Assembly: GCF_003993775.1 (NCBI RefSeq)
Contig: NZ_RJRZ01000022.1
Coordinates: 1-62,001 of the forward strand
Source of the DNA: Frigidibacter oleivorans
Lineage (GTDB): Bacteria; Pseudomonadota; Alphaproteobacteria; Rhodobacterales; Rhodobacteraceae
Direction of reading: 5' to 3'
Length of the DNA: 62,001 nucleotides
Shown here in pieces: positions 1 to 62,001 of this stretch. The notes below the pieces were generated by a model. It made no database searches and was not told where the DNA came from. It worked only from the letters and a program-made list of their open reading frames with translations. Within the stretch, counting starts at the first letter, position 1. Each line of letters opens with the position of its first letter. The position numbers were made by a program, and so were the translations under genes.

Positions 1-158
1 TGGGGCAGAAGGTCAGTGCCGGCGACCTGATGCTGACGCTGGAGGCGATGAAGATGGAAACCGGCATCCACGCCGACCGCAGCGCCACCGTCAAGGCCCT
101 CCACGTCACCCCGGGCACCCAGGTCGATGCAAAGGACCTGCTCGTCGAACTCGAGTGA
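1..158 (+). CDS. pyc: pyruvate carboxylase, C-terminal biotinyl domain (5' end outside window)
   Basis: Only the last 51 or so codons are inside the window. They carry the biotin-attachment motif EAMKMET, whose second Lys is the biotinylated residue, followed by a typical swivelling-domain ending (KDLLVELE) and a TGA stop at 156-158. The short tail right after the biotinyl domain matches alphaproteobacterial pyruvate carboxylase, which makes oxaloacetate from pyruvate and bicarbonate with ATP. An acyl-CoA carboxylase alpha chain would end similarly, so the choice of pyruvate carboxylase rests on recalled similarity. The next gene is convergent and only 13 bases away. Confidence 0.75.
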   Translation, partial: GQKVSAGDLMLTLEAMKMETGIHADRSATVKALHVTPGTQVDAKDLLVELE

Positions 159-171
159 CACGACCGGGGGC

Positions 172-1728
172 TCAGGCGGGGTGGAGCGCCCTCGGACTCT
201 CGTCCATCTGGGCGATCACGCGATCCAGCAGACGTTCCGTCAACCGGGCCCGGACCTCGGTGAAATCCGGGTTGTCCCAGAGGTTGTCGGTGTTTTCCGG
301 ATCCGCCTTGCGGTCGTAGAGCTCGCCCCAGCCCTCGCCCGCCGGCACGATCAGGGTCCAGTCCTCGGTCACGAGGGTCCTGATCCGGGCAGGCGCGCGG
401 TACCCCAGCCGCGCGCTGCTGTCGTTGAACTCCACCAGGACATCCGGGCGCGGCTCTGCCGCCGGGTCGCCGAGGACGGGCAGGAAGGACCGGCCCTGCA
501 TTCCGTTATAGGGCATGAGCCCGGCCCGTTCGAGGATCGAGGGCGCGATATCGACCGTCGATGTCAGCGCGGCGCAGCGGGGGCGCGGGTCCGGATCGGA
601 CGGATCGCTCCAGATCAGCGGCACCTTGTTGAGCGATTCCCGCATCCAGGGTCCCTTCAGGAGCAGGTCGCTGTCCCCGAGATAGTCGCCATGGTCCGAC
701 GTGAAGATCACGACCGTGTTCGCGGCCCGCCCCGATGCCTCCAGGGCGGCGAGGATCTCGCCCACCGCATCGTCGATCATGGTGATCATTCCCGCCGTCA
801 GGGCCATCGCCTCGCGCAGATGCTGCTCCGACGCGATGAAGGGGGACGTGCGGGTGGCCGGCGGCGTGCCGGCCTCGAAGGCGTCGTGGAGCCTTGCCAG
901 CGGCACGGGAGGCGACCTGTGATCGGCATAGCGCGTGCCGAGCTCGAACTGGTCGGGGCTGTACATGTCCCAATAGCGGCCCGGGGGGTTGAACGGGTGA
1001 TGGGGGTCGGGGAACGACACGAAGGTGAACAGCGGCTGCGCGGATCCCGCCTGATCCCTGAGATACCGGCTCGCCCGATCCCGGATATAGAACGTGGTAT
1101 ACGCCTCTTCCGGCATGTCGGGGCGCAGGGCCTGCCGCACCGTGTAGTCGTGCGGCAGCCCGCGCATCGGGTTGTCGGCCACATCGGGATAGGTGCGACG
1201 CAGCCACTGGCGGTAGTGTCCGCCGGCCTCGGTGCCGTGGTCCGTGACCATGTCGACGTGATCGTAGCCGTAATAGGGCAGCGGGATGTCATAGCCCCCC
1301 TCGCCCTGATACCGGCCCGGCTGCTCTTCCCCGTAGAGAGTCTCGTCGATCTTCCACGCTTCCGGGATCGGGCCGCCATCGTCCCTGGGCGGAAGTCTTC
1401 GCCCGATCATCGGCTGGAGGTGGGACTTGCCGATGGCCCCGGTCCGGTAGCCGGCCGCGCGCAGGACATCGACGAAGGTATTGGCTTCCACCGGAAGATG
1501 GCAGCCGTTGTAGCGCAGGCCGTGGGTCGTCGGGAACCGGCCGGTCATGAAGCTCGCGCGGTTCGGCATGCAGACCGGCGAGGCGACGAAATACTGGTCG
1601 AACGTGGTACCCCGCGCCGCAAGCCGGTCGATATTCGGCGTCTTCACCACGGGATGGCCATTGCAGCCGAGCCAGTCCCAGCGGTGCTGGTCGGTCATGA
1701 TGACGAGAAAATCGGGGCGGTCGGTCAT
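172..1728 (-). CDS. sulfatase-family hydrolase (alkaline phosphatase superfamily)
   Basis: A 518-residue cytoplasmic protein with no signal peptide. The N-terminus carries a metal-binding Asp (MTDQ, Asp13). The formylglycine site reads C-M-P-N-R at residues 53-57, followed by ASFMTGR; this fits the CxPxR maturation signature, with Asn where Ser is usual. The second metal motif SDHGDYLGD lies near residue 344-352. The family hydrolyses sulfate esters (choline sulfate, aryl sulfates) or phosphonate/phosphate monoesters; the substrate cannot be read from sequence. The start is supported by AAGGAG six bases before the ATG. It lies downstream of a TAXI-TRAP importer on the same strand, which suggests it works on the imported compound. 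A small GCCCGTG/CACGGGC hairpin lies at 1841-1855 upstream of it. Confidence 0.85.
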   Translation of the reverse strand: MTDRPDFLVIMTDQHRWDWLGCNGHPVVKTPNIDRLAARGTTFDQYFVASPVCMPNRASFMTGRFPTTHGLRYNGCHLPVEANTFVDVLRAAGYRTGAIGKSHLQPMIGRRLPPRDDGGPIPEAWKIDETLYGEEQPGRYQGEGGYDIPLPYYGYDHVDMVTDHGTEAGGHYRQWLRRTYPDVADNPMRGLPHDYTVRQALRPDMPEEAYTTFYIRDRASRYLRDQAGSAQPLFTFVSFPDPHHPFNPPGRYWDMYSPDQFELGTRYADHRSPPVPLARLHDAFEAGTPPATRTSPFIASEQHLREAMALTAGMITMIDDAVGEILAALEASGRAANTVVIFTSDHGDYLGDSDLLLKGPWMRESLNKVPLIWSDPSDPDPRPRCAALTSTVDIAPSILERAGLMPYNGMQGRSFLPVLGDPAAEPRPDVLVEFNDSSARLGYRAPARIRTLVTEDWTLIVPAGEGWGELYDRKADPENTDNLWDNPDFTEVRARLTERLLDRVIAQMDESPRALHPA

Positions 1729-1907
1729 CGGTCACTCCTTGTCGTCGGGCGGGGGCCGTTCCGGGGCAGCCGCGCGGGGCAGCGATGGCCCCGGGGACAG
1801 GCCCGAGGGGATCACTCCGGCAGACTACCCCGCGGGGCCGGCCCGTGCCACGGGCGGCGCGGCGAGAACCGTGTTCGCGCGCCGCCCCGGCCTGTCATCC
1901 GCGCCTG

Positions 1908-4259
1908 TCAGGTCGTCAGGTCCAGCCGCCTCGCCCCGGCCCTGACGCCCAGGTAATGGGCCACCAGCACCGCCAGTCCGGCCGCCGTGGCGATACCGTG
2001 CACCACCGGGTCATGCAGGATGATCCCCACCGCCAGCGCCAGACGCAGCGCCACCTGCCATGCCCCCAGCCGGGCAAAGTCGAAGGCGGTGAGCGCGCTG
2101 GCCAGCAGGTAGAGCGCGATGGTGAGCCGCAGGATCAGCAGCACCAGGTTCACGACGTCGACCGTACCATCATAGCCCGGCAGATAGACGATGCCGCTGG
2201 CCTGCGGATCGAGAACGGCCTGCGGGATCAGCAGAAGCTCGGGATAGGCCGCGAAGATGAACGGGATGACGAACATCACGATCCCCGAGCGCACTGCGGA
2301 CAGGCCGGTCATGATCGGATCGGCCTTGGTGATGGAGGCGGCGGCATAGGCCGCCAGCGCCACCGGCGGCGTGATGGCCGAGGCCGCGGCGAAGTAGAAG
2401 ATGAACATGTTCGCGGTGAAGAGCGACACGCCCAGTCCGGCCAGCACCGGCCCCATCAGCAGCGATACGTTGATGAAGGCCGGCGCCGCGGGCATGCCCA
2501 TGCCCAGCAGGATGGCCAGCAGCATCGTCACCGCCAGCGCCAGGAACTGGAAGAAACCCGCGCCCCCTTCGCCGAGGTTGAGGCTGTTGAGCCACTGCAG
2601 CACGTCGAGCGAAATGTAGAAGGGCATTCCGGTCATCTTCAGGCTGAAGTCGATGATCGTCACCACGAGGAACATCAGGTAGAGCGTCGCGATCAGGCCG
2701 CCCGCATCGGACAGCGCGTCGATCAGCTTGCGCGGCGCGGCCCGCATCGCCGGGTCGAGGAACAGCAACCCCATCAGCAGCAGCACCGCCCACCATCCGG
2801 CCCCGCCGACGTCGCCGGCCGCGTTCTGCAGGAGTTGCAGCACCCAGGGCAGGTCCCGCGCGATGCAACCGGCTCCGGTGACCGTCCGCTCGGCGCCGAG
2901 AAGCGTGCCGAGCAGACCGCAGCCCACGGTTTCCTTCGGGGTCAGAAGCAGGGCGGTGATAAGGACGATGGGCGCGAAGATCATGACCAGGTTCAGGATG
3001 TCCTGGCGGCTCATGTGCATCTCGTCGGTGAATTCGCCCACCGCCTGGATGTTCTGCCGGCGCGCCTGGAAGACGACCGTGAGGAACAGGCAGAAGAAAT
3101 AGGCGATGGCGGGGATCAGCGCGGCGACGATCACGTCGCGGTAGGGCACCGCCGTCATCGAGGCCAGGATGAAGGCCGCCACGCCCATCACCGGCGGCAT
3201 CACCGCGCCGCCGGACGAGGCCGCGGCCTCGATCCCGCCTGCGAAGGTGCGCGAGAAGCCGCGCTTCAGCATCATCGGGATGGTCAGCACGCCGGTGGAC
3301 AGCACGTTGACGACCGGCCCGCCCGAAATCGTGCCGAACATGGCCGAGGACACGACCGCGGCATGCGCGGGACCGCCGCGGAGCGAGCGTGTCCAGCGGA
3401 AGGCCAGCTTGATCAGCGACTGGCCGCCGGCCGACACGCCGAAGAGCGCGCCGAGGATGAGATAGGGAAAGATCTCGTTCAGGACGATGGCCATGAACCG
3501 CCCCAGCAGGCCCGAGGCATTGCTGGTCAGGATGTCGTGGACCCGCGAATAGCCATCCGCCAGCGTGCGGGGTTCGCCGCCCAGCTTGGTCACGAGATAC
3601 TTGTTAAGGCCGTCGGCGCCGAAGAAGTACCACACGCCGATGGTGGTGAAGGTCCATCCCACCACCACGATCGCCACGATCACCAGCGGCAGGCCCCAGA
3701 CCTTGACCGCATAGGCGAGGAACACGGAAATCGCGATGCCGATGATGGGGACGAGCCAGCCGCCCAGCGTGTTCAGGCATTGCGGATCATCGACCGTCGA
3801 GGGCTCGGGCATGCCGAACAGTGCGGCATTTTCCTTCTCGATCCGCAGGGCTTCCTCGATCAGCCGCGCCCGGTCGCCGGTGATCTGGTCGGCAAGGCAG
3901 ACCGACTGGATCTCGTTCAGATAGGCGAGCGACACTGCAGCCGCCATCGCCACCAGCGCGATGTCAAGCGCCAGCGCCAGCGGCTTGCGCTGCCCCTCGC
4001 GCTTGCGGGTGTTCACCTGGCGCAATGCCACGATCAGCATCATCACGAAGAAGGCGGCCGGGTAGAAATACTCGTAGGGGAAGCGGCGGATGCGGATCGC
4101 GGTCTGGCCGGTCAGGTCGGCCACCAGGGCGTCGAGCCCCGGTATGCCCGGCATGGCGTTGAAAAGCCCGACCACGACAAAGGCGAAGGCCAACCAGTAG
4201 GCGAGGCGCATCGTGAAAGACGAGGTCGCGACTTCCGCGGATGAGGCTGAGGCAGTCAT
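1908..4259 (-). CDS. TRAP transporter fused permease (4TM/12TM, DctQM fusion)
   Basis: A 783-residue inner-membrane protein that joins the small (DctQ-like) and large (DctM-like) TRAP subunits, the arrangement typical of TAXI-type systems. It is hydrophobic throughout. It carries the glycine-rich DctM signatures GTISGGPVVNV and, further on, MGMPAAPAF. A hydrophilic stretch near residues 125-170 (EEALRIEKENAALF) separates the first helices from the DctM core. Length is greater than the roughly 650-700 common in the family and than the 698-residue paralogue at 56933-59029. It follows the TAXI binding protein at 4336-5379 by 76 bases and should form one Na+- or H+-driven importer with it. The ligand is unknown. 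Confidence 0.9.
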   Translation of the reverse strand: MTASASSAEVATSSFTMRLAYWLAFAFVVVGLFNAMPGIPGLDALVADLTGQTAIRIRRFPYEYFYPAAFFVMMLIVALRQVNTRKREGQRKPLALALDIALVAMAAAVSLAYLNEIQSVCLADQITGDRARLIEEALRIEKENAALFGMPEPSTVDDPQCLNTLGGWLVPIIGIAISVFLAYAVKVWGLPLVIVAIVVVGWTFTTIGVWYFFGADGLNKYLVTKLGGEPRTLADGYSRVHDILTSNASGLLGRFMAIVLNEIFPYLILGALFGVSAGGQSLIKLAFRWTRSLRGGPAHAAVVSSAMFGTISGGPVVNVLSTGVLTIPMMLKRGFSRTFAGGIEAAASSGGAVMPPVMGVAAFILASMTAVPYRDVIVAALIPAIAYFFCLFLTVVFQARRQNIQAVGEFTDEMHMSRQDILNLVMIFAPIVLITALLLTPKETVGCGLLGTLLGAERTVTGAGCIARDLPWVLQLLQNAAGDVGGAGWWAVLLLMGLLFLDPAMRAAPRKLIDALSDAGGLIATLYLMFLVVTIIDFSLKMTGMPFYISLDVLQWLNSLNLGEGGAGFFQFLALAVTMLLAILLGMGMPAAPAFINVSLLMGPVLAGLGVSLFTANMFIFYFAAASAITPPVALAAYAAASITKADPIMTGLSAVRSGIVMFVIPFIFAAYPELLLIPQAVLDPQASGIVYLPGYDGTVDVVNLVLLILRLTIALYLLASALTAFDFARLGAWQVALRLALAVGIILHDPVVHGIATAAGLAVLVAHYLGVRAGARRLDLTT

Positions 4260-4335
4260 GGGAGCGCCTTTTTCGTAATCCGACGGTCATGTGCCGACCG
4301 CCGGTTTCTGCGATGATGTCGGGATCGGGTCGGGA

Positions 4336-5379
4336 TCAGGGCTTTGCGCAGTCCGGGACCGTGTATCCGGCCTCTTCCCACGCGGCGACCGCGCCCGGGT
4401 GATACTTGATCGGGTTCGGGCCGCACATGCCGGTGTCTTCCGCATCGATGGCGCCCAGCAGGACATAGCGCATGTAGGGCGCCTTGGTCTCGAAGGTCTC
4501 GAGGTTGTCCAGGAACAGCGCCGTCAGGGCCTTGGCCGTGTCGAAATCCATCTCCGAATTCACCACGACGGCCCCTGCCGTTGCCGGGCCGCGCCAGATC
4601 TCATCCTCCGACTGGATGGTCACGCCTTCCTGCCGGGGAAGCTCGGACACCGGAATCTCGAAACCGACGGTGCCGGGGCTGGCAAGGTACTTCTGGAACG
4701 GTTCGCTCTCATATGCCTCCCGGGGCACGGAATAGAGCGTCATGGCCCCCGCAGCCGCGGCCTGGGTCAGGCGGTCGTCGGGGAAATAGATCGGCAGCAC
4801 CATGCCGTCGCCCGACCCGTCCGCGATGAACTGCGACATCTGCCCCCAGTTCGACTGCACGCCTTCATAACCCTTGCCGTCTTCCAGTCCGGCGATGATC
4901 TGGATCATCGCCCGGGCGTTGGCCAGGGCACCGCCGGAGGGCGGCCCGTTGATGATCCGCTTGCCCTCGAGGCTGTCCCAGCCCGACACGCCCGAGCTGT
5001 TGTAGGCATACAGGCCCATCGCGCCGAGACTGACCGTGAAGAGCGCCGAGACCTTGCCGACCAGCTCGGTCCCGCCTTCGGCCCCGATCGAGGCATAGGG
5101 ACCTGCGCCCCGCGACAGAAGGAACGGCGCGATCAGCGGCACGGGGGCCACGTCGGTCGTGCCCCGGGCCACATTGACGAGCGAGTCGGTCAGCGTCTGC
5201 CCGTCCTGCACCTGGAAATCCGCGATGCCCGCGGCACTGGCAAGCTCGGCCAGGGTCATGATGGTGGTCAGGGGCGAACTGCCCGGATTGGAGCCCTCGG
5301 CCGTCATGGTCTGGGCATGGACCGCGAAGCCGGCGAACGAGGCCAGGGCGGCGGCGGCGAGTGTGGCGGTTGTCTTCAT
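4336..5379 (-). CDS. TAXI-family TRAP transporter solute-binding protein
   Basis: A 347-residue periplasmic binding protein. The first 23 residues form a Sec signal peptide ending VHA-QT. The body has TAXI features: a GSNPGSSP ligand-loop near the mature start, a TTDVAPVP segment, a GPPSGGA loop, and the family-typical ending HPGAVAAWEEAGY. The start is backed by a GGAGG about 7 bases upstream. It delivers its ligand to the fused permease encoded immediately downstream. Placed after a metallo-hydrolase gene and before a sulfatase gene, it probably imports an acid or ester handled by those enzymes; this is inference. Confidence 0.9.
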   Translation of the reverse strand: MKTTATLAAAALASFAGFAVHAQTMTAEGSNPGSSPLTTIMTLAELASAAGIADFQVQDGQTLTDSLVNVARGTTDVAPVPLIAPFLLSRGAGPYASIGAEGGTELVGKVSALFTVSLGAMGLYAYNSSGVSGWDSLEGKRIINGPPSGGALANARAMIQIIAGLEDGKGYEGVQSNWGQMSQFIADGSGDGMVLPIYFPDDRLTQAAAAGAMTLYSVPREAYESEPFQKYLASPGTVGFEIPVSELPRQEGVTIQSEDEIWRGPATAGAVVVNSEMDFDTAKALTALFLDNLETFETKAPYMRYVLLGAIDAEDTGMCGPNPIKYHPGAVAAWEEAGYTVPDCAKP

Positions 5380-5437
5380 GAGTGTTCCTCCCTAAAGCCG
5401 GATCGCGCCGGCGACGAAAAGCCGAACCGGCGCGCGA

Positions 5438-6327
5438 TCACCCGCGCGCCGTCTCCCCCGAAAAGATCGCGACAGACGCGCCAAAGCGGATGACGGTCAG
5501 GTCGCGGGCCACCAGAACGGGCCCATCATATTCCAGCCCGACCTCGTCCAGCACCTCGCCGAGGCTAGGCGGCTCGGGCGCCTTCAGGACCACATGGGTC
5601 AGGATCGCGGCCTTGGGCCGGATCTGCGCGAACACCCGGCCCACCTCGCGCGGGGTGATGTGGTGTTCCAGAACCGTGCGCACATGCGGGTCCCGTGCCA
5701 TCACTTCGGCGCGCGCCATGGCGACCTCGTGAACCAGCACATCCGCGCCTTCGGCGTGCCGGACGAGGTTCTCGCTGTAGCGGGTGTCATGGCTGTGAAC
5801 GAAGACATGCCCCCCGTATTCGACCCGATACCCGAAGGCCGGCTTCACGAAATCCCCGTGATCGACCTCGAAGGCGATGATGCGCAACCCGTTCTCGTCG
5901 AAGACGACGCCTTCGGAAATGACGCCGACATCGACGCGCTGCAGGTCGGGGTCGATCTCCTGTCGGCCACACGGATGGTCCGGTCGCCGCTCATGAAGGC
6001 CCACAGCCCGTCCACGACCTCGCGCACGCCCTCGGGACCGACGACGCGAAGCCGCCTGCGGCGCGCGCCCCAGGGGGCGGGGATCGCGCCGGTCATGACA
6101 AGATCGGGCAGCGCCGCGTAATGGTCGGAGTGGAAATGGGAGATCAGCACCGCATCGATGCTGCCGGCCGGAACGCCGATCTGCGCGAGTCGCACCACGG
6201 CGCCGCGGCCGCAATCGAGCAGGACGCGCAGCCCGCCCGCCTCGATCAGCGTGCTCGTGCCGAACTTGTGGAGGTCGGGCATGGGGGTGCCCGTCCCGAG
6301 CAGCGTGATCTTCATCGGCGGGTTCAC
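5438..6327 (-). pseudogene. metallo-beta-lactamase-fold hydrolase, frameshifted
   Basis: The N-terminal half (from 6327) carries GTGTPMPD and the zinc motif HFHSDH at about residues 64-69, as in the RNase Z/arylsulfatase-like metallo-beta-lactamase hydrolases. This frame runs off into nonsense after RTIRVAD. The remainder continues cleanly in another frame, from QEIDPDLQRV through DTRYSENL, LVHEVAMA and HHITP to the stop at 5438. The switch falls at about 5957-5962 and is explained by one missing base (or two extra). It is either a real mutation or an assembly error. I favour the GTG start at 6327 because GGAGG lies 5 bases before it; a GTG at 6339 and an ATG at 6315 are alternatives. It lies between two TRAP systems on the same strand. 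Confidence 0.75.
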
Positions 6328-6443
6328 AGGGTCCTCCACAAACGCGATCTGCCTGACATTCTGACATCCTCCCGGGTATTGACGGAGCTTCCGCTCCGGG
6401 GCCTTTCATCGCCTCGCTATCGCCGGACCTCCCTTGTCCTGCC

Positions 6444-7766
6444 CTAGCCGGACCAGACATCGACGAGCCAGAAGCTCAGCGCGGGAAAGGCGATCAGCAG
6501 CCCGATGCGGACGAATTCCGACGCGATGAACGGCACGGTTCCGCGGAAGATCGCCGAGGTCGGGATCTCCTTGGCGATCGCGGAAATGATGAACAGGTTC
6601 AGACCGACGGGCGGGGTTATCATTCCCAACTCCACGACCACGAGCGTCAGGATCCCGAACCAGAGCGCCTGCTGTTCGGGCAGAAGGCCGAAATCGAGGC
6701 TCATCATCGTCGGAAAGAACACCGGCACCGTGAGCACGATCATCGACAGGCTGTCCATCACGCAGCCCATGACGAGGTAGAAGGCCACGATCAGCAGCAG
6801 GACGGTCGTCGGCGCGATCTCTGCGGCCGTGAACCAGTCCGCCAGGGTCGTCGGCACGCGGGACAGGGCCATCGCGACATTGAAGATGTCGGCGCCGAAC
6901 AGGATGACGAAGATCATCGCGCTGGTCGCCGCCGTCTCGACCAGGCTTTCGATCAATGCGTCCAGTGACAGGGTGCGCGTGAACACGCCCACGACGGCAA
7001 TCAGCACCACACCGATGGATGCCCCCTCGGCCGGCGTGAAGAAGCCCCCGTAGATCCCGCCCAGAACGACGACGAAGATGCCGACGATATGCCAGATGCT
7101 GCCCAGGCTGCGCAGCCGGGTCTGCAGGCTCGCCCGCTCCTGCAAGGGGGCGGCGTCGGCGAAGACCCGCACATAGATCGCGATGGCGATGATGAAGCCC
7201 AGGACCGCCAGCACGGCGGGGACCGTGGCCGCAAGGAACAGCTTGACGATGTTCTGCTCGGTCAGCAGCGCATAGATGATCAGCACGATCGAGGGCGGGA
7301 TCAGGATGCCCAGCGTGCCGCCCGCCGCCAGCGCGCCGGACGACAGCGCACCGCTGTAATGGTGCTTGCGCATTTCGGGCAAGGCGACCTTTGCCATGGT
7401 CGATGCGGTGGCGATGGACGAGCCGGAAATGGATCCGAACATGGCGCAACCTGCGACCGCGGCCATGGCAAGGCCGCCGCGCCAATGCCCGATCCACGCG
7501 TTCGAGGCTGCGAACAAGGCCGTCGAAATGCCGGTATGGGTCGCCAAATGCCCCATGAGGATGAACAGGGGCACGATTGCCAGATCGTAGGACAGGAACT
7601 TGTCGGTCCAGCCCGTGGACACATAGGCCTGCAGACTCGAGGAACTGGACAACAGGATGTAGCCGATCGCACCGACGGCGCCCATGGCCAGTCCGATCGG
7701 TGCGCGCAGGACAATTGCTGCGAGGAGGAGCAGGACGAGAATGCCTGCGACGAGAGTCGGATCCAT
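6444..7766 (-). CDS. dctM: TRAP transporter large permease subunit (DctM)
   Basis: A 440-residue polytopic membrane protein, the usual size for DctM. It starts MDPTLVAGIL and has DctM family motifs such as GSISGSSIATA and GTLGILIPPS. The start at 7766 lies two bases after the dctQ stop (TGA CC ATG), so translation is probably coupled. The open frame continues upstream of this ATG but that part is a shadow of dctQ. With the DctQ and DctP genes upstream it forms a complete TRAP importer for a carboxylate-type substrate. Confidence 0.92.
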   Translation of the reverse strand: MDPTLVAGILVLLLLAAIVLRAPIGLAMGAVGAIGYILLSSSSSLQAYVSTGWTDKFLSYDLAIVPLFILMGHLATHTGISTALFAASNAWIGHWRGGLAMAAVAGCAMFGSISGSSIATASTMAKVALPEMRKHHYSGALSSGALAAGGTLGILIPPSIVLIIYALLTEQNIVKLFLAATVPAVLAVLGFIIAIAIYVRVFADAAPLQERASLQTRLRSLGSIWHIVGIFVVVLGGIYGGFFTPAEGASIGVVLIAVVGVFTRTLSLDALIESLVETAATSAMIFVILFGADIFNVAMALSRVPTTLADWFTAAEIAPTTVLLLIVAFYLVMGCVMDSLSMIVLTVPVFFPTMMSLDFGLLPEQQALWFGILTLVVVELGMITPPVGLNLFIISAIAKEIPTSAIFRGTVPFIASEFVRIGLLIAFPALSFWLVDVWSG

Positions 7767-7768
7767 GG

Positions 7769-8308
7769 TCAGTGTCCAACCTCGCTTACCGCTTCCCGCG
7801 GGAGCAGCGTCGCCTGCGCGAAGGCAATCAGGCTTGCTGCGCCGGTTCCCAGGACCGACGGCACATAGGCCCACCAAACCGGAATCGACAGCAGCATCGT
7901 CTGGTCTCCATACGCCCGGATTTCCGCGAGGCCGTGGACCGTGAAATAGCACAGCGCCGCCCAGGCCAGTGCGAAGCCGATCAGCCAGATCCAGTCGATA
8001 ACGGCGCGGACGCGATAGGCGAGCCAGTTCGTGAACAGGTCGACCATCACATGGCCGCGCTTCAACTGGCACAGCGGCAGAAACAGGCCGGCCGCCCAGA
8101 CGCAGGACATCTCGACCAGTTCGAAGTCGCCGCGAACGCCCTGCAGGCCCAGAACACGCATCACGACCGAGACGGTGACCGTCAGCGCCACGCCGAACAC
8201 CACGGCACCGCCAAGCGCGGCAAGTATCCTGGCCAGCCTGTCCATCCAGGTCAGCAAGGGGGGATGCCCCACCCCCTGCCGAGGCCATATCGCTGCCCAG
8301 CTGGACAT
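7769..8308 (-). CDS. dctQ: TRAP transporter small permease subunit (DctQ)
   Basis: A 179-residue membrane protein with four predicted helices and the DctQ pattern: a first helix after MDRLARIL, then RGDFELVEMSCVWAAG, a short charged loop KRGHVMVDLF, and a final helix pair. The ATG at 8308 abuts the dctP stop (TAA ATG). An internal Met 21 residues further (MDRLAR) would give a more typical N-terminus and is a plausible alternative start. It couples DctP to DctM in the inner membrane. Confidence 0.88.
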   Translation of the reverse strand: MSSWAAIWPRQGVGHPPLLTWMDRLARILAALGGAVVFGVALTVTVSVVMRVLGLQGVRGDFELVEMSCVWAAGLFLPLCQLKRGHVMVDLFTNWLAYRVRAVIDWIWLIGFALAWAALCYFTVHGLAEIRAYGDQTMLLSIPVWWAYVPSVLGTGAASLIAFAQATLLPREAVSEVGH

Positions 8309-9358
8309 TTACGCGCCCTGATCCAGGAGCGCATTCGCCCGCGCCAGGATCGCCGCCCCGTCATGGCCCGCGTCGTTCAGCTTGGCTTCCCAGGCGGCAT
8401 AGACCGGCAGGGCAGCCTCGGACCATCTGGCGATTTCCTCGGCCGGGATTTCAACGATCTCGTTGCCCTGCTTTTCGACCATGTCGCGGCCGACGGCCTC
8501 GAAGGCGTCGTAGGTCTTGCCGATGCGGCGCGACAGCTCGATGCCGGAATTGGCATCGATCACGCCGCGCAGATCGTCGGAAAGCCCTTCGTAGCTGGCC
8601 GCGTTCATCAGCAGAACGTTGGTATTGGCATAGAGGCCGCGGGCGCCGGGGGCTGCCTCGCTGGAAAACTTCGTCAGTTCCTGCAGCTTGAACGGCGGCA
8701 CGACCTCATAGGGAAGGCAGCAACCGTCGATGACGCCGTTGCTGAGGCCGACGACCATCTCGGTCACCGGGAAGAACACCGGTTCTGCGCCCAGCGACGC
8801 GAGCAGGTCGCCCATGCCGGCATTCGGGCTGCGGATCTTCTTGCCCGCCAGATCGCTGGCAGAGCGAACGGGGTTGTCGCGCATGTGCAGCTTGCCGCCA
8901 TCGTGGCTCCAGAAGGCGAGCGGCTTCATGCCGGCGAATTCGTCGCCGCCGAACTCGTCCATCAGCCTGTGCAACGCGACCGAGGTTTCTTCGGCATGCT
9001 TGGCCAGGAACGGCAGGCCCATGGTCTCGGCCACCGGATAGCGGCCCGGCGTATAGGTCGGCAGCGCCCAGGCGATGTCGACGATGCCCTTCTTGACCTG
9101 TTCGACAAGTTGCGGGGGCTTGCCGCCCATCTGCATGGCCGGGAAAAGCTGAACCTCGATGGCACCTTCCGATGCCGCGGCTAGCTCCGCCGCCCAGGGT
9201 TCGAAGAACTGCGCGTGCATCGGCGCGACCGGCGGCAGGAAGTGGTGCAGGCGCAGGGTGACTTCTGCGGCGGACGCACGCCCGACGATCGCAGGGGTTG
9301 CGATTGCAGCCCCCAGCCCTGCGAGCACCAGACGGCGCGACGGGGTGAATGATGACAT
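8309..9358 (-). CDS. dctP: DctP-family TRAP transporter solute-binding protein
   Basis: A 349-residue periplasmic protein. The N-terminus has twin arginines (PSRRLVLAG) followed by a hydrophobic run and an alanine-rich cleavage site (GRASA-AE), so export by Tat is likely. The body is a DctP fold with an Arg-Ser-containing loop (DLAGKKIRSP) and a hinge region (NGVIDGCCLP). The ATG at 9358 is preceded by GGAGGA at good spacing, which excludes the longer open frame. It is the first gene of dctPQM and faces the pcaHG genes across a 490-base divergent region, so aromatic or dicarboxylate import is likely but unproven. Confidence 0.9.
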   Translation of the reverse strand: MSSFTPSRRLVLAGLGAAIATPAIVGRASAAEVTLRLHHFLPPVAPMHAQFFEPWAAELAAASEGAIEVQLFPAMQMGGKPPQLVEQVKKGIVDIAWALPTYTPGRYPVAETMGLPFLAKHAEETSVALHRLMDEFGGDEFAGMKPLAFWSHDGGKLHMRDNPVRSASDLAGKKIRSPNAGMGDLLASLGAEPVFFPVTEMVVGLSNGVIDGCCLPYEVVPPFKLQELTKFSSEAAPGARGLYANTNVLLMNAASYEGLSDDLRGVIDANSGIELSRRIGKTYDAFEAVGRDMVEKQGNEIVEIPAEEIARWSEAALPVYAAWEAKLNDAGHDGAAILARANALLDQGA

Positions 9359-9610
9359 TTGCTTCCTCCTGGTGATTGCGGCCGGGTATCGTCGGCTGAT
9401 TCCGGCGGGCGAACGGGTGAGCCCTATGTGGTCTGCTCTGCGCCTGGCTGTTCGGCGGCCCCGCCCCGCGCAGGACCGGCCGCCACCGCGCGGCCCGCAA
9501 CTGCAATCAGGATGCGTGAAACCATTCCCCCCTCCCGTGGCGATTGGCCTTGCGCCGAAGCAGCTTGCCGCGCCCAAGGAGCCGCGGCAGACTGGTCCGG
9601 TCGTTAAAAA

Positions 9611-9640
9611 ATCATATAGCTATCTTTTTAATATAGCGCA
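9611..9640 (-). promoter_or_regulatory. AT-rich promoter/operator candidate for dctPQM
   Basis: An AT-rich island contains the perfect 8-base palindrome ATAGCTAT at 9616-9623 and a second ATATAGC at 9631-9637. The 7-mer TATAGCT (9615-9621) recurs in the pcaH promoter and upstream of the enoyl-CoA hydratase gene, which suggests a common regulator. Confidence 0.4.
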
Positions 9641-9729
9641 ACGTCATTTTTCGTCGCGCGCGCCGGTCACGGGCCGCTGTGCCGGACTCCGGACCCGGGG
9701 ATTCCGCCACCTCGCCCGCAGGAGTCTGC

Positions 9730-9759
9730 TTGACAATAAGCTATAAAGGTAGCTTATTA
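9730..9759 (+). promoter_or_regulatory. pcaHG promoter with embedded palindromic operator
   Basis: TTGACA at 9730-9735 is a perfect -35 hexamer, followed at 18 bases by TTATTA (9754-9759) as a weak -10. A perfect inverted repeat, AATAAGCTA (9735-9743) and TAGCTTATT (9750-9758) with a 6-base centre, fills the spacer. A protein bound here would block RNA polymerase, so repression is the natural reading. It lies about 90 bases before the pcaH start. Confidence 0.6.
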
Positions 9760-9847
9760 TTTTTCTTGCAGGCGGGAGGCGCAGCCGTGGCCTGGCATGT
9801 CGCACAAGCGTGCCAGCCGTCGAAATCCGAGGGAAGGAGACCAGCGC

Positions 9848-10561
9848 GTGAGAAACGATACACGCAGGCGGATGTATGACCCCTGGCCGGAGGGCGTGCA
9901 GCCCACCGTTCCGATCGAAGGCTATACGAACACCTGGACGCATACGCCATCGCAGCCCGCCTATCGCCGGCCGCTGACGCGCACCGAGGTGACGGGTCCG
10001 GCCGACCTGTGGCGCAAGCTGCATTGCGGGGACAGCAACCTCGCCCTCAGCACGACCGGAAAGCTGGCGCAGGGCCTGCTGATGGAGGTCACCGGCCGCA
10101 TCCTCGACGAGGACGGGCGCCCGGTCGCCAACGCCATCGTCGAATTGTGGCAGGCGAACGCCGCCGGCCGCTACACCCATGCGCTCGACCAGCGCGCGGC
10201 GCCGCTCGATCCGAATTTTCTCGGCCACGGTCGCGTCAGATCGGACGAGAGCGGCACCTATCGCTTCCTGACGATCAAGCCGGGGGCCTACCCGGTCCCG
10301 GTCAAGGACACGTGGTGGCGCCCGCCGCATATCCATTTCTCGGTGCTGGGACCCAGCACCCTGTCGCGGCTGGTGACCCAGATGTATTTCCCGGGCGACC
10401 CGCTGAACGACTGGGACCGCATCCTTCAGTCGATCGGCGATCCGGCGGCCCGCCAGCGTCTGGTGGCCAGACAGCTGCACCCTGCCGAGGTGGGTGTCGA
10501 CCATCTCGGGTTTCACCATGACATCGTCCTGCGCGGACGCAACGCCACTCCGGAAGCATGA
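9848..10561 (+). CDS. pcaH: protocatechuate 3,4-dioxygenase beta subunit
   Basis: A 237-residue intradiol dioxygenase subunit. With the GTG start at 9848 the expected Fe(III) ligands fall at Tyr109 (GRY), Tyr148 (GAY), His161 and His163 (PPHIHF), one position off the classic P. putida beta-chain numbering. GGAAGGAG precedes this GTG by 8 bases, so the upstream ATG in the same frame is rejected. With PcaG it opens protocatechuate between the hydroxyls to 3-carboxy-cis,cis-muconate in the beta-ketoadipate pathway. No pcaB, pcaC, pcaI or pcaJ gene is nearby, so the product must be processed elsewhere, or the substrate is a related catechol. Its stop overlaps the pcaG start. Confidence 0.92.
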   Translation: MRNDTRRRMYDPWPEGVQPTVPIEGYTNTWTHTPSQPAYRRPLTRTEVTGPADLWRKLHCGDSNLALSTTGKLAQGLLMEVTGRILDEDGRPVANAIVELWQANAAGRYTHALDQRAAPLDPNFLGHGRVRSDESGTYRFLTIKPGAYPVPVKDTWWRPPHIHFSVLGPSTLSRLVTQMYFPGDPLNDWDRILQSIGDPAARQRLVARQLHPAEVGVDHLGFHHDIVLRGRNATPEA

Positions 10562-11178
10562 TGGAAGACCTACAGCACATGCGCCGCATCCCCCTGTCGC
10601 AGCACACCATCGGTCCGTTCTTCCCGGCGGACTACTTCCGGCCCGGCGACAACGACCTGACCCGCCTGTCCGCCGATGCCGAGCCGACCGGCAAGGGCAC
10701 GCCCTTCGTCCTGACCGGGACGGTCCGGAAAGAGGGCGGCGACCCGGTCGCCAACGCGATCCTCGAGCTTTGGCAGGCGGATGCCGCCGGCCGGTTCCGC
10801 CATCCCGAGGACCCCGAGGCCGACAAGGCCGACCCGGATTTCCTGGGATGGGGACGGGCCTGGTCGACCATCGAGGGCGTCTACGACTTCCGCTCCGTCC
10901 GGCCCGGCCCCTATGTCGAGGATGGCCGGAAGCGCGCGCCGCACCTGAACATCATCGTCATGGGGATCGGCCTCATGCGCACGGTGGAAACCACGCTGTT
11001 CTTCCCCGAATTCCCCGAGGAGAATGCGCAGGATCCGGTGCTGACCACACTTCCCGAAGATCTGCGGCACATGCTGATCCTGCGCGATCTCGGCGAGGTC
11101 GACGGCGTGCAGACCTATGGGTTCGATTTCCTCCTGCGGGGGCCGAGGGGTCTCGAAACGCCCTTCTTCGAGACGTGA
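10558..11178 (+). CDS. pcaG: protocatechuate 3,4-dioxygenase alpha subunit
   Basis: A 206-residue alpha chain of the intradiol dioxygenase. It starts with tandem ATGATG overlapping the pcaH stop, a sign of translational coupling. It shares the intradiol core with PcaH (ILELWQADAAGRF) but lacks the Tyr/His iron ligands, as alpha chains do; the characteristic N-terminal HTIGPFFP is present at about residues 16-23. It completes the active site at the alpha-beta interface. Confidence 0.92.
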   Translation: MMEDLQHMRRIPLSQHTIGPFFPADYFRPGDNDLTRLSADAEPTGKGTPFVLTGTVRKEGGDPVANAILELWQADAAGRFRHPEDPEADKADPDFLGWGRAWSTIEGVYDFRSVRPGPYVEDGRKRAPHLNIIVMGIGLMRTVETTLFFPEFPEENAQDPVLTTLPEDLRHMLILRDLGEVDGVQTYGFDFLLRGPRGLETPFFET

Positions 11179-11195
11179 GCCCCCTCGCCCGCCCC

Positions 11196-12173
11196 TTACG
11201 GGCGCGGTCCCGACAGGCTCTGGTCCAGCAGCCGCGCCAGCCCATGGACGCCGTCCATGACTGGCGTCGGCACCTCGAGCTTCCGCGCCAGCTCGACCAG
11301 CGCGCCGAGGATCGGGTCCAGCTCCAGCGCGCGCCCGGCATCGACATCCTGCAGCATCGAGGTCCGAAACGTCCCCAGCTTGCGCGTGGTCTCGATTCGC
11401 GCCTCGACATCGTCGAACCCGGTCAGCCCGATCCGCGCGCCCACCGTGGACATCTCGCGCATCATCGTAAGGGCAAGACCGCGCACCCCCTCGTCGTCCA
11501 GCATCGTCGCCAGGTCCGCCCGGCACAGGGCCGACAGCGGGTTCATGTTGGAATTGCCCCACAACTTGCTCCAGACCGCGCGATGGATCGCGTCGGTCGC
11601 GCTGGCCGGGATGCCGCCGGCGGCGAGGTGCCGGGCGATGTCGGATGCAAGACCGCCGTCGGCGGCGTCCCCCAGCAGCACGCTGTTCGCCGCCACCAGA
11701 CGGATGCGCCCCGGCGCCTCGACCAGGCTTGCCGCATGGATCACCGCGCCCACGACGCGGCCGGCGGGCATCAGCCGCGCCAGAACGCCGTCCGGATCGA
11801 CCGCATCGAGGTGCAGGCCCTGCGCCGGCCCGCCGAACGCCTCGAAAAACCACCAAGGCAGACCGTTGATCGCGGCCACGACCGTCGTCCGCGGTCCCAG
11901 GGCCGCGTCGATGAGCGGCGCCAGCCGGGGCAGGTCATGCGCCTTGAGCCCCAGCAGCAGGACATCCGCGTCCCGCAGGTCGGCCGGATCATCCGTGGCC
12001 GCGACGTCGTACCGGCGAAGGGATGTGCCGTCGTCAAGGGCAAGACCGGACGTCCGCAATGCCGCCAGCGTCGCGCCCCGTGCCAGAACCGTCGCCGTGG
12101 CGCCGGCCTCGACGAAGCCCGAGGTGAGCCAGCCTCCGATCGCTCCGGCACCGATGACTGCCAGTTTCATCAA
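11196..12173 (-). CDS. ketopantoate reductase-like NADPH oxidoreductase (PanE/ApbA family)
   Basis: A 325-residue protein with the nucleotide-binding motif GAGAIGG at residues 7-13 and the family's C-terminal helical domain, including the conserved K-x-W-G-N-S-N segment (SKLWGNSNMNPLSAL). PanE itself makes pantoate from ketopantoate, but paralogues in catabolic clusters act on other 2-oxo or hydroxy acids. Its place between pcaG (convergent) and a divergent alpha/beta hydrolase hints at a catabolic role. AAGGAGGG lies upstream of the start. Confidence 0.8.
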   Translation of the reverse strand: MMKLAVIGAGAIGGWLTSGFVEAGATATVLARGATLAALRTSGLALDDGTSLRRYDVAATDDPADLRDADVLLLGLKAHDLPRLAPLIDAALGPRTTVVAAINGLPWWFFEAFGGPAQGLHLDAVDPDGVLARLMPAGRVVGAVIHAASLVEAPGRIRLVAANSVLLGDAADGGLASDIARHLAAGGIPASATDAIHRAVWSKLWGNSNMNPLSALCRADLATMLDDEGVRGLALTMMREMSTVGARIGLTGFDDVEARIETTRKLGTFRTSMLQDVDAGRALELDPILGALVELARKLEVPTPVMDGVHGLARLLDQSLSGPRP

Positions 12174-12237
12174 ACCCTCCTTTGGCTCGCCACGCTGGCA
12201 GCCCTTCCTCTGTCATGAACAATCGCAGGTCGCACCC

Positions 12238-13068
12238 ATGGAACCCAGCCCCCCCGGACCCGAAACCGCCCGCGACCCCGGTGCACGGCGCCCGACCCGC
12301 GACGGCGGCGAGATCCGCTATCGCATCTGCGGCGACGAGGGGCCGGCGGTCGTGCTGATCCCGTCCCTCGGACGCGGGACCGAGGATTTCGACCTTCTGC
12401 TGCCGTCGCTCCTGCGGGCGGGGCTGCGCCTCATCCTGCCGGAACCGCGCGGCATCGGGGGGTCCACGCCGCTCCGCCCGGGCGACACCCTGCACGACAT
12501 GGCCGCCGATATTGCCGCGATCCTCGAGGCCGAGGCGGCTTCCCCTGCCGTTCTGGTAGGCCACGCCGCCGGCAACTGGGTCGCGCGGATGCTGGCGCAT
12601 GACCGGCCCGACCTGACCCGCGCCGTGGCGCTGGTGGCCGCGATCGTGACCAATACCGTGCCGGAACCCGTCAAGGCCTCGATCTCGGCCAGCTTCGACA
12701 TGTCGCTGCCGGACGGGGAACGCCTCGGGCATCTGCGGAAGGTCTACTTCGCCGCGGGCTCCGACGCCTCGGTTTGGCTGGACGGCTGGTGGCCGGAGGT
12801 CGCCGCGGAACAACGCCGTGCGGCGGGCCAGACCCGCGACCAGGACTGGATCCGCTCCGCCGACCGGCACCCGACGCTCTATGTCGGCGCGACCGAGGAT
12901 GTCATCTCGCCGCCGCCCGAACTGGCCGCGCTGCGCCGGACGATCGGCCCGAAGGCCGAGTGCGTGGTGATCGGGGGCGCCGGACACGCGCTGTTGCCGG
13001 AGCAGCCGGAGGCCGTGGCCCGGGCTCTGGCGGACTGGATTGCCGGACTGGCGGACAGGGAGGGCTGA
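12238..13068 (+). CDS. alpha/beta hydrolase fold protein with Ala at the nucleophile position
   Basis: A 276-residue alpha/beta hydrolase. The nucleophile elbow reads GHAAG at residues 108-112, so the usual Ser is Ala110. The rest of the fold looks intact: an oxyanion-loop segment IPSLGRG (41-47), PRGIGGS (70-76), a late acid-loop GATEDVISPP, and a His in GGAGHAL. It resembles enol-lactone hydrolases (PcaD) and relatives, and it sits next to pcaHG. With no Ser nucleophile it may act by a different mechanism or bind rather than cleave a ligand. The ATG at 12238 is the first suitable start after the divergent gene; the open frame continues far upstream as an antisense shadow. Confidence 0.75.
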   Translation: MEPSPPGPETARDPGARRPTRDGGEIRYRICGDEGPAVVLIPSLGRGTEDFDLLLPSLLRAGLRLILPEPRGIGGSTPLRPGDTLHDMAADIAAILEAEAASPAVLVGHAAGNWVARMLAHDRPDLTRAVALVAAIVTNTVPEPVKASISASFDMSLPDGERLGHLRKVYFAAGSDASVWLDGWWPEVAAEQRRAAGQTRDQDWIRSADRHPTLYVGATEDVISPPPELAALRRTIGPKAECVVIGGAGHALLPEQPEAVARALADWIAGLADREG

Positions 13069-13279
13069 CACCGGGCGCGGGGGCCTGTCGCCTGTCCCGC
13101 GCCGCCGCGGTCCGGTCACGGATACTGTCGCCATCTGCATCCATCCCCAAGGTCAGGGGGCCAAGCCGCCCCACCTCGAGGCGGACGGTCCGGTCCTGCG
13201 CGACCATGTCCCGCCAGCCGGTTCCGGCGGCACGCGCCCCGGCACGGCGATCGGCGGCAGGCGGGTCATGGCCCGGCGG

Positions 13280-14044
13280 TCACGGCTTGAAGACCGGCGC
13301 CCGCTTCTCGCGGAAGGCGGCCATCGCCTCGGCGCTGTCCTCCGAGGTGGACAGGGCCTTGGTCTGGCCCTGCTCGAACCGGTAGCCCTCGTAGACCGAC
13401 TGTCCCTCCGTGACCTGGAACGAGGCCTTGGCGGCGCGAACGGCCGAGGGGCTGGCCCTGGCGATGTCGCGGGCGATGCCCATGGCCGTTTCCAGAAGGT
13501 CCTCGGGCGCGGTGCAGGCCGAGGCCACCCCCATGCGCAACAGGTCCGGCCCGTAGATCCGCCGCGCCGTGAACAACATCAGCCGCGCGTCGGATTCGCT
13601 CAGGTGGCGCCGGACATGGGACACGCCGCCGGCAAGGCCGACAGTGACCTCGGTCATCTGAAGATAGCCCTTTTCCGAAAACACGAGGATGTCGCAGCAC
13701 AGCGCCGTCACGCAGCCGGCCCCGATGGCCGGGCCGTTGACGGCTGCGATCACGGGCTTGGGGCATTCCAGGATGCAGTCGAAACTCGCCCTCACCCGCC
13801 GGTTATGCGCCGTGTAGACCCCCAGCTCCTGCGTCGGGCGCTCGGCCAGATCGGCCCCGGCCGAGAACGCCTTGCCCGCGCCGGTCAGCACGATGGCGCG
13901 CACATCGGTCCGGTCGCCGAGGCTGTCCATGACAAGCTGCATCTCGTCGCGCAGCTTGTTGTTCTGGGCGTTCACGGGTGGACGGTCGATCGTCACCGTT
14001 GCGATGTAGTCGGCGACGGACACCGAAAGCGTTTCCAGGTTCAT
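13280..14044 (-). CDS. enoyl-CoA hydratase/isomerase family protein
   Basis: A 254-residue crotonase-fold enzyme. It has the oxyanion-hole segments SAGADL and NGPAIGAGC and the central helix region of the family. The position that holds the first catalytic Glu in true hydratases reads GAGCVTALCCD and the second reads TEVTVGLAGGVSH, so hydratase activity is uncertain and isomerase, hydrolase or decarboxylase activity is possible. I choose the ATG at 14044 because GGGGAAG lies 6 bases before it; an in-frame ATG at 14065 is less likely. 211 bases separate it from the upstream hydrolase gene (13069-13279), where nothing else is seen. Confidence 0.85.
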   Translation of the reverse strand: MNLETLSVSVADYIATVTIDRPPVNAQNNKLRDEMQLVMDSLGDRTDVRAIVLTGAGKAFSAGADLAERPTQELGVYTAHNRRVRASFDCILECPKPVIAAVNGPAIGAGCVTALCCDILVFSEKGYLQMTEVTVGLAGGVSHVRRHLSESDARLMLFTARRIYGPDLLRMGVASACTAPEDLLETAMGIARDIARASPSAVRAAKASFQVTEGQSVYEGYRFEQGQTKALSTSEDSAEAMAAFREKRAPVFKP

Positions 14045-14118
14045 CACGGTCTTCCCCGGGGTCATGCCTCTGCTGAATGCGGCCAGTCTTCACACAAGCC
14101 TGCCATCGGCACAAGCGT

Positions 14119-14140
14119 TAAGTATAATAGTATAGCTTTT
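14119..14140 (-). promoter_or_regulatory. AT-rich operator candidate upstream of the enoyl-CoA hydratase gene
   Basis: An AT-rich patch about 75 bases before the start. It contains TATA-ATAG-TATA and the 7-mer TATAGCT at 14131-14137, which is shared with the dctP and pcaH promoters. The whole reads as an imperfect inverted repeat, AAGTATA and TATAGCTT. Confidence 0.4.
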
Positions 14141-14177
14141 TGCGATTTAAGCCGGCTGCCCTGGTGTTGCGGTCGCG

Positions 14178-15107
14178 TCACCTTCCGCAGCCCGGGTCAG
14201 GCGGCGCCCCCGCCTGCCGGCTGGACCGGCGGACGAAGGCGAGGAAGGCCTGCATCGCCGCGCTGCTGTGCCGGCGGTTCGGATAGTAGAGATACCAGCT
14301 CGGCAGGCGCGGGCTCCAGTCCGCCAGAACCTCGACCAGCCGGCCCTCCCCGATGGCTGTCCGGGCGTAATCCTCGAACACATGGGCGAGCCCCTGCCCC
14401 GCCAGCGCCGCCTGCAGCTCCTGATGCGCGGAATTGAGCGTGAGGCGGCCTTCCGGCTCGATCTCGACGATCCGGCCGTCCTTCTCGAACAGCCATTCGG
14501 CCAGGGTGCCGCCGGGATAGCGGCGGCGGATGCAGGCATGGCCCACCAGATCGCCCGGCTCTGCCGGCGTCCCCCTTGCCGCCAGATAGGCCGGCGCCGC
14601 GACGATGGCATAGCGCAGCGGCTGTCCCAGCGGCACGGCGATCATGTCCTGCGCCAGATGCTCGCCGAACCGGACCCCGGCGTCATACCCCTCGGCGACG
14701 ATATCGACGATGGCCGCGTCGCTGACGAATTCGACCTGCACCTCCGGATATTCGGCCATGAAGTCGAAGGCGAGCGGGCAAAGCACATGCTCCACCGCCG
14801 GCGCGGGCGCGTTGATGCGCAGCGTCCCGGATGGCCGGTCCCGCAGCTGGTCGATCTCGGCCAGCGCAAGGCGGATGTCGGCCAGCGCCACGTCGAGCCG
14901 CGACAGCAGCCGTTGCCCCGCCTCCGTCGGCGCCACGCTGCGCGTGGTCCGGTTCAGAAGGCGCAGCCCCACCGCCCGCTCCAGCGTCGCGATGGTCTGG
15001 CTGACGACGGAGGAGGCGACGCCGCGTTCCCGCGCGGCGGCGCGGAACCCGCCCGCGCGCACCACAAGGGCGAAGGTTTCGAGGTGATCCAGACGGACAG
15101 GCGCCAT
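14178..15107 (-). CDS. LysR-family transcriptional regulator
   Basis: A 309-residue LysR protein. The N-terminal winged helix-turn-helix is clear (LDHLETFALVV, GFRAAARERG, SSVVSQTIATLE, LLNRTTRSV). The effector domain starts near residue 90. The start at 15107 gives the standard N-terminus; a longer in-frame ATG at 15173 is unlikely. It is divergent from the exported metallo-beta-lactamase at 15227 with 119 bases between, so it most likely controls that gene. Confidence 0.88.
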   Translation of the reverse strand: MAPVRLDHLETFALVVRAGGFRAAARERGVASSVVSQTIATLERAVGLRLLNRTTRSVAPTEAGQRLLSRLDVALADIRLALAEIDQLRDRPSGTLRINAPAPAVEHVLCPLAFDFMAEYPEVQVEFVSDAAIVDIVAEGYDAGVRFGEHLAQDMIAVPLGQPLRYAIVAAPAYLAARGTPAEPGDLVGHACIRRRYPGGTLAEWLFEKDGRIVEIEPEGRLTLNSAHQELQAALAGQGLAHVFEDYARTAIGEGRLVEVLADWSPRLPSWYLYYPNRRHSSAAMQAFLAFVRRSSRQAGAPPDPGCGR

Positions 15108-15226
15108 TGCTCGCTTTTTCCGAACAGCTTGATCGACTCTGTCCGGGTTATACCAACGACGCTTCGATGTCATCTCACCTCCTGAGCCGGAAGACCGTGC
15201 TCCTGACCCGGAAAGGAAGGATCGAG

Positions 15227-16213
15227 ATGCTCACGATCAATCGACGCAGGATCATGCTGACTGCCGCCGCCGGCGCCTCGGGCGCGCTGCTCATGCCCGG
15301 GGCCATCCCCGCGGCCCGGGCGCAGGCGGGCACCCCGCAGACGGAGTGGAACAGCGGCATCTACCGGTTCCGCATCGGCGACATCGCCGCGACCGTCGTG
15401 TCGGACGGCAATATCGGCGGCCCGCCCACCGTCTATGCCGGCGATGCGCCCGAGGCGGAACTGGAAGAGGTCCTGCGCCGCGCCTTCCTGCCCGCCGACC
15501 GCCTGACCCTGAACCTCAACACCCTGCTTCTGGAAATCGACGGGCGCCGCGTCCTGCTGGAGGCGGGGGCCGGTGCGACCATGGGGCCGGACGGCGGCCG
15601 CCTGTTCCGGCATCTCGAGGCACTGGGCCTGACGGCCGATGACATCGACGTCATCGTCATCTCCCACACCCATCCCGACCATGTCGGCAACCTGCGTGCC
15701 GCCGACGGCACCCGCGCCTTCCCGCGCGCCACGGTGATGGTGCCGCAGCCGGACTGGGCCTTCTTCGTCGAATCCGATCCCGATCTGTCCTACATGCCGG
15801 TGCCACAGGATTTCCGCGACCGCTTCGGCGCGAACATCAAGGCCAGCGTCGAACCCTACCGGCAGGATGTCGAGCTGTATCAGGCGGGGGCCGAGCTGGT
15901 GCCGGGCCTCGCGACCGTTCCGGCCGAGGGCCACACGCCCGGCATGGTGGCCTTCCTCGTCCATTCGGGCGGCGAGCAGCTGCTGCTGACCGCCGATCTG
16001 GCCTATCACCCGGTGGTCAATATCGACGAACCCTGGCGCCCCGGCCCCGACCGGGACAAGGAGACCGCCGCCGCCTCGCGCCAGCGCATCTTCGACCGGG
16101 CGGCGGCCGAGCGGATGCTGGTCCTGGGCTTCCATTTCCCCTTCCCCGGCCTCGGGCACATCCTGCGCACCGACAGCGGCTATGCCTGGGTGCCCGCCAA
16201 TTGGCAGTTCTGA
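15227..16213 (+). CDS. exported metallo-beta-lactamase-fold hydrolase
   Basis: A 328-residue protein with an N-terminal export signal: INRRRIMLTAAAG, a hydrophobic run, then ARAQAG, suggesting Tat export. The zinc motif HTHPDH lies at residues 147-152, with later His/Asp positions in EGHTPGM and LTADLAYHP and a closing FHFPFPG. It resembles quorum-quenching lactonase, alkylsulfatase-like or methyl parathion hydrolase-type proteins; the substrate is unknown. AAGGAAGG precedes the ATG at 15227, which decides against the longer frame. It is divergent from the LysR gene. Confidence 0.82.
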   Translation: MLTINRRRIMLTAAAGASGALLMPGAIPAARAQAGTPQTEWNSGIYRFRIGDIAATVVSDGNIGGPPTVYAGDAPEAELEEVLRRAFLPADRLTLNLNTLLLEIDGRRVLLEAGAGATMGPDGGRLFRHLEALGLTADDIDVIVISHTHPDHVGNLRAADGTRAFPRATVMVPQPDWAFFVESDPDLSYMPVPQDFRDRFGANIKASVEPYRQDVELYQAGAELVPGLATVPAEGHTPGMVAFLVHSGGEQLLLTADLAYHPVVNIDEPWRPGPDRDKETAAASRQRIFDRAAAERMLVLGFHFPFPGLGHILRTDSGYAWVPANWQF

Positions 16214-16253
16214 CAAGGGGCGCCCCCGGGAATACCCCGGCGGGCGCCCTTCC
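16214..16253. terminator. bidirectional terminator between convergent genes
   Basis: A long hairpin with outer arms AAGGGGCGCCC and GGGCGCCCTT and an inner CCGGG/CCCGG pair lies exactly between the stops of the metallo-beta-lactamase gene and the MATE gene. Each arm flank gives a short T-rich end on its own strand. Confidence 0.6.
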
Positions 16254-16257
16254 CCGC

Positions 16258-17649
16258 TCAGGCCACCCGGGGGAACTGCCGCAGCCAGAACCGCGCCATC
16301 AGCAGCGCCGCCGCCAGCGCCAGCCCCACGACCAGCCCCAGCCACAGCCCCACGCCGCCCAGCCCCAGCGGGAAGCCCAGAACGAAGCTGGCCGGAATGC
16401 CCACGGCCCAATAGCTGATCGTGGCCAGCCCCATCGGCACCGCCGTGTCCCGCACCCCGCGCAACAGCCCGAGCGCCATGCATTGCAGCGCGTCGAACAT
16501 CTGGAACAGCGCCGCCACCGCTAGCAGGGTGATGCCGAAGGCGAGGATGTCGGGCGCGGCGGGATTGGCCTCGTCGAGGAACAGCCCGACGATGGGCCCG
16601 GCGGCGACGAGGAACAGCGCCGTGACCCCCAGCCCGAAGATCACCGACAGCGCGATCGCGGCCAGCGCGGCGCGGCGCATGCCCTCGCGGTCGCCCTCGC
16701 CCTCGGCCCGGCCGACACGCACGGTCGCGGCGCTGGCGATGCCCAGATGGACCATGAAGGCCAGCGAGGCCGCCTCGAGCGCGATGCCATGCGCAGCCAG
16801 TTCCACCGTGCCGATCCAGCCCATCATCAGTGCCGCGGCGGTGAACAGACTGCCCTCGGCCAGCCCGGTCAGCCCGACCGGCATCCCCAGCCGGGCCAGC
16901 TGTCCGAAGGCGGGCCAGTCGGGCCGCCACAGCCGCGCGAAGATGCGAAAGCGGCGCAGCGCCGGATGCCAGCCGGCATAGGCGGCCAGCACCGCCAGCG
17001 ACACCGCCTGCGCGCCAAGGCTGGCCAGCGCCGCCCCCCGCACGCCCAGTTCCGGGGCGCCCCAGTTGCCGAAGATCAGCATCCAGTTCAGCAGGCCGTT
17101 GCCGAGTGCCGCGCCGAGCGTCGCCCACAGCACGATCCCCGCCCGCTCCATCGCCGACAGGAAGCTTTTCAGCACCATGATCAGCAGCGCGGGCACCATC
17201 CCCCAGCCGACGATCCGCAGATAGGATTGCGCCAGCGCCGACAGCGCCTCGTCCTGCCCGAGCACGCGCAGGATCGGCGCGGACCACCAGAACAGCGGCA
17301 GCGTGCAGATGCCGAACAGCGTGGACAGCCACAGGCCCATCCGCACATCGCGGCGCACCTGCACCTCGTCCCCGCGGCCGACGGCGGCGGCGACCATGCC
17401 CATCGCTGCCACGCCGAAGCCCGACCCGAGGATGAACACCATGAAGAAGAACGACGCGCCCAGCACCACGGCGGCCAGCGCGTCCACCCCGTACCAGCCA
17501 AGCATCACCGTATCGGTGACATGCAGCGACATCTGCGCGAGGTTGCTGCCCACCAGCGGCAGGCCCAGGACCACCAGCGCGCGCAGATGCGCCCGCCAGG
17601 ACAGGGCGCGCATCGCAGGAACGGCCGGTGATGTGGCAAGGGGGGTCAT
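16258..17649 (-). CDS. MATE-family multidrug/toxin efflux transporter
   Basis: A 463-residue membrane protein with about 12 helices in two related halves. Typical MATE features are the N-terminal LVLGLPLVGSN, the helix-2 motif VTDTVMLGWYG and the second-half equivalents near residues 240-290 (GLAEGSLFTAAALMMGWIG). It exports cationic drugs or metabolites in exchange for Na+ or H+. The stop is convergent with the metallo-beta-lactamase gene. It does not look operonic with the NicO gene, whose stop is 78 bases upstream. Confidence 0.9.
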   Translation of the reverse strand: MTPLATSPAVPAMRALSWRAHLRALVVLGLPLVGSNLAQMSLHVTDTVMLGWYGVDALAAVVLGASFFFMVFILGSGFGVAAMGMVAAAVGRGDEVQVRRDVRMGLWLSTLFGICTLPLFWWSAPILRVLGQDEALSALAQSYLRIVGWGMVPALLIMVLKSFLSAMERAGIVLWATLGAALGNGLLNWMLIFGNWGAPELGVRGAALASLGAQAVSLAVLAAYAGWHPALRRFRIFARLWRPDWPAFGQLARLGMPVGLTGLAEGSLFTAAALMMGWIGTVELAAHGIALEAASLAFMVHLGIASAATVRVGRAEGEGDREGMRRAALAAIALSVIFGLGVTALFLVAAGPIVGLFLDEANPAAPDILAFGITLLAVAALFQMFDALQCMALGLLRGVRDTAVPMGLATISYWAVGIPASFVLGFPLGLGGVGLWLGLVVGLALAAALLMARFWLRQFPRVA

Positions 17650-17727
17650 GCCCTGCCCATATCCCAGCCGCCGCGCCCCCGCCAGAGGCGCGGCGGGACC
17701 CCGGCCGCTGGCATCAGGCCGCCGGCG

Positions 17728-18732
17728 TCAGACCGCCGCGGCCAGTTGCAGCGCCACCAGCAGGACCAGCGCGCCCAGGACCAGTTCCAGCCCGGGCAGC
17801 AGCGCGGCGAGCCGCCCGCCGGCCAGCGAGGTCCGCGCGCCCGCCCGCATCAGCCCGGCCCCCACCGCCACGCCCGAGGTGACGAGCGCAGTGCCCACCC
17901 CCATCGCATAGGTGGCGGCGATCCCCGCCCCCGGAATGCCCAGTTGCCAGGTCAGGATCAGCAGGATCAGCGCCCCGGAACAGGGCCGGATCGCGATGCC
18001 GCCGACCAGCAGCGCCACCTCGCGCCAGTTGCCCGCGCGCGCCAGCTGATCCGGCGTCGGGCCATGGGCATGGCCGCGGCCGCAGGCGGTCCCATGGCCG
18101 TGCCCATGGTCGTGGTCGTGGTGGTCGTGCCCGTGGTCGTGGTGATGGTGGTCATGGCCGTGACGATGGTCCGGCCCCTCCGCCGCCATGCCCCGCTGGC
18201 GCCACAACCCGCGCGCGCCGCGCCACATTAGCCACAGCCCCACCGCCGCCGCCGCCAGATGCCCCGCCACGGCAAGCTGGCCGTCTGCCGCGCCCACCAT
18301 CCGGTCGCGCGTCCAGCCGAAAAGCTGCAGCCCGCCCATCACCATCGCCACCGCCACCGTGGACTGGGCGAGGCTCGACAGGACCGAGATCGCCGCCAGC
18401 CGCCGCAGGCTGACCCCCGCCGCCAGCCCGTAGCTGCCGACCAGCAGCTTGCCATGCCCCGGCCCCGCCGCGTGGAACACGCCATAGCCGAAGGCCAGCG
18501 CCAGCAGCGCGGTGAAGGCGCCGGGCTCGCCGGCCTTGATGCCGCGGATCGCCCCCGCCAGCGCATTCTGCGCCCAGCGCTGGCCCGCCACCGCATCGGC
18601 CTGCAGCGCGTGCAGCAGGCCCGTCCCCCAGGCCAGCGCCAGCAGCGCGGCCGCCAGTGCGACCGCCAGCCCGGCAAGCCGCCCCGGCTGCAGCCTGTCC
18701 TGTGGCCTGTCCTGCGGCCCGCCCCCGCTCAT
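17728..18732 (-). CDS. nickel/cobalt transporter, NicO/RcnA family, His-rich loop
   Basis: A 334-residue membrane protein. The first half contains the AGPGHGKLLVGSYG signature of the NicO family; the second half has RPCSGALILLILTWQLG. Between them lies a cytoplasmic or periplasmic loop of about 35 residues made almost only of His, Asp and Gly, encoded by low-complexity DNA at about 18065-18170, which should bind Ni2+ or Co2+. It overlaps the upstream DUF1007 gene by 4 bases (ATGA). Direction of transport cannot be settled from sequence; nearness to cobS/cobT makes cobalt a reasonable cargo. Confidence 0.88.
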   Translation of the reverse strand: MSGGGPQDRPQDRLQPGRLAGLAVALAAALLALAWGTGLLHALQADAVAGQRWAQNALAGAIRGIKAGEPGAFTALLALAFGYGVFHAAGPGHGKLLVGSYGLAAGVSLRRLAAISVLSSLAQSTVAVAMVMGGLQLFGWTRDRMVGAADGQLAVAGHLAAAAVGLWLMWRGARGLWRQRGMAAEGPDHRHGHDHHHHDHGHDHHDHDHGHGHGTACGRGHAHGPTPDQLARAGNWREVALLVGGIAIRPCSGALILLILTWQLGIPGAGIAATYAMGVGTALVTSGVAVGAGLMRAGARTSLAGGRLAALLPGLELVLGALVLLVALQLAAAV

Positions 18733-19421
18733 GGGCAGGTGACCTGCACGGCGCCGGAAAAACTTTCGCCGATCATCATGTATCCCATCTCGTCCAGCGA
18801 CTTCGTCGCGTCGAACTTGTCAAGCTCCGCCGCCAGCGCCCGCAGGCCCGCGTCCTCGTCCGGTTCCACCAGGGTCGCGCTGCAATCCGCGCGGCCGCTG
18901 ACCGACTGCGCCACGATGGAATAGTCGGTGTAATAGCCCGGATCGTAGGGTTTCAGCAGGATCGGCCCCGTTGCCGGGTCCAGCGGCTCCACCAGCCGGC
19001 GGACATGGGTGGACATCAGGTGTCCGTCCTTCCAGGCCGAGGTCCAGTCCTGCGGCCCGGGGACCAGCGGGATCGTCTCGCCCGCGCGCTCGACCTCGAA
19101 ATCGCCGAGGAAATCCGCGCCCCATTCCATGTCGAAGCCCTGCAGGGGCTGCATCTCGGCCTGTGACAGCGCGCCGTCGCCATCGCGGTCATAGCCGCCA
19201 TCGGCGATGGCCGACATCGTGGTGAACTCGTCATAGATCCAGGTCAGGCGCACAGCCGCCAGCCGGCCGTCGCCATCGAAAATCGCCTCGACCCCGGTAT
19301 CGACGAACAGATGCGGATGCGCCGCGGCCGGCCCGGCAAGGGCCAGCGGCAGGACGGCCGCCAGCGGCAGAAGGGCGGCAAGCGGCGGGCACGGGATCAG
19401 GCGGCGGACAGGGCGGGTCAT
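18729..19421 (-). CDS. DUF1007 family periplasmic protein
   Basis: A 230-residue secreted protein. After a signal peptide ending AGPAAA the mature chain begins HPHLFVDT, a metal-binding-looking start. An EF-hand-like acidic loop, DRDGDGALSQAE, lies around residues 85-96. DUF1007 genes regularly precede NicO-type nickel/cobalt transporters, and the 4-base overlap with the next gene supports a shared role, perhaps as a metal-handling partner at the periplasmic face. The start chosen gives a well-formed signal peptide; a longer open frame upstream has no such support. Confidence 0.82.
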   Translation of the reverse strand: MTRPVRRLIPCPPLAALLPLAAVLPLALAGPAAAHPHLFVDTGVEAIFDGDGRLAAVRLTWIYDEFTTMSAIADGGYDRDGDGALSQAEMQPLQGFDMEWGADFLGDFEVERAGETIPLVPGPQDWTSAWKDGHLMSTHVRRLVEPLDPATGPILLKPYDPGYYTDYSIVAQSVSGRADCSATLVEPDEDAGLRALAAELDKFDATKSLDEMGYMMIGESFSGAVQVTCP

Positions 19422-19633
19422 GGCCCTGTCGTGCGGCGGCGGGGCGCGGCGGTCAAGGCCCGGCGCGACCCGGCCTGCGCACATTCCCGCGCGTCCCCGC
19501 CGGTCACGCCACCCTCCGACGGCGCACCCCGCGCGATCCCCCTTTTCCCGCGCAAGCGACCGCGCTAGCCATGCGCTGTCACCTCTGCGCGCCACCTTCC
19601 CCCCACCGATCCTCTTCCGGACAGGAGCCGTCC

Positions 19634-20305
19634 ATGATCACCCTCTACGGCATCTACAATTCCCGCGCGAGCCGCACGCTCTGGCTGATCGAAGAGCTGG
19701 GGCTCGACTTCCAGCATGTGCCGGTGATCCAGAAGAACCGGCTGGAATCGCCCGACGCCCCCGGCGCCCGGCTGAACACCGGCTCTGCCGAATTCCTGAA
19801 GATCAGCCCGGCCGGCTTCATCCCGACGCTGCAGGACGGCGACCTGATCCTGCACGAATCCCTCGCCATCAACGGCTACCTCGCACGCAAGTATGGCGGG
19901 CCGCTCGCCCCGGTCGATCTGGCGGAAGAGGCGCAGATGACCATGTGGTCCTTCTACGCCGCGACCAGCATCGAGCCGCCGGCGCTGGAGATCACGCTGC
20001 AATACCGCACCGGCCAGCAGGACACGCCGGTGGGCCGCGCCATCATCGCGGGGGCGGTGGACAAGCTGAAGCGCCCGCTCGCCGTGATCGAGGCGCATCT
20101 GGCCAAGGCCGGTCACATGGTCGGCAACCGCTTCACCGTGGCCGACATCAACGTCGCCGAATGCCTGCGCTATGCGCAGCTTCATCCGGGCGTCTTCGAT
20201 CCCTACCCGGCGCTGAAGGGCTGGCTGGCGGAATGCCAGGCACGGCCGGCCTGCGCGACCGTCGCCGAACGCCGGGTGGCCGAGGCGCAGTCGATCATGC
20301 TGTAA
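19634..20305 (+). CDS. glutathione S-transferase family protein
   Basis: A 223-residue GST. The N-terminal thioredoxin-like domain reads ITLYGIYNSRASRTLW and contains the cis-Pro loop (AGFIPTL) and the glutathione-binding HESLAINGYLA. The C-terminal helical domain has FTVADINVAECL. AGGAG lies 8 bases before the ATG at 19634, so the longer frame from 19571 is not used. It is divergent from the DUF1007 gene and convergent with aminopeptidase P. General detoxification is likely. Confidence 0.88.
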   Translation: MITLYGIYNSRASRTLWLIEELGLDFQHVPVIQKNRLESPDAPGARLNTGSAEFLKISPAGFIPTLQDGDLILHESLAINGYLARKYGGPLAPVDLAEEAQMTMWSFYAATSIEPPALEITLQYRTGQQDTPVGRAIIAGAVDKLKRPLAVIEAHLAKAGHMVGNRFTVADINVAECLRYAQLHPGVFDPYPALKGWLAECQARPACATVAERRVAEAQSIML

Positions 20306-20331
20306 GCGGCGGGCGCCGGCCGACCGGCGGG

Positions 20332-22149
20332 TCAGACCGGCGCCGTCGCCTGCATCAGCCAGTCGCGCGCCGCACCGGACAGGCGCGGCGCAATCTTCGC
20401 CGCGACCTCGGCGTGATAGGCGTCGATCCAGTCGCGCTCTCCCGGCGACAGCATTCCGGGCAGGATCAGCCGCCGGTCGATCGGCACGAAGGTCAGGGTG
20501 CGGAAGGCCAGCATCGCCCGGTCATCGGCCCCGGCAAGCGCGGGGGCGCGTTCGACCGTGACGAGGTTCTCGATCCGGATACCGAAGGCGCCCTCGCGGT
20601 AATAGCCCGGCTCGTTCGACAGGATCATCCCGGGTTCCAGCGGCACGTCGGACAGGCGCGACAGCCGCGCCGGCCCCTCATGCACGCAAAGATAGACGCC
20701 CACGCCATGCCCGGTGCCATGGTCGTAGTCGAGCCCGGCCAGCCACAGCGGATAGCGCGCGACCGCCTCGAGATCGCGGCCCGCGCGTCCCTCGGGCCAG
20801 CGCAGGCGGCTGACCGCGATCATCCCCTGCAACACGCGGGTGAAGCATTCCTTTTCCAGTGCGCCGACCTCGCCCACGGCGACAGTGCGGGTGATGTCGG
20901 TCGTCCCGTCCACATATTGCCCGCCCGAATCCACCAGCAGCAATTCGTCGGGCCGGACCGGGCGATCCGTCTCATGCGTCACGCGGTAATGCACGATGGC
21001 GCCGTTCGGTCCCGCCCCGCAGATCGTGTCGAAGCTGATGTCCTTCAGCGCGTTGGTGGCGCGGCGAAAGCCTTCCAGCGCCGTGACCACCGCGATTTCC
21101 GTCAGGTGGCCCTTCGGCGCCTCGGCATCGAGCCAGGCGAGGAATTCGCACATCGCCGCACCGTCGCGCAAATGCGCCTCGGTCGTCGCGGCCAGTTCTG
21201 CGGGGCTCTTGCGGGCCTTGGGCAGGATGCAGGGATCCTCGGCCCGGGCCACGGGGATGCCGTCGCCCTGCAGCCGCCCGGCCTGTTCCAGTTCGCGGAA
21301 CACCTGCAGGGGCGCGCTCGCCGGATCGACACGCACCGGCCCGGACAGGCCCTGCAGCGCGGCGCGGAAACTGTCGGGCGCATGGAGGCGTACCCCCGCC
21401 GGCAGCGTGACCCCGGCCAGCTTGTCGCGGTCGATGAACAGGTCCAGCTTGCCCGAGGCGTCGAGGATGGCGAAGGCCTGCACCACCGGGTTGCGCGGAA
21501 TGTCCGATCCGCGCAGGTTCAGCAGCCAGGCGATGGAATCCGGCAGGGTCAGCACCGCCGCCGCCTGCCCGGCCGCCCGCAGGGCGCCCGCGATCTGCGA
21601 CAGCTTCGCCTCGGCGCTGTCGCCAGCCACCTCGGGCGGCTGCAGAACCACCTGCCCGCGGGCGGGGGCCGGCTGATCCGGCCAGACCGCATCGACGGCA
21701 TTGGCCACCGGCACCAGACGGATGGCGCTGCCGGCGAGGCCCGCCTCGATCTCGGCGATTTCCTTCGCCGTGTGCAGCCAGGGGTCGAAGCCGATGCCCC
21801 CGCCGCCGGGCAGATTGGCCCGCAGCCAGTCCGCCGCCCGCGTCTCGGGCCAGGCGACCGGGGTGAAGACCGCAAGGTCCACCTGCGCCTTGACCTGCAC
21901 CCGGTACCGCCCGTCGACGAAGACCCCGGCCATCTCGGGCAGCACGATGGCGAACCCGGCCGAGCCGGTGAAGCCGGTCAGCCAGGCCAGCCGTTCGTCG
22001 CGGGGGCTGACATATTCGCCCTGCCAGGCATCGGCGCGCGGGACGAGGAAGCCGTCCAGACCCTGCGCGGCCAGATGCGCCCTCAGCGCGGCAAGGCGCG
22101 GGGCGCCGGTTTCGGGGCTGGTTGCGGCGGTGAAGGTCTGGAACATCAC
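20332..22149 (-). CDS. pepP: Xaa-Pro aminopeptidase (M24B family)
   Basis: A 605-residue cytoplasmic metallopeptidase of the long three-domain type. The C-terminal pita-bread domain has the dinuclear metal ligands in [10 protein letters not shown] and DGTTDITRT (two Asp), [16 protein letters not shown] (His), and the Glu residues in NEPGYY and GIRIENL. It removes N-terminal residues before proline. The start is GTG at 22149, overlapping the cobT stop by 4 bases, or ATG one codon later; either way it is translationally coupled to cobT, although the functions are unrelated. Confidence 0.92.
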
Positions 22150-24029
22150 CGGAACCCCGCCACCTTCTTCATCCCCAGCACCCGCGCCCGGGCGCGGGGA
22201 TCGGCGTCGAACAGGCTTGCCAGCTGTTCGGTCATCGCCCCCGCCAGCTGCTCCACATCGGTGATCGTCACCGCGCGCTGGTAATAGCGGGTCACGTCAT
22301 GGCCGATACCGATGGCGATCAGCTCCACCGCCCGCCGCTTTTCCACCATCGCGATCACGTCGCGCAGGTGTTTTTCCAGGAAGTTGGCGGCGTTCACCGA
22401 CAGGGTGGAATCGTCCACCGGCGCCCCGTCCGAAATCACCATCAGGATCTTGCGCGCCTCGGGCCGGCCTACCATCCGCCGATGCGCCCATTCCAGCGCC
22501 TCGCCGTCGATATTCTCCTTCAGCAGGCCTTCCTTCATCATCAGCCCCAGGTTCGACCGCACCCGCCGCCACGGCGCATCTGCCGCCTTGTAGACGATGT
22601 GGCGCAGGTCGTTCAGCCGGCCCGGCTGCTGCGGCCGGCCCTGCTGCACCCATGTCTCGCGGCTCTGCCCGCCCTTCCAGGCCCGGGTGGTGAAGCCAAG
22701 GATTTCCACCTTCACCTGACAGCGTTCCAGCGTCCGGGCCAGCACATCGGCGCAGATCGCGGCGATGGAGATCGGCCGCCCGCGCATCGACCCGGAATTG
22801 TCGATCAGCAGCGTCACCACCGTGTCGCGGAACTCGGTGTCCTTCTCGATCTTGAAGGACAGGGGCGTGGTCGGGTTCGCCACCACCCGCGCCAGCCGCC
22901 CGGCATCCAGGATCCCCTCCTCGCGGTCGAATTCCCAGCTGCGGCTTTGCTGCGCCTGCAGCCGGCGCTGCAGCTTGTTCGCCAGCCGGCTGACCGCGCC
23001 CTTCAGCGGGTCGAGCTGCTGGTCGAGATAGGCGCGCAGACGTTCCAGTTCCGCGGGTTCGGCCAGATCCTCGGCGCGGGTCTCCTCGTCATGTTCGGTG
23101 GTGAAGACCTTGTAGTTCGGGTCGGCATCCGACCAGGGCGCGGGCGGCGGCGGCTCCTGCGGGGCATCGCCCTCGGGCAGTTCCGCCTCCTCGCTGGCCT
23201 CGGTATCGGCCATCTCGTCCATGCTGACCTGGGCCTGGCTCTGGTCCTGCTCGGCCTCCTGGCTGCGTTCGGGGCTGGCCTCGGCCTCGTCCTGCTGGTC
23301 CTGGTCGCGCGACTGGTTGTCGCCCGCCTCTTCCTGTTCCTCCGGCTCGGCCTCGTCGCCCGCATCCTCGTCGGGCGCGTCCGGGTCTTCGCCCAGCTGG
23401 TCGCCATAGCCGAGGTCCGAGATCATCCGCCGCGCCAGCCGGGCGAAGGCGGCCTGATCGGCCAGCGTGTCGTTCAGCCCGTCGAGGCTGCCCTGCGCCT
23501 GCCCCTCGATGAAGGGGCGCCACAGCTCCATCACATTGGCGGCGGCGGGGGGCAGCGGCCGGCCCGTCGCCAGATGCCGCACCAGATAGCCTGCCGCCTG
23601 CGCCAGCGGCGCGTCCGAGGCCTGCCGGATCTGGCCATAGCCCTTGCGTTCCGCCTCGGCCTGGATCTTGGCGTCGATATTGCCCAGCGTGCCCGGCATG
23701 TCGCGCGCGCCCACGGCCTCGCAACGCGCCGTTTCCATCGCGTCGTAGAGGTCGCGCGCCATCGGCCCCTGCGGCGCATAGCGATTGAACACGCCCGCGT
23801 CGTGATGGCGGCGGCGCAGCGCGAAGGCATCGGCCGTGCCGCGGGCCAGCAGCACCTCGTCCCGCGTCATCCGGCGGCTGACCTGCGGCAGGCGCATGCT
23901 GTCGGCGGTCATCCCCGGCGGGTCGACCGAATAGCTGACCGTCATCTCGGGGTCGTCGGCCAGGGTTTTCGTCGCCTCGGCCAGCGCCTTCTTGAACGGA
24001 TCGGCGGGGTTGTCGCTGGGTTTGCTCAT
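22146..24029 (-). CDS. cobT: aerobic cobaltochelatase subunit CobT
   Basis: A 627-residue protein that with CobS and CobN inserts cobalt into hydrogenobyrinate a,c-diamide in aerobic B12 synthesis. The N-terminal part begins [12 protein letters not shown]. The middle, about residues 205-310, is very acidic and rich in Glu, Asp and Gln. The C-terminal von Willebrand A domain has the metal-binding MIDAS motif DNSGS at about residue 409. CobS lies upstream on the same strand, separated by an intergenic repeat of 135 bases. Length and domain order are normal. Confidence 0.95.
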
Positions 24030-24088
24030 CGCGTCGCCTGTCCGCTGCTGGTTCGGCGGCCGGCCCGGTCACGCGGCCGCGCCCGCCC

Positions 24089-24158
24089 CATCTTCTGTTC
24101 CCAAATATCCCGGGGGGGCGCCCGGAACGGGCGCGGGGGGCTGGCCCCCCGCCCTGCC
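24089..24158. repeat. palindromic GC-rich intergenic repeat between cobS and cobT
   Basis: The unit begins with a block reading TTCTGTTCCCAAATATCCC, followed by two stable hairpins: GCGCCCG/CGGGCGC at 24118-24134 and GCGGGGGG/CCCCCCGC at 24133-24152. From memory, blocks of this kind recur between genes in Paracoccus and Rhodobacter genomes. It could terminate or attenuate transcription between cobS and cobT. Confidence 0.5.
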
Positions 24159-24164
24159 GTCCCG

Positions 24165-25151
24165 TCAGCGCACCGCCTGGCTGGCCGCGCTTTCCGGCAG
24201 TTCCTCACCGAAGCAGCGCTGGTAGAACTCGGCCACCGTCTGCCGTTCCAGCTCGTCGCACTTGTTGAGGAAGGTCAGCCGGAACGCATAGCCGATATTG
24301 CGGAAGATCAGGTTGTTCTGCGCCCAGGCGATGACCGTGCGCGGGCTCATCACCGTGGACAGGTCGCCGTTCATGAAGGCGGTGCGGGTCAGGTCCGCGA
24401 CCGTCACCATCTGGCTGATCTCGCGCCGGCCCTTCTCGGTATTGTATTGCGGCGCCTTCGACAGCACGATCGCCGCCTCGGCATCGTGGCTGAGGTAGTT
24501 CAGCGTCGCCACCAGGCTCCAGCGGTCCATCTGGCCCTGGTTGATTTGCTGGGTGCCGTGATAGAGGCCGGTGGTGTCGCCCAGGCCCACGGTGTTGGCG
24601 GTGGCGAACAGCCGGAAGCAGGGATTGGGCGAGATCACCTCGTTCTGGTCCAGGAGCGTCAGCTTGCCCTCGGCCTCCAGCACGCGCTGGATGACGAACA
24701 TCACGTCGGCCCGGCCGGCATCGTATTCGTCGAAGACGATGGCGGTGGGGTTGCGCAGCGCCCAGGGCAGGATGCCCTCGTGGAACACCGTCACCTGCTT
24801 GCCGTCCACCAGCTTGATCGCGTCCTTGCCGATCAGGTCGATCCGGCTGACATGGCTGTCGAGGTTCACCCGCACGCAGGGCCAGTTCAGCCGGGCGGCC
24901 ACCTGTTCGATATGGGTGGACTTGCCGGTGCCGTGATAGCCCTGGATCATCACCCGGCGGTTGTAGGCAAAGCCGGCGAGGATGGCGAGCGTGGTGTCCG
25001 GATCGAACTTGTAGGTCGGGTCGAGATCGGGCACCCGGGCCGAGCGTTCGGCAAAGCCCTTCACCTTCATCTCGGTATCGACCCCGAAGACTTCGCGGAC
25101 CGAGATCTCTTCGGTCGGTTTCGCGTTGATGTCGAGCATTCCGTCAGCCAT
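24165..25151 (-). CDS. cobS: aerobic cobaltochelatase subunit CobS (AAA+ ATPase)
   Basis: A 328-residue AAA+ motor subunit. The Walker A motif GYHGTGKST is at residues 71-79 and Walker B is IVFDEYDAG near residue 140. It drives ATP-dependent cobalt insertion with CobT and CobN; cobN is not in the window. The start at 25151 leaves 126 bases to the J-domain gene upstream. The gene order J-domain, cobS, cobT is, as I recall, conserved in Rhodobacteraceae. Confidence 0.95.
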
Positions 25152-25277
25152 GCGTCCTTCCCTGCCGGGTCCGGCCCGGCATGCGCCTTCGTCCGTGGCC
25201 GCAGGACCACCGGTCTTCCATTCCCGGATTGATGGAACATATCCGCCGGGGGTGCAAGGCGGGTCCGGGCGCTGCGC

Positions 25278-25919
25278 TCAGGCGTCGCGGAAGTTGCGGC
25301 TGTCCTTGATCTGGTCCCAGGCCCAGACGACCTCTTGCAGGCGGTCCTCGTCGGACCGGTCGCCGCCGTTCATGTCGGGATGCAGGTCCTTCACCAGGCT
25401 CTTGTACTGCTTGCGGATCTCGACCCGGGTCCAGGTGTCGCGGGCATCGAGGATCTCGAGCGCCTTGCGTTCGGTCGGCGGCAGCTTGCGCGTGGCACCC
25501 GAGGGCGCGACGCGGCCGGGGTTCTGGGTGGCATTCGTGCCGAGGATTTCCATCGGGTCGTCGACCCCCAGCCGGGACCAGGCCCGCCCCTCGTCGCCGC
25601 GCGGGCCGAATGGCTTGGTCTCGCGCCCCCAGACGCGGTCCTTGTCGATGAACTGGGCGAATTCCTCTTCGGTGCTGCCCTGAAAGAAGTTCCATTTCAG
25701 GTTGTATTCGCGCACATGATCGCGGCAGAACCAGAAATATTCGTCCAGATGGTCCGGCGATTTCGGGGCGCGGTACTTGCCCTGTTCCTGGCAGCCCGGA
25801 TGGTCGCATTCGCGGGTCGAGGTCTCGAAGGCGCCGGACATGCCGCGCTTGCCCTTGGTACGGCGCTTCTTGTCCGCAGACACGCGCAGGTCGAAACCGA
25901 ATGGATCGTTCTTCGTCAT
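25278..25919 (-). CDS. J-domain (DnaJ-like) protein
   Basis: A 213-residue protein. The J-domain is at the C-terminus, about residues 150-210, with the diagnostic LHPD (HPD motif) in KSLVKDLHPDMNGG. The N-terminal half is specific to the alphaproteobacterial family: a basic RRTKGKRG segment and a small Cys/His group (CDHPGCQEQG and WFCRDH) that could bind zinc. It should stimulate an Hsp70 partner. The start at 25919 begins MTKNDPFGF; the longer open frame upstream is not supported. It is divergent from bolA. Confidence 0.88.
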   Translation of the reverse strand: MTKNDPFGFDLRVSADKKRRTKGKRGMSGAFETSTRECDHPGCQEQGKYRAPKSPDHLDEYFWFCRDHVREYNLKWNFFQGSTEEEFAQFIDKDRVWGRETKPFGPRGDEGRAWSRLGVDDPMEILGTNATQNPGRVAPSGATRKLPPTERKALEILDARDTWTRVEIRKQYKSLVKDLHPDMNGGDRSDEDRLQEVVWAWDQIKDSRNFRDA

Positions 25920-26111
25920 GAGCTGCCTGCCGTCCTGCGTTTCGCTGCCCTGCTGGTCATCATCCAGCTTCTCGACTCGGAGAGGGGAGTTTAGGGTTTT
26001 TCGGGCGGCTTTGAAGGGGGAGGTGCCCGATCCGCGCGTTTTTCGCCGGGCGGTGGCGGCCTCGGCCCCGGAGGTGGCACGGGCAATGACAGCAGCGGAG
26101 TGGAGCGGACG

Positions 26112-26369
26112 ATGACCCTTGCCGACGAGATTCATGTCCGGCTGCAGCAGGTCTTCGATCCGGCCGAACTGGACGTCGCCGACGAAAGCCATCGCCACCG
26201 CGGCCATTCCGGCTGGCGCGAGGAGGGCGAGACGCATTTCCGCGTACGGATGCGGGCGCCGGCGCTGCGCCCGATGCCGCGCGTCGCCCGCCACCGCGCC
26301 GTGCACGAGGCGCTTGGCCCCGCGATCATGCTGCGGCTGCACGCGCTGGCGCTGGATCTCGACGGCTGA
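26112..26369 (+). CDS. bolA: BolA family protein
   Basis: An 85-residue BolA-type protein with the class fold: an N-terminal helix (LADEIHVRLQQVF), a DESHRHRGHSG loop holding conserved His residues, and a second conserved His in RHRAVHEAL. BolA proteins pair with monothiol glutaredoxins in iron-sulfur trafficking. GGAG lies just before the ATG at 26112, which decides against a GTG four codons upstream. It is divergent from the J-domain gene with 192 bases between them; nothing else is seen there. Confidence 0.88.
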   Translation: MTLADEIHVRLQQVFDPAELDVADESHRHRGHSGWREEGETHFRVRMRAPALRPMPRVARHRAVHEALGPAIMLRLHALALDLDG

Positions 26370-26396
26370 ACCGCGGGTCCGGGCCGCAGGTGGCTG

Positions 26397-26912
26397 TCAG
26401 TCCGCGGGGCCCAGCTTCGGGGCGCGGCCGGCTTCGGGCGCGCTGTCCAGCCGGGGCGCCTCGCCCAGGGGCGCATTGACCGACAGTTCCGGCGCCGGGC
26501 GCGGCGCGGCGGCGTCCGGCGCCTCGGCCGGGAGGCGGTCTTGCGAAACGCGGTCTTGCGAAACGGGGGCGGCGACCTCGGGCCGCGGCGTGGCGGCCGC
26601 GGCCTGCGGCACGGGGGGATCGGCGGGCCGTTCCACCGGCGGGGCCAGCGCCTTGGGCAGGTCCAGCGCCGCCGTCTCGGCCGCGACCCGGCGGAAGACC
26701 AGCAGGTTCTGATAGGTGGTGCTGCGGCTGGTCAGGCCGGTCCGCTCTTCGCAGGGCAGCGTGTCGGCGCGCAGGTATTCCCAGCCGTCGCGCGCCATCT
26801 CGTTCATCAGAAGCGTCAGGGCATGGGCGAAGCGCTCGCCCGTGGTCTTCAGCCCCCGCGCCTTCTCGCCCCGCGCGGGGGAAGGAACGACCTTGTATTC
26901 GTACCGCTGCAT
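26397..26912 (-). CDS. DUF4177 domain protein with Pro/Ala-rich tail
   Basis: A protein of about 171 residues. The first 75 form a small conserved domain (MQRYEYKVVPSPARGEKARG, then DGWEYLRADTLPCEER and NLLVFRR), the DUF4177 type found across Rhodobacterales. The rest is a low-complexity tail rich in Ala, Pro and Glu, with a short duplicated SQDR unit encoded at about 26540-26560. The start at 26912 matches the usual family N-terminus; an ATG four codons upstream (26924) is possible. Function is unknown. Confidence 0.7.
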   Translation of the reverse strand: MQRYEYKVVPSPARGEKARGLKTTGERFAHALTLLMNEMARDGWEYLRADTLPCEERTGLTSRSTTYQNLLVFRRVAAETAALDLPKALAPPVERPADPPVPQAAAATPRPEVAAPVSQDRVSQDRLPAEAPDAAAPRPAPELSVNAPLGEAPRLDSAPEAGRAPKLGPAD

Positions 26913-27082
26913 CTGTCCTGCCATCTCTGGGGCCGCCTGCCCGCCTTCCGGCGGCGGGGCGGCCGATCCGTCCCTATGGGCCATAGCCCGAGATGATACG
27001 CAAGACACCGCGCCGTGTTCCGCGCGGTGAGGCGGCGGCTTCCCGCGCCCGCCGGACTTGCCGGACCGGCCCAGCGGGACTA

Positions 27083-27097
27083 GAACAGAACAAGAAC
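27083..27097 (+). promoter_or_regulatory. LexA operator (SOS box) of the imuAB-dnaE2 cassette
   Basis: GAAC at 27083-27086, seven bases, then GAAC at 27094-27097: an exact match to the alphaproteobacterial LexA box GAAC-N7-GAAC. It ends 7 bases before the imuA start and so would cover the promoter or leader. A third GAAC at 27088-27091 sits inside the spacer. LexA repression and SOS induction follow. Confidence 0.85.
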
Positions 27098-27104
27098 ATC
27101 AGGG

Positions 27105-27830
27105 ATGATTCCGTGCGTCATGTTCCAGACCGACATCTTTCCTGCGGCACAGTCGCGGCATCCGGGGGGGCCGGTGCGGCGACCGGGCCCGACCCTGTGC
27201 GAGGTGTTCCCCGCCGCCGGTGCCGAGGCGGCGGCGGCGGGATTCGTGCTGGCGCAACTGGGTCGCGGGGCGGCCCCCGTCCTGTGGATCCAAGAGAGGC
27301 TCGCGCAGTCCGAAACCGGGCGGCCCTATCTGGCGGGGCTGGGGCTCGACCGGCCGCTGCTGGTCATGCGGCTGTCGAGACCGGCCGACGTGATGGCCGC
27401 CATCGAGGAGGGGCTGCGCTGCCGGGCCCTGGGCGCGGTGGTCGCCGAACTTCACGGCAATCCCCCGGCGGCGAGCTTCACCGCGTCGAAGCGGCTGGCC
27501 CTGCGCGCCGGGGCGGCGGCCGTACCCTGCTGGCTGATCCGGCAGGCGGCGACCGCCGATCTCAGTGCCGCGCGCGACCGGTGGCGCGTGGCCACGCTGC
27601 CTTCGGCCCCCGACCCGGACGATCCGCAGGCGCCGGGCGATCCCTGCTGGCGGGTGGAACTGTTCCGCTCGCGCGACCGGCCGCCCGGGGCATGGGTGGC
27701 GCGCCATGAGCGGGGCCATGAACGGGGCCATGAGCGGGGCACGTCGAATCGTCTCGATCTGGTTGCCGCATTTCCCGATGGAGCGGTGGCAGAGGCGGCA
27801 GGACCGGACCGGCGGCACGGCGCCCGCTGA
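27105..27830 (+). CDS. imuA: ImuA, SOS mutasome accessory protein
   Basis: A 241-residue RecA-like accessory protein of the ImuA-ImuB-DnaE2 translesion system. Recognisable stretches are TLCEVFPAAGAEAAAAGFVL, PVLWIQERLAQSE, and the region GAVVAELHG and SFTASKRLALRA in the middle. Near the C-terminus it has a tandem HERG-HERG-HERG insertion, encoded by three 12-base repeats. The ATG at 27105 and another at 27120 are both usable. The 3' end overlaps imuB by 125 bases in another frame, so the two proteins should be made in coupled fashion. Confidence 0.85.
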   Translation: MIPCVMFQTDIFPAAQSRHPGGPVRRPGPTLCEVFPAAGAEAAAAGFVLAQLGRGAAPVLWIQERLAQSETGRPYLAGLGLDRPLLVMRLSRPADVMAAIEEGLRCRALGAVVAELHGNPPAASFTASKRLALRAGAAAVPCWLIRQAATADLSAARDRWRVATLPSAPDPDDPQAPGDPCWRVELFRSRDRPPGAWVARHERGHERGHERGTSNRLDLVAAFPDGAVAEAAGPDRRHGAR

Positions 27831-29280
27831 CCTGCCGCAGGCGCTGGTGGCGGAGGCTGCGCATGGGCCGGTAATCCATGCCGTGAACGGGGCCGCGCAT
27901 CTGGCCGGGGTCACTCCGGGCGCAAGGCTGGCCGACATGCGGGCGCTCTGCCCCGACCTGCGGACCAGCCCCGCCGATCCGGCCGGGGATCGCGCCACGC
28001 TGGAGCGGCTGGCCCTCTGGGCGCGGCGTTGGTGCCCCTGGACCGTGGCCGATCCCGATGGCGGGGTCGAGGGCGCGGGGCTGATCCTCGACACCACCGG
28101 GTCCGACCATCTGTGGGGCGGCGAGGCCGCGATGCTGGCCACGATCGAGGCAGAGCTGGGCCATCTGGGATTTTCCGCCCGCGCGGCGCTGGCGCCGACC
28201 TGGGGCGCCGCCTGGGCGCTGGCGCGGTTCGCGCCGGGACAGGGGACAGCGCCGGCGATCGACGCCGATCCGGCGCCGCTGCCGGTGGCGGCGCTGCGGC
28301 TGGAGGGCCGGACGGTGCTGCTGCTGAACCGGCTGGGCCTGCAGCGGATCGGCGATCTGGCCGCCCTGCCCCGCCTGTCGCTGGCGCGCCGCTTCACCCG
28401 GCCCGAGCCCTCGCTGAACCCGCTGATCCGGCTGGACCAGATGACGGGCCACCGGCCCGAACCCGTCTCGCCGCCCGGGGCACCGCCGGTGTTTCGCGCC
28501 GATCTGCGGCTGGCCGAGCCGGTCTTCGACCCCGGCCCGCATCTGCCGCGGCTGTGCGAGGCGCTGTGCGATCGCCTGTCCGCGGCCCGTCACGGCGCCC
28601 GCCGCCTGCGGCTGAGCGTCTATCGCACCGATGGCGAGGTCGGCCGGATCGAGGCCGCCTGCGCCCTGCCGAGCCGCGACCCGGCGCATCTGGCCTTCCT
28701 GTTCCGCGACCGGCTGGAACGGATCGACCCCGGCTATGGCTTCGACCTGATCGCGCTCGAGGCGCCGGTGACGGAACCGCTCGCCCCCCGGCAGGCCGAT
28801 CTGGCGGGCGGGGCCGATCCGGGGCTGGACCTGTCGCATCTGGTGGACCGGCTGACGGCGCGGTTCGGCCGCGATGCCGTCACCCGGCTGGCGCCGGTGG
28901 CCAGCCATGTCCCGGAACGGGCCGAGGCGCGGGCCGCCCCGCTGCCGGCCGGTCCTGTAGCCGCCGACCCCGCGCCGGAGCGTGCCGAACGGCCGCAGCG
29001 CCTGCTGGAGCGCCCCGAGGAGATCCGCGTGCTCTATGCCGTGCCCGAAGGTCCGCCCGCGCAGTTCCAGTGGCGGCGGCGCAGCTATCGCGTCGCCCGG
29101 TTTCAGGGGCCGGAACGGGTGGCGCCGGAATGGTGGCAGGACCGGCCCGGTACCCGCCTGCGCGACTATTTCAAGGTCGAGGACAGCGAGGGCCACCGAT
29201 TCTGGCTGTATCGCGACGGGCTGCATGACGATGGCCGCGGCGGCCCCCCCCGCTGGTTCCTGCACGGGATCTTTGCCTGA
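27706..29280 (+). CDS. imuB: ImuB, Y-family polymerase-like mutasome hub
   Basis: A protein of about 524 residues related to Y-family DNA polymerases but of the ImuB class, which lacks the catalytic acidic residues and acts as a hub that joins DnaE2 to the sliding clamp. Landmarks are RRIVSIWLPHFPMERW at the start, NGAAHLAGVTPGARLADMRAL, and DTTGSDHLWGGEAAML. Three in-frame ATGs (27706, 27718, 27730) lie in the 12-base repeats shared with imuA; the true start is one of them. The stop overlaps the dnaE2 start by one base (TGATG). Confidence 0.88.
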   Translation: MSGAMNGAMSGARRIVSIWLPHFPMERWQRRQDRTGGTAPADLPQALVAEAAHGPVIHAVNGAAHLAGVTPGARLADMRALCPDLRTSPADPAGDRATLERLALWARRWCPWTVADPDGGVEGAGLILDTTGSDHLWGGEAAMLATIEAELGHLGFSARAALAPTWGAAWALARFAPGQGTAPAIDADPAPLPVAALRLEGRTVLLLNRLGLQRIGDLAALPRLSLARRFTRPEPSLNPLIRLDQMTGHRPEPVSPPGAPPVFRADLRLAEPVFDPGPHLPRLCEALCDRLSAARHGARRLRLSVYRTDGEVGRIEAACALPSRDPAHLAFLFRDRLERIDPGYGFDLIALEAPVTEPLAPRQADLAGGADPGLDLSHLVDRLTARFGRDAVTRLAPVASHVPERAEARAAPLPAGPVAADPAPERAERPQRLLERPEEIRVLYAVPEGPPAQFQWRRRSYRVARFQGPERVAPEWWQDRPGTRLRDYFKVEDSEGHRFWLYRDGLHDDGRGGPPRWFLHGIFA

Positions 29281-32200
29281 TGCCCGACAGCGACCCCCGC
29301 CCCCTGCGCAAGACACTGACCGGCGACTTCCCCCCGAACCCGCGGGCCGATTATGTCGAACTGGGCGTCACCACCGCCTTTTCCTTCCTGCGCGGCGCGT
29401 CCGAGGCCATCGAACTGGCCGTGACCGCGCATGTGCTCGGCTATGACGCGCTTGGGGTGGCCGACCTGAACACGATGGCCGGCGTGGTGCGCCTGCATGC
29501 CGCCGCGCGGCGCACCGGCCTGCGCCCGGTCATCGGCTGCCGGCTGCGGCTGGTGACGGGCGAGGAATTCCTCGCCTATCCCCGCGACCGGGCCGCCTAT
29601 GGCCGGCTCTGCACGCTGCTGACCAAGGGCAAGCGGAAGGACATGTCCGGCGACTGGCAGGCCAAGGGCCTGTGCGAGATCACCTTGGCCGATCTGGCCG
29701 CCCATGCCGAAGGGGTGCAGCTGATCGTGCTGCCGGATGCGATGCTGCCCCGCCGGCTGGCCGGGCTGGTCCGCCGCCTGCCGGGCCTGCGCCATGTCGC
29801 CGTCAGCTGCCTTTACCGGGGCGACGACCGGGCGCGGATCAACCGGCTGGACCGGCTGGCCCGCCGGCACGGCCTGTCGATCCTCGCCACCAACGACGTG
29901 CATTACCACGCCCCCGACCGCCGCCCGCTGCAGGACGTGATGACCTGCATCCGCGAGAAGACCACGATCCACAAGGCCGGCTTCCTGCTGGATGCCAATG
30001 CGGAACGCCACCTGAAATCGCCGGCCGAGATGGCGCGGCTGTTCGCCGACTGGCCCCATGCCATCCGCGCCACGCGCGAGGTCGCCGATGCCTGCGCCTT
30101 CGACCTGCGGGAACTGGCCTATCACTACCCGCTGGAAACCGTGCCCCCGGGCGAAACGCCGCAAAGCCAGCTGGAAAAGCTGACATGGGCCGGCGCGGCG
30201 GACCGCTATCCCGCGGGCCTGTCGCAGAAGGTGCGCGGGCTGCTGGAAAAGGAACTGGCCATCATCGCGCTGAAGAAGCTGCCCCAGTATTTCCTGACCA
30301 TCCACGAGATCGTCTGCTGGGCCCGGGCGCGGGGCATCCTGTGCCAGGGCCGCGGATCGGCGGCGAATTCGGCCGTCTGTTTCGTGCTGGGCATCACCTC
30401 GGTCGATCCGGCCGAGCAGGAGATGCTGTTCGAACGCTTCATCAGCATCGACCGGGACGAGCCGCCCGACATCGACGTGGATTTCGAACACGAGCGGCGC
30501 GAGGAGGTGATCCAGCACATCTATGACCGCTATGGCCGCCATCGGGCCGGGCTGTGCGCCACCGTCATCCACTATCGCCCCCGGTCGGCCATCCGCGACG
30601 TCGGCAAGGCGATGGGCCTGTCCGAGGACGTGACGGCGGCGCTGGCAAAGACCGTCTGGGGCAGCTGGGGCACCAGCATGGGCGAGGCCAACAGCCGCGA
30701 GGCGGGGATCGACCTGACCGACCCGCTGATGTCGCGCGCGATCCGGCTGGCCGAACAGATGATCGGCCTGCCCCGCCACCTCGGCCAGCATGTCGGCGGC
30801 TTCGTCCTGACCGAAGGCGCGCTGCACGACACCGTGCCGATCGGCAATGCGGCGATGCCCGAACGCAGCTTCATCGAATGGGACAAGGACGATATCGACG
30901 AACTGGGCATCCTGAAGATCGACGTCCTGGCCCTGGGGATGCTGACCTGCATCCGCAAATGCCTCGATCTGCTGACGGCGCATTACGGCATCGTTCATGA
31001 CCTTGCCTCGATCCCGCCCGACGACACGGCCACCTATGACATGCTGTGCCGGGGCGACAGTATCGGCGTCTTCCAGGTGGAAAGCCGCGCGCAGATGAAC
31101 ATGCTGCCCCGGCTCAGGCCGCGACGGTTCTATGACCTCGTGATCGAGGTCGCCATCGTCCGCCCCGGCCCGATCCAGGGCGACATGGTGCATCCCTATC
31201 TGCGCCGGCGCAGCGGGGCCGAGCCGGTGGACTATCCCGCGCCGGGGCCGGAACATCCGCAGGACGAACTGAAGAACATCCTGCAGCGCACGCTCGGCGT
31301 CCCGATCTTCCAGGAACAGGCGATGAAGATCGCCATGGACGCGGCGAAATTCACCCCGGAAGAGGCCAACCGCCTGCGCCGCGCCATGGCAACCTTTCGG
31401 TCGCGGGGCACGATCGCGGAACTGGAACAGCTGATGGTCGGCCGGATGACCGGGCGGGGCTATGACCCGGTCTTCGCGCAACGGTGCTTCGACCAGATCA
31501 AGGGCTTTGGCGAATACGGCTTTCCCGAAAGCCACGCCGTCAGCTTCGCGCTGCTGGTCTATGTCTCGAGCTGGCTGAAATGCCATTATCCGGCGGCCTT
31601 TGCCTGTGCGCTGCTGAACGCGCAGCCGATGGGCTTCTACGCGCCGGCGCAGATCGTCCGCGATGCGCGCGAACACGGGGTGGAGCTGCGGCCGGCGGAT
31701 GTGAACCTCAGCGAGTGGGACAATACGCTGGAACCCGGCGGCACCGGCTTTGCCCTGCGGCTGGGGCTGCGGCAGGTGGATGGCATCGGACGCGAGGCGG
31801 CGGAGCGGCTGATCCGTGCCCGGGACGAACCCTTCGCCAGCCTGGCCGATCTGGCCCGCCGGGCGGGGCTGAACGGGCGGACGATCCGCGCGCTGGCGGC
31901 GGCCGATACCGTCCGGTCGATGGGCCTGGACCGCCGCGCCGCGCTGTGGGAGGCGCGGGCGCTGCGGGATGCGCCCGACCTGCCGCTGTTCGGCTCCGGG
32001 CGGGACGAGGGCGGCGAGCCCCCCGCCCGCCTGCCGCGGATGCCGCTCTGCGAACATGTGGTGGCCGACTACCAGACCCTGCGCCTGTCGCTGAAGGCGC
32101 ATCCGATGTCCTTCCTGCGCGCCAGCCTGACCGCGCAGGGCTTCGTCGCCGCCGCCGACCTGAACCGGATCGCCGACAACCGCCGCCTGCGGATGGCCGG

Positions 32201-32564
32201 GCTGGTGCTGGTGCGCCAGCGACCCGGCAGCGCCAAGGGCGTCTGCTTCATCACGCTGGAGGACGAGACCGGCGTCGCCAATCTGGTGGTCTGGCCCAAG
32301 GTGATGGAGGCGTTCCGCAAGGTGATCATGACCGCCCGGCTGATGCAGGTCACGGGCCGGATCCAGCGCGACGCGGCCTCGGGCGTGACCCATGTGGTGG
32401 TCGAGTCCCTGCTGGATCGCAGCGATGTGCTGATGCGCCTGTCGGACCGCAGCCTGTCGCCGCCGCTGGCCCGCGCGGACGAGGTGAAGAACCAGGTCCC
32501 CGCCCCCACCCTCGGCCATCCGCGACAGGCGCGGATCATCCCGGGGTCGCGGGACTTTCACTGA
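29280..32564 (+). CDS. dnaE2: error-prone DNA polymerase DnaE2 (ImuC)
   Basis: A 1094-residue C-family polymerase. An N-terminal PHP domain begins YVELGVTTAFSFLRGAS. The palm carries the catalytic aspartates in PPDIDVDFEHER, at about residues 397 and 399. The helix-hairpin-helix and OB-fold parts follow (DGIGREAAERLIRARDE; RLRMAGLVLVRQRPG). The length fits DnaE2 rather than the replicative DnaE1. It carries out mutagenic lesion bypass after SOS induction and is co-transcribed with imuA and imuB from the LexA-controlled promoter. Confidence 0.95.
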   Translation: MPDSDPRPLRKTLTGDFPPNPRADYVELGVTTAFSFLRGASEAIELAVTAHVLGYDALGVADLNTMAGVVRLHAAARRTGLRPVIGCRLRLVTGEEFLAYPRDRAAYGRLCTLLTKGKRKDMSGDWQAKGLCEITLADLAAHAEGVQLIVLPDAMLPRRLAGLVRRLPGLRHVAVSCLYRGDDRARINRLDRLARRHGLSILATNDVHYHAPDRRPLQDVMTCIREKTTIHKAGFLLDANAERHLKSPAEMARLFADWPHAIRATREVADACAFDLRELAYHYPLETVPPGETPQSQLEKLTWAGAADRYPAGLSQKVRGLLEKELAIIALKKLPQYFLTIHEIVCWARARGILCQGRGSAANSAVCFVLGITSVDPAEQEMLFERFISIDRDEPPDIDVDFEHERREEVIQHIYDRYGRHRAGLCATVIHYRPRSAIRDVGKAMGLSEDVTAALAKTVWGSWGTSMGEANSREAGIDLTDPLMSRAIRLAEQMIGLPRHLGQHVGGFVLTEGALHDTVPIGNAAMPERSFIEWDKDDIDELGILKIDVLALGMLTCIRKCLDLLTAHYGIVHDLASIPPDDTATYDMLCRGDSIGVFQVESRAQMNMLPRLRPRRFYDLVIEVAIVRPGPIQGDMVHPYLRRRSGAEPVDYPAPGPEHPQDELKNILQRTLGVPIFQEQAMKIAMDAAKFTPEEANRLRRAMATFRSRGTIAELEQLMVGRMTGRGYDPVFAQRCFDQIKGFGEYGFPESHAVSFALLVYVSSWLKCHYPAAFACALLNAQPMGFYAPAQIVRDAREHGVELRPADVNLSEWDNTLEPGGTGFALRLGLRQVDGIGREAAERLIRARDEPFASLADLARRAGLNGRTIRALAAADTVRSMGLDRRAALWEARALRDAPDLPLFGSGRDEGGEPPARLPRMPLCEHVVADYQTLRLSLKAHPMSFLRASLTAQGFVAAADLNRIADNRRLRMAGLVLVRQRPGSAKGVCFITLEDETGVANLVVWPKVMEAFRKVIMTARLMQVTGRIQRDAASGVTHVVVESLLDRSDVLMRLSDRSLSPPLARADEVKNQVPAPTLGHPRQARIIPGSRDFH

Positions 32565-32600
32565 GGGGCGTCCAACGAGGCTGCCCCGGCGGTGCGCGGC

Positions 32601-33035
32601 TCACGTCTCGCGCAGCTTCACCAGCAGTTGCCGAAGCATCCGGGCATCCTGCTGGCCAAGCCGCCGCTCGAGCTGCGCCTCATGCTCGCGCGCCGCATGG
32701 CAGAGGTCTCGGAACGCCTCCTCCCCCGGCGGGCGCAGCACCAGATACTCGCTGCGCCCGTCGCCCGGCCGTTCGACACGTTTCAGGAACCGCTTCTGCT
32801 CCAGCGCGCGGACGGCGCGGGAAATCTTCGTCTTGTGCACCAGCGCGCTGGTGGAGATGTCCTTCGCCGTCATCGGGCCATATCGCCCGAGATGGAACAG
32901 CACCCGCCACTCTGTCCGCAGCATCCCGTAGCGGTTCCGGTAGATCGCGGCGAAGGCGACGCTCTGCGCCTCGGCGGCCTGGTTCAGAAGGTAGGGCGTG
33001 AAGCTGGACAGTTCGAACCCGTCATCCTCGGTCAT
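32601..33035 (-). CDS. MarR-family transcriptional regulator
   Basis: A 144-residue MarR protein with the winged helix-turn-helix in TAKDISTSALVHKTKISRAVRALEQ and the wing RPGDGRSEYLVL. It is divergent from hmgA with only 73 bases between the starts, and a palindromic site lies in that gap. It is the likely repressor of the homogentisate genes, relieved by a pathway acid. Confidence 0.9.
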   Translation of the reverse strand: MTEDDGFELSSFTPYLLNQAAEAQSVAFAAIYRNRYGMLRTEWRVLFHLGRYGPMTAKDISTSALVHKTKISRAVRALEQKRFLKRVERPGDGRSEYLVLRPPGEEAFRDLCHAAREHEAQLERRLGQQDARMLRQLLVKLRET

Positions 33036-33055
33036 GCGTGAAATCCCGGCTTGTT

Positions 33056-33071
33056 AGTTACAAAAGCAACT
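33056..33071. promoter_or_regulatory. MarR-type operator between the marR gene and hmgA
   Basis: AGTT at 33056-33059 and AACT at 33068-33071 flank a C-AAAA-G centre, a 16-base pseudo-palindrome with one mismatched pair. It sits in the only AT-rich part of the 73-base divergent gap, so one bound regulator could control both genes. Confidence 0.55.
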
Positions 33072-33108
33072 ATCAGGTTGGGGCCAGACAGTCGATGGAG
33101 GACCTTCC

Positions 33109-34476
33109 ATGAACGATATGAGCAAGATTTCCGGCATGACCCGTGCCGCCGGGATCAGCGCCCTGGCCGAAGGCTACATGCCCGGATTCGGGAACGACTT
33201 CGAAACCGAGGCGCTGCCCGGCGCCCTGCCGGTCGGCCGGAACAGCCCCCAGAAATGCGCCTACGGGCTGTATGGCGAACAGCTGTCGGGAACGGCCTTC
33301 ACCGCCCCCTCGCATCAGAACGAGCGGACCTGGTGCTACCGCATCCGGCCCTCGGTCAAGCACAGCCACCGCTATGAAAAGATCGACGTGCCGTACTGGA
33401 AATCGGCGCCGAACGTCCTGCCCGACGTCACCAGCCTCGGCCAGTACCGCTGGGATCCGGTGCCGCATTCCGACGCGCCGCTGACCTGGATCACCGGGAT
33501 GCGGACGATGACCACCGCGGGCGACGTCTATACCCAGACGGGCATGGCGAGCCACATCTACCTTGTGACGCAGTCGATGGAAGATGCCTATTTCTACTCG
33601 GCCGACAGCGAGCTGCTGGTGGTGCCGCAGGAGGGCCGCCTGCGGTTCTGCACCGAGCTGGGGATCATCGACCTCGAGCCGAAAGAGATCGCCATCCTGC
33701 CGCGCGGGCTGCTGTACCGCGTCGAACTGATCGACGGCCCCGCCCGCGGCTTCGTCTGCGAGAACTATGGCCAGAAGTTCGACCTGCCCGGCCGCGGCCC
33801 CATCGGGGCCAACTGCATGGCCAACCGCCGCGATTTCAAGACGCCGGTCGCGGCGTTCGAGGACCGCGACGCGCCCTCGACCGTGACGATCAAGTGGCAG
33901 GGACAGTTCCACGAGACGAGGATCGACCATTCGCCGCTCGACGTGGTGGCCTGGCACGGCAACTATGCGCCGGTGAAATACGACCTGCGCAACTACTGCC
34001 CGATCGGCGCGATCCTGTTCGATCATCCCGATCCGTCGATCTTTACCGTGCTGACCGCGCCGTCCGGGGTGGAGGGAACGGCGAATATCGACTTCGTCCT
34101 GTTCCGCGAACGCTGGATGGTGATGGAGGATACCTTCCGCCCGCCGTGGTACCACAAGAACGTCATGTCCGAACTGATGGGCAACATCTACGGCGAATAC
34201 GACGCCAAGCCCAACGGCTTCGCCCCCGGCGGGATGAGCCTGCACAACATGATGCTGCCGCATGGGCCCGACAACGAGGCCTTCGAGAAGGCGACCTTCG
34301 GCAAGCTCGAACCCCGGAAGCTCGACGACACGATGAGCTTCATGTTCGAAACCCGGTTCCCGCAGCATCTGACGACCTTCGCCGCCACCGAGGCGCCGCT
34401 TCAGGACGACTACATCGACTGCTGGTCCAGCCTGAAGAAACGCTTCGACGGAACCCGGGAAGGCAACTGGGACTGA
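33109..34476 (+). CDS. hmgA: homogentisate 1,2-dioxygenase
   Basis: A 455-residue cupin-type Fe(II) dioxygenase that opens the ring of homogentisate to maleylacetoacetate. The iron ligands are visible at His349 and Glu355 (WYHKNVMSE) and His385 (LPHGPD), with the same spacing as in the human enzyme. The N-terminal [17 protein letters not shown] and the [17 protein letters not shown] stretch are typical. GGAGG-type sequence lies before the ATG. It leads the hmgA-fahA-maiA block. Confidence 0.97.
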
Positions 34477-34499
34477 GCCGGACACCGGACAGACGCTTT

Positions 34500-34530
34500 C
34501 CGGAAAGGCGCGGACGCGCGGCCTTTCCGG
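34500..34530. terminator. hairpin between hmgA and fahA
   Basis: CCGGAAAGGC (34500-34509) and GCCTTTCCGG (34521-34530) form a perfect 10-base stem with an 11-base loop that can itself pair, followed by TTCT. It could be a partial terminator or an mRNA stabiliser that lowers fahA relative to hmgA. It ends 8 bases before the first possible fahA ATG, which favours the later ATG. Confidence 0.5.
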
Positions 34531-34558
34531 TTCTACAATGGACGATCAAGGACAGGTC

Positions 34559-35800
34559 ATGACGCTGATGAAAAGCTGGGTGGACAGCGCGAACTCCCCC
34601 GACACCGATTTCCCCCTCAACAACCTGCCCTATGGCGTCTTCGACGACGGGCAGGGTGCCCGCATGGGTGTGGCCATCGGGGATTTCGTCCTGGACCTCG
34701 GCAAGGTCGACCACGGGCTCGATGCGGGGCTTCTGGCCCAGCCGTCGTGGAATGCCGTCATGGAAGCGGGGGCCGGGGTCTGGGCGGCGCTGCGCGACCG
34801 GCTGACCCAGCTGCTGGGGGACGAGACGCATCGCGATGCCGTCGCCCCGCATCTGATCCCGCTCGACCGGGTGAGGCTGCTGATGCCCTTCCGCGTCACC
34901 GAATACACCGACTTCTACGCGGCGAAGAACCATGCGTTCAATGTCGGGACGATGTTCCGCGGGCCGGAGAATGCCCTGACGCCGAACTGGCTGTCGGTCC
35001 CGATCGGCTATAACGGACGGGCTTCCTCGATTGTCGTCTCGGGCACGCCGGTGCAGCGCCCCTGGGGGCAGGTCAAGCGCGCCGACGAAGACCTGCCGCG
35101 CTTCGATCGCAGCGCCCGCTTCGACCTCGAGCTGGAGATGGGCGCCATCGTCGGCAAGCCCTCGCAGGGGATGGTCAGCGTGGCCGAGGCGGACGAGATG
35201 ATCTTCGGCTATGTGCTGCTGAACGACTGGTCCGCACGCGATATCCAGGCCTGGGAGTATCAGCCGCTGGGGCCGTTCCAGTCGAAGGCCACGGCCACCA
35301 CGATCAGCCCCTGGATCGTGACCCGCGCCGCGCTGGAGCCGTTCCGGAAGAGCACCCCGCAACGCGAGCGGCCGCTGCTGCCCTATCTGCATGAGCCCGG
35401 TCCGATGCTCTATGACATCGCGCTGGAGGTCACGCTCGCCCCCGAGGGCAAGGACGAGACTGTCATCTCGCGGACGAATTACGACCAGATGTACTATTCC
35501 GCCGCGCAGCAGCTGTGCCACCACACCTCCAGCGGCTGCCCGATGCGGGTGGGCGACCTGCTCGGCTCCGGGACGATTTCGGGAACCGACGAAGGCAGCC
35601 GCGGCTCCCTGCTGGAACTGAGCTGGGGCGGCAAGACTCCGGTCACGCTCGACAGCGGCGAACAGCGCAGCTTTCTCGAGGATGGCGACACGCTGACCCT
35701 GCGGGGCCATGCACAAGGCGACGGGTATCGCGTCGGCTTCGGCGCCTGTTCCGGCAAGCTCCTTCCGGCCGCCGACCTGCCCGGCTGGGCGCAGGGCTGA
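34559..35800 (+). CDS. fahA: fumarylacetoacetase
   Basis: A 413-residue enzyme that cleaves fumarylacetoacetate to fumarate and acetoacetate, the last step of the homogentisate branch. It has the N-terminal SH3-like domain (FPLNNLPYGVF) and the FAH core with metal ligands in TDFYAAKNHA, LELEMGAIVG and LNDWSARDIQAWE. I choose the ATG at 34559, preceded by AAGGACAGG, over the ATG at 34538, which sits almost on the hairpin. The next gene, maiA, follows after 9 bases. Confidence 0.94.
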   Translation: MTLMKSWVDSANSPDTDFPLNNLPYGVFDDGQGARMGVAIGDFVLDLGKVDHGLDAGLLAQPSWNAVMEAGAGVWAALRDRLTQLLGDETHRDAVAPHLIPLDRVRLLMPFRVTEYTDFYAAKNHAFNVGTMFRGPENALTPNWLSVPIGYNGRASSIVVSGTPVQRPWGQVKRADEDLPRFDRSARFDLELEMGAIVGKPSQGMVSVAEADEMIFGYVLLNDWSARDIQAWEYQPLGPFQSKATATTISPWIVTRAALEPFRKSTPQRERPLLPYLHEPGPMLYDIALEVTLAPEGKDETVISRTNYDQMYYSAAQQLCHHTSSGCPMRVGDLLGSGTISGTDEGSRGSLLELSWGGKTPVTLDSGEQRSFLEDGDTLTLRGHAQGDGYRVGFGACSGKLLPAADLPGWAQG

Positions 35801-35809
35801 GGGCGCGCC

Positions 35810-36475
35810 ATGGATGGCGACGCAGCGGGCGGTGAACTGGCACCGGGAAAACCGGGCAAGATCGTGCTCTACGACTACTGGCGGTCCACGGCGAGCTGGC
35901 GGATCAGGATCGCCCTGACCCTCGCCGGACTCGACTGGGAGAGCCGCCCCGTCGATCTGGTCCAGGGGGATCAACGATCCCCCGGACATCTGGCGCTGAA
36001 CCCGCAAGGACTGGTCCCGGTGCTCGAGATCGACGGGCTGCGGCTGACACAGTCCCTGGCGATCCTCGACTATCTCGAGGATACGGGCCGCGTCACCCTG
36101 CGACCGCGTGACCCGTCACAGGCAGCCCGGATGCGCGCCATCGCCCAGGCGATCGCCTGCGACATCCATCCCGTCTGCAACCTGCGCGTCGCCAGTCACG
36201 CGGCGGCGCTGACCGGGGCAGAGACGGCCAAGGCCGACTGGATGAGGCACTTCATCCGCCCCGGGCTGGAAGCCGTCGAACGGATGCTGAGCCCGGAGGG
36301 TCCCTATTGCTGCGGGACGGAGCTGACCCAGGCGGATCTGTGCCTGATACCGCAGCTTTACAACGCGACGCGATGGGGCGCGCCCTTCGACGATCTGCCG
36401 GCCATCGCGCGGGTCGCCGCGGCTTGCGCCCGGATTCCCGCCTTTCACGAACCGCAGCCGAACCCCGGCACCTGA
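35810..36475 (+). CDS. maiA: maleylacetoacetate isomerase (zeta-class GST)
   Basis: A 221-residue zeta GST. The glutathione site near residue 25 reads YWRSTASWRIRIAL, the family motif with the usual Ser, followed by NPQGLVPVLEIDG and LTQSLAILDYLE. It converts maleylacetoacetate to fumarylacetoacetate with glutathione as cofactor, between HmgA and FahA. It sits 9 bases after fahA. The first 15 residues are a non-conserved extension, so an alternative later start cannot be excluded. Confidence 0.93.
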   Translation: MDGDAAGGELAPGKPGKIVLYDYWRSTASWRIRIALTLAGLDWESRPVDLVQGDQRSPGHLALNPQGLVPVLEIDGLRLTQSLAILDYLEDTGRVTLRPRDPSQAARMRAIAQAIACDIHPVCNLRVASHAAALTGAETAKADWMRHFIRPGLEAVERMLSPEGPYCCGTELTQADLCLIPQLYNATRWGAPFDDLPAIARVAAACARIPAFHEPQPNPGT

Positions 36476-36530
36476 AGGTCCGGACGGGAGAGGCCCCGGG
36501 ATGCCCCCGGGTTCCGGGGCCGCGCGTCGA

Positions 36531-37016
36531 TCAGCGCGGCCCGTCGCCCGCGCGATGATCGAGCGCCACGCCGCCGCGATCCTTCATCGTCCGCAACACG
36601 ATCTCCGACCGGACCTGCGACACCTGCGGGTGGGGCAGCAGGTGATTATGGATGAAATCGGCAAAGGCCGTCAGGTCGACGACGCGTATGTCCAGGATAT
36701 AGTCGGCATCGCCTGACACGGAGAACGCCACCGAAATCTCGGGCCGCTCGTCGATGAACCGGGCGAATTCGTCCTCCCGGTCCTTGCCGTGATGCCGAAG
36801 GTTGACCCGCGTCACCGCCCGCACGCCGAACCCCAGCTTCTGCAGGTTCAGCCGCGCCGAGTAGCCCTCGATGATCCCCGCCGCCTCCAGCGCCTGCCGC
36901 CGCCGCGACACCTGGCTGGCCGACAGGTTCACCTTCTCGGACAGCGCGGCATTTGTCATCGCCCCGTCGGCCTGAAGTGCGGAAAGAATGGCGATGTCGA
37001 ACGGATCCATGCGCAT
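36531..37016 (-). CDS. Lrp/AsnC-family transcriptional regulator
   Basis: A protein of about 161 residues: a DNA-binding N-terminus (FDIAILSALQADGAMTNAALSE, SASQVSRRRQALE) and a C-terminal ligand domain (GDADYILDIRVVDLTAFADF). It is divergent from hppD with about 127 bases between, and it most likely controls hppD in response to tyrosine or phenylalanine. No strong ribosome site is visible; ATGs at 37016 and 37010 are the most natural starts. Confidence 0.88.
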   Translation of the reverse strand: MRMDPFDIAILSALQADGAMTNAALSEKVNLSASQVSRRRQALEAAGIIEGYSARLNLQKLGFGVRAVTRVNLRHHGKDREDEFARFIDERPEISVAFSVSGDADYILDIRVVDLTAFADFIHNHLLPHPQVSQVRSEIVLRTMKDRGGVALDHRAGDGPR

Positions 37017-37143
37017 ACCGTGCATTCTAGACCCGGCCGATGCGCGCGTCATGCAAATTCATCTATCTGCCGCCTGCAATACGGTCGGACCATGCACGCG
37101 CGATCCGGTAGTCTGGATGACATCTCAGAGAGGAGAGACGCCC

Positions 37144-38256
37144 ATGGGCCCCTTCCCCCACGACGCCCCCAAGGCCGAAATCAGCGCGCGCAATCCCGCC
37201 GGCACCGACGGGTTCGAATTCGTCGAATTCGCCCATCGCGAGCCGGAACAGCTGGACCGGGTTTTCCGGCAGATGGGGTTCGCGCCCGTCGCCAAACACC
37301 GGTCCAAGGAGATCACGCTCTACCGGCAGGGCGATATCAACTATCTGCTCAACGCGGAACCGGACAGCCACGCCGCCGAATTCGTCGAGGCGCACGGCCC
37401 CTGCGCCCCGGCCATGGCCTGGCGCGTGGTCGACGCGCAAAAGGCGCTGCGGCGCGCGGTCGAACTCGGCGCCACCGAATATACCGGCCCCGGCAAATCG
37501 CTGGACGTTCCGGCGGTGGTCGGCATCGGCGGGTCGCTGCTCTATTTCGTCGACACCTATGGCGATGACGGCAGTTGCTATACGGCCGAATTCGACTGGC
37601 TGGGCGAGGTCGACCCCAGGCCCGAAGGCTTCGGCTTCTACTACCTCGATCACCTGACCCACAACGTGATCCGCGGCAACATGGACACCTGGTACAGGTT
37701 CTACAGCGAGACGTTCAACTTCCGCGAGATCAAGTATTTCGACATCAAGGGGCGGCAGACCGGCCTCGTGTCGCGCGCCCTGACCTCGCCCGACGGCAAG
37801 ATCCGCATCCCGATCAACGAAAGCACGGACGATCACAGCCAGATCGAGGAATACCTGCGCGAATACAAGGGCGAGGGTATCCAGCACATCGCCATCGCCA
37901 GCGAGGACATCTATGGCGGGACCGACCGGATCGCCGAGGCGGGCATGGAATTCATGCCGGCGCCGCCGTCCACCTACTACGAGATGTCGCACAAGCGGGT
38001 TCAGGGGCATACCGAACCGCTGGACCGGATGGCGGCGCGCGGCATCCTGATCGACGGCGAGGGCGTGGTCGATGGCGGCATGACTCGCATCCTGCTGCAG
38101 ATCTTCTCCAAGACCGTGGTCGGCCCGATCTTCTTCGAGTTCATCCAGCGCAAGGGCGATGACGGGTTCGGCGAAGGCAATTTCCGCGCCCTGTTCGAAT
38201 CGATCGAGGAAGACCAGATCCGCCGCGGCGTGCTCAAGGCCGAACCGGCGCAGTAA
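37144..38256 (+). CDS. hppD: 4-hydroxyphenylpyruvate dioxygenase
   Basis: A 370-residue Fe(II) dioxygenase that turns 4-hydroxyphenylpyruvate into homogentisate. The facial triad is at His170 (DHLTHNV), His248 (GIQHIA) and Glu332 (FFEFIQRKG). Both vicinal-oxygen-chelate domains are present. GAGGAG precedes the ATG at 37144; the longer open frame upstream is not supported. It supplies the substrate of HmgA and completes the tyrosine branch within the window. Confidence 0.97.
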   Translation: MGPFPHDAPKAEISARNPAGTDGFEFVEFAHREPEQLDRVFRQMGFAPVAKHRSKEITLYRQGDINYLLNAEPDSHAAEFVEAHGPCAPAMAWRVVDAQKALRRAVELGATEYTGPGKSLDVPAVVGIGGSLLYFVDTYGDDGSCYTAEFDWLGEVDPRPEGFGFYYLDHLTHNVIRGNMDTWYRFYSETFNFREIKYFDIKGRQTGLVSRALTSPDGKIRIPINESTDDHSQIEEYLREYKGEGIQHIAIASEDIYGGTDRIAEAGMEFMPAPPSTYYEMSHKRVQGHTEPLDRMAARGILIDGEGVVDGGMTRILLQIFSKTVVGPIFFEFIQRKGDDGFGEGNFRALFESIEEDQIRRGVLKAEPAQ

Positions 38257-38302
38257 GGCCGATCCGGGCCGGTTCGCCGGCCCCGTCGCCCCGGAACCCC
38301 AC

Positions 38303-38653
38303 ATGGCCTGGACCGACTATTCCTCTGCCCCGCCCTCCGGGTCGCTCGTCTGCCCCAGCACTGCCGTCGCCTCGGTGGCGGCGGTGGATGTCGCGAGCGA
38401 GAAGGGCGTGTTTCCGCTGATCCTGGTGCGCTCGCCCGAGGGGCTGCGGGCCTATGTCAACGCCTGCCCGCATCAGTATCTGCCGCTCAATTACCGCGGC
38501 GAGCAGCTTCTGTCGTCCTGCGGGACTAGGCTGCTGTGCACGGCGCATGGGGCGAGCTTCGACGCCGCGACGGGCGAAGCCCTCGCCGGAGCGCCCTGCC
38601 CGCTCGACGCCGTGCCGGTTGTCGAGGATGGCGGGGAAATCCGCATCGCCTGA
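38303..38653 (+). CDS. small Rieske [2Fe-2S] protein
   Basis: A 116-residue protein with both Rieske ligand pairs: C-P-H in NACPHQYLP near residue 55 and C-T-A-H in LLCTAHGAS near residue 79. It is a stand-alone Rieske ferredoxin with no oxygenase domain. It begins 46 bases after hppD on the same strand, so it is probably co-transcribed; as I recall, such proteins often accompany homogentisate genes in Rhodobacteraceae. It may pass electrons to an oxygenase or protect iron enzymes; its role is not known. Confidence 0.85.
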   Translation: MAWTDYSSAPPSGSLVCPSTAVASVAAVDVASEKGVFPLILVRSPEGLRAYVNACPHQYLPLNYRGEQLLSSCGTRLLCTAHGASFDAATGEALAGAPCPLDAVPVVEDGGEIRIA

Positions 38654-38686
38654 GCGAAGGCTTCGCAGCCTCGGGCCCCGTGGATG

Positions 38687-38720
38687 GCGGGAGGGCCCCT
38701 GTGCGGAAGCGCCCTCCCGC
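38687..38720. terminator. bidirectional terminator between convergent genes
   Basis: GCGGGAGGGC (38687-38696) and GCCCTCCCGC (38711-38720) form a perfect 10-base stem with a 14-base loop between the stops of the Rieske gene and the Atu4866-like gene. Confidence 0.6.
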
Positions 38721-38725
38721 AGGCG

Positions 38726-39043
38726 CTACGGCTGCCGCCGGAGGATCATGCCCCCGTGGTGCAGCGTGTTCTCGTCAACGAAGGTGCCATCGGCGGTGAA
38801 GCCGGTGTCGTCCCAATACTGGATGTAGTTGCCGTCCACCTCGTAGCGTCCCTGATAGGCGCTCTCCCGGTCTCCGCGGGCTTCGTCATAGCGCCCGTTT
38901 GGCAGAAGCTCATGGCGAACCCTGTTGTCGTCGGTGTTCCACATCCCGACATAGGGGTGATCGGCAGGGGCATTTTCTGCGGCTGCGCCGGACGGTTGCC
39001 CGAAAAGCGCCAGGGCGACGGCGGAGGCGAGTCTTTTCTGCAT
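38726..39043 (-). CDS. Atu4866-like small secreted protein
   Basis: A 105-residue protein: a 22-residue signal peptide ending GAAAE, then a compact conserved domain beginning HPYVGMWNTDDNRVRHE and containing LPNGRYDEARG, YQGRYEV, IQYWDDTGFTADG. This matches the small Atu4866 family, whose members have a lipocalin-like beta fold and no known function. The AGGAACCG-type sequence before the ATG is weak. It is followed upstream by another small secreted protein gene on the same strand, 65 bases away. Confidence 0.75.
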   Translation of the reverse strand: MQKRLASAVALALFGQPSGAAAENAPADHPYVGMWNTDDNRVRHELLPNGRYDEARGDRESAYQGRYEVDGNYIQYWDDTGFTADGTFVDENTLHHGGMILRRQP

Positions 39044-39108
39044 GTTCGGTTCCTTTCAACTGAGGAGGGTGGAGGGGGCGCGCCGCGACCGCGCGCCCCG
39101 GGAGGCGT

Positions 39109-39630
39109 TCACTCCGTGACCGGTTCGTTGTTCTCGACGACCTGCTGATAGGCCGCGAGGTCGAGAAAGGCCTCGGCTTCCACGACCTCTCCGTCTGCCA
39201 TCCGGAAGATCCAGAGGAACTGGTTTTCGTAGGCGTCGCCGGAGGTGGTGGTGGCCGCGCCGTCGAACCGGACGATCACCGTGTCATCCACCGCCCAGAT
39301 GGCATGGACCTCGGGCACGACCGGCGCCGACAGGCGGCTGACCAGCGGCAGGGAGGCATCCTGCACGAAGCTGTCGCGGCTTTCATAGGTACCCGCCACC
39401 GGGCCGGAGCCGTAAATGGTCCAGCGCACGTCGGGCGCGAGCAGCGGATCGAAGACGCTGCCGCCGGCCGCCCACCGGTCGAAAGCCTCGCGCACCGCGG
39501 CCTCGTTCCGGGCGGCGACGCCCGACGGATCGGCCAGCGCAGGGGTTGCGAGGGCCGGGATCGCGAGGATGGCGAAGGCGCCGGCGAGTTGCACGGATCG
39601 CATGGCGCCGTTACGGATGGATCTGGTCAA
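39109..39630 (-). CDS. secreted NTF2/SnoaL-like protein
   Basis: A 173-residue protein with a signal peptide (AGAFAILAIPALATPALA) and an NTF2-like alpha-beta cone domain: VREAFDRWAAGGSVFDPLLAPDVRWTI, then VPEVHAIWAVDDTVIVRFDG and FLWIFRMADGEVVEAEAFLD. SnoaL-type proteins of this group are usually small-molecule binders or isomerases. AAGGAG lies 7 bases before a TTG at 39630, which I take as the start; an ATG at 39603 would shorten the signal sequence. It shares orientation with the SDR gene upstream, 50 bases away. Confidence 0.72.
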   Translation of the reverse strand: MTRSIRNGAMRSVQLAGAFAILAIPALATPALADPSGVAARNEAAVREAFDRWAAGGSVFDPLLAPDVRWTIYGSGPVAGTYESRDSFVQDASLPLVSRLSAPVVPEVHAIWAVDDTVIVRFDGAATTTSGDAYENQFLWIFRMADGEVVEAEAFLDLAAYQQVVENNEPVTE

Positions 39631-39680
39631 AGTGCTTCTCCTTCTGGCTGACGTGGTGGATGTCGAGGGGCCTGCGCCGC

Positions 39681-40403
39681 TCACCCCTGCTGCCCCTGCG
39701 GGCGCACGGTGATCTCGTTCACGCCGACATTTTCGGGGCTCTCGATGACGTGGCGCACCAGCCGGCCGATATCGGCGGGCTGAAGCGCGATGGCGCGGTA
39801 CTCATCCATGAAGGCCATCGTCTCTTCATGGGTGATCGTCTGCGCCAGTTCGCTTTCCACGACACCGGGGTTGATGCAGGTCACCCGGATATGCGGGCTT
39901 TCCTGCCGCAACCCCTCCGAAATCGCCCGCACCGCGAATTTCGTGCCGCAATAGACCGCCGCCGTGGGTACCGCGTTCAGCGCGCCGATAGAGGCGATGT
40001 TGATGATCTGGCCCGCGTTCTGCCGGTCCATGACCGGAAGCACGGCGCCGATGCCCCAAAGCACGCCCTTGACGTTCACGTCCACCATGCGCTCCCACTC
40101 GTCATGCTTGCCGGCCGACATCGGCGACAGCGGCATGACGCCGGCATTGTTCACCAGCACGTCGATCCGGCCCCAGAGGTCGAGGGCGGTTGCGGCGAAG
40201 GCGGCCATGTCCGCGCGGCTGGTGACGTCGAGCGCGCGGAACTCGGCGGCGCCGCCCGCGGCCCGGATGTCCCCGGCGATGGCGGCAAGCCGGTCGGTAC
40301 GCCGGGCGCCGAGCAGCAGCCTGGCACCCGTCGCGCCCAAGGCCCGCGCGATGCCCTCGCCGATACCGCTCGACGCGCCGGTGATGAGAATGACCTTGTC
40401 CAT
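39681..40403 (-). CDS. short-chain dehydrogenase/reductase
   Basis: A 240-residue classical SDR. The cofactor motif TGASSGIGEG is at residues 8-17, NNAG follows near residue 84, and the catalytic Ser, Tyr and Lys are in INIASIGAL and YCGTKFAV. Arg residues after the second strand (GARRTDR) favour NADPH. AAGGAG lies before the ATG at 40403. It is divergent from a LysR gene (113-base gap) that most likely controls it and the downstream secreted proteins. Confidence 0.9.
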   Translation of the reverse strand: MDKVILITGASSGIGEGIARALGATGARLLLGARRTDRLAAIAGDIRAAGGAAEFRALDVTSRADMAAFAATALDLWGRIDVLVNNAGVMPLSPMSAGKHDEWERMVDVNVKGVLWGIGAVLPVMDRQNAGQIINIASIGALNAVPTAAVYCGTKFAVRAISEGLRQESPHIRVTCINPGVVESELAQTITHEETMAFMDEYRAIALQPADIGRLVRHVIESPENVGVNEITVRPQGQQG

Positions 40404-40515
40404 GTGAAGCTCCTTCCGTCCGTCTTCTGGCGTCACGGGGAAGGTGGCGGCGTTTGACTGTCGCTTGTAGAGGCCCGGCCGTTGACGCTATGGTTAGCCA
40501 AACTGGACAACCGCC

Positions 40516-41418
40516 ATGGACCTCAACCTTCTCCCGCTGCTGCTCGCCGTGGCCGAGGAGCGGAACTTCAGCGCCGCCGCCGACCGGATGGGGGTCACGC
40601 GTTCGGCCGTCAGTCAGGCCATCCGGCGGCTCGAGGACCAGCTCGGGACGGCCCTTGTGCTGCGCACCACCCGTTCGGTCCGGCTGACCGAGGCGGGCGC
40701 GGCGCTCGTCGCCGCGCTGCAGGCGCCGATGACCGAAATCGGCAGCGCGCTGGAAAGCGCGGGGGCGCGCGACGCGCCGCGCGGCCATCTCCGGCTGACG
40801 GCCACCTCGATCGCCGAGCCGTTTCTTTCGGGCCCGCTTCTGGCGGGCTTCGTGCAAGGCCATCCGCATGTGACGGTGGACGTGACGGTGACGGACGAGG
40901 AATTTGACATCGTCGCCCATGGCTTCGATGCCGGCATCCGGCTGGGCGAGGTGATCGAGAAGGACATGATCGCGGTCCCGGTCGGCGGCGACCAGCAAGA
41001 GCGCGCCGCCGCCGCCCCCGCCTATCTGGCCCGCCATGGCGCGCCGGCCCACCCGCGCGAACTGGTGGATCATCCCTGCATCGGCTGGCGCCGCGCGCCG
41101 GAGCTTGCCCCGCACCGCTGGGAATTCGTCGAGAACGGTCAGCCCTTCGATGTGGCGGTGAACCCCCGCTTCACCACGAACGACCTGCGGCTGATGATCC
41201 GGATGGCCCGTGCCGGCGCGGGGATCACCTTCGCGCCGGAGGATTGCCTGCGCGCGCACTTCGACGACGGCACACTCGTGCCCTTGCTGGAAGGGTTCCT
41301 GCCCCCCTTCCCGGGCTTCTTCCTCTACTTTCCACAGCGACGCAACATGGCCCCGAAATTGCGGGCCCTGGTGGATCACGTCAGGCGCTTCCGGGAGGCG
41401 CGTGACCCCGTCGCCTGA
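40516..41418 (+). CDS. LysR-family transcriptional regulator
   Basis: A 300-residue LysR protein. The helix-turn-helix is in NFSAAADRMGVTRSAVSQAIRRLE, followed by LVLRTTRSVRLTEAG. The effector domain resembles that of regulators with FDAGIRLGE (residues around 137). It is divergent from the SDR gene; the intervening 112 bases include TTAG-N-CCAAA sequence that could be a binding site. Confidence 0.9.
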   Translation: MDLNLLPLLLAVAEERNFSAAADRMGVTRSAVSQAIRRLEDQLGTALVLRTTRSVRLTEAGAALVAALQAPMTEIGSALESAGARDAPRGHLRLTATSIAEPFLSGPLLAGFVQGHPHVTVDVTVTDEEFDIVAHGFDAGIRLGEVIEKDMIAVPVGGDQQERAAAAPAYLARHGAPAHPRELVDHPCIGWRRAPELAPHRWEFVENGQPFDVAVNPRFTTNDLRLMIRMARAGAGITFAPEDCLRAHFDDGTLVPLLEGFLPPFPGFFLYFPQRRNMAPKLRALVDHVRRFREARDPVA

Positions 41419-41601
41419 CGGACGCGGGACGCATCCGCCCCTTGAGCTGAGCCGGCGCCGGGGCATCGGCGCATCCGACCTGGCGACGCCAGGTACCTCA
41501 GCCTTGCCTCCGTGGATGGGGAGGTTGAATACGATCCGCGCGGACCTCTGCCGCGAGAGATGGACCTGCGGGGCCGGTCCCGTGCCGAGGCACCCGCGCG
41601 T

Positions 41602-41634
41602 CCGGCCGGCGGCGCGTGCAGGGCCGCCGGCCGG
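41602..41634. terminator. strong hairpin between convergent genes
   Basis: CCGGCCGGCGGC (41602-41613) and GCCGCCGGCCGG (41623-41634) form a perfect 12-base stem with a 9-base loop, just before the stop of the Tat-signal SDR gene and after the LysR gene. The rest of the 224-base gap shows nothing else. Confidence 0.6.
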
Positions 41635-41642
41635 ATGCTGCG

Positions 41643-42509
41643 TCAGTTCAGACCGCCATTCGCATAGACGGTCTCGCCATTGATCCAGCCCCCGTTTTCC
41701 GAGCAGAGGACGGCAATCACGTTGGCAATGTCCTCCGGTTCCCCAAGTCGGCGCAGCGGCGTCGCTTCGGGAATGCCGTCCAGCAGCTCTTCGCCATGCT
41801 GCCACAGCAGCTGGGTATCCACGGCGCCCGGAGCGACGGCGTTGACCCTGATGTTCCGTCCGGCAACTTCCTTGGCCAGAACGCGGGCATAGATCTGCAG
41901 GTCCGACTTCGTGCCGGCATAGGCGGCGCCGCCCGGAGGCGGTTGCCGGACAATGCCCGACGACAGGGTGATGATGCGGCCGCCGTCACGCACATGGCGC
42001 GCGGCCTCGCGCAGGACGTTGAACCCGCCCTTCACATTGGTGGCGATCATCCGGTCGAAGGCGGCGTCGGTCATCTCTGCAAAGGGGCCGGAATTGAAGA
42101 TGCCTGCATTGCTGACGACGACATCGACGCCGCCGAAGGCCTCTTCATTGGCCGCGAACAGGGCGCGCACGGCCTCGGGATCGGCCACGTCCGCCTGCAG
42201 CCAGATCGCCCGGCCGCCCTCCGCCTCGATCTCGGCCACGACCTGCGCCGCCAGATCGGTGTTGACGAGGCAGTTGACGGTGACGGCATAGCCTTCCCGG
42301 GCCAGCCGTCTGGCGGTGGCGGCACCGATGCCGCGGGAAGATCCGGTCACGATGGCGGCCCGGCCCGTCCCGGGGCGCGTGGCGGGATCGGCGTCACTCG
42401 CCGTCTGGGCGGACGCCGTGCTGGCGAGCGTGAACGCTGCCGGCCCCGCTGCGGCGAGTGCCAGAAACGTCCGGCGGAAAGTGTCGGGGGCGTCGGTCGG
42501 TTCGGTCAT
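41643..42509 (-). CDS. short-chain dehydrogenase/reductase with Tat-like signal peptide
   Basis: A 288-residue protein. Residues 1-35 look like a Tat signal: DTFRRTFLALAAAG with Arg12-Arg13, a hydrophobic run, and a cleavage site near ASTASAQ. An ordinary SDR follows: TGSSRGIGAATA cofactor motif, SNAGIF, the catalytic Ser in ITLSSG, and Tyr/Lys in YAGTKSDL. SDRs need NAD(P)H and are normally cytoplasmic, so export would be odd. The start at 42509 gives the whole signal. The closest SDRs are of the 3-oxoacyl-ACP reductase type. It is convergent with the LysR gene. Confidence 0.8.
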   Translation of the reverse strand: MTEPTDAPDTFRRTFLALAAAGPAAFTLASTASAQTASDADPATRPGTGRAAIVTGSSRGIGAATARRLAREGYAVTVNCLVNTDLAAQVVAEIEAEGGRAIWLQADVADPEAVRALFAANEEAFGGVDVVVSNAGIFNSGPFAEMTDAAFDRMIATNVKGGFNVLREAARHVRDGGRIITLSSGIVRQPPPGGAAYAGTKSDLQIYARVLAKEVAGRNIRVNAVAPGAVDTQLLWQHGEELLDGIPEATPLRRLGEPEDIANVIAVLCSENGGWINGETVYANGGLN

Positions 42510-42859
42510 GTTACAGGTTTCTTTCGATTGAGCCTCAGGAGGGTGCGGGCCGCGACGCGGCATCCGGACATGCGGGTGCATGAGCCGGCGCGCGATGCGG
42601 GCATCCTCTGGGGCCAGGCCACAGTCAGGGTCGAAGCAGGGACGGGCGTCCGGTCGGCTGCGCCGGGTCCGCCGCACCATGCAATGTCGGCGCATGGCCC
42701 TCGCTTCGAGGCTCAATCTAGGGGCTGCCGCCTGCGACCAGAATGCTCAAACCTGCTGGAAACCTGCCTGTTCCTCCGGAAAGGACGCGCCCGCTGCCGC
42801 GTCCCGACCGCTCAACGCGGCCGCCCCCTCGCCCGGCCCGGCCCGGACCCGGCCACGCC
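42510..42859. other. 350-base intergenic region, no gene seen
   Basis: This lies upstream of the Tat-signal SDR gene and downstream of the MocR-type regulator gene, both on the minus strand. Open frames exist on both strands but none shows a family motif or ribosome site. It presumably contains the SDR promoter; I could not recognise a specific site. Confidence 0.5.
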
Positions 42860-44200
42860 TCACAGCACGCCCCGCAGGAACGAGAAGAAGCGGCTGTCGT
42901 TCACCCGGCTCCAGTTGATGCGCATGCCGGGCGGATGACTCTCCGTGCCCGCGTGAAACAGCGAGCCGGGCGCGAGGAAGATCCCCTGCGCCGACGCCTG
43001 ATGGGCCACCTCGAGATCGTCGAGCCCCTCGGGCAGCCGGATCCAGCCGTACAGCCCGCCCTGCGGTTCGGCAAAAAGGGACACCCCCAGCGCGCCCAGC
43101 CGCTGCATCCCCTCGGCCCGCGCCAGGGCCAGCCGCCTGGCCATCGTCGTCTTGATCTTCTCGTAGCGGCGGCTGCGGATCAGGTTGGCGATGAGCCGTT
43201 CGGTATAGCTCGAACTGCTGACGGCAAGGATCATCTTCAACTCGGCGAGGCTCGAGGCGATTTCGGGCCGGGCAATGATGTAGCCGGAGCGCAAGGAGGG
43301 CGAGAGCGTCTTGGAATAGCTGCCGATCTGGATCACCCGGTCGAAAAGGTCGAGATGGGCCAGTCGCGTCCCTTCCAGCCCCGGCAGGTCGAGGAAGGGG
43401 TCGTCGTCCACCACCAGCATCTCCTGCCGGTCGGCGACCTGCAGGATGGCATGGGCCGTGGGCAGGTCGATGGAACAGCCCGTGGGATTCTGGCCCAGCG
43501 ACTGCGTGAAGAAGAGCCGCGCGCCATGGTCGCGCGCTAGGCTGCGCAACGCCTCGGGGTCGGGTCCGCTGGGCCGGCGCGGCACGCCGATGACCGTGGC
43601 CCGCGCCAGCCGCAGCTTGGCGAACAGCGGATAATAGCCCGGATCGTCCACCAGCACCGGATCGCCCTCGCGCACGAAGCGCCGGATCACCAGGTCGAGG
43701 GCGTGGTTCGCGCCGAAGGTGGTGACGATCTGCGAGGACGCCACCTCGATGCCCTGCGCCAGCTGCGCGGCGGCGATGTATTCGCGCAGCAGCAGCAGCC
43801 CGTGCGGCGTGCCATAGCCGCCTTCCCCCGCCGACAGCGTCAGGCCCGGCACCGCGTTCAGCAGCCAGTTCTCCGGCGGGCGCCCGTCGCCGGGCACGAC
43901 CGTATGCGGCCGGTCGACCTGCGCATGCAGCAGCGAGACGGTGTCGATCGCCTCCTGCAGGTTCTGCGGTTCGACCGCCATCGAGCGCGCATGCGCGACG
44001 AAGAAGCCCGCGCCCTGCCGCGAGGTCACGAGACCGCGCGCCACCAGCCGGTCGTAGACCGCCACCATGATGTTCTTGGACACGCCATATTGCTCGCAGG
44101 CCTGCCGCAGCGATTGCAGCCGCGCGCCATGCCGCAGCTCTCCCTGCAGGATCCGGTTCTGGAGCGCCTCGAAGATACGGTCGGTCTTGGTCTGTGCCAT
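42860..44200 (-). CDS. MocR-type (GntR/aminotransferase) transcriptional regulator
   Basis: A 446-residue fusion. Residues 1-75 are a GntR winged helix-turn-helix ([42 protein letters not shown]). The rest is a fold-type I aminotransferase domain, with the likely PLP Lys in [17 protein letters not shown]. Such regulators sense amines or amino acids through PLP chemistry. It is divergent from the HMG-CoA reductase gene, and the 113-base gap holds repeated CTGTACC/GTACAG sites. A plain aminotransferase role is less likely because of the intact DNA-binding domain. Confidence 0.88.
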
Positions 44201-44208
44201 GCAGCAAT

Positions 44209-44261
44209 CTGTACCCTAAAACCGGGATGTACAGTACAGGCTCAATTGTTCCAGCTGTACC
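44209..44261. promoter_or_regulatory. GTAC-repeat operator region of the HMG-CoA reductase locus
   Basis: CTGTACC occurs at 44209-44215 and again at 44255-44261 in direct orientation, 46 bases apart. Between them is GTACAGTACAG (44229-44239), which contains the perfect palindrome TGTACAGTACA. MocR-type regulators typically bind direct repeats, and this gap lies between the regulator and its presumed target. Confidence 0.6.
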
Positions 44262-44313
44262 AATACAAGAACGCACAAACCGGCGACTATCCCTTCCAAA
44301 CGGGAGGACGTTG

Positions 44314-45627
<1,314 letters not shown>

Positions 45628-45649
45628 GGATCACACAGGGAGGAAGACC

Positions 45650-46684
45650 ATGACCACATCGACCCGGCGCAGCATGCTGCGCCTCGGGGCGGCCGCACTG
45701 GCTGCACCCGCCATCGTCGCCGCGACCTCGGTGCGTGCCCAGGGCACGACCACCTGGCGGATGCAGGCCCTCTGGGGCGGCGGCACCACGCCCATGGAGT
45801 TCGAGGAACGCTTCTGCGCCCGCGTCGCCCAGCTGACCAACGGATCGCTGCAGATCACCCCCTTCGCGGGCGGCCAGATCGTGCCCGCGGCCCAGGCCTT
45901 CGACGCCGTGCGCGGCGGCGCCTTCGAACTGATGAAGACCTTCGACGGCTACACCGCCGGCAAGATCCCGGCGCATGGCTTCTCGTCCACCGTGCCCTTC
46001 GGCTTCCCCGAGGCCGACCAGTACGAGGCGTGGTTCTACGAACGCGACGGGCTGGACCTGGCGCGGGAAAGCTATGCCTCCGCCGGCCTGACCTATGTCG
46101 CGCCGACCGTCTATGGCGAGGAGCCCATTCATTCGCGCGTGCCGATCACCAGCATCGCGGACCTGAACGGGCTGAAGGGCCGCTTCGTCGGCCTCGCCGC
46201 GGCGGTGATGGGCGATTTCGGCGTCTCCGTTTCGCCGCTGCCGACCTCCGAGGTCTATTCGGCGCTCGACAAGGGGCTCGTGGACATCGCCGACCGCGGC
46301 GACATCAAGGCCAATTACGAGGAAGGCCTGCACGAGGTGGCCCAGTATCTGGTGCTGCCGGGCTTCCACCAGCCCTCGACCGCGACCTCCTATGTCGCGA
46401 ATACCCGGGCCTACGAGGCGCTGGACGACCAGCAGCGCGCCGCGCTCGAGGTCGCATCGCGCGAGATCTCGGGCACGCTGCGTCAGAACATCCTCGTCGC
46501 CAACGGCGAGTATATCGCCAGGTTCCAGGGGGCCGGGGTCGAGATCGTGGACCTCGATCCGCAGGATATCGCGGACAACCGCGCCAAGGCGGTGGAAAGC
46601 TGGGCCAAGGCGGCAACCGACGACCTGTCGAAGCGCATGATGGACTCGCAGGTCGCGCTGATGAAAGAACTGCGCCTGCTGTGA
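45650..46684 (+). CDS. dctP: DctP-type TRAP transporter solute-binding protein
   Basis: A 344-residue periplasmic protein with a Tat-like signal (STRRSMLRLGAAAL, cleavage near SVRAQG). The body has the DctP fold: MQALWGGGTTPMEFEERF, AQAFDAVRGGAFELMKTF and a ligand-loop LNGLKGRFVG. It starts 22 bases after the HMG-CoA reductase stop with GGGAGGAAGACC before the ATG. Co-transcription with that enzyme suggests mevalonate or a near relative as ligand; this is inference from context. Confidence 0.9.
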   Translation: MTTSTRRSMLRLGAAALAAPAIVAATSVRAQGTTTWRMQALWGGGTTPMEFEERFCARVAQLTNGSLQITPFAGGQIVPAAQAFDAVRGGAFELMKTFDGYTAGKIPAHGFSSTVPFGFPEADQYEAWFYERDGLDLARESYASAGLTYVAPTVYGEEPIHSRVPITSIADLNGLKGRFVGLAAAVMGDFGVSVSPLPTSEVYSALDKGLVDIADRGDIKANYEEGLHEVAQYLVLPGFHQPSTATSYVANTRAYEALDDQQRAALEVASREISGTLRQNILVANGEYIARFQGAGVEIVDLDPQDIADNRAKAVESWAKAATDDLSKRMMDSQVALMKELRLL

Positions 46685-46743
46685 CAGTCGCAAAGGGGCC
46701 GGCCTGAATCGTCGGGCCGCCCTTCCCTTTCCCGGAGTCCGTC

Positions 46744-47259
46744 ATGCTGCACCTGTCCCGTGGCATCACCGCGCTGAACCGCGGTCTCTTCGCCGTATCG
46801 AAATGGCTCGTCTACGCCATCGTCCTCCTGATGCTGTGGGAGGTGCTGTCGCGCTATCTGCTGGCGGCGCCCACCTCCTGGGCGCCCGAGCTTGCAACGC
46901 TCGTCTTCGGGCCCTTCTTCCTGCTGGGCGGGCCGTACCTTCTGCATCTGGGCGGGCATGTGGCGGTCGACATCGTCTCGGCCAAGGCTACGGGCAGGCT
47001 CGCCACGGTGCTGACCCTCATCGGCCTGCTGTTGGCGGCTGCCTTCGGGCTGATCCTGCTGTGGTTCGCGGCTCCGCTGGCCTGGCAGAGCTACAGCTAC
47101 GGCGAGACCAGCTATTCGGCCTGGAACCCTCCGATCTGGCCGGCCAAGCTGTTCCTGCCGCTCGCCGCGCTGCTGCTCGCCCTGCAGGCGCTGGCCGATA
47201 CCGTCGCCGTCCTCTCCGGCACCCATCCCGGGCCCGATGCGGGCGCGGAGGCGCAGTGA
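46744..47259 (+). CDS. dctQ: TRAP transporter small permease subunit (DctQ)
   Basis: A 171-residue membrane protein with four helices and the DctQ pattern: MLWEVLSRYLLAAPTSWAPELA and GGHVAVDIVSAKATG. Its stop overlaps the dctM start by one base (TGATG). It completes the importer with the flanking dctP and dctM. Confidence 0.9.
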   Translation: MLHLSRGITALNRGLFAVSKWLVYAIVLLMLWEVLSRYLLAAPTSWAPELATLVFGPFFLLGGPYLLHLGGHVAVDIVSAKATGRLATVLTLIGLLLAAAFGLILLWFAAPLAWQSYSYGETSYSAWNPPIWPAKLFLPLAALLLALQALADTVAVLSGTHPGPDAGAEAQ

Positions 47260-48581
47260 TGGAAAGCACGCTCATCCTGACCTTCATGTTCGTCTCGCTC
47301 GTCGTCTTCATGCTGAGCGGCGCAGGACTGGCCTTCGTGCTGGGCGCCATCGCCTTCATCTCGACAATCCTGCTGTGGGGGCCGGCGGCGCTGATCGTGG
47401 CGGTGCTGAACACCTTCGAGACGATGACCTCGGAAAGCCTGATGGCGATCCCGCTCTATGTGCTCATGGCCTCGATCCTGCAGAAATCCGCGGTGATCGA
47501 TGCGCTGTACGACGCGATGGAAACCTGGTTCGCACGGGTCAACGGCGGGCTTGCCGTCGGCACCATCGCGATCTGCACCATCCTCGCCGCGATGACGGGC
47601 GTCGTCGGCGCGGCCGTCGCCGCGATGGGCATCCTCGCCCTGCCCTCGATGCTGAAGCGCGGCTATTATCCGCCGCTGGCGCTGGGCGCGATCTGCGCCG
47701 GCGGCACGCTGGGCATCCTGATCCCGCCCTCGGTCATCACCATCGTCTACGCCATCACCGCGCAGATCTCGATCGGCCAGATGTTCGCCGCGGGCATCAT
47801 GCCGGGCCTCATCCTCGCAGGCAGCTACATCCTCTATATCCTCGTGCGGACCTGGATCAATCCCGAGCTTGCGCCGACGCCGGACGACATCCAGGACGTG
47901 CCGCTGCGGGTGAAGCTGTCGAAGCTGAAAAGCCTGATCCTGCCCGCCTTCGTCGTCCTGGGCGTGCTCGGCTCGATCTATGCCGGCATCGCCACCCCGA
48001 CCGAGGCCGCCGCCGTCGGCGTCCTGGGCGCGGCCGCCTCGGCGCTGATGATGCGGCGCTTCACCCTCTCGATGCTGTCGGGCAGCGCCACCGACACCTT
48101 GCGCGTCACGGCGATGATCCTATGGATCACCATCGGCGCGCGGGCCTTCATCTCGACCTTCGTGGCCACCGGCGGCGCGGATTCGCTGCTGAACTTCGTC
48201 GAGACGCTGGAGGCCTCGCGCTGGCTGGTGCTGGGCGTGATGATGCTGATCCTGATCTTCCTCGGGCTCTTCCTCGACGAGATCGGGATCATCCTGCTTT
48301 GCGTGCCGGTCTTCCTGCCGATCGTCACCGCGCTGGAATTCGACCCGTTGTGGTTCGGGGTGCTCTTCATGATCACGGCGCAGATGGCCTATATCACCCC
48401 GCCCTTCGGCTATACGCTCTTCTACCTCAAGGGCGTGCTGCCCAAAGGCATCGGCATCGGGCAGGTCTATCGCGGCGTGATCCCCTTCTTCCTGATCCAG
48501 GTGGTGATCCTGATCGTCTTCGCCCTCTTCCCCGGCCTGGTCACCTGGCTGCCCGAGGCGCTGGCCGGCAATGCGAGGTGA
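47259..48581 (+). CDS. dctM: TRAP transporter large permease subunit (DctM)
   Basis: A 440-residue DctM, exactly as long as the one at 6444-7766. Signatures include TGVVGAAVAAMGILALP, GGTLGILIPPSVITIVYA and the late GLFLDEIGIILLCVPVF. The ATG at 47259 overlaps the dctQ stop; the open frame upstream is a shadow of dctQ. It is the last gene of the mevalonate-like operon and is convergent with the Rieske oxygenase gene. Confidence 0.93.
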   Translation: MESTLILTFMFVSLVVFMLSGAGLAFVLGAIAFISTILLWGPAALIVAVLNTFETMTSESLMAIPLYVLMASILQKSAVIDALYDAMETWFARVNGGLAVGTIAICTILAAMTGVVGAAVAAMGILALPSMLKRGYYPPLALGAICAGGTLGILIPPSVITIVYAITAQISIGQMFAAGIMPGLILAGSYILYILVRTWINPELAPTPDDIQDVPLRVKLSKLKSLILPAFVVLGVLGSIYAGIATPTEAAAVGVLGAAASALMMRRFTLSMLSGSATDTLRVTAMILWITIGARAFISTFVATGGADSLLNFVETLEASRWLVLGVMMLILIFLGLFLDEIGIILLCVPVFLPIVTALEFDPLWFGVLFMITAQMAYITPPFGYTLFYLKGVLPKGIGIGQVYRGVIPFFLIQVVILIVFALFPGLVTWLPEALAGNAR

Positions 48582-48656
48582 TCCCGCGACGGCGGGTCAT
48601 CGCCGACGTCATGACCGGAGGTCCGGGCCTGTCATCGGACGGGACGGGGAACGGGA

Positions 48657-49784
48657 TCAGGCCTGCGAGACCATCCGCGAGATCCATTGCGCGAACTCGT
48701 AGTTCGGCCGCTCCAGATGGGACAGGGGGCCGGGCCGGGCGAGGCGGCTCTGCATGCCCTGCCAGACCCGTTCGGTGCAGCCCTTGTCCTCTTCGTTCAC
48801 GTCGTCCAGCAACAGCTTCAGCGCCGCCAGATGCCCTTCGGCCGCGGGATCGGCGAGAAATTCCGGCGACAGCCCGCCGCCATAGAGGATCTTCACATGG
48901 TCCGGCCCGTCCGGCATCAGCGAGAGATACCAGAAATAGCCGGGCGTCAGCGTGATCAGCAGCGACGGATACAGCGCCAGCAGCCATGTCCGCCGCCGGT
49001 CGTCGCCCTGAAGCACGGTGTTGGACGGATGGGCCAGCGCCAGCGGCACCGTGTCGTCCTTGAGGATGTGGTGGTAGTTGAAGCCGGAAAAGCCCTCGGG
49101 GCAGACCATGTCCCTGAGCCTGGTCGCCCCGCCGATCGTGCCGGCATGGCAGACCGGCAGATGATAGCTTTCCATGAAGTTCTCGGCGAGGATCTTCCAG
49201 TTGGTCTGCCAGCGATGCTCTTCGCGGAAGGTCTCGACATAGGTCGACATGTCGAGATAGCCGACAAGATCGTCGATTTCGGCATAGATCGCCGACGGGT
49301 CGGGCAGGTCCGCGTCCAGCGTGACCATGATCCAGCCCTTCCAGTTCACGCAGCGGATGGCGGGAAGGCCCGATGTCTGCTTGCAGAAGCTGCCGTTCCG
49401 TTCCATCGCCGGGGCGCCGCGCAGCGATCCGTCCAGCGAATAGGTCCAGGCGTGATAGGGGCAGGTGATGACGCGCACGGTCCCGCGGCCTTCCAGCAGC
49501 AGCGACATGCGATGGCGGCAGACATTGGACATGGCGCGCAGCTCGCCGTCGCCGTCGCGCAGCACGATGATCGACTCGCCCGCGATCTGCAGCGTCATGT
49601 AATCGCCGCGCCCCTTCAGCGCCTCGGCACGGCCGGCGCAGACCCAGCTTTTCGCGAAGACATGCGATTGTTCCAAAGCGAGGAACTCTGCCGAGGTATA
49701 GACCGAGGCGGGCATGGCCGTGGCCCGTTCGAACGGAACGGCGACGTTCTCGGCAAGTTCGGCCGCGGGGGTGATCCTGTTCAT
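48657..49784 (-). CDS. Rieske non-heme iron oxygenase, alpha subunit
   Basis: A 375-residue oxygenase. The Rieske ligands are C-R-H in NVCRHR and C-P-Y-H in TCPYHAW. The catalytic domain has the mononuclear iron motif ENFMESYHLPVCH. The overall look, with NWKILAENFMESYH, is nearest to the quaternary-ammonium type monooxygenases (choline monooxygenase-like, GbcA-like) rather than to aromatic dioxygenases; this is a visual judgement. No reductase gene is adjacent. I take the ATG at 49784, with GGAG 6 bases before it; 49787, 49796 and 49856 are alternatives. A TTAGC/GCTAA repeat lies upstream. Confidence 0.85.
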   Translation of the reverse strand: MNRITPAAELAENVAVPFERATAMPASVYTSAEFLALEQSHVFAKSWVCAGRAEALKGRGDYMTLQIAGESIIVLRDGDGELRAMSNVCRHRMSLLLEGRGTVRVITCPYHAWTYSLDGSLRGAPAMERNGSFCKQTSGLPAIRCVNWKGWIMVTLDADLPDPSAIYAEIDDLVGYLDMSTYVETFREEHRWQTNWKILAENFMESYHLPVCHAGTIGGATRLRDMVCPEGFSGFNYHHILKDDTVPLALAHPSNTVLQGDDRRRTWLLALYPSLLITLTPGYFWYLSLMPDGPDHVKILYGGGLSPEFLADPAAEGHLAALKLLLDDVNEEDKGCTERVWQGMQSRLARPGPLSHLERPNYEFAQWISRMVSQA

Positions 49785-49912
49785 CATCAGCTCCATCTCG
49801 GCATCCCGGCAGGGCGGTCGGGCGCCCCCGCCGCTGCGGTTCGGACTGCGCGACACCGTGTCGTCAAGGATGGGAATGGCGGTTCGGTGGCCTAGGCGAA
49901 AGGAAGATTTTC

Positions 49913-49939
49913 ATTAGCTCCGCTTAGGGAATGGCTAAT
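49913..49939 (-). promoter_or_regulatory. LysR-type operator upstream of the Rieske oxygenase gene
   Basis: ATTAGC (49913-49918) and GCTAAT (49934-49939) form a perfect inverted repeat with 15 bases between, and an extra CTTAGG lies in the middle. The same TTAG/CTAA half-sites occur in the two promoters at 54.6 and 54.8 kb. Confidence 0.55.
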
Positions 49940-50017
49940 TTCTGCCGGTGTGGGCCCGGTTCCGCCACCGCCGCCAGGCGGCCCGTCCACGCGGCCTGCC
50001 CGCCGCCTGCAAAAGCA

Positions 50018-51127
50018 TCACTGCGATACGAAATCATGCAGGATGCGGATGCAGCCTTCCATCTGATCCACGGCGATGGACTCGTCGGGTTGGTGGCCGT
50101 CGCGCATCGTGCCCGGCCCCCAGACGACGGTCGGGATGCCTTGCGCGGCGAAGAAGCCTGCCTCGGTCCCGAAGGCGACGGTGCCGGGCGACGGGTCGGG
50201 CAGCAGCGCCGCGAAGGCCGTCAGTTCGGGCCGGGCCGGATCGGTGTCGAGGCCGGGGTAGCGGCCCGTCTCGGTGATTGTCACGGCGTCGGGGACGTCG
50301 AGGGTGGCAAGGATCGCCTCGGGCGTCTCGGCGGCAAGGTGCCGGATCTCGAACAACAGCTCGGCCCGGTCCGGCACGATGTTGAGCGCGCTGCCCCCGC
50401 GCAGCACCCCGGCATGGATCGTCGAAAAGGCGGGATCGTAGCGCGGATCCTGCGGTCCGCTCGCGGCGATCCGGGCCTGCCGGTCGCGGATCGCACAGAC
50501 CAGATCGGCCGCGGGATGCAGGGCATTGCGGAACCGGGGGGCCATGGCGGAATGTCCCGGCTCGCCCGAGGCCACCGCCCGATAGCTGGCCTTGCCCTTG
50601 TGCGCCGTAACCAGCCGCAGCGAGGTCGGCTCGCCCACGATGCACATCGCCGGCCGCCCGAGAGTCGGGACCACCCGGTCGATCATCTCGGCGATGCCGC
50701 GGCAGCCGATCTCTTCGTCCCAGCTGAGCGCGAAGGCCAGCGGCAGGCGCTGTCGGCCCGCCGGCAGGTTCTGCACCACGGTCAGAAAGCAGGCGATGAA
50801 GCCCTTCATGTCGGTCGTCCCCCGGCCGAAATGCCGCCCATCCCGCGTTTCCAGACGGAAAGGATCGCGGGACCAGTCCTGCCCCTCGACCGGAACGACA
50901 TCGCTATGGGCCGAACAGAGCAGCCCGCCCTCGCCCTCGCCCCGGCGGGCCAGCAGCCCGGCCTTGAGGCCGTCGGCCGAGCCGAGGCGCCAGGTGCGGA
51001 ACCCCTGCCCGTCCAGAAAGCGGCGGACCCAGTCCACCATGTCGCCGTTCGGGCCGCCGGTGATGGTCGAAAAGCCGACGAGGGTGGCGAGGATGTCGCG
51101 GCTTTCGCGCCGCAGGTCAGCTGTCAT
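50018..51127 (-). CDS. M20 family amidohydrolase (ArgE-like deacetylase)
   Basis: A 369-residue zinc peptidase-family enzyme. Metal and catalytic residues are visible in CSAHSDVVPV (His, Asp), GRGTTDMKGF (bridging Asp), SWDEEIG (Glu pair) and the late GPGTMRDGHQPDE (His). ArgE releases acetate from N-acetylornithine; here the neighbours (RidA, DUF1028, flavin and Rieske oxygenases) point to deacylation of some other N-acyl amino acid in a catabolic route. It starts 10 bases after the LysR gene stop, and is the last gene of the run from 54499. Confidence 0.88.
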   Translation of the reverse strand: MTADLRRESRDILATLVGFSTITGGPNGDMVDWVRRFLDGQGFRTWRLGSADGLKAGLLARRGEGEGGLLCSAHSDVVPVEGQDWSRDPFRLETRDGRHFGRGTTDMKGFIACFLTVVQNLPAGRQRLPLAFALSWDEEIGCRGIAEMIDRVVPTLGRPAMCIVGEPTSLRLVTAHKGKASYRAVASGEPGHSAMAPRFRNALHPAADLVCAIRDRQARIAASGPQDPRYDPAFSTIHAGVLRGGSALNIVPDRAELLFEIRHLAAETPEAILATLDVPDAVTITETGRYPGLDTDPARPELTAFAALLPDPSPGTVAFGTEAGFFAAQGIPTVVWGPGTMRDGHQPDESIAVDQMEGCIRILHDFVSQ

Positions 51128-51137
51128 GGCGGCGGCC

Positions 51138-52067
51138 TCAAGGGCTGGTCAGGCTGAACGCGCTGTGGTTGTTCAGATGACGGCGGGCATGTTCCAGGAA
51201 CGCGGCCACCGTGCGCGAACTGTCCGTCCCCTCGCTCAGCAGGACCCCCATCCGCAAGCTGCGCGCCGGCCCCGAGATCGGCACGAAGCGCAGCTTGCCG
51301 CCATCGGGGGCCCGGTCGTTCAGGGGGCGGATATTGGCGATCGAATAGCCGAAGTCATTGGCGACGAGCGAGCGCATGACGGCGATGTCGCGGGTCTTCT
51401 CAACGATCCGGGGCCGCGTATGGAGTCCGGCGAAAATCGACATGAAATAGTCGGCGCTGACCGGCAGATCCAGCAGGATCATCGGCAGGTCGACCAGTTC
51501 GGCCGGCGAGACCTCGGACCGCCCGGCCAGCGGGTGGCGGTCCGAGAAATAGGCGACGGGCGGCAGATCGGCCAGCGGCACGAAGGTCAGGTCCGAGGGG
51601 ATGTTGATGTCATAGGTGATGGCGACATCCAGACTGGCATCATGCAGCTGCGCAAACAGTTCGGACTGGTCGCGTTCGTATTGGTGGAACTGCACCTCGG
51701 GATAGGTGTCGACGAAGCTGCGGCGCAGCCTGGGCAGCACGATCTGGGCGAAGGTGACAAGGCAGCCGACATGCAGGTCACCCCTGACCTTGCCCGCCAG
51801 GTCGTTTGCCAGGTTGCCGAGCGAATGCGCCATCGCCACCGTCTCGCGCGCGCCCTCGAGAAAGCGCCGTCCCACCTGCGAGACCGACAGCCCCTGCGCA
51901 TGGCGGCGCACGAAGAGCTTCAGGCCGATCTCGGCCTCGAGCTGCGCGATGGCGGTCGAGATGGTGGGCGACGAGACATGGACCTTCTGCGCGGCCAGGG
52001 CGATCGAGCCGCAGTCGCAGACCGCGATGAAATACTCGAGCTGCCTCAGCGTGATGCGCAGCGGCAT
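51138..52067 (-). CDS. LysR-family transcriptional regulator
   Basis: A 309-residue LysR protein: LRQLEYFIAVCDCGSIALAAQ, SSPTISTAIAQLE, KLFVRRHAQGLS. It is embedded in the catabolic run rather than divergent from it: the start overlaps the DUF1028 stop by one base (TGATG), and argE follows after 10 bases. It therefore seems co-expressed with the pathway it controls. The longer open frame upstream of 52067 is a shadow of the DUF1028 gene. Confidence 0.9.
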   Translation of the reverse strand: MPLRITLRQLEYFIAVCDCGSIALAAQKVHVSSPTISTAIAQLEAEIGLKLFVRRHAQGLSVSQVGRRFLEGARETVAMAHSLGNLANDLAGKVRGDLHVGCLVTFAQIVLPRLRRSFVDTYPEVQFHQYERDQSELFAQLHDASLDVAITYDINIPSDLTFVPLADLPPVAYFSDRHPLAGRSEVSPAELVDLPMILLDLPVSADYFMSIFAGLHTRPRIVEKTRDIAVMRSLVANDFGYSIANIRPLNDRAPDGGKLRFVPISGPARSLRMGVLLSEGTDSSRTVAAFLEHARRHLNNHSAFSLTSP

Positions 52068-52747
52068 CAGCGGTCGTCGCCCGGGACGCCATAGGAGGGC
52101 GCGGCGTCGGGATTCAGGGCGCGGGTGACGTAATCGTCGGCCTGCGGGCGATAGATCTGCCAGATCCCCGCCAGCGCGGCGATGGGGCAATCCTCCTCCA
52201 GCCAGTCCACGCGCAGATCGGCATAAGGCCAGCTTTGCCTGTCGGCGATCAGCAGCCCGGCCGAATGGACCGGCCCCGCCTCGCCGCCCGCATCGGCCCC
52301 GGCGCGAAGCGCGGCGATCAGCCGATCCCCCAGCGTGCCGCCGGCCGCCTCGAACCCCGCGATCATCGCCGCCGGCACGCCCTCCTGTGCCAGCATGTTG
52401 CCGCCCGAGGCGCAGTCCCGCCCCTCTGCCGAGGTCCAGATACCCAGGGCGCGCGCCCCCGAATGCACCGCCGTCCGGCCCGCGGCGTCGATGGCCAGAA
52501 GCTGGCGGAACTCGGGATGGGCATCGGCCGCCCGCGCCGCCCCGACCGCCGCCGCCGCATCGTCGCCTGCGGCGAGGCGGTCCAGCATCGCGGCCCCGAG
52601 CGCGGGATTGGTCACGTTCTGCGTCGAGACGGCACCGACGCCTGCCCGCACCCAGGCACAGCGCGCGGCGACGGCCGGCGAGGACGAGGCGATCGCCACC
52701 CCGAATTGGCCGCTTTGCGCGCAGCGCCCGATGATCGAAAAGGTCAT
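52067..52747 (-). CDS. DUF1028 family protein
   Basis: A 226-residue protein of the DUF1028 family, recognised by the start MTFSIIGRCAQSGQFGVAIAS, the AGVGAVSTQNVTNP segment and the later ASGGNMLAQEGV and SAGLLIADRQSWPYADLRVDW. The fold is of the N-terminal nucleophile hydrolase type as I recall, but function is not established. These genes often accompany RidA and M20 peptidases in amino-acid-like compound catabolism. It starts 20 bases after the RidA stop. Confidence 0.85.
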   Translation of the reverse strand: MTFSIIGRCAQSGQFGVAIASSSPAVAARCAWVRAGVGAVSTQNVTNPALGAAMLDRLAAGDDAAAAVGAARAADAHPEFRQLLAIDAAGRTAVHSGARALGIWTSAEGRDCASGGNMLAQEGVPAAMIAGFEAAGGTLGDRLIAALRAGADAGGEAGPVHSAGLLIADRQSWPYADLRVDWLEEDCPIAALAGIWQIYRPQADDYVTRALNPDAAPSYGVPGDDR

Positions 52748-52767
52748 CCCGCCCCCCTGCCGACGTC

Positions 52768-53181
52768 TCAGTCCGGGATCACGGCCGTCGCGTCGATCTC
52801 GACCAGCCATTCGGGCCGCGCGAGGGCGACGACGACAAGGCCGGTGCAGACCGGATGCACGCCGCGGATGTATTCGCCCATCGTGCGATAGACGGCCTCG
52901 CGGTGGCGCACGTCGGTCAGATAGACCACCAGCTTGGTCAGATGCTCCATCTTCCCGCCGCTCTCCTCGATCAGCTGCCGGATGTTCTGCATGACCTTGT
53001 GGGTCTGATCAACCGGGTCGTGGCTGTCGATGTTTCGGGCGCTGTCCAGATCCTGAGGGCACTGGCCGCGCAGGAAGATGATGCGGCCGCGCGCGACGAC
53101 CGCCTGCGCGAGGTCGTTGTCGAGCTTCTGCTCGGGATAGGTGTCGCGGGTATTGAAGCTGCGGATGCGGGTATGGGCCAT
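52768..53181 (-). CDS. RidA family protein
   Basis: A 137-residue RidA/YjgF-type protein. The family core is visible in FLRGQCPQDLD, QTHKVMQNIRQLIEESG, LTKLVVYLTDVRHREAVYR and the end LARPEWLVEIDATAV, whose Arg would bind the carboxylate of an imine. RidA proteins hydrolyse enamine or imine intermediates to 2-oxo acids and ammonia. Its presence implies that the pathway makes such an intermediate. It lies 31 bases after the flavin monooxygenase gene. Confidence 0.9.
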   Translation of the reverse strand: MAHTRIRSFNTRDTYPEQKLDNDLAQAVVARGRIIFLRGQCPQDLDSARNIDSHDPVDQTHKVMQNIRQLIEESGGKMEHLTKLVVYLTDVRHREAVYRTMGEYIRGVHPVCTGLVVVALARPEWLVEIDATAVIPD

Positions 53182-53212
53182 CTTGGGTGTCCGGTTTGCG
53201 AATGGGGCGGGA

Positions 53213-54499
53213 TCAGGCGGTCATCTTGCCGGCGGCGGGCCGCAGGTCCCGGTCGGGGACATAGGCGCGGTACTGGGCCTGGATCTCGATATGATCGGCC
53301 AGATAGCGCGCATCGTGCCAGACGCCCCAGATGAAGCTGGAGCCCCGCCCCGAAAGCCACGGCAGCCCGAGGAAATAGATGCCCGGCGCGGACGAGACGC
53401 CGCGCTGGTGGCTGGGCCGGCCGTCGTCGTCGAAGGCGCCGACACGCATCCAGCCGTAATCGTTGCGAAACCCCGTCGCCCAGATGATCGTGCCGATCCC
53501 CGCCGCGCGCAGGTCCAGATGGGTCAGCGGCCGGGTCACGCAATCGGGCATGGCGGCGAGGACGCGGGCCGAGGGTTCGGGCGGCAGGTCGAGCCCGTTC
53601 CGCTCGATATGGGCATCCGCCTCGTCGAGGACCGAGAGGTAGTTCGCGTCGCCCCGGCGGATGTTGCGCTCCAGATCGGCACCGAAGGACAGGACGCCGT
53701 CGGCGCAGCCCTCGGTCCGGCCGACCAGCACCATCCCGGCATGGGCGAGACGGCGGAAATCGATGGTCTCGCCCCCCCGCGCGCCGCTGACCGCGATGGT
53801 CACATGTTCCGTGCCGGGCGCCCTCGCCTGCAGGTCCCACTTCCCCAGAACGCCCAGCCACCAGACGAAATCGCGGCCGCGATAGCTGCGCGGCGGGCGG
53901 TCATGCGGACCGACCGACAGATAGACCCTGCGCCCGGACAGCATCAGCTCGTCGGCGATCTGCACGCCCGACGACCCCGCGCCCACCACCAGCACCGCCC
54001 CTTCGGGCAGCGCGGCGGGGTTGCGGTAGTCGCTGGAATGGATCTGCAGGAGGCCGGGCGTTGGCGGCACGATCTGCGGGATGACCGGCGTCTGGAAGGC
54101 CCCGGTCGCGACGACGACGTTCCGCGCCTCGATCTCGCCCTCCGATGTTTCGGCACGATAGCCGGGCCGCCCCGCCAGCGGGACCAGCCCCGTCACCTCC
54201 ACCCCGCAACGGATCGGGGCCGCGAACCTTTGGGCATAGGCCTCGAAATAGGCGGCGACATCCTCCTTGGGCACGAAGGCGTCCGGGGAATGGCCCTCGA
54301 ACGTCATGCCCGGGAAGCGGTCGTGCCAGGCCGGCCCGTTCGCCACCAGGGAATCCCACCGCCGGCTGCGCCAGGCTTCGGCGACCCGGGCCCGTTCGAC
54401 CACGATATGGGGAATGGACTTGCGGGTCAGATGCTCGCTCATCGCGATGCCGGCTTGTCCTGCGCCGATGACCAGCGTGTCGGTGGTTTCACGTCCCAT
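53213..54499 (-). CDS. FAD-dependent monooxygenase (FMO/Baeyer-Villiger-like)
   Basis: A 428-residue flavoprotein with two dinucleotide-binding motifs: GAGQAG at residues 12-17 for FAD and VVGAGSSG near residue 170 for NADPH. FVPKEDVAAYFEAYA and ATGAFQTPVIP are typical of the NAD(P)/FAD oxidoreductases near FMO and YUCCA-type enzymes; the end carries IIWATGFRNDYGW. A flavin N- or S-oxygenase or a Baeyer-Villiger enzyme are all possible. It is the first gene of the run to 50018 and is divergent from the aldolase gene over a 427-base region. Confidence 0.87.
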   Translation of the reverse strand: MGRETTDTLVIGAGQAGIAMSEHLTRKSIPHIVVERARVAEAWRSRRWDSLVANGPAWHDRFPGMTFEGHSPDAFVPKEDVAAYFEAYAQRFAAPIRCGVEVTGLVPLAGRPGYRAETSEGEIEARNVVVATGAFQTPVIPQIVPPTPGLLQIHSSDYRNPAALPEGAVLVVGAGSSGVQIADELMLSGRRVYLSVGPHDRPPRSYRGRDFVWWLGVLGKWDLQARAPGTEHVTIAVSGARGGETIDFRRLAHAGMVLVGRTEGCADGVLSFGADLERNIRRGDANYLSVLDEADAHIERNGLDLPPEPSARVLAAMPDCVTRPLTHLDLRAAGIGTIIWATGFRNDYGWMRVGAFDDDGRPSHQRGVSSAPGIYFLGLPWLSGRGSSFIWGVWHDARYLADHIEIQAQYRAYVPDRDLRPAAGKMTA

Positions 54500-54595
54500 G
54501 CCATGTCCCCTGAAAGCCTGGCGCTTCTGCGCCCGGTCCCATCGTGCTTAGCCGTCGCCCGGATTTCCCAAAACTAATTAATTCAACATCAAACG

Positions 54596-54610
54596 TTAGG
54601 CGTTTCCTAA
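54596..54610 (-). promoter_or_regulatory. LysR-type operator of the monooxygenase operon
   Basis: TTAGG (54596-54600) and CCTAA (54606-54610) form a perfect inverted repeat with a 5-base centre, about 97 bases upstream of the monooxygenase start and beside AT-rich sequence (ACTAATTAATTC at about 54572-54583). Confidence 0.5.
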
Positions 54611-54798
54611 TCCGCAAGTACCGCGCACTTCCCGTGGCCGCGCCGGAATCCCCGTCCAGCCGTTGCCACAGCAGCGGACATGTTTGCCCGGAGAACAGGC
54701 ATTTCGCGGAGCCCGCCCCATGACGGCCTGTGACGCGGGCTTGCGGCCGTCCCGCTAACGCACGAGAACTGCTCGCTCTCTCGCCCGCGCCCCCCGTT

Positions 54799-54815
54799 GT
54801 TAGTTTCTGGCTAAC
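54799..54815 (+). promoter_or_regulatory. LysR-type operator of the aldolase gene
   Basis: GTTAG (54799-54803) and CTAAC (54811-54815) form a perfect inverted repeat with a 7-base centre, the T-N11-A shape expected for LysR binding, about 112 bases before the aldolase start. Confidence 0.6.
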
Positions 54816-54926
54816 CAGAGAGAAAGATAAATGAAGTATGCGCTTCGCCCCGCTGCGCCCACAACGACATCAGGCAACGGCTTTACCCTGTCGGGCAGGC
54901 CGCGACTGCGATGACGAGGTGAGACC

Positions 54927-55670
54927 ATGCTGGACCAGACCGTTCTCGACGAAACCAGGGCGCGCATCGATCTGGCGGCGGCCCTGCGGATGACGGCGCG
55001 CGCGAACATGCACGAGGCGGTGGCGAACCACTATTCGGTCGCGCTGTCGCCGGACGGCATGCGGTTCCTCATCAACCCCAAATGGATGCATTTCGCGCGC
55101 GTCAGGGCCTCGGACCTGATCCTCGTGGACATGAACGACCCGGACTCGCAAATGCGCCGCCCCGATCTCGACACAACGGCGCAGGTGATTCACGGGCAGG
55201 TGCATGCCCGCTGCCCCGCCGCGCGGGTGATCATGCACCTGCACCCGGTGATGACGACGGCGCTGGCCAGCATCGACCCGCCGCAGATGCCGGCAATCGA
55301 CCAGAACTCGGCGCGCTACTTCAACCGGCTGGCGGTGGACCTGCATTACGGCGGCATGGCCAATTCCGAAGAGGAAGGCGCGCGGCTGGCAAGCCTGCTG
55401 GGCGACAAGAGCCGGCTCTTGATGGGCAACCACGGCATCATGATCACCGCCGCCACCGTGGGCGAGGCCTGGGACGACATCTACACCTTCGACCGCGCGG
55501 CGCAGATCGTCGTCGGCGCCATGTCGACGGGCCGGCCGCTGAAATACCTCTCCGACGAAGCGGCCGAGCAGACGGCGAAAGACTGGGAAGGGATTGCCAG
55601 CTTCTCGATCCGGCATTTCGAGGAAATGAAGCTGATCCTCGACAAGGAGTGCCCGGACTACCGGGACTGA
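54927..55670 (+). CDS. class II aldolase/adducin family protein
   Basis: A 247-residue zinc-dependent class II aldolase-fold protein. Zinc ligands are visible as the HxH in MHLHPVMT and the later His in LMGNHGIMI. The family includes fuculose-phosphate aldolase and several decarboxylases and epimerases; members without a sugar-phosphate context often act on hydroxy-acid intermediates. AGGTGAGACC precedes the ATG. It is the only plus-strand gene of the LysR-controlled locus. The 60 bases after it hold no clear terminator. Confidence 0.88.
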   Translation: MLDQTVLDETRARIDLAAALRMTARANMHEAVANHYSVALSPDGMRFLINPKWMHFARVRASDLILVDMNDPDSQMRRPDLDTTAQVIHGQVHARCPAARVIMHLHPVMTTALASIDPPQMPAIDQNSARYFNRLAVDLHYGGMANSEEEGARLASLLGDKSRLLMGNHGIMITAATVGEAWDDIYTFDRAAQIVVGAMSTGRPLKYLSDEAAEQTAKDWEGIASFSIRHFEEMKLILDKECPDYRD

Positions 55671-55729
55671 CGGACCTGCTTGCACGCAGCGCCGGAGAGG
55701 TCCCCGAAGATCGGGGCGCGACCGTGGGA

Positions 55730-55912
55730 TCAAACCACCCAGGCCGCCTGCGGCAGCACGAGCGTGGCCCTGAGGCCGGGGTCGCGGCGAGACAGGACGA
55801 TGTCGCCGCCGTGCTGGCGGGCGATCGCGCGGGCGATCGACAGGCCGAGGCCAATCCCCCCCGTTTCCGGCGAGCGCGACTCCTCGAGCCGGAAGAACGG
55901 GGTGAAGACGGC
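55730..55912 (-). pseudogene. 3' remnant of a sensor histidine kinase gene
   Basis: The minus strand encodes the last 60 or so residues of a histidine kinase: VFTPFFRLEESRS, the ATP-lid G-box TGGIGLGLSIARAIARQHGG, then DIVLSRRDPGLRATLVLPQAA and a TGA stop at 55730-55732. The homology stops abruptly at about 55912, only 15 bases from the stop of the TAXI gene. The kinase's other domains are missing, so a deletion or rearrangement removed them and joined the fragment to the TAXI gene. No partner response regulator is present. Confidence 0.8.
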
Positions 55913-55926
55913 CCCCCGGCAAAGCC

Positions 55927-56901
55927 CTACTTCAACGCGCCGACTTCGCGGTAATAGCGCTCGGCGCCGGGGTGCAGCGGCATGTCGGCGAGCGATTGGG
56001 CAGCATAGTCGATGTCCAGCGCCTTGGCCCAGGGCGCTTCGGTGGAGATGCTGTCGATATTCTCCCAGAACGCCTTGGTGACACGGTAGATCGTCTCCTC
56101 GTCCAGATCCGCCCGGACGCCGATCCCGACCGCGGTGTCGCTCGACATCACCGGCCCCTCGTTGACCTGGCCCTTGTACTGCCCCGCCGGCACCTCGGCG
56201 AGGTAGCGGAAGTTGCCCAGGAACTCGGTCACCGCATCGCCGTCCCAGCTTTCGGGACCGATGAAGCGGAGTTGCTCGGTTTCGGTGAACTGCAGGAACT
56301 GCTGGCAGGGATCGAGGCAGCCGTTGACATACATGTCGATCTTGCCGTCGAGGAACGACTGGAAGCCGGTCGCCCAGTTGGCGGTGATCGCCTCGTAGTC
56401 CTCGCCTGCGACGAGGCCGGTCGTGGCCGCGATCCAGTCCTTCGCCGCGTTGAAGGCTCCGCCGCCCGCGGGGCCGAGAAAGACCGTCGTGCCCTCGAGG
56501 TCGTCAAGCGTCCGGATGTCACTGTCGGCGCGCACGGCGTAGTGGTACTGGCCATAGGGGAACCACATCAGCAGCGCGACGTTCCTGGCCGCTTCGGAGG
56601 CATCGGCCTCGTTGCCGTACATCGCCGTCCCGGTCCGCATGAAGTCGTAGATTGTCGGTGAGGCCATGAACATGTCGAGGTTGCCGCGCCCTGTCTCAAG
56701 CTGGTGGACCGTCGCTGCCCCGCCGCTCGCGACCTCGATCTCGACGTCGTCGAGATGGTCGTTCACCACATTGGCGAAGGTCGCCATGGTGATGGCCTGC
56801 CCGAGCGAGGGCTCGATGGTGGCCATCGTGAGCCTGGTCTCGGCCAGCGCCGGACCGGCCGTCAGAGCGAATGCGGTGGCCGTGAAGATGATCGGTTTCA
56901 T
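55927..56901 (-). CDS. TAXI-family TRAP transporter solute-binding protein
   Basis: A 324-residue periplasmic protein with a signal peptide ending AGPALA-ET. The body shows TAXI features: MATIEPSLGQAITMATFANV at the mature start, HQLETGRGNLDMFMASP, GPAGGGAFNAAKDW and the closing LHPGAERYYREVGAL. It follows the fused permease by 31 bases on the same strand. It is only distantly like the TAXI protein at 4336-5379, so the ligands may differ. Confidence 0.88.
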   Translation of the reverse strand: MKPIIFTATAFALTAGPALAETRLTMATIEPSLGQAITMATFANVVNDHLDDVEIEVASGGAATVHQLETGRGNLDMFMASPTIYDFMRTGTAMYGNEADASEAARNVALLMWFPYGQYHYAVRADSDIRTLDDLEGTTVFLGPAGGGAFNAAKDWIAATTGLVAGEDYEAITANWATGFQSFLDGKIDMYVNGCLDPCQQFLQFTETEQLRFIGPESWDGDAVTEFLGNFRYLAEVPAGQYKGQVNEGPVMSSDTAVGIGVRADLDEETIYRVTKAFWENIDSISTEAPWAKALDIDYAAQSLADMPLHPGAERYYREVGALK

Positions 56902-56932
56902 TGTGTCCTCCTCCTGAAGTCCCAGAGCCTGT

Positions 56933-59029
56933 TCAGCCGGACAGCGCCTGCGCGCGCCGGCGGGAAAGCATGACCCCCGCGACGATCACCGCGAGCCCGG
57001 CAAGTGCTGCCGGCATCGCGATGGCGGACTGCGGCATGAGCGTGAGAAACCCGAGCGCGCCGCGCAGCAGCCGTTCCAGCGCCGAAAGGCGCGCCCGGTC
57101 GAACCCGGCGAAGGCCGATGCGATGAGCCACATGGCGAGAGCGAAGGCCATGACGATCCAGGCCAGATCGAACCAGCCCACCGTGCCGATGTCGATCATC
57201 GCCTGCGAGACGACACGTTCCTCGCCGAACCACTCGAAGATCACCTGCAGCTTGTAGAGTACCGCCGGGTGATAGGCGAAGACGAAGGGGATCAGGAACC
57301 CGGCAAAGGCGATCTTGGCGGCTTCGAACCCGGTGCGGATCGGGTCCGCCCCCGCGATCGGCGCCGCCGCGAAGGCAGCGAGCGCCACGGGCGGCGTGAC
57401 CGTCGACATCATCGCGAAGACCACCACGAACAGGTGCAGCGTCAGCGGCGGTATCCCGACCGCATCGATTCCCGACGAGAGCGCGATGACGATGATGAAG
57501 TATGTCGCCCCCGGCGGCAGGCCCATGCCCAGCACGATGGCGCCGAGCGCGACCACCAGCAGAACCACCGGCAGCGGCCCGTCCGCCACCTGCGCCAGCA
57601 GCAGCGACAGCCGCCCGGCGAAGCCCGAGGTCTGGATCAGCCCGACGATCAGCCCGATGGCCGTGACGATCACGACGATGGATGCGCACATCCGCCCCGC
57701 ATCGGCGAAGGCTGTCCAGATGCGCGTGCGGGACCGGAACTCCTTGAACAGGATGGCCGAGGCCGCCAGCGCCACGACGAAGCCGTAGAACCCCGCCTTG
57801 GGCACCGAGGGCTGCGCGAAGAGAAAGTAGGACAGCGTCCCCAGGGGCGCGACGAAGACGAGGCATTGCACCCACTCGGCGCGCGTCAGCCCGGGGCGGG
57901 TGTTTGCGGGCAAGGCGCCGATGCCCAGCCGACGGGCCTCGAAATAGACCGCAAGGAAGGTGCCGAGATAGTAGAAGGCTGCCGGCACGATGGCCGCGAC
58001 GACGATATAGCGGTATTCCAGCCCGATCTGGCCCGCGACGAAAAAGGCCACCACGCCCATCACCGGCGGCATGATCTGTCCGCCGGTGGAGGCTGCGGCC
58101 TCTACCGCGCCCGCGAAGGCGGGACGGAAGCCCGAGCGCCTGATGACCGGGATGGTCATGACGCCGGTCGCGACGACGTTGGAGATCGCCGCGCCCGAAA
58201 GCGTTCCGAACAGCGCCGAGGAGGCCACGGCCGCATGAGCCGCGCCGCCGGTGAACCCTCCGGTCAGGCGGTTCGCGATCTTCATCAGCAGGTCGCCCGC
58301 GCCAGAGGCCATGAGAACCGCACCGAACACGATGAAGATCAGGACGTCACCGGTCACGACCTGGATGGGCTGGCCGAACATGCCCCCGGTCTGCGCCCAG
58401 AACTGGAGCGCCATCTGGCGGAAGTTCTGCGCCACCGAGGCCTCGGAGCCCGCGAGTATGCCGGTCCAGCCGGGCAGGAAGCCCTTCACGAAGAAGTAGA
58501 TCACCCAAAAGAGGCAGAAGGCGACGATGAAGCCGCCGAAGAGCCTCCAGGTGAGGTAGAGGGTGATGACGGTCGCCATCGTGAACATCAGGTAGTCGAG
58601 CGGCCGGATCGTGGGCAGCATGCCCGCGTCGCTCGCGAAGATGTTGACCACCCAGCTCACGAAGGCGATGACGGCCAGCGCGGCCAGGATCCGGTTGGTC
58701 CAGCGCAGGCTGCCGCGGACGGGCAGCGCCAGCAGCGCGATGATGAAGCTGAGGATGATCGGCACCCCGATGATCAGCCCCGTCGGCAGCAGGACGGATC
58801 GCTCGAAGCCGCGATGCGCCGCGCCCAGCCAGTGCTCGCGCAGAAGGACGCGCTGGTCCCGGCGGCTCAGGTCGTCGAAGCCGGGGGACGTGGTCTCGAT
58901 CATCCAGCGAACGAACTCGCTGATCGGACCCGAAGCGGAATAGAGCAGGACAACCAGCGTGAAGAAGACCGCCACTGCATCGGTGATCCGGCGGTCGACG
59001 CGGCCGGGAAGAGGGGCATCAGCGTTCAT
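56933..59029 (-). CDS. TRAP transporter fused permease (4TM/12TM)
   Basis: A 698-residue inner-membrane protein with joined DctQ- and DctM-type parts. It has the core motifs GTLSGAAISNVVATGVMTIP, GGQIMPPVMGVVAF and MGLPPGATYF. Length is typical for TAXI partner permeases. Its start overlaps the sulfatase stop by 11 bases, so it is translated with that gene. Its partner binding protein lies directly downstream. Confidence 0.92.
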   Translation of the reverse strand: MNADAPLPGRVDRRITDAVAVFFTLVVLLYSASGPISEFVRWMIETTSPGFDDLSRRDQRVLLREHWLGAAHRGFERSVLLPTGLIIGVPIILSFIIALLALPVRGSLRWTNRILAALAVIAFVSWVVNIFASDAGMLPTIRPLDYLMFTMATVITLYLTWRLFGGFIVAFCLFWVIYFFVKGFLPGWTGILAGSEASVAQNFRQMALQFWAQTGGMFGQPIQVVTGDVLIFIVFGAVLMASGAGDLLMKIANRLTGGFTGGAAHAAVASSALFGTLSGAAISNVVATGVMTIPVIRRSGFRPAFAGAVEAAASTGGQIMPPVMGVVAFFVAGQIGLEYRYIVVAAIVPAAFYYLGTFLAVYFEARRLGIGALPANTRPGLTRAEWVQCLVFVAPLGTLSYFLFAQPSVPKAGFYGFVVALAASAILFKEFRSRTRIWTAFADAGRMCASIVVIVTAIGLIVGLIQTSGFAGRLSLLLAQVADGPLPVVLLVVALGAIVLGMGLPPGATYFIIVIALSSGIDAVGIPPLTLHLFVVVFAMMSTVTPPVALAAFAAAPIAGADPIRTGFEAAKIAFAGFLIPFVFAYHPAVLYKLQVIFEWFGEERVVSQAMIDIGTVGWFDLAWIVMAFALAMWLIASAFAGFDRARLSALERLLRGALGFLTLMPQSAIAMPAALAGLAVIVAGVMLSRRRAQALSG

Positions 59030-60677
59030 CGTCGCGAACCCGATCGGTGTGGACCTGCCGCGCGGGGCCGCGGTAGCGTTCGGTCAGCGCGGGCGGAACC
59101 TCCGAGCCGTCCACGAGGAACGGCAGGATGCCCTTGCGCATGGTGGCCCCCCGGCGCCGCTCGATATCCGCGTCCGACATCGTGACCCTTTGGGCGAGGC
59201 GGCGGCCCCAGGCGGCGAGGTGGTCGTAGAGCCGGTCAACCTGCCCTGCATGCGCCGGATCGTCGCCGAGGTCGGTGAACTCGTTGGGATCGGTGGCGAG
59301 GTCGAAGAGCATCGGCCGGAAGCCGCCCTCGAAATGGATCAGCTTCCAGCGCCCGTCGAACACCATGAAGATCCGCGCGTCCCGCGGGCTGACCCCGAGC
59401 GCCGTGCAGCGCGGGGTGACGGAGTAGTCGTATTCGCTGATCACGAAGTCCCGCCATGCCGGCGTCTCGCCCCGGAGCCAGGGCATCAGGGAGCGCCCTT
59501 CGATGATGTGATCCGGCACCGTTCCGCCGGCCGCCTCGACGAAGGTGGCGGCAAGGTCGATCGCCTCGACCAGCGCGCCACAGGTTGTGCCGCGGGTGGC
59601 GTCGGCCTCCGCACGCGGATCGCAGACGATCAGCGGGACCTTCACCGCCGCCTCGTGGAAGAAGTCCTTCTCGCCCAGCCAGTGATCGCCAAGGTAATCG
59701 CCGTGGTCCGAGGTCAGGACGATCATCGTGTCGTCCATCCGCCCGCTGGCCTCGAGGTAATCCAGAAGCCGCCCGAGCTGATCGTCACACTGCTTGATGA
59801 GGCCCATATAGGCCGGAATCACCTTCTCGCGAACCTCGTCCTTCTGGAAGGCCCCGGCGACCCTGGTCTCGTGATAGGCGGCGAGGACGGGGTGAGGATT
59901 TTCAAGCTCGGCCCTGTCGCGGACCGCGGGCAGAAGGTCACCGGCCCCGTACATCTCGTGATAGGGGGCGGGGACGATATAGGGCCAGTGCGGCTTGATG
60001 AACGAGACATGGGCGCACCACGGCGCCTTTGCCTGGTCGATGAAGCGGATGGTCTCCGAGGTCAGCCAGGGCGTTTCGCTGTCCTCTTCACGGATATTGG
60101 CGGGCTTGTCGGCGTTCATGAACATCCAGCCCGAAGCCATCTCGCCGTTCTCGACCCCCGCATTGGCGTAATCCGCCCAGGGGTTCTCGCCGTCGTAGCC
60201 CTTCGCCTTGAGGTATTCGTTATAGGGCGAGCGCCTTGTGTCGTAGAGCCCGTCCGGCCCCGCGCCCCACAGCCCGTCGTCCCGGATCCAGGCGTCGAAG
60301 CCGCAATCGGCCTGCCGCGCCCCGATCTCGCTGTCGGGCGCGAGGCCCAGCCGGGCCATACCTTTGGCATCCGCCTTCATATGGGTCTTTCCGAGAAGCC
60401 AGCAGTCCATCCCGAGTTCGCGCAGGTGATCGCCGAGGGTGATCTCGCCCACACGGAGCGGGAAACCGTTCCACTGCGCCCCGTGTGACGAGACATAGCG
60501 CCCGGTGTAGAAGCTCATCCGCGAGGCGCCGCAGATCGGCGACTGGACGTAGGCGTTGGTGAAGCGCACGCCCTTCGCCGCGAGGCGGTCGAAGTTCGGT
60601 GTGTGCAGGTGCGGGTGCCCCGCGCAGCTCAGGTAATCGAACCGGAGCTGGTCGTACATGACGAACAGGATATTCAT
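59019..60677 (-). CDS. sulfatase/phosphonate-monoester-hydrolase family enzyme
   Basis: A 552-residue cytoplasmic hydrolase of the alkaline phosphatase superfamily. The N-terminal metal Asp is in MYDQ (Asp9). The formylglycine site reads C-G-A-S-R at residues 49-53, with Ala in place of the usual Pro, followed by MSFYTGR. The second metal site is TSDHGDYLGD near residue 320. Overall it looks nearer to phosphonate monoester hydrolases and choline-sulfatase relatives than to aryl sulfatases. It overlaps the permease gene by 11 bases and follows a LysR gene by 119 bases. Confidence 0.85.
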   Translation of the reverse strand: MNILFVMYDQLRFDYLSCAGHPHLHTPNFDRLAAKGVRFTNAYVQSPICGASRMSFYTGRYVSSHGAQWNGFPLRVGEITLGDHLRELGMDCWLLGKTHMKADAKGMARLGLAPDSEIGARQADCGFDAWIRDDGLWGAGPDGLYDTRRSPYNEYLKAKGYDGENPWADYANAGVENGEMASGWMFMNADKPANIREEDSETPWLTSETIRFIDQAKAPWCAHVSFIKPHWPYIVPAPYHEMYGAGDLLPAVRDRAELENPHPVLAAYHETRVAGAFQKDEVREKVIPAYMGLIKQCDDQLGRLLDYLEASGRMDDTMIVLTSDHGDYLGDHWLGEKDFFHEAAVKVPLIVCDPRAEADATRGTTCGALVEAIDLAATFVEAAGGTVPDHIIEGRSLMPWLRGETPAWRDFVISEYDYSVTPRCTALGVSPRDARIFMVFDGRWKLIHFEGGFRPMLFDLATDPNEFTDLGDDPAHAGQVDRLYDHLAAWGRRLAQRVTMSDADIERRRGATMRKGILPFLVDGSEVPPALTERYRGPARQVHTDRVRDDER

Positions 60678-60731
60678 TCGCCTCCTCCCCTTGCTTTCCC
60701 GGTCGGCGAGTGCCGGGACATATCCTTGCTA

Positions 60732-60759
60732 GCGCCTCCCCCGGGTCGGGGGGAGGCGC
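60732..60759. terminator. hairpin between the LysR gene and the sulfatase gene
   Basis: GCGCCTCCCCC (60732-60742) and GGGGGAGGCGC (60749-60759) form a perfect 11-base stem with a 6-base loop. It would end LysR transcription or attenuate read-through into the sulfatase operon. There is no T-run. Confidence 0.5.
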
Positions 60760-60796
60760 GAAATAGGAATGGATATAACCGTGGGGAATATCCCGC

Positions 60797-61690
60797 CTAG
60801 AAGGCGTTGACGGCCTCTTGGCTCACGCAATCGCAGAAGTAGCGCAGCGCCGGTGTCGCCGGCCGGTCCGAGGCGGTGGTGATCGCAATGCGCGCGCGCC
60901 GGATCGGCGGGATGTCGAGCGCCCGGATGCGCCAGTTGGTGAGGGTTCGGTCGAGAAGCAGTTCCGGGAAGGCGCAGAGGAAGTCGCTGTCCTGCACCAT
61001 GGCAAGGACGGAGGTGATCGACTCGGAGGTGACCCGCGCCTGGGGAGGATTAAGCCCGCGCAAGGTGAAGTTGCGCTGGAAATACGGCAGCCGGGCGCGG
61101 GTGCCGATCATCAGCCAGTCGCCCTCGACGAGCTGGGCAAGGTCGGTGCAGTTTCGCCAGCGCGAATTTTCTCCGGTGATGACCGAAACCGGAGTCTCCA
61201 GAAGGAAGGCGACCGAGAGGCCCGCCACGTCCTTGCCCTGCGGCTCTGGCCCGATGACGAGGTCGACCAGTCCGTCCCGCACCGGACCGAAGGCCATCGG
61301 CTCGTGCCCGCCGCCGATCTGCACATCGACCTCGGGGAAGCGCTTTCGGAACCGCTTGATGGTGCCGGCGATCAGGCGGTTCGCGGCCAGCGGTGAGACG
61401 GTGACGGTGATGCGTCCGGTGCCCTCGCCGCGGCGCTGGTCGATCTCTTCCTGCATCTTCCGCATTTCGGCGTGGATGACCTCCGCCCGGCGCAAGACTG
61501 CCTTGCCGTCCTCGGTCGCGACCACCCCCGAGGTCGCGCGCTTGAAGATAGCGACGCCGAGATCGGCCTCGGCCTGCCGGAGAGCCTTGGTCACCGCGGG
61601 CTGGGTCCTGCCCAGCAATTTCGAGGCGGCGCGGATCGACCCGGCGCGGTCGACGGCGAGGAGCATCTCGATGTGCTGGAGTTTCAGCAT
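60797..61690 (-). CDS. LysR-family transcriptional regulator
   Basis: A 297-residue LysR protein: LQHIEMLLAVDRAGSIRAASK, RTQPAVTKALRQAEADLG, and the wing FKRATSGVVATEDG. It is upstream of the sulfatase-TRAP-TAXI genes on the same strand and is their likely regulator. GGGGAGG lies a few bases before the ATG. Confidence 0.9.
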   Translation of the reverse strand: MLKLQHIEMLLAVDRAGSIRAASKLLGRTQPAVTKALRQAEADLGVAIFKRATSGVVATEDGKAVLRRAEVIHAEMRKMQEEIDQRRGEGTGRITVTVSPLAANRLIAGTIKRFRKRFPEVDVQIGGGHEPMAFGPVRDGLVDLVIGPEPQGKDVAGLSVAFLLETPVSVITGENSRWRNCTDLAQLVEGDWLMIGTRARLPYFQRNFTLRGLNPPQARVTSESITSVLAMVQDSDFLCAFPELLLDRTLTNWRIRALDIPPIRRARIAITTASDRPATPALRYFCDCVSQEAVNAF

Positions 61691-61730
61691 GTGGCCTCCC
61701 CGTTTGACTTGCCCGTTCTCGGTGAGGGGC

Positions 61731-61870
61731 GCTCAGGTCACGTCGAGCGGACTTCGCACGATGCGCGGTATTCAGGAAGCCGGGCGTGGAGTGCCGCCGG
61801 AGGGAGGTATAGAACTCGCAGATGTATCTGGCGATGGAATTGTTGGACCGATAGCGGGAAAGCGAGGCTG
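61731..61870 (-). pseudogene. possible IS3-family transposase C-terminal remnant
   Basis: In one minus-strand frame the sequence reads SIARYICEFYTSLRRHSTPG and then FLNTAHRAK. This resembles the end of IS3-type OrfB transposases, which finish with a YI-x-FY...RRHS-x-LG(F/Y) pattern. No start, no catalytic DDE region and no stop in register are visible, so it can only be a fragment. It lies just upstream of the LysR gene. Confidence 0.45.
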
Positions 61871-61947
61871 CCGCTGCTGTGACCCCCGATGCTCATCCAG
61901 CTGAGACCAGAGTCGGCGGTTGAATTTGGCGCGGTTGCGCCGACGGA

Positions 61948-62000
61948 GCAATGGGCGATCTGCGCAGCGGTTCATTTGCGCGAAGCTGTTCGCCCATTGC
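61948..62000. repeat. inverted repeat at the window edge
   Basis: GCAATGGGCGA (61948-61958) and TCGCCCATTGC (61990-62000) are perfect 11-base inverted repeats with 31 bases between. It may be part of a mobile element end or a terminator of a gene beyond the window; its context is cut off. Confidence 0.55.
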
Positions 62001-62001
62001 G

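Follow-up and report, generated by a model that had tools for sequence, protein, structure and literature searches.

In Pseudomonas, the Hin module converts imidazole-4-acetate (ImAA) to aspartate, imidazole-acetate being the acid that is made from histamine. The genes PA5393–PA5390 correspond to hinFLHG; HinF functions as an imidazoleacetate 4-monooxygenase (EC 1.14.13.5) and HinL as an enamine deaminase (PMC6467879), HinH and HinG are amidases, and HinK is a LysR-type regulator that responds to ImAA. The same families are found in Frigidibacter oleivorans at positions 48657–55670 of the analysed stretch of contig NZ_RJRZ01000022.1 (62,001 nucleotides, hereafter the window), which quite probably holds a Hin-type ImAA catabolic regulon that includes a proposed Rieske oxygenase feed-in. 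A flavin monooxygenase (FMO) gene of the HinF type (imidazoleacetate 4-monooxygenase, EC 1.14.13.5; 53213–54499, minus strand) is followed on the same strand by a RidA-family gene (52768–53181; PF01042), whose product corresponds to a HinL-type enamine/imine deaminase, and by a DUF1028 gene (52067–52747; PF06267, 217 bits), which by its position would encode a HinH-type amidase. A HinK-like LysR gene (51138–52067) comes next, and the operon contains an M20 amidohydrolase gene annotated as argE (50018–51127), the fourth in the F-L-H-G order and a putative HinG-type deformylase/amidase. The first-pass annotation had these genes at the correct positions and took the set to match no pathway; that is mistaken, as the run FMO-RidA-DUF1028-LysR-ArgE is the published hinF-hinL-hinH, a HinK-like LysR and hinG. 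Gene order was compared with the published description of the P. putida U and P. aeruginosa systems, while sequences were compared with nine Pseudomonas loci, in which the FMO is 66–69% and the M20 protein 39–40% identical. Unlike in Pseudomonas, the LysR gene here lies inside the operon, the cluster is without genes for histamine dehydrogenase (HDH), an aminotransferase or an aldehyde dehydrogenase (ALDH), and a Rieske oxygenase and an aldolase have been added.

The genes also co-occur in relatives, a point on which the first-pass annotation had staked its proposal of a single catabolic locus. Both RidA and DUF1028 genes are present within the stretch examined around the FMO in 72 of 80 FMO loci, and HDH is present in 24 of the 80, its family (neighbour family 7) scoring 1232 bits to 6de6. 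On a Leisingera plasmid, the order FMO-RidA-DUF1028-ALDH-LysR-FAD oxidoreductase-dodecin-ArgE is accompanied by an aspartate ammonia-lyase gene. The first proposal, a wholly unknown pathway with no relation to histamine or ImAA, would fit the single annotations (ArgE, DUF1028, RidA), which name no pathway, but it is highly improbable given that families and order are those of hinFLHG and that relatives carry HDH and aspartate ammonia-lyase. The FMO scores 378 bits against the nearest NCBIfam model, which is not HinF-specific and has a cut-off of 498 bits. Nor is the FMO diagnostic alone, since a relative on a Klebsiella pneumoniae plasmid (61%) is found without RidA or DUF1028. A literature search on DUF1028 gave no match. 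In Rhizobium, Mesorhizobium and many Rhodobacteraceae, the same FMO-RidA-DUF1028-LysR module is found with the same operator as here, although HDH, frequently together with ALDH, serves as the entry enzyme in place of the Rieske oxygenase or alongside it. No HDH orthologue was found in the F. oleivorans genome (best match 29–30%).

Inverted repeats of the TTAG/CTAA type, noted at three promoters in the first-pass annotation, are all exact 15-bp palindromes of a single geometry, TTAG-N7-CTAA, with the consensus form TTAGg-N5-cCTAA. They are TTAGGGAATGGCTAA (49924–49938), 5′ of the Rieske gene, TTAGGCGTTTCCTAA (54596–54610), 5′ of the FMO-RidA-DUF1028-LysR-ArgE run, and TTAGTTTCTGGCTAA (54800–54814), 5′ of the aldolase gene. 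The first of these falls within the repeat originally placed at 49913–49939, where an extra TTAG half-site starts at 49914. The site centre lies 104 bp from the FMO gene and 120 bp from the aldolase gene; for the Rieske gene, whose in-frame start codons range from 49784 to 49856, the distance is 75–147 bp depending on the upstream start codon chosen. Within the window, TTAG-N0..20-CTAA has four matches, two of them overlapping and thus three places, against 0.32 expected, and none of 100 shuffles gave as many as four. A search of the window allowing one mismatch found no additional site (3 found, 1.27 expected). Across the genome (4,048,906 bases, 4.05 Mb), the exact pattern occurs at four places, three of them at the present locus, while a reversed control pattern occurs at 12. 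The fourth (L001) reads TTAGAA-N3-TTCTAA and lies 5′ of a rubrerythrin-VIT gene, where it presumably represents a different, iron-type box. A post-hoc Poisson estimate puts the probability of three sites in 7 kb at 6e-8, and at 1.5e-6 if the density of the control pattern is used. A T-N11-A core, that of a LysR box, can be read in all three sites, and the palindrome lies 5′ of its putative targets and co-varies with the regulator.

The pattern was examined further in 140 pooled related loci, many of them close relatives, Mesorhizobium above all, so that p-values are descriptive only. Four of the loci overlap others and one promoter may serve two genes, and removal of the overlaps changes little. 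The promoters of FMO, Rieske and HDH genes hold 78 sites in 61 kb, compared with 13 in the remaining 2.5 Mb (77 and 13 if each group of identical contexts counts as one), while control patterns in the same promoters gave 0–2 sites for nine other spacings and 0–3 for eleven permuted half-sites. An exact site lies at most 300 bp from the gene's own start for 45 of 118 FMO, 21 of 38 HDH and 11 of 50 Rieske genes, the low Rieske share arising partly because many Rieske genes sit inside the FMO operon. For FMO orthologues, the site is mostly about 90–170 bp upstream. Within one set of 20 loci, 15 have no exact site near the Rieske gene. Rieske genes located more than 12 kb from the FMO still carry the operator in five genomes (G062, G116, G132, G149 and G202), and in another (G101) the operator lies far from the hin genes, 5′ of an ABC transporter whose homologues (76–87%) flank hin clusters in two other loci (L182 and L183). 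The exact pattern, present here, is absent from the nine Pseudomonas loci examined. That one operator joins the three transcription units, as the first-pass annotation had proposed, is well supported.

The embedded LysR protein probably binds all three operators, as had been suspected. Its best solved relatives are 6m5f and 3fzv (172 bits), and 6m5f is, we assume, HinK. In the pooled loci, a scored promoter holds a site in 50 of 57 loci whose LysR is at least 47% identical to the present one, compared with 2 of the 34 whose LysR is more diverged; without the four overlapping loci, the counts are 48 of 55 compared with 2 of 32. In a midpoint-rooted tree of 91 LysR sequences, 53 of the 60 loci in one clade have a site anywhere in the locus, compared with 1 of the remaining 31; support for this clade is only 0.56, and that for a nested clade of 58 members, 53 with a site, is 0.98. 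Binding by a regulator other than the embedded LysR is very unlikely given how closely the site follows the clade of the linked protein, although in one genome (G221) TTAG-N7-CTAA also separates a gene for a LysR-like protein from one for an acyl-CoA dehydrogenase, and the motif is thus not unique to one protein.

The Rieske non-haem iron oxygenase (48657–49787, minus strand) is represented by an alpha subunit only, with Pfam Rieske and Ring_hydroxyl_A domains, and no reductase gene is linked to it at this locus; a candidate reductase (41%) is encoded at G000:C2:42572–43459. Its nearest solved sequences are CntA, the best match, and Stc2, and its structure model (pLDDT 85.8) has Stc2 and CntA as best folds, at 22–25% identity over the fold alignment. 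Like the stachydrine demethylase Stc2, the carnitine monooxygenase CntA and the glycine betaine monooxygenase GbcA, it is a Rieske alpha subunit, and with Stc2 and CntA it shares a glutamate at the bridging position, which here lies in the motif ENFMESYH; unlike these enzymes, it is linked to imidazole-acetate genes, without a linked reductase. Replacement of the bridging aspartate by glutamate is typical of quaternary-ammonium Rieske oxygenases. The motif with its glutamate is found in 59 of 60 type A/B Rieske sequences, the remaining one being unmatched by the motif search. The score against the NCBIfam equivalog model for GbcA, NF058607, is 133.8 bits, far below its cut-off of 670. N-dealkylation, one of the steps suggested in the first-pass annotation, would be a plausible reaction for the enzyme.

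About a quarter of the Rhodobacteraceae genomes sampled (54 of 198) have the Rieske gene, and 49 of these 54 also have hinF (Fisher odds ratio 64, for genomes that are not independent). In this count, two Rieske matches (40% and 45%) were dropped and partial matches, such as those in G194 and G013, were kept; HDH matches below 64% were dropped, so that of 59 matched genomes 37 were counted. A Rieske match in L035 was not reproduced in a second comparison and was excluded from the Rieske counts, and an apparent 919-aa Rieske fusion in L163, whose first 590 residues carry no Pfam domain, is probably a reading frame that extends beyond the gene on its upstream side. Where Rieske and hinF are linked, their matches are only 27–60 bp apart in 12 of 26 loci. 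The Rieske and aldolase enzymes might instead degrade an unrelated compound and share only the regulator, which would suit the five Rieske genomes that lack hinF and the presence of the aldolase in hin loci without Rieske; with the strong association and the short gaps against it, this is rather improbable. Rieske and HDH genes exclude each other strictly in the 80 loci (10 with Rieske, 24 with HDH, none with both) but not in the 198-genome sample. There, among 69 FMO loci, 20 have neither gene within 12 kb and five have both, and the Rieske oxygenase is hence no simple substitute for HDH.

It is tentatively proposed, at somewhat less than even confidence, that the Rieske enzyme N-demethylates methylated imidazole-acetates to ImAA. 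Candidate substrates are zooanemonin, an imidazolium betaine of marine animals, and methylimidazole-acetate, the compound at which histamine degradation ends in mammals. A second Rieske gene is present in nine relatives, and it is a slightly more speculative suggestion that the two Rieske enzymes are a new N-demethylase for such ring-methylated compounds (zooanemonin and/or methylimidazole-acetate) that supplies ImAA to the Hin module. An alternative is a reaction like that of CntA, which is the top sequence match, ranks among the best folds and shares the bridging glutamate. The enzyme would then hydroxylate a quaternary derivative of histamine or histidine (for example N,N,N-trimethylhistamine or hercynine) beside its side-chain nitrogen, and would release trimethylamine together with an imidazole aldehyde or keto acid, later oxidised to ImAA. 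This is unlikely, since such a route needs an aldehyde dehydrogenase, and in the 80-locus set ALDH matches are found in none of the 10 loci with a Rieske match of at least 54%, in contrast to 18 of 24 HDH loci, even though ALDH-family genes do occur at some Rieske loci outside that set (L176, L185 and L187). Equally unlikely is a second ring oxygenase that directly hydroxylates an imidazole derivative, with a product that passes straight to RidA and DUF1028 and bypasses the FMO. Four genomes in which Rieske runs with RidA and DUF1028 while the FMO is elsewhere (G062, G116, G132 and G084) would agree with it, but no RidA/DUF1028 pair is present within the stretch examined around their FMO, which suggests a single pathway with its genes in two places, and 49 of the 54 Rieske genomes keep hinF.

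The class II aldolase/adducin-family protein (54927–55670, plus strand; NF005689, PRK07490 type) is a putative regulon member. An 85% identical orthologue in L037 also has the operator 5′, so that the operator-aldolase pairing is found here and in one other genus. Homologues of 55–59% are found in L048, L053 and L070 and another in L117, while matches in other genomes of the family do not exceed 53%. A role in fixing the formaldehyde of demethylation is weakened because the aldolase is present in hin loci without Rieske. As importer candidates, the DctPQM genes (45650–48581) were set aside because they lie downstream of an HMG-CoA reductase gene, an arrangement that presumably reflects a mevalonate-type operon, and the TAXI/TRAP genes (55927–59029) provisionally because a sulfatase and another LysR gene precede them. 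TAXI/TRAP homologues (66% and 76%) adjoin hin genes in L198. Homarine catabolism, considered first, had no counterpart among the literature matches listed and was dropped because the neighbouring genes pointed to histamine.

From gene families and order, operator conservation and co-occurrence, we infer LysR binding and the following reactions in this organism. The Rieske oxygenase would feed the pathway, most likely by oxidatively removing methyl groups from N-methylated imidazole-acetates to yield ImAA and formaldehyde. The HinF-type FMO would then oxygenate ImAA, opening and processing of the imidazolone would fall to RidA (HinL) and DUF1028 (HinH), and the M20 enzyme (HinG) would take off the one-carbon residue, presumably from N-formylaspartate, to leave aspartate. 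The HinK-like LysR, an ImAA sensor by homology, would activate the three units through the TTAGg-N5-cCTAA boxes. Of the reaction outline in the first-pass annotation, an oxidised nitrogen compound, the participation of RidA and a deacylation are retained; nothing supporting aldol cleavage was found.

The locus thus appears to hold a known catabolic system in a new form, its new part being a Rieske oxygenase of proposed substrate, and a named pathway takes the place of a puzzling list of annotations. The conserved 15-bp operator also marks pathway genes and a transporter that are not linked to the cluster. In the 54 of 198 Rhodobacteraceae that have it, the Rieske oxygenase may open methylated imidazoles as a source of carbon and nitrogen. 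No gene for bacterial use of zooanemonin or methylimidazole-acetate was recognised among the literature matches listed and, within these, the Rieske gene would, if the proposal is true, be the first.

The catabolic run in the window begins on the minus strand with a flavin monooxygenase (FMO) gene (53213–54499), followed in the same run and on the same strand by genes for a RidA-family protein, a DUF1028 protein, a LysR regulator and, lastly, an M20 amidohydrolase (ArgE; 50018–51127). The Rieske oxygenase gene (48657 to about 49787) has its own promoter and lies after the M20 gene on the minus-strand side, and a class II aldolase gene (54927–55670) is found on the plus strand. The TTAG/CTAA inverted repeats that the first-pass annotation had reported at three promoters were confirmed as exact TTAG-N7-CTAA palindromes starting at 49924, 54596 and 54800, and a one-mismatch search of the window recovered no further operator. 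At 44314–48581, DctPQM TRAP transporter genes come after an HMG-CoA reductase gene, and this set probably forms a mevalonate-type uptake operon of its own.

An FMO-based scan of genome contigs returned at least 587 relatives, of which the best 80 loci were kept. When the stretches around FMO were compared, RidA and DUF1028 were both present in 72 of the 80, while one neighbour family, present in 24 of the 80, matched the histamine dehydrogenase (HDH) 6de6 at 1232 bits, which traced the core run to the Hin pathway. In the available text of the source, hinFLHG (PA5393–PA5390) converts imidazole-4-acetate (ImAA) to aspartate, and HinK is an ImAA-responsive LysR regulator that binds the hinD and hinF promoters (PMC8231116). 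HinF is listed as an FAD monooxygenase (EC 1.14.13.5), HinL as an enamine deaminase, HinH as an amidase and HinG as the amidase of EC 3.5.1.8 in the accessible portion of another report (PMC6467879). The window carries a hinF-L-H-G-type set in the same order as the published one, with LysR inserted between H and G, and the first-pass annotation's statement that the enzyme set matches no pathway known to it does not hold. Across nine Pseudomonas loci, among which the P. putida and P. aeruginosa Hin sequences themselves do not figure, identity to the window proteins was 66–69% for FMO, 50–53% for RidA, 49–55% for DUF1028 and 39–40% for ArgE. The closest solved structures to the window LysR were 6m5f and 3fzv (172 bits), the former of which we take to be HinK.

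Operator statistics were based on 140 pooled loci, with promoters defined as up to 300 bp upstream of an FMO, Rieske or HDH gene. TTAG-N7-CTAA occurred 78 times in 61 kb of promoters versus 13 times in the other 2.5 Mb (77 and 13 with identical contexts collapsed); in the same promoters, nine other spacings gave 0–2 sites and eleven other half-site arrangements 0–3. Since the exact operator was found upstream of 45/118 FMO, 21/38 HDH and 11/50 Rieske genes, it is enriched in these promoters and far from universal. Its extended form is TTAGG-N5-CCTAA (G at position 5 and C at position 11, each in 53 of 80 sites), and the T-N11-A inside it has the form of a LysR box; HinK acts on T-N11-A-type LysR boxes, according to the part of the source available (PMC10912698). 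In counts that are phylogenetically non-independent, the operator was present in 50 of 57 loci whose LysR is 47% or more identical to that of the window versus 2 of 34 below that value (48/55 versus 2/32 with overlapping loci dropped), and a tree of 91 LysR proteins contained one clade with an operator anywhere in the locus in 53 of 60 cases, against 1 of 31 for all others (support 0.56 for the 60-member clade, with 58 of its members supported at 0.98). Operator presence follows the linked LysR.

The pattern was found at four places in the 4.05 Mb genome, and a reversed control pattern at 12. The fourth site (stretch L001, 1501–1515) is a TTAGAA-N3-TTCTAA palindrome upstream of a rubrerythrin-VIT gene, which we take to be an iron-type box; it is probably an iron-response box overlapping the operator search pattern. 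When 16 chosen hin genomes were scanned in full, 57 sites were counted, with none in one of the genomes. Of these, 20 lie upstream of an FMO, Rieske, HDH or RidA gene, 13 have the form TTAGAA-N3-TTCTAA, and 24 are others. Among the 20 hin-linked sites, six lie before a Rieske, and in five of these six FMO is more than 12 kb away. Surroundings were inspected for eight of the 24 others. One, in genome G101, lies upstream of an ABC transporter operon whose 76–87% homologues flank hin clusters in two further stretches (L182, L183), and pointed to a putative pathway transporter. Another, in genome G221 (L219:3945–3959), has the form TTAGG-N5-CCTAA and is flanked by a LysR-like gene and an acyl-CoA dehydrogenase gene in a stretch holding no hin genes, so the motif is not exclusive; no recognisable hin gene was found near the remaining six of the eight.

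The gene set was sought in 198 Rhodobacteraceae genomes (an even draw, one per genus, F. oleivorans included), with cut-offs of at least 55% identity for Rieske (partial matches kept) and at least 64% for HDH. Rieske was found in 54 genomes, HDH in 37 and FMO in 68; FMO was present in 49 of the 54 Rieske genomes, in agreement with the initial view of these genes as one locus, and in 36 of the 37 HDH genomes. Partners within 12 kb of the 69 FMO loci were Rieske only (21), HDH only (23), both (5) or neither (20), although draft contigs may conceal some linkages in this count. Mutual exclusivity of Rieske and HDH is ruled out by the five loci with both. Genome G101 carries two FMO copies, one adjoining Rieske and the other HDH. 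A frequent linked order is FMO-Rieske-RidA-DUF1028-LysR-ArgE, and Rieske comes last in the window and in stretches L074, L115 and L170. Two genomes (G062, G132) have FMO alone in its stretch and a Rieske-RidA-DUF1028-LysR run elsewhere, with operators at both; in G116 an operator precedes a Rieske-RidA-DUF1028-ArgE run and none is found at its FMO. No exact operator was found near the Rieske in 15 of 20 separately examined Rieske loci. Just upstream of the G116 operator and run (L150:5845–7979) are genes for a nitrilase-type hydrolase and a class III aminotransferase, the hydrolase family being found again in 5 of 54 loci.

By sequence, the Rieske is most closely related to CntA, a carnitine monooxygenase, and to Stc2, a stachydrine demethylase. 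The best folds for its AlphaFold2 model (12 sequences, mean pLDDT 85.8, pTM 0.87) were likewise Stc2 (3vca, 4quq; E 3e-24 to 4e-24) and CntA, at 22–25% identity. The iron-bridging residue in ring dioxygenases is Asp; the Rieske has Glu at this position (ENFMESYH), as do CntA and Stc2, and Glu was seen in 59 of 60 family sequences. Given a regulator family that senses ImAA and an enzyme family acting on quaternary nitrogen, we propose that the Rieske would N-demethylate methylated imidazole-acetates to ImAA. The methylimidazole acid is the end product of the animal histamine methylation route, and zooanemonin is probably 1,3-dimethylimidazolium-4-acetate. Ring methylation of histamine in animals, with oxidation of the product to methylimidazole aldehyde, is described in the available part of one source (PMC8836602); at odds with the structure of zooanemonin just given, the available part of another calls it a tryptophan derivative (PMC7767343). 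No reductase gene is linked to the Rieske at the window locus, and a candidate (41%) is encoded elsewhere in the F. oleivorans genome. A second Rieske (30–34% identical to the first; motif ENFMEGYH), possibly a second demethylase, is found in the same cluster in 9 of 51 loci (L186:10640–11737, L165, L166, L176, L181, L185, L187, L189 and L087), and in L087 a reductase-like gene adjoins it.

An operator precedes the aldolase at the usual distance in the window and in stretch L037, where an 85% identical aldolase is divergent from Rieske with one operator between them. The hin loci L048, L053 and L070 hold homologues of 55–59%; a further homologue is found in L117, and Rieske is absent from all four. 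Other aldolase matches in the 198 genomes reach at most 53%, and none of these lay within 12 kb of FMO when contigs and positions were compared; in genome G129 one match, of 49%, is some 9 kb distant from a Rieske. Next to the window aldolase (55927–61690) are genes for a sulfatase, a fused TRAP permease, a TAXI binding protein and a LysR, and homologues of the TRAP (76%) and TAXI (66%) proteins are encoded beside hin genes in L198.

Variant clusters were also found. A Leisingera plasmid (L230:13202–17239) carries FMO-RidA-DUF1028-aldehyde dehydrogenase-LysR-FAD oxidoreductase-dodecin-ArgE, its oxidoreductase gene, which adjoins that for dodecin, being equal in length to an HDH gene (2070 bp); an aspartate ammonia-lyase gene adjoins argE on the opposite strand and would complete the route to fumarate. 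FMO, RidA, DUF1028 and ArgE genes occur together on Acetobacter pasteurianus and Klebsiella variicola plasmids (L116, L228) with GMC oxidoreductase, aldehyde dehydrogenase and cytosine-type permease genes and no annotated HDH, a set that suggests entry from an alcohol, perhaps imidazole-ethanol. On a K. pneumoniae conjugative plasmid (L229), the neighbours of a 61% FMO are genes for an ABC transporter and an alpha-hydroxy acid oxidase, with no RidA or DUF1028 annotated nearby in an incomplete gene table, and the FMO family is thus wider than HinF. In four further stretches (L179, L113, L171, L175) a gene separates Rieske from RidA within the hin operon; in L179 (10250–11434), where its domain content was checked, this gene is a single frame with a flavin reductase domain, then a LysR substrate-binding domain, and no HTH match.

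In a search of open-licence PubMed Central, with preprints and most subscription papers outside its coverage, no listed paper was recognised as joining a Rieske oxygenase to histamine or ImAA breakdown. The core pathway is already published; the Rieske addition appears to be new, and Rieske and HDH look like two optional entries to the pathway.
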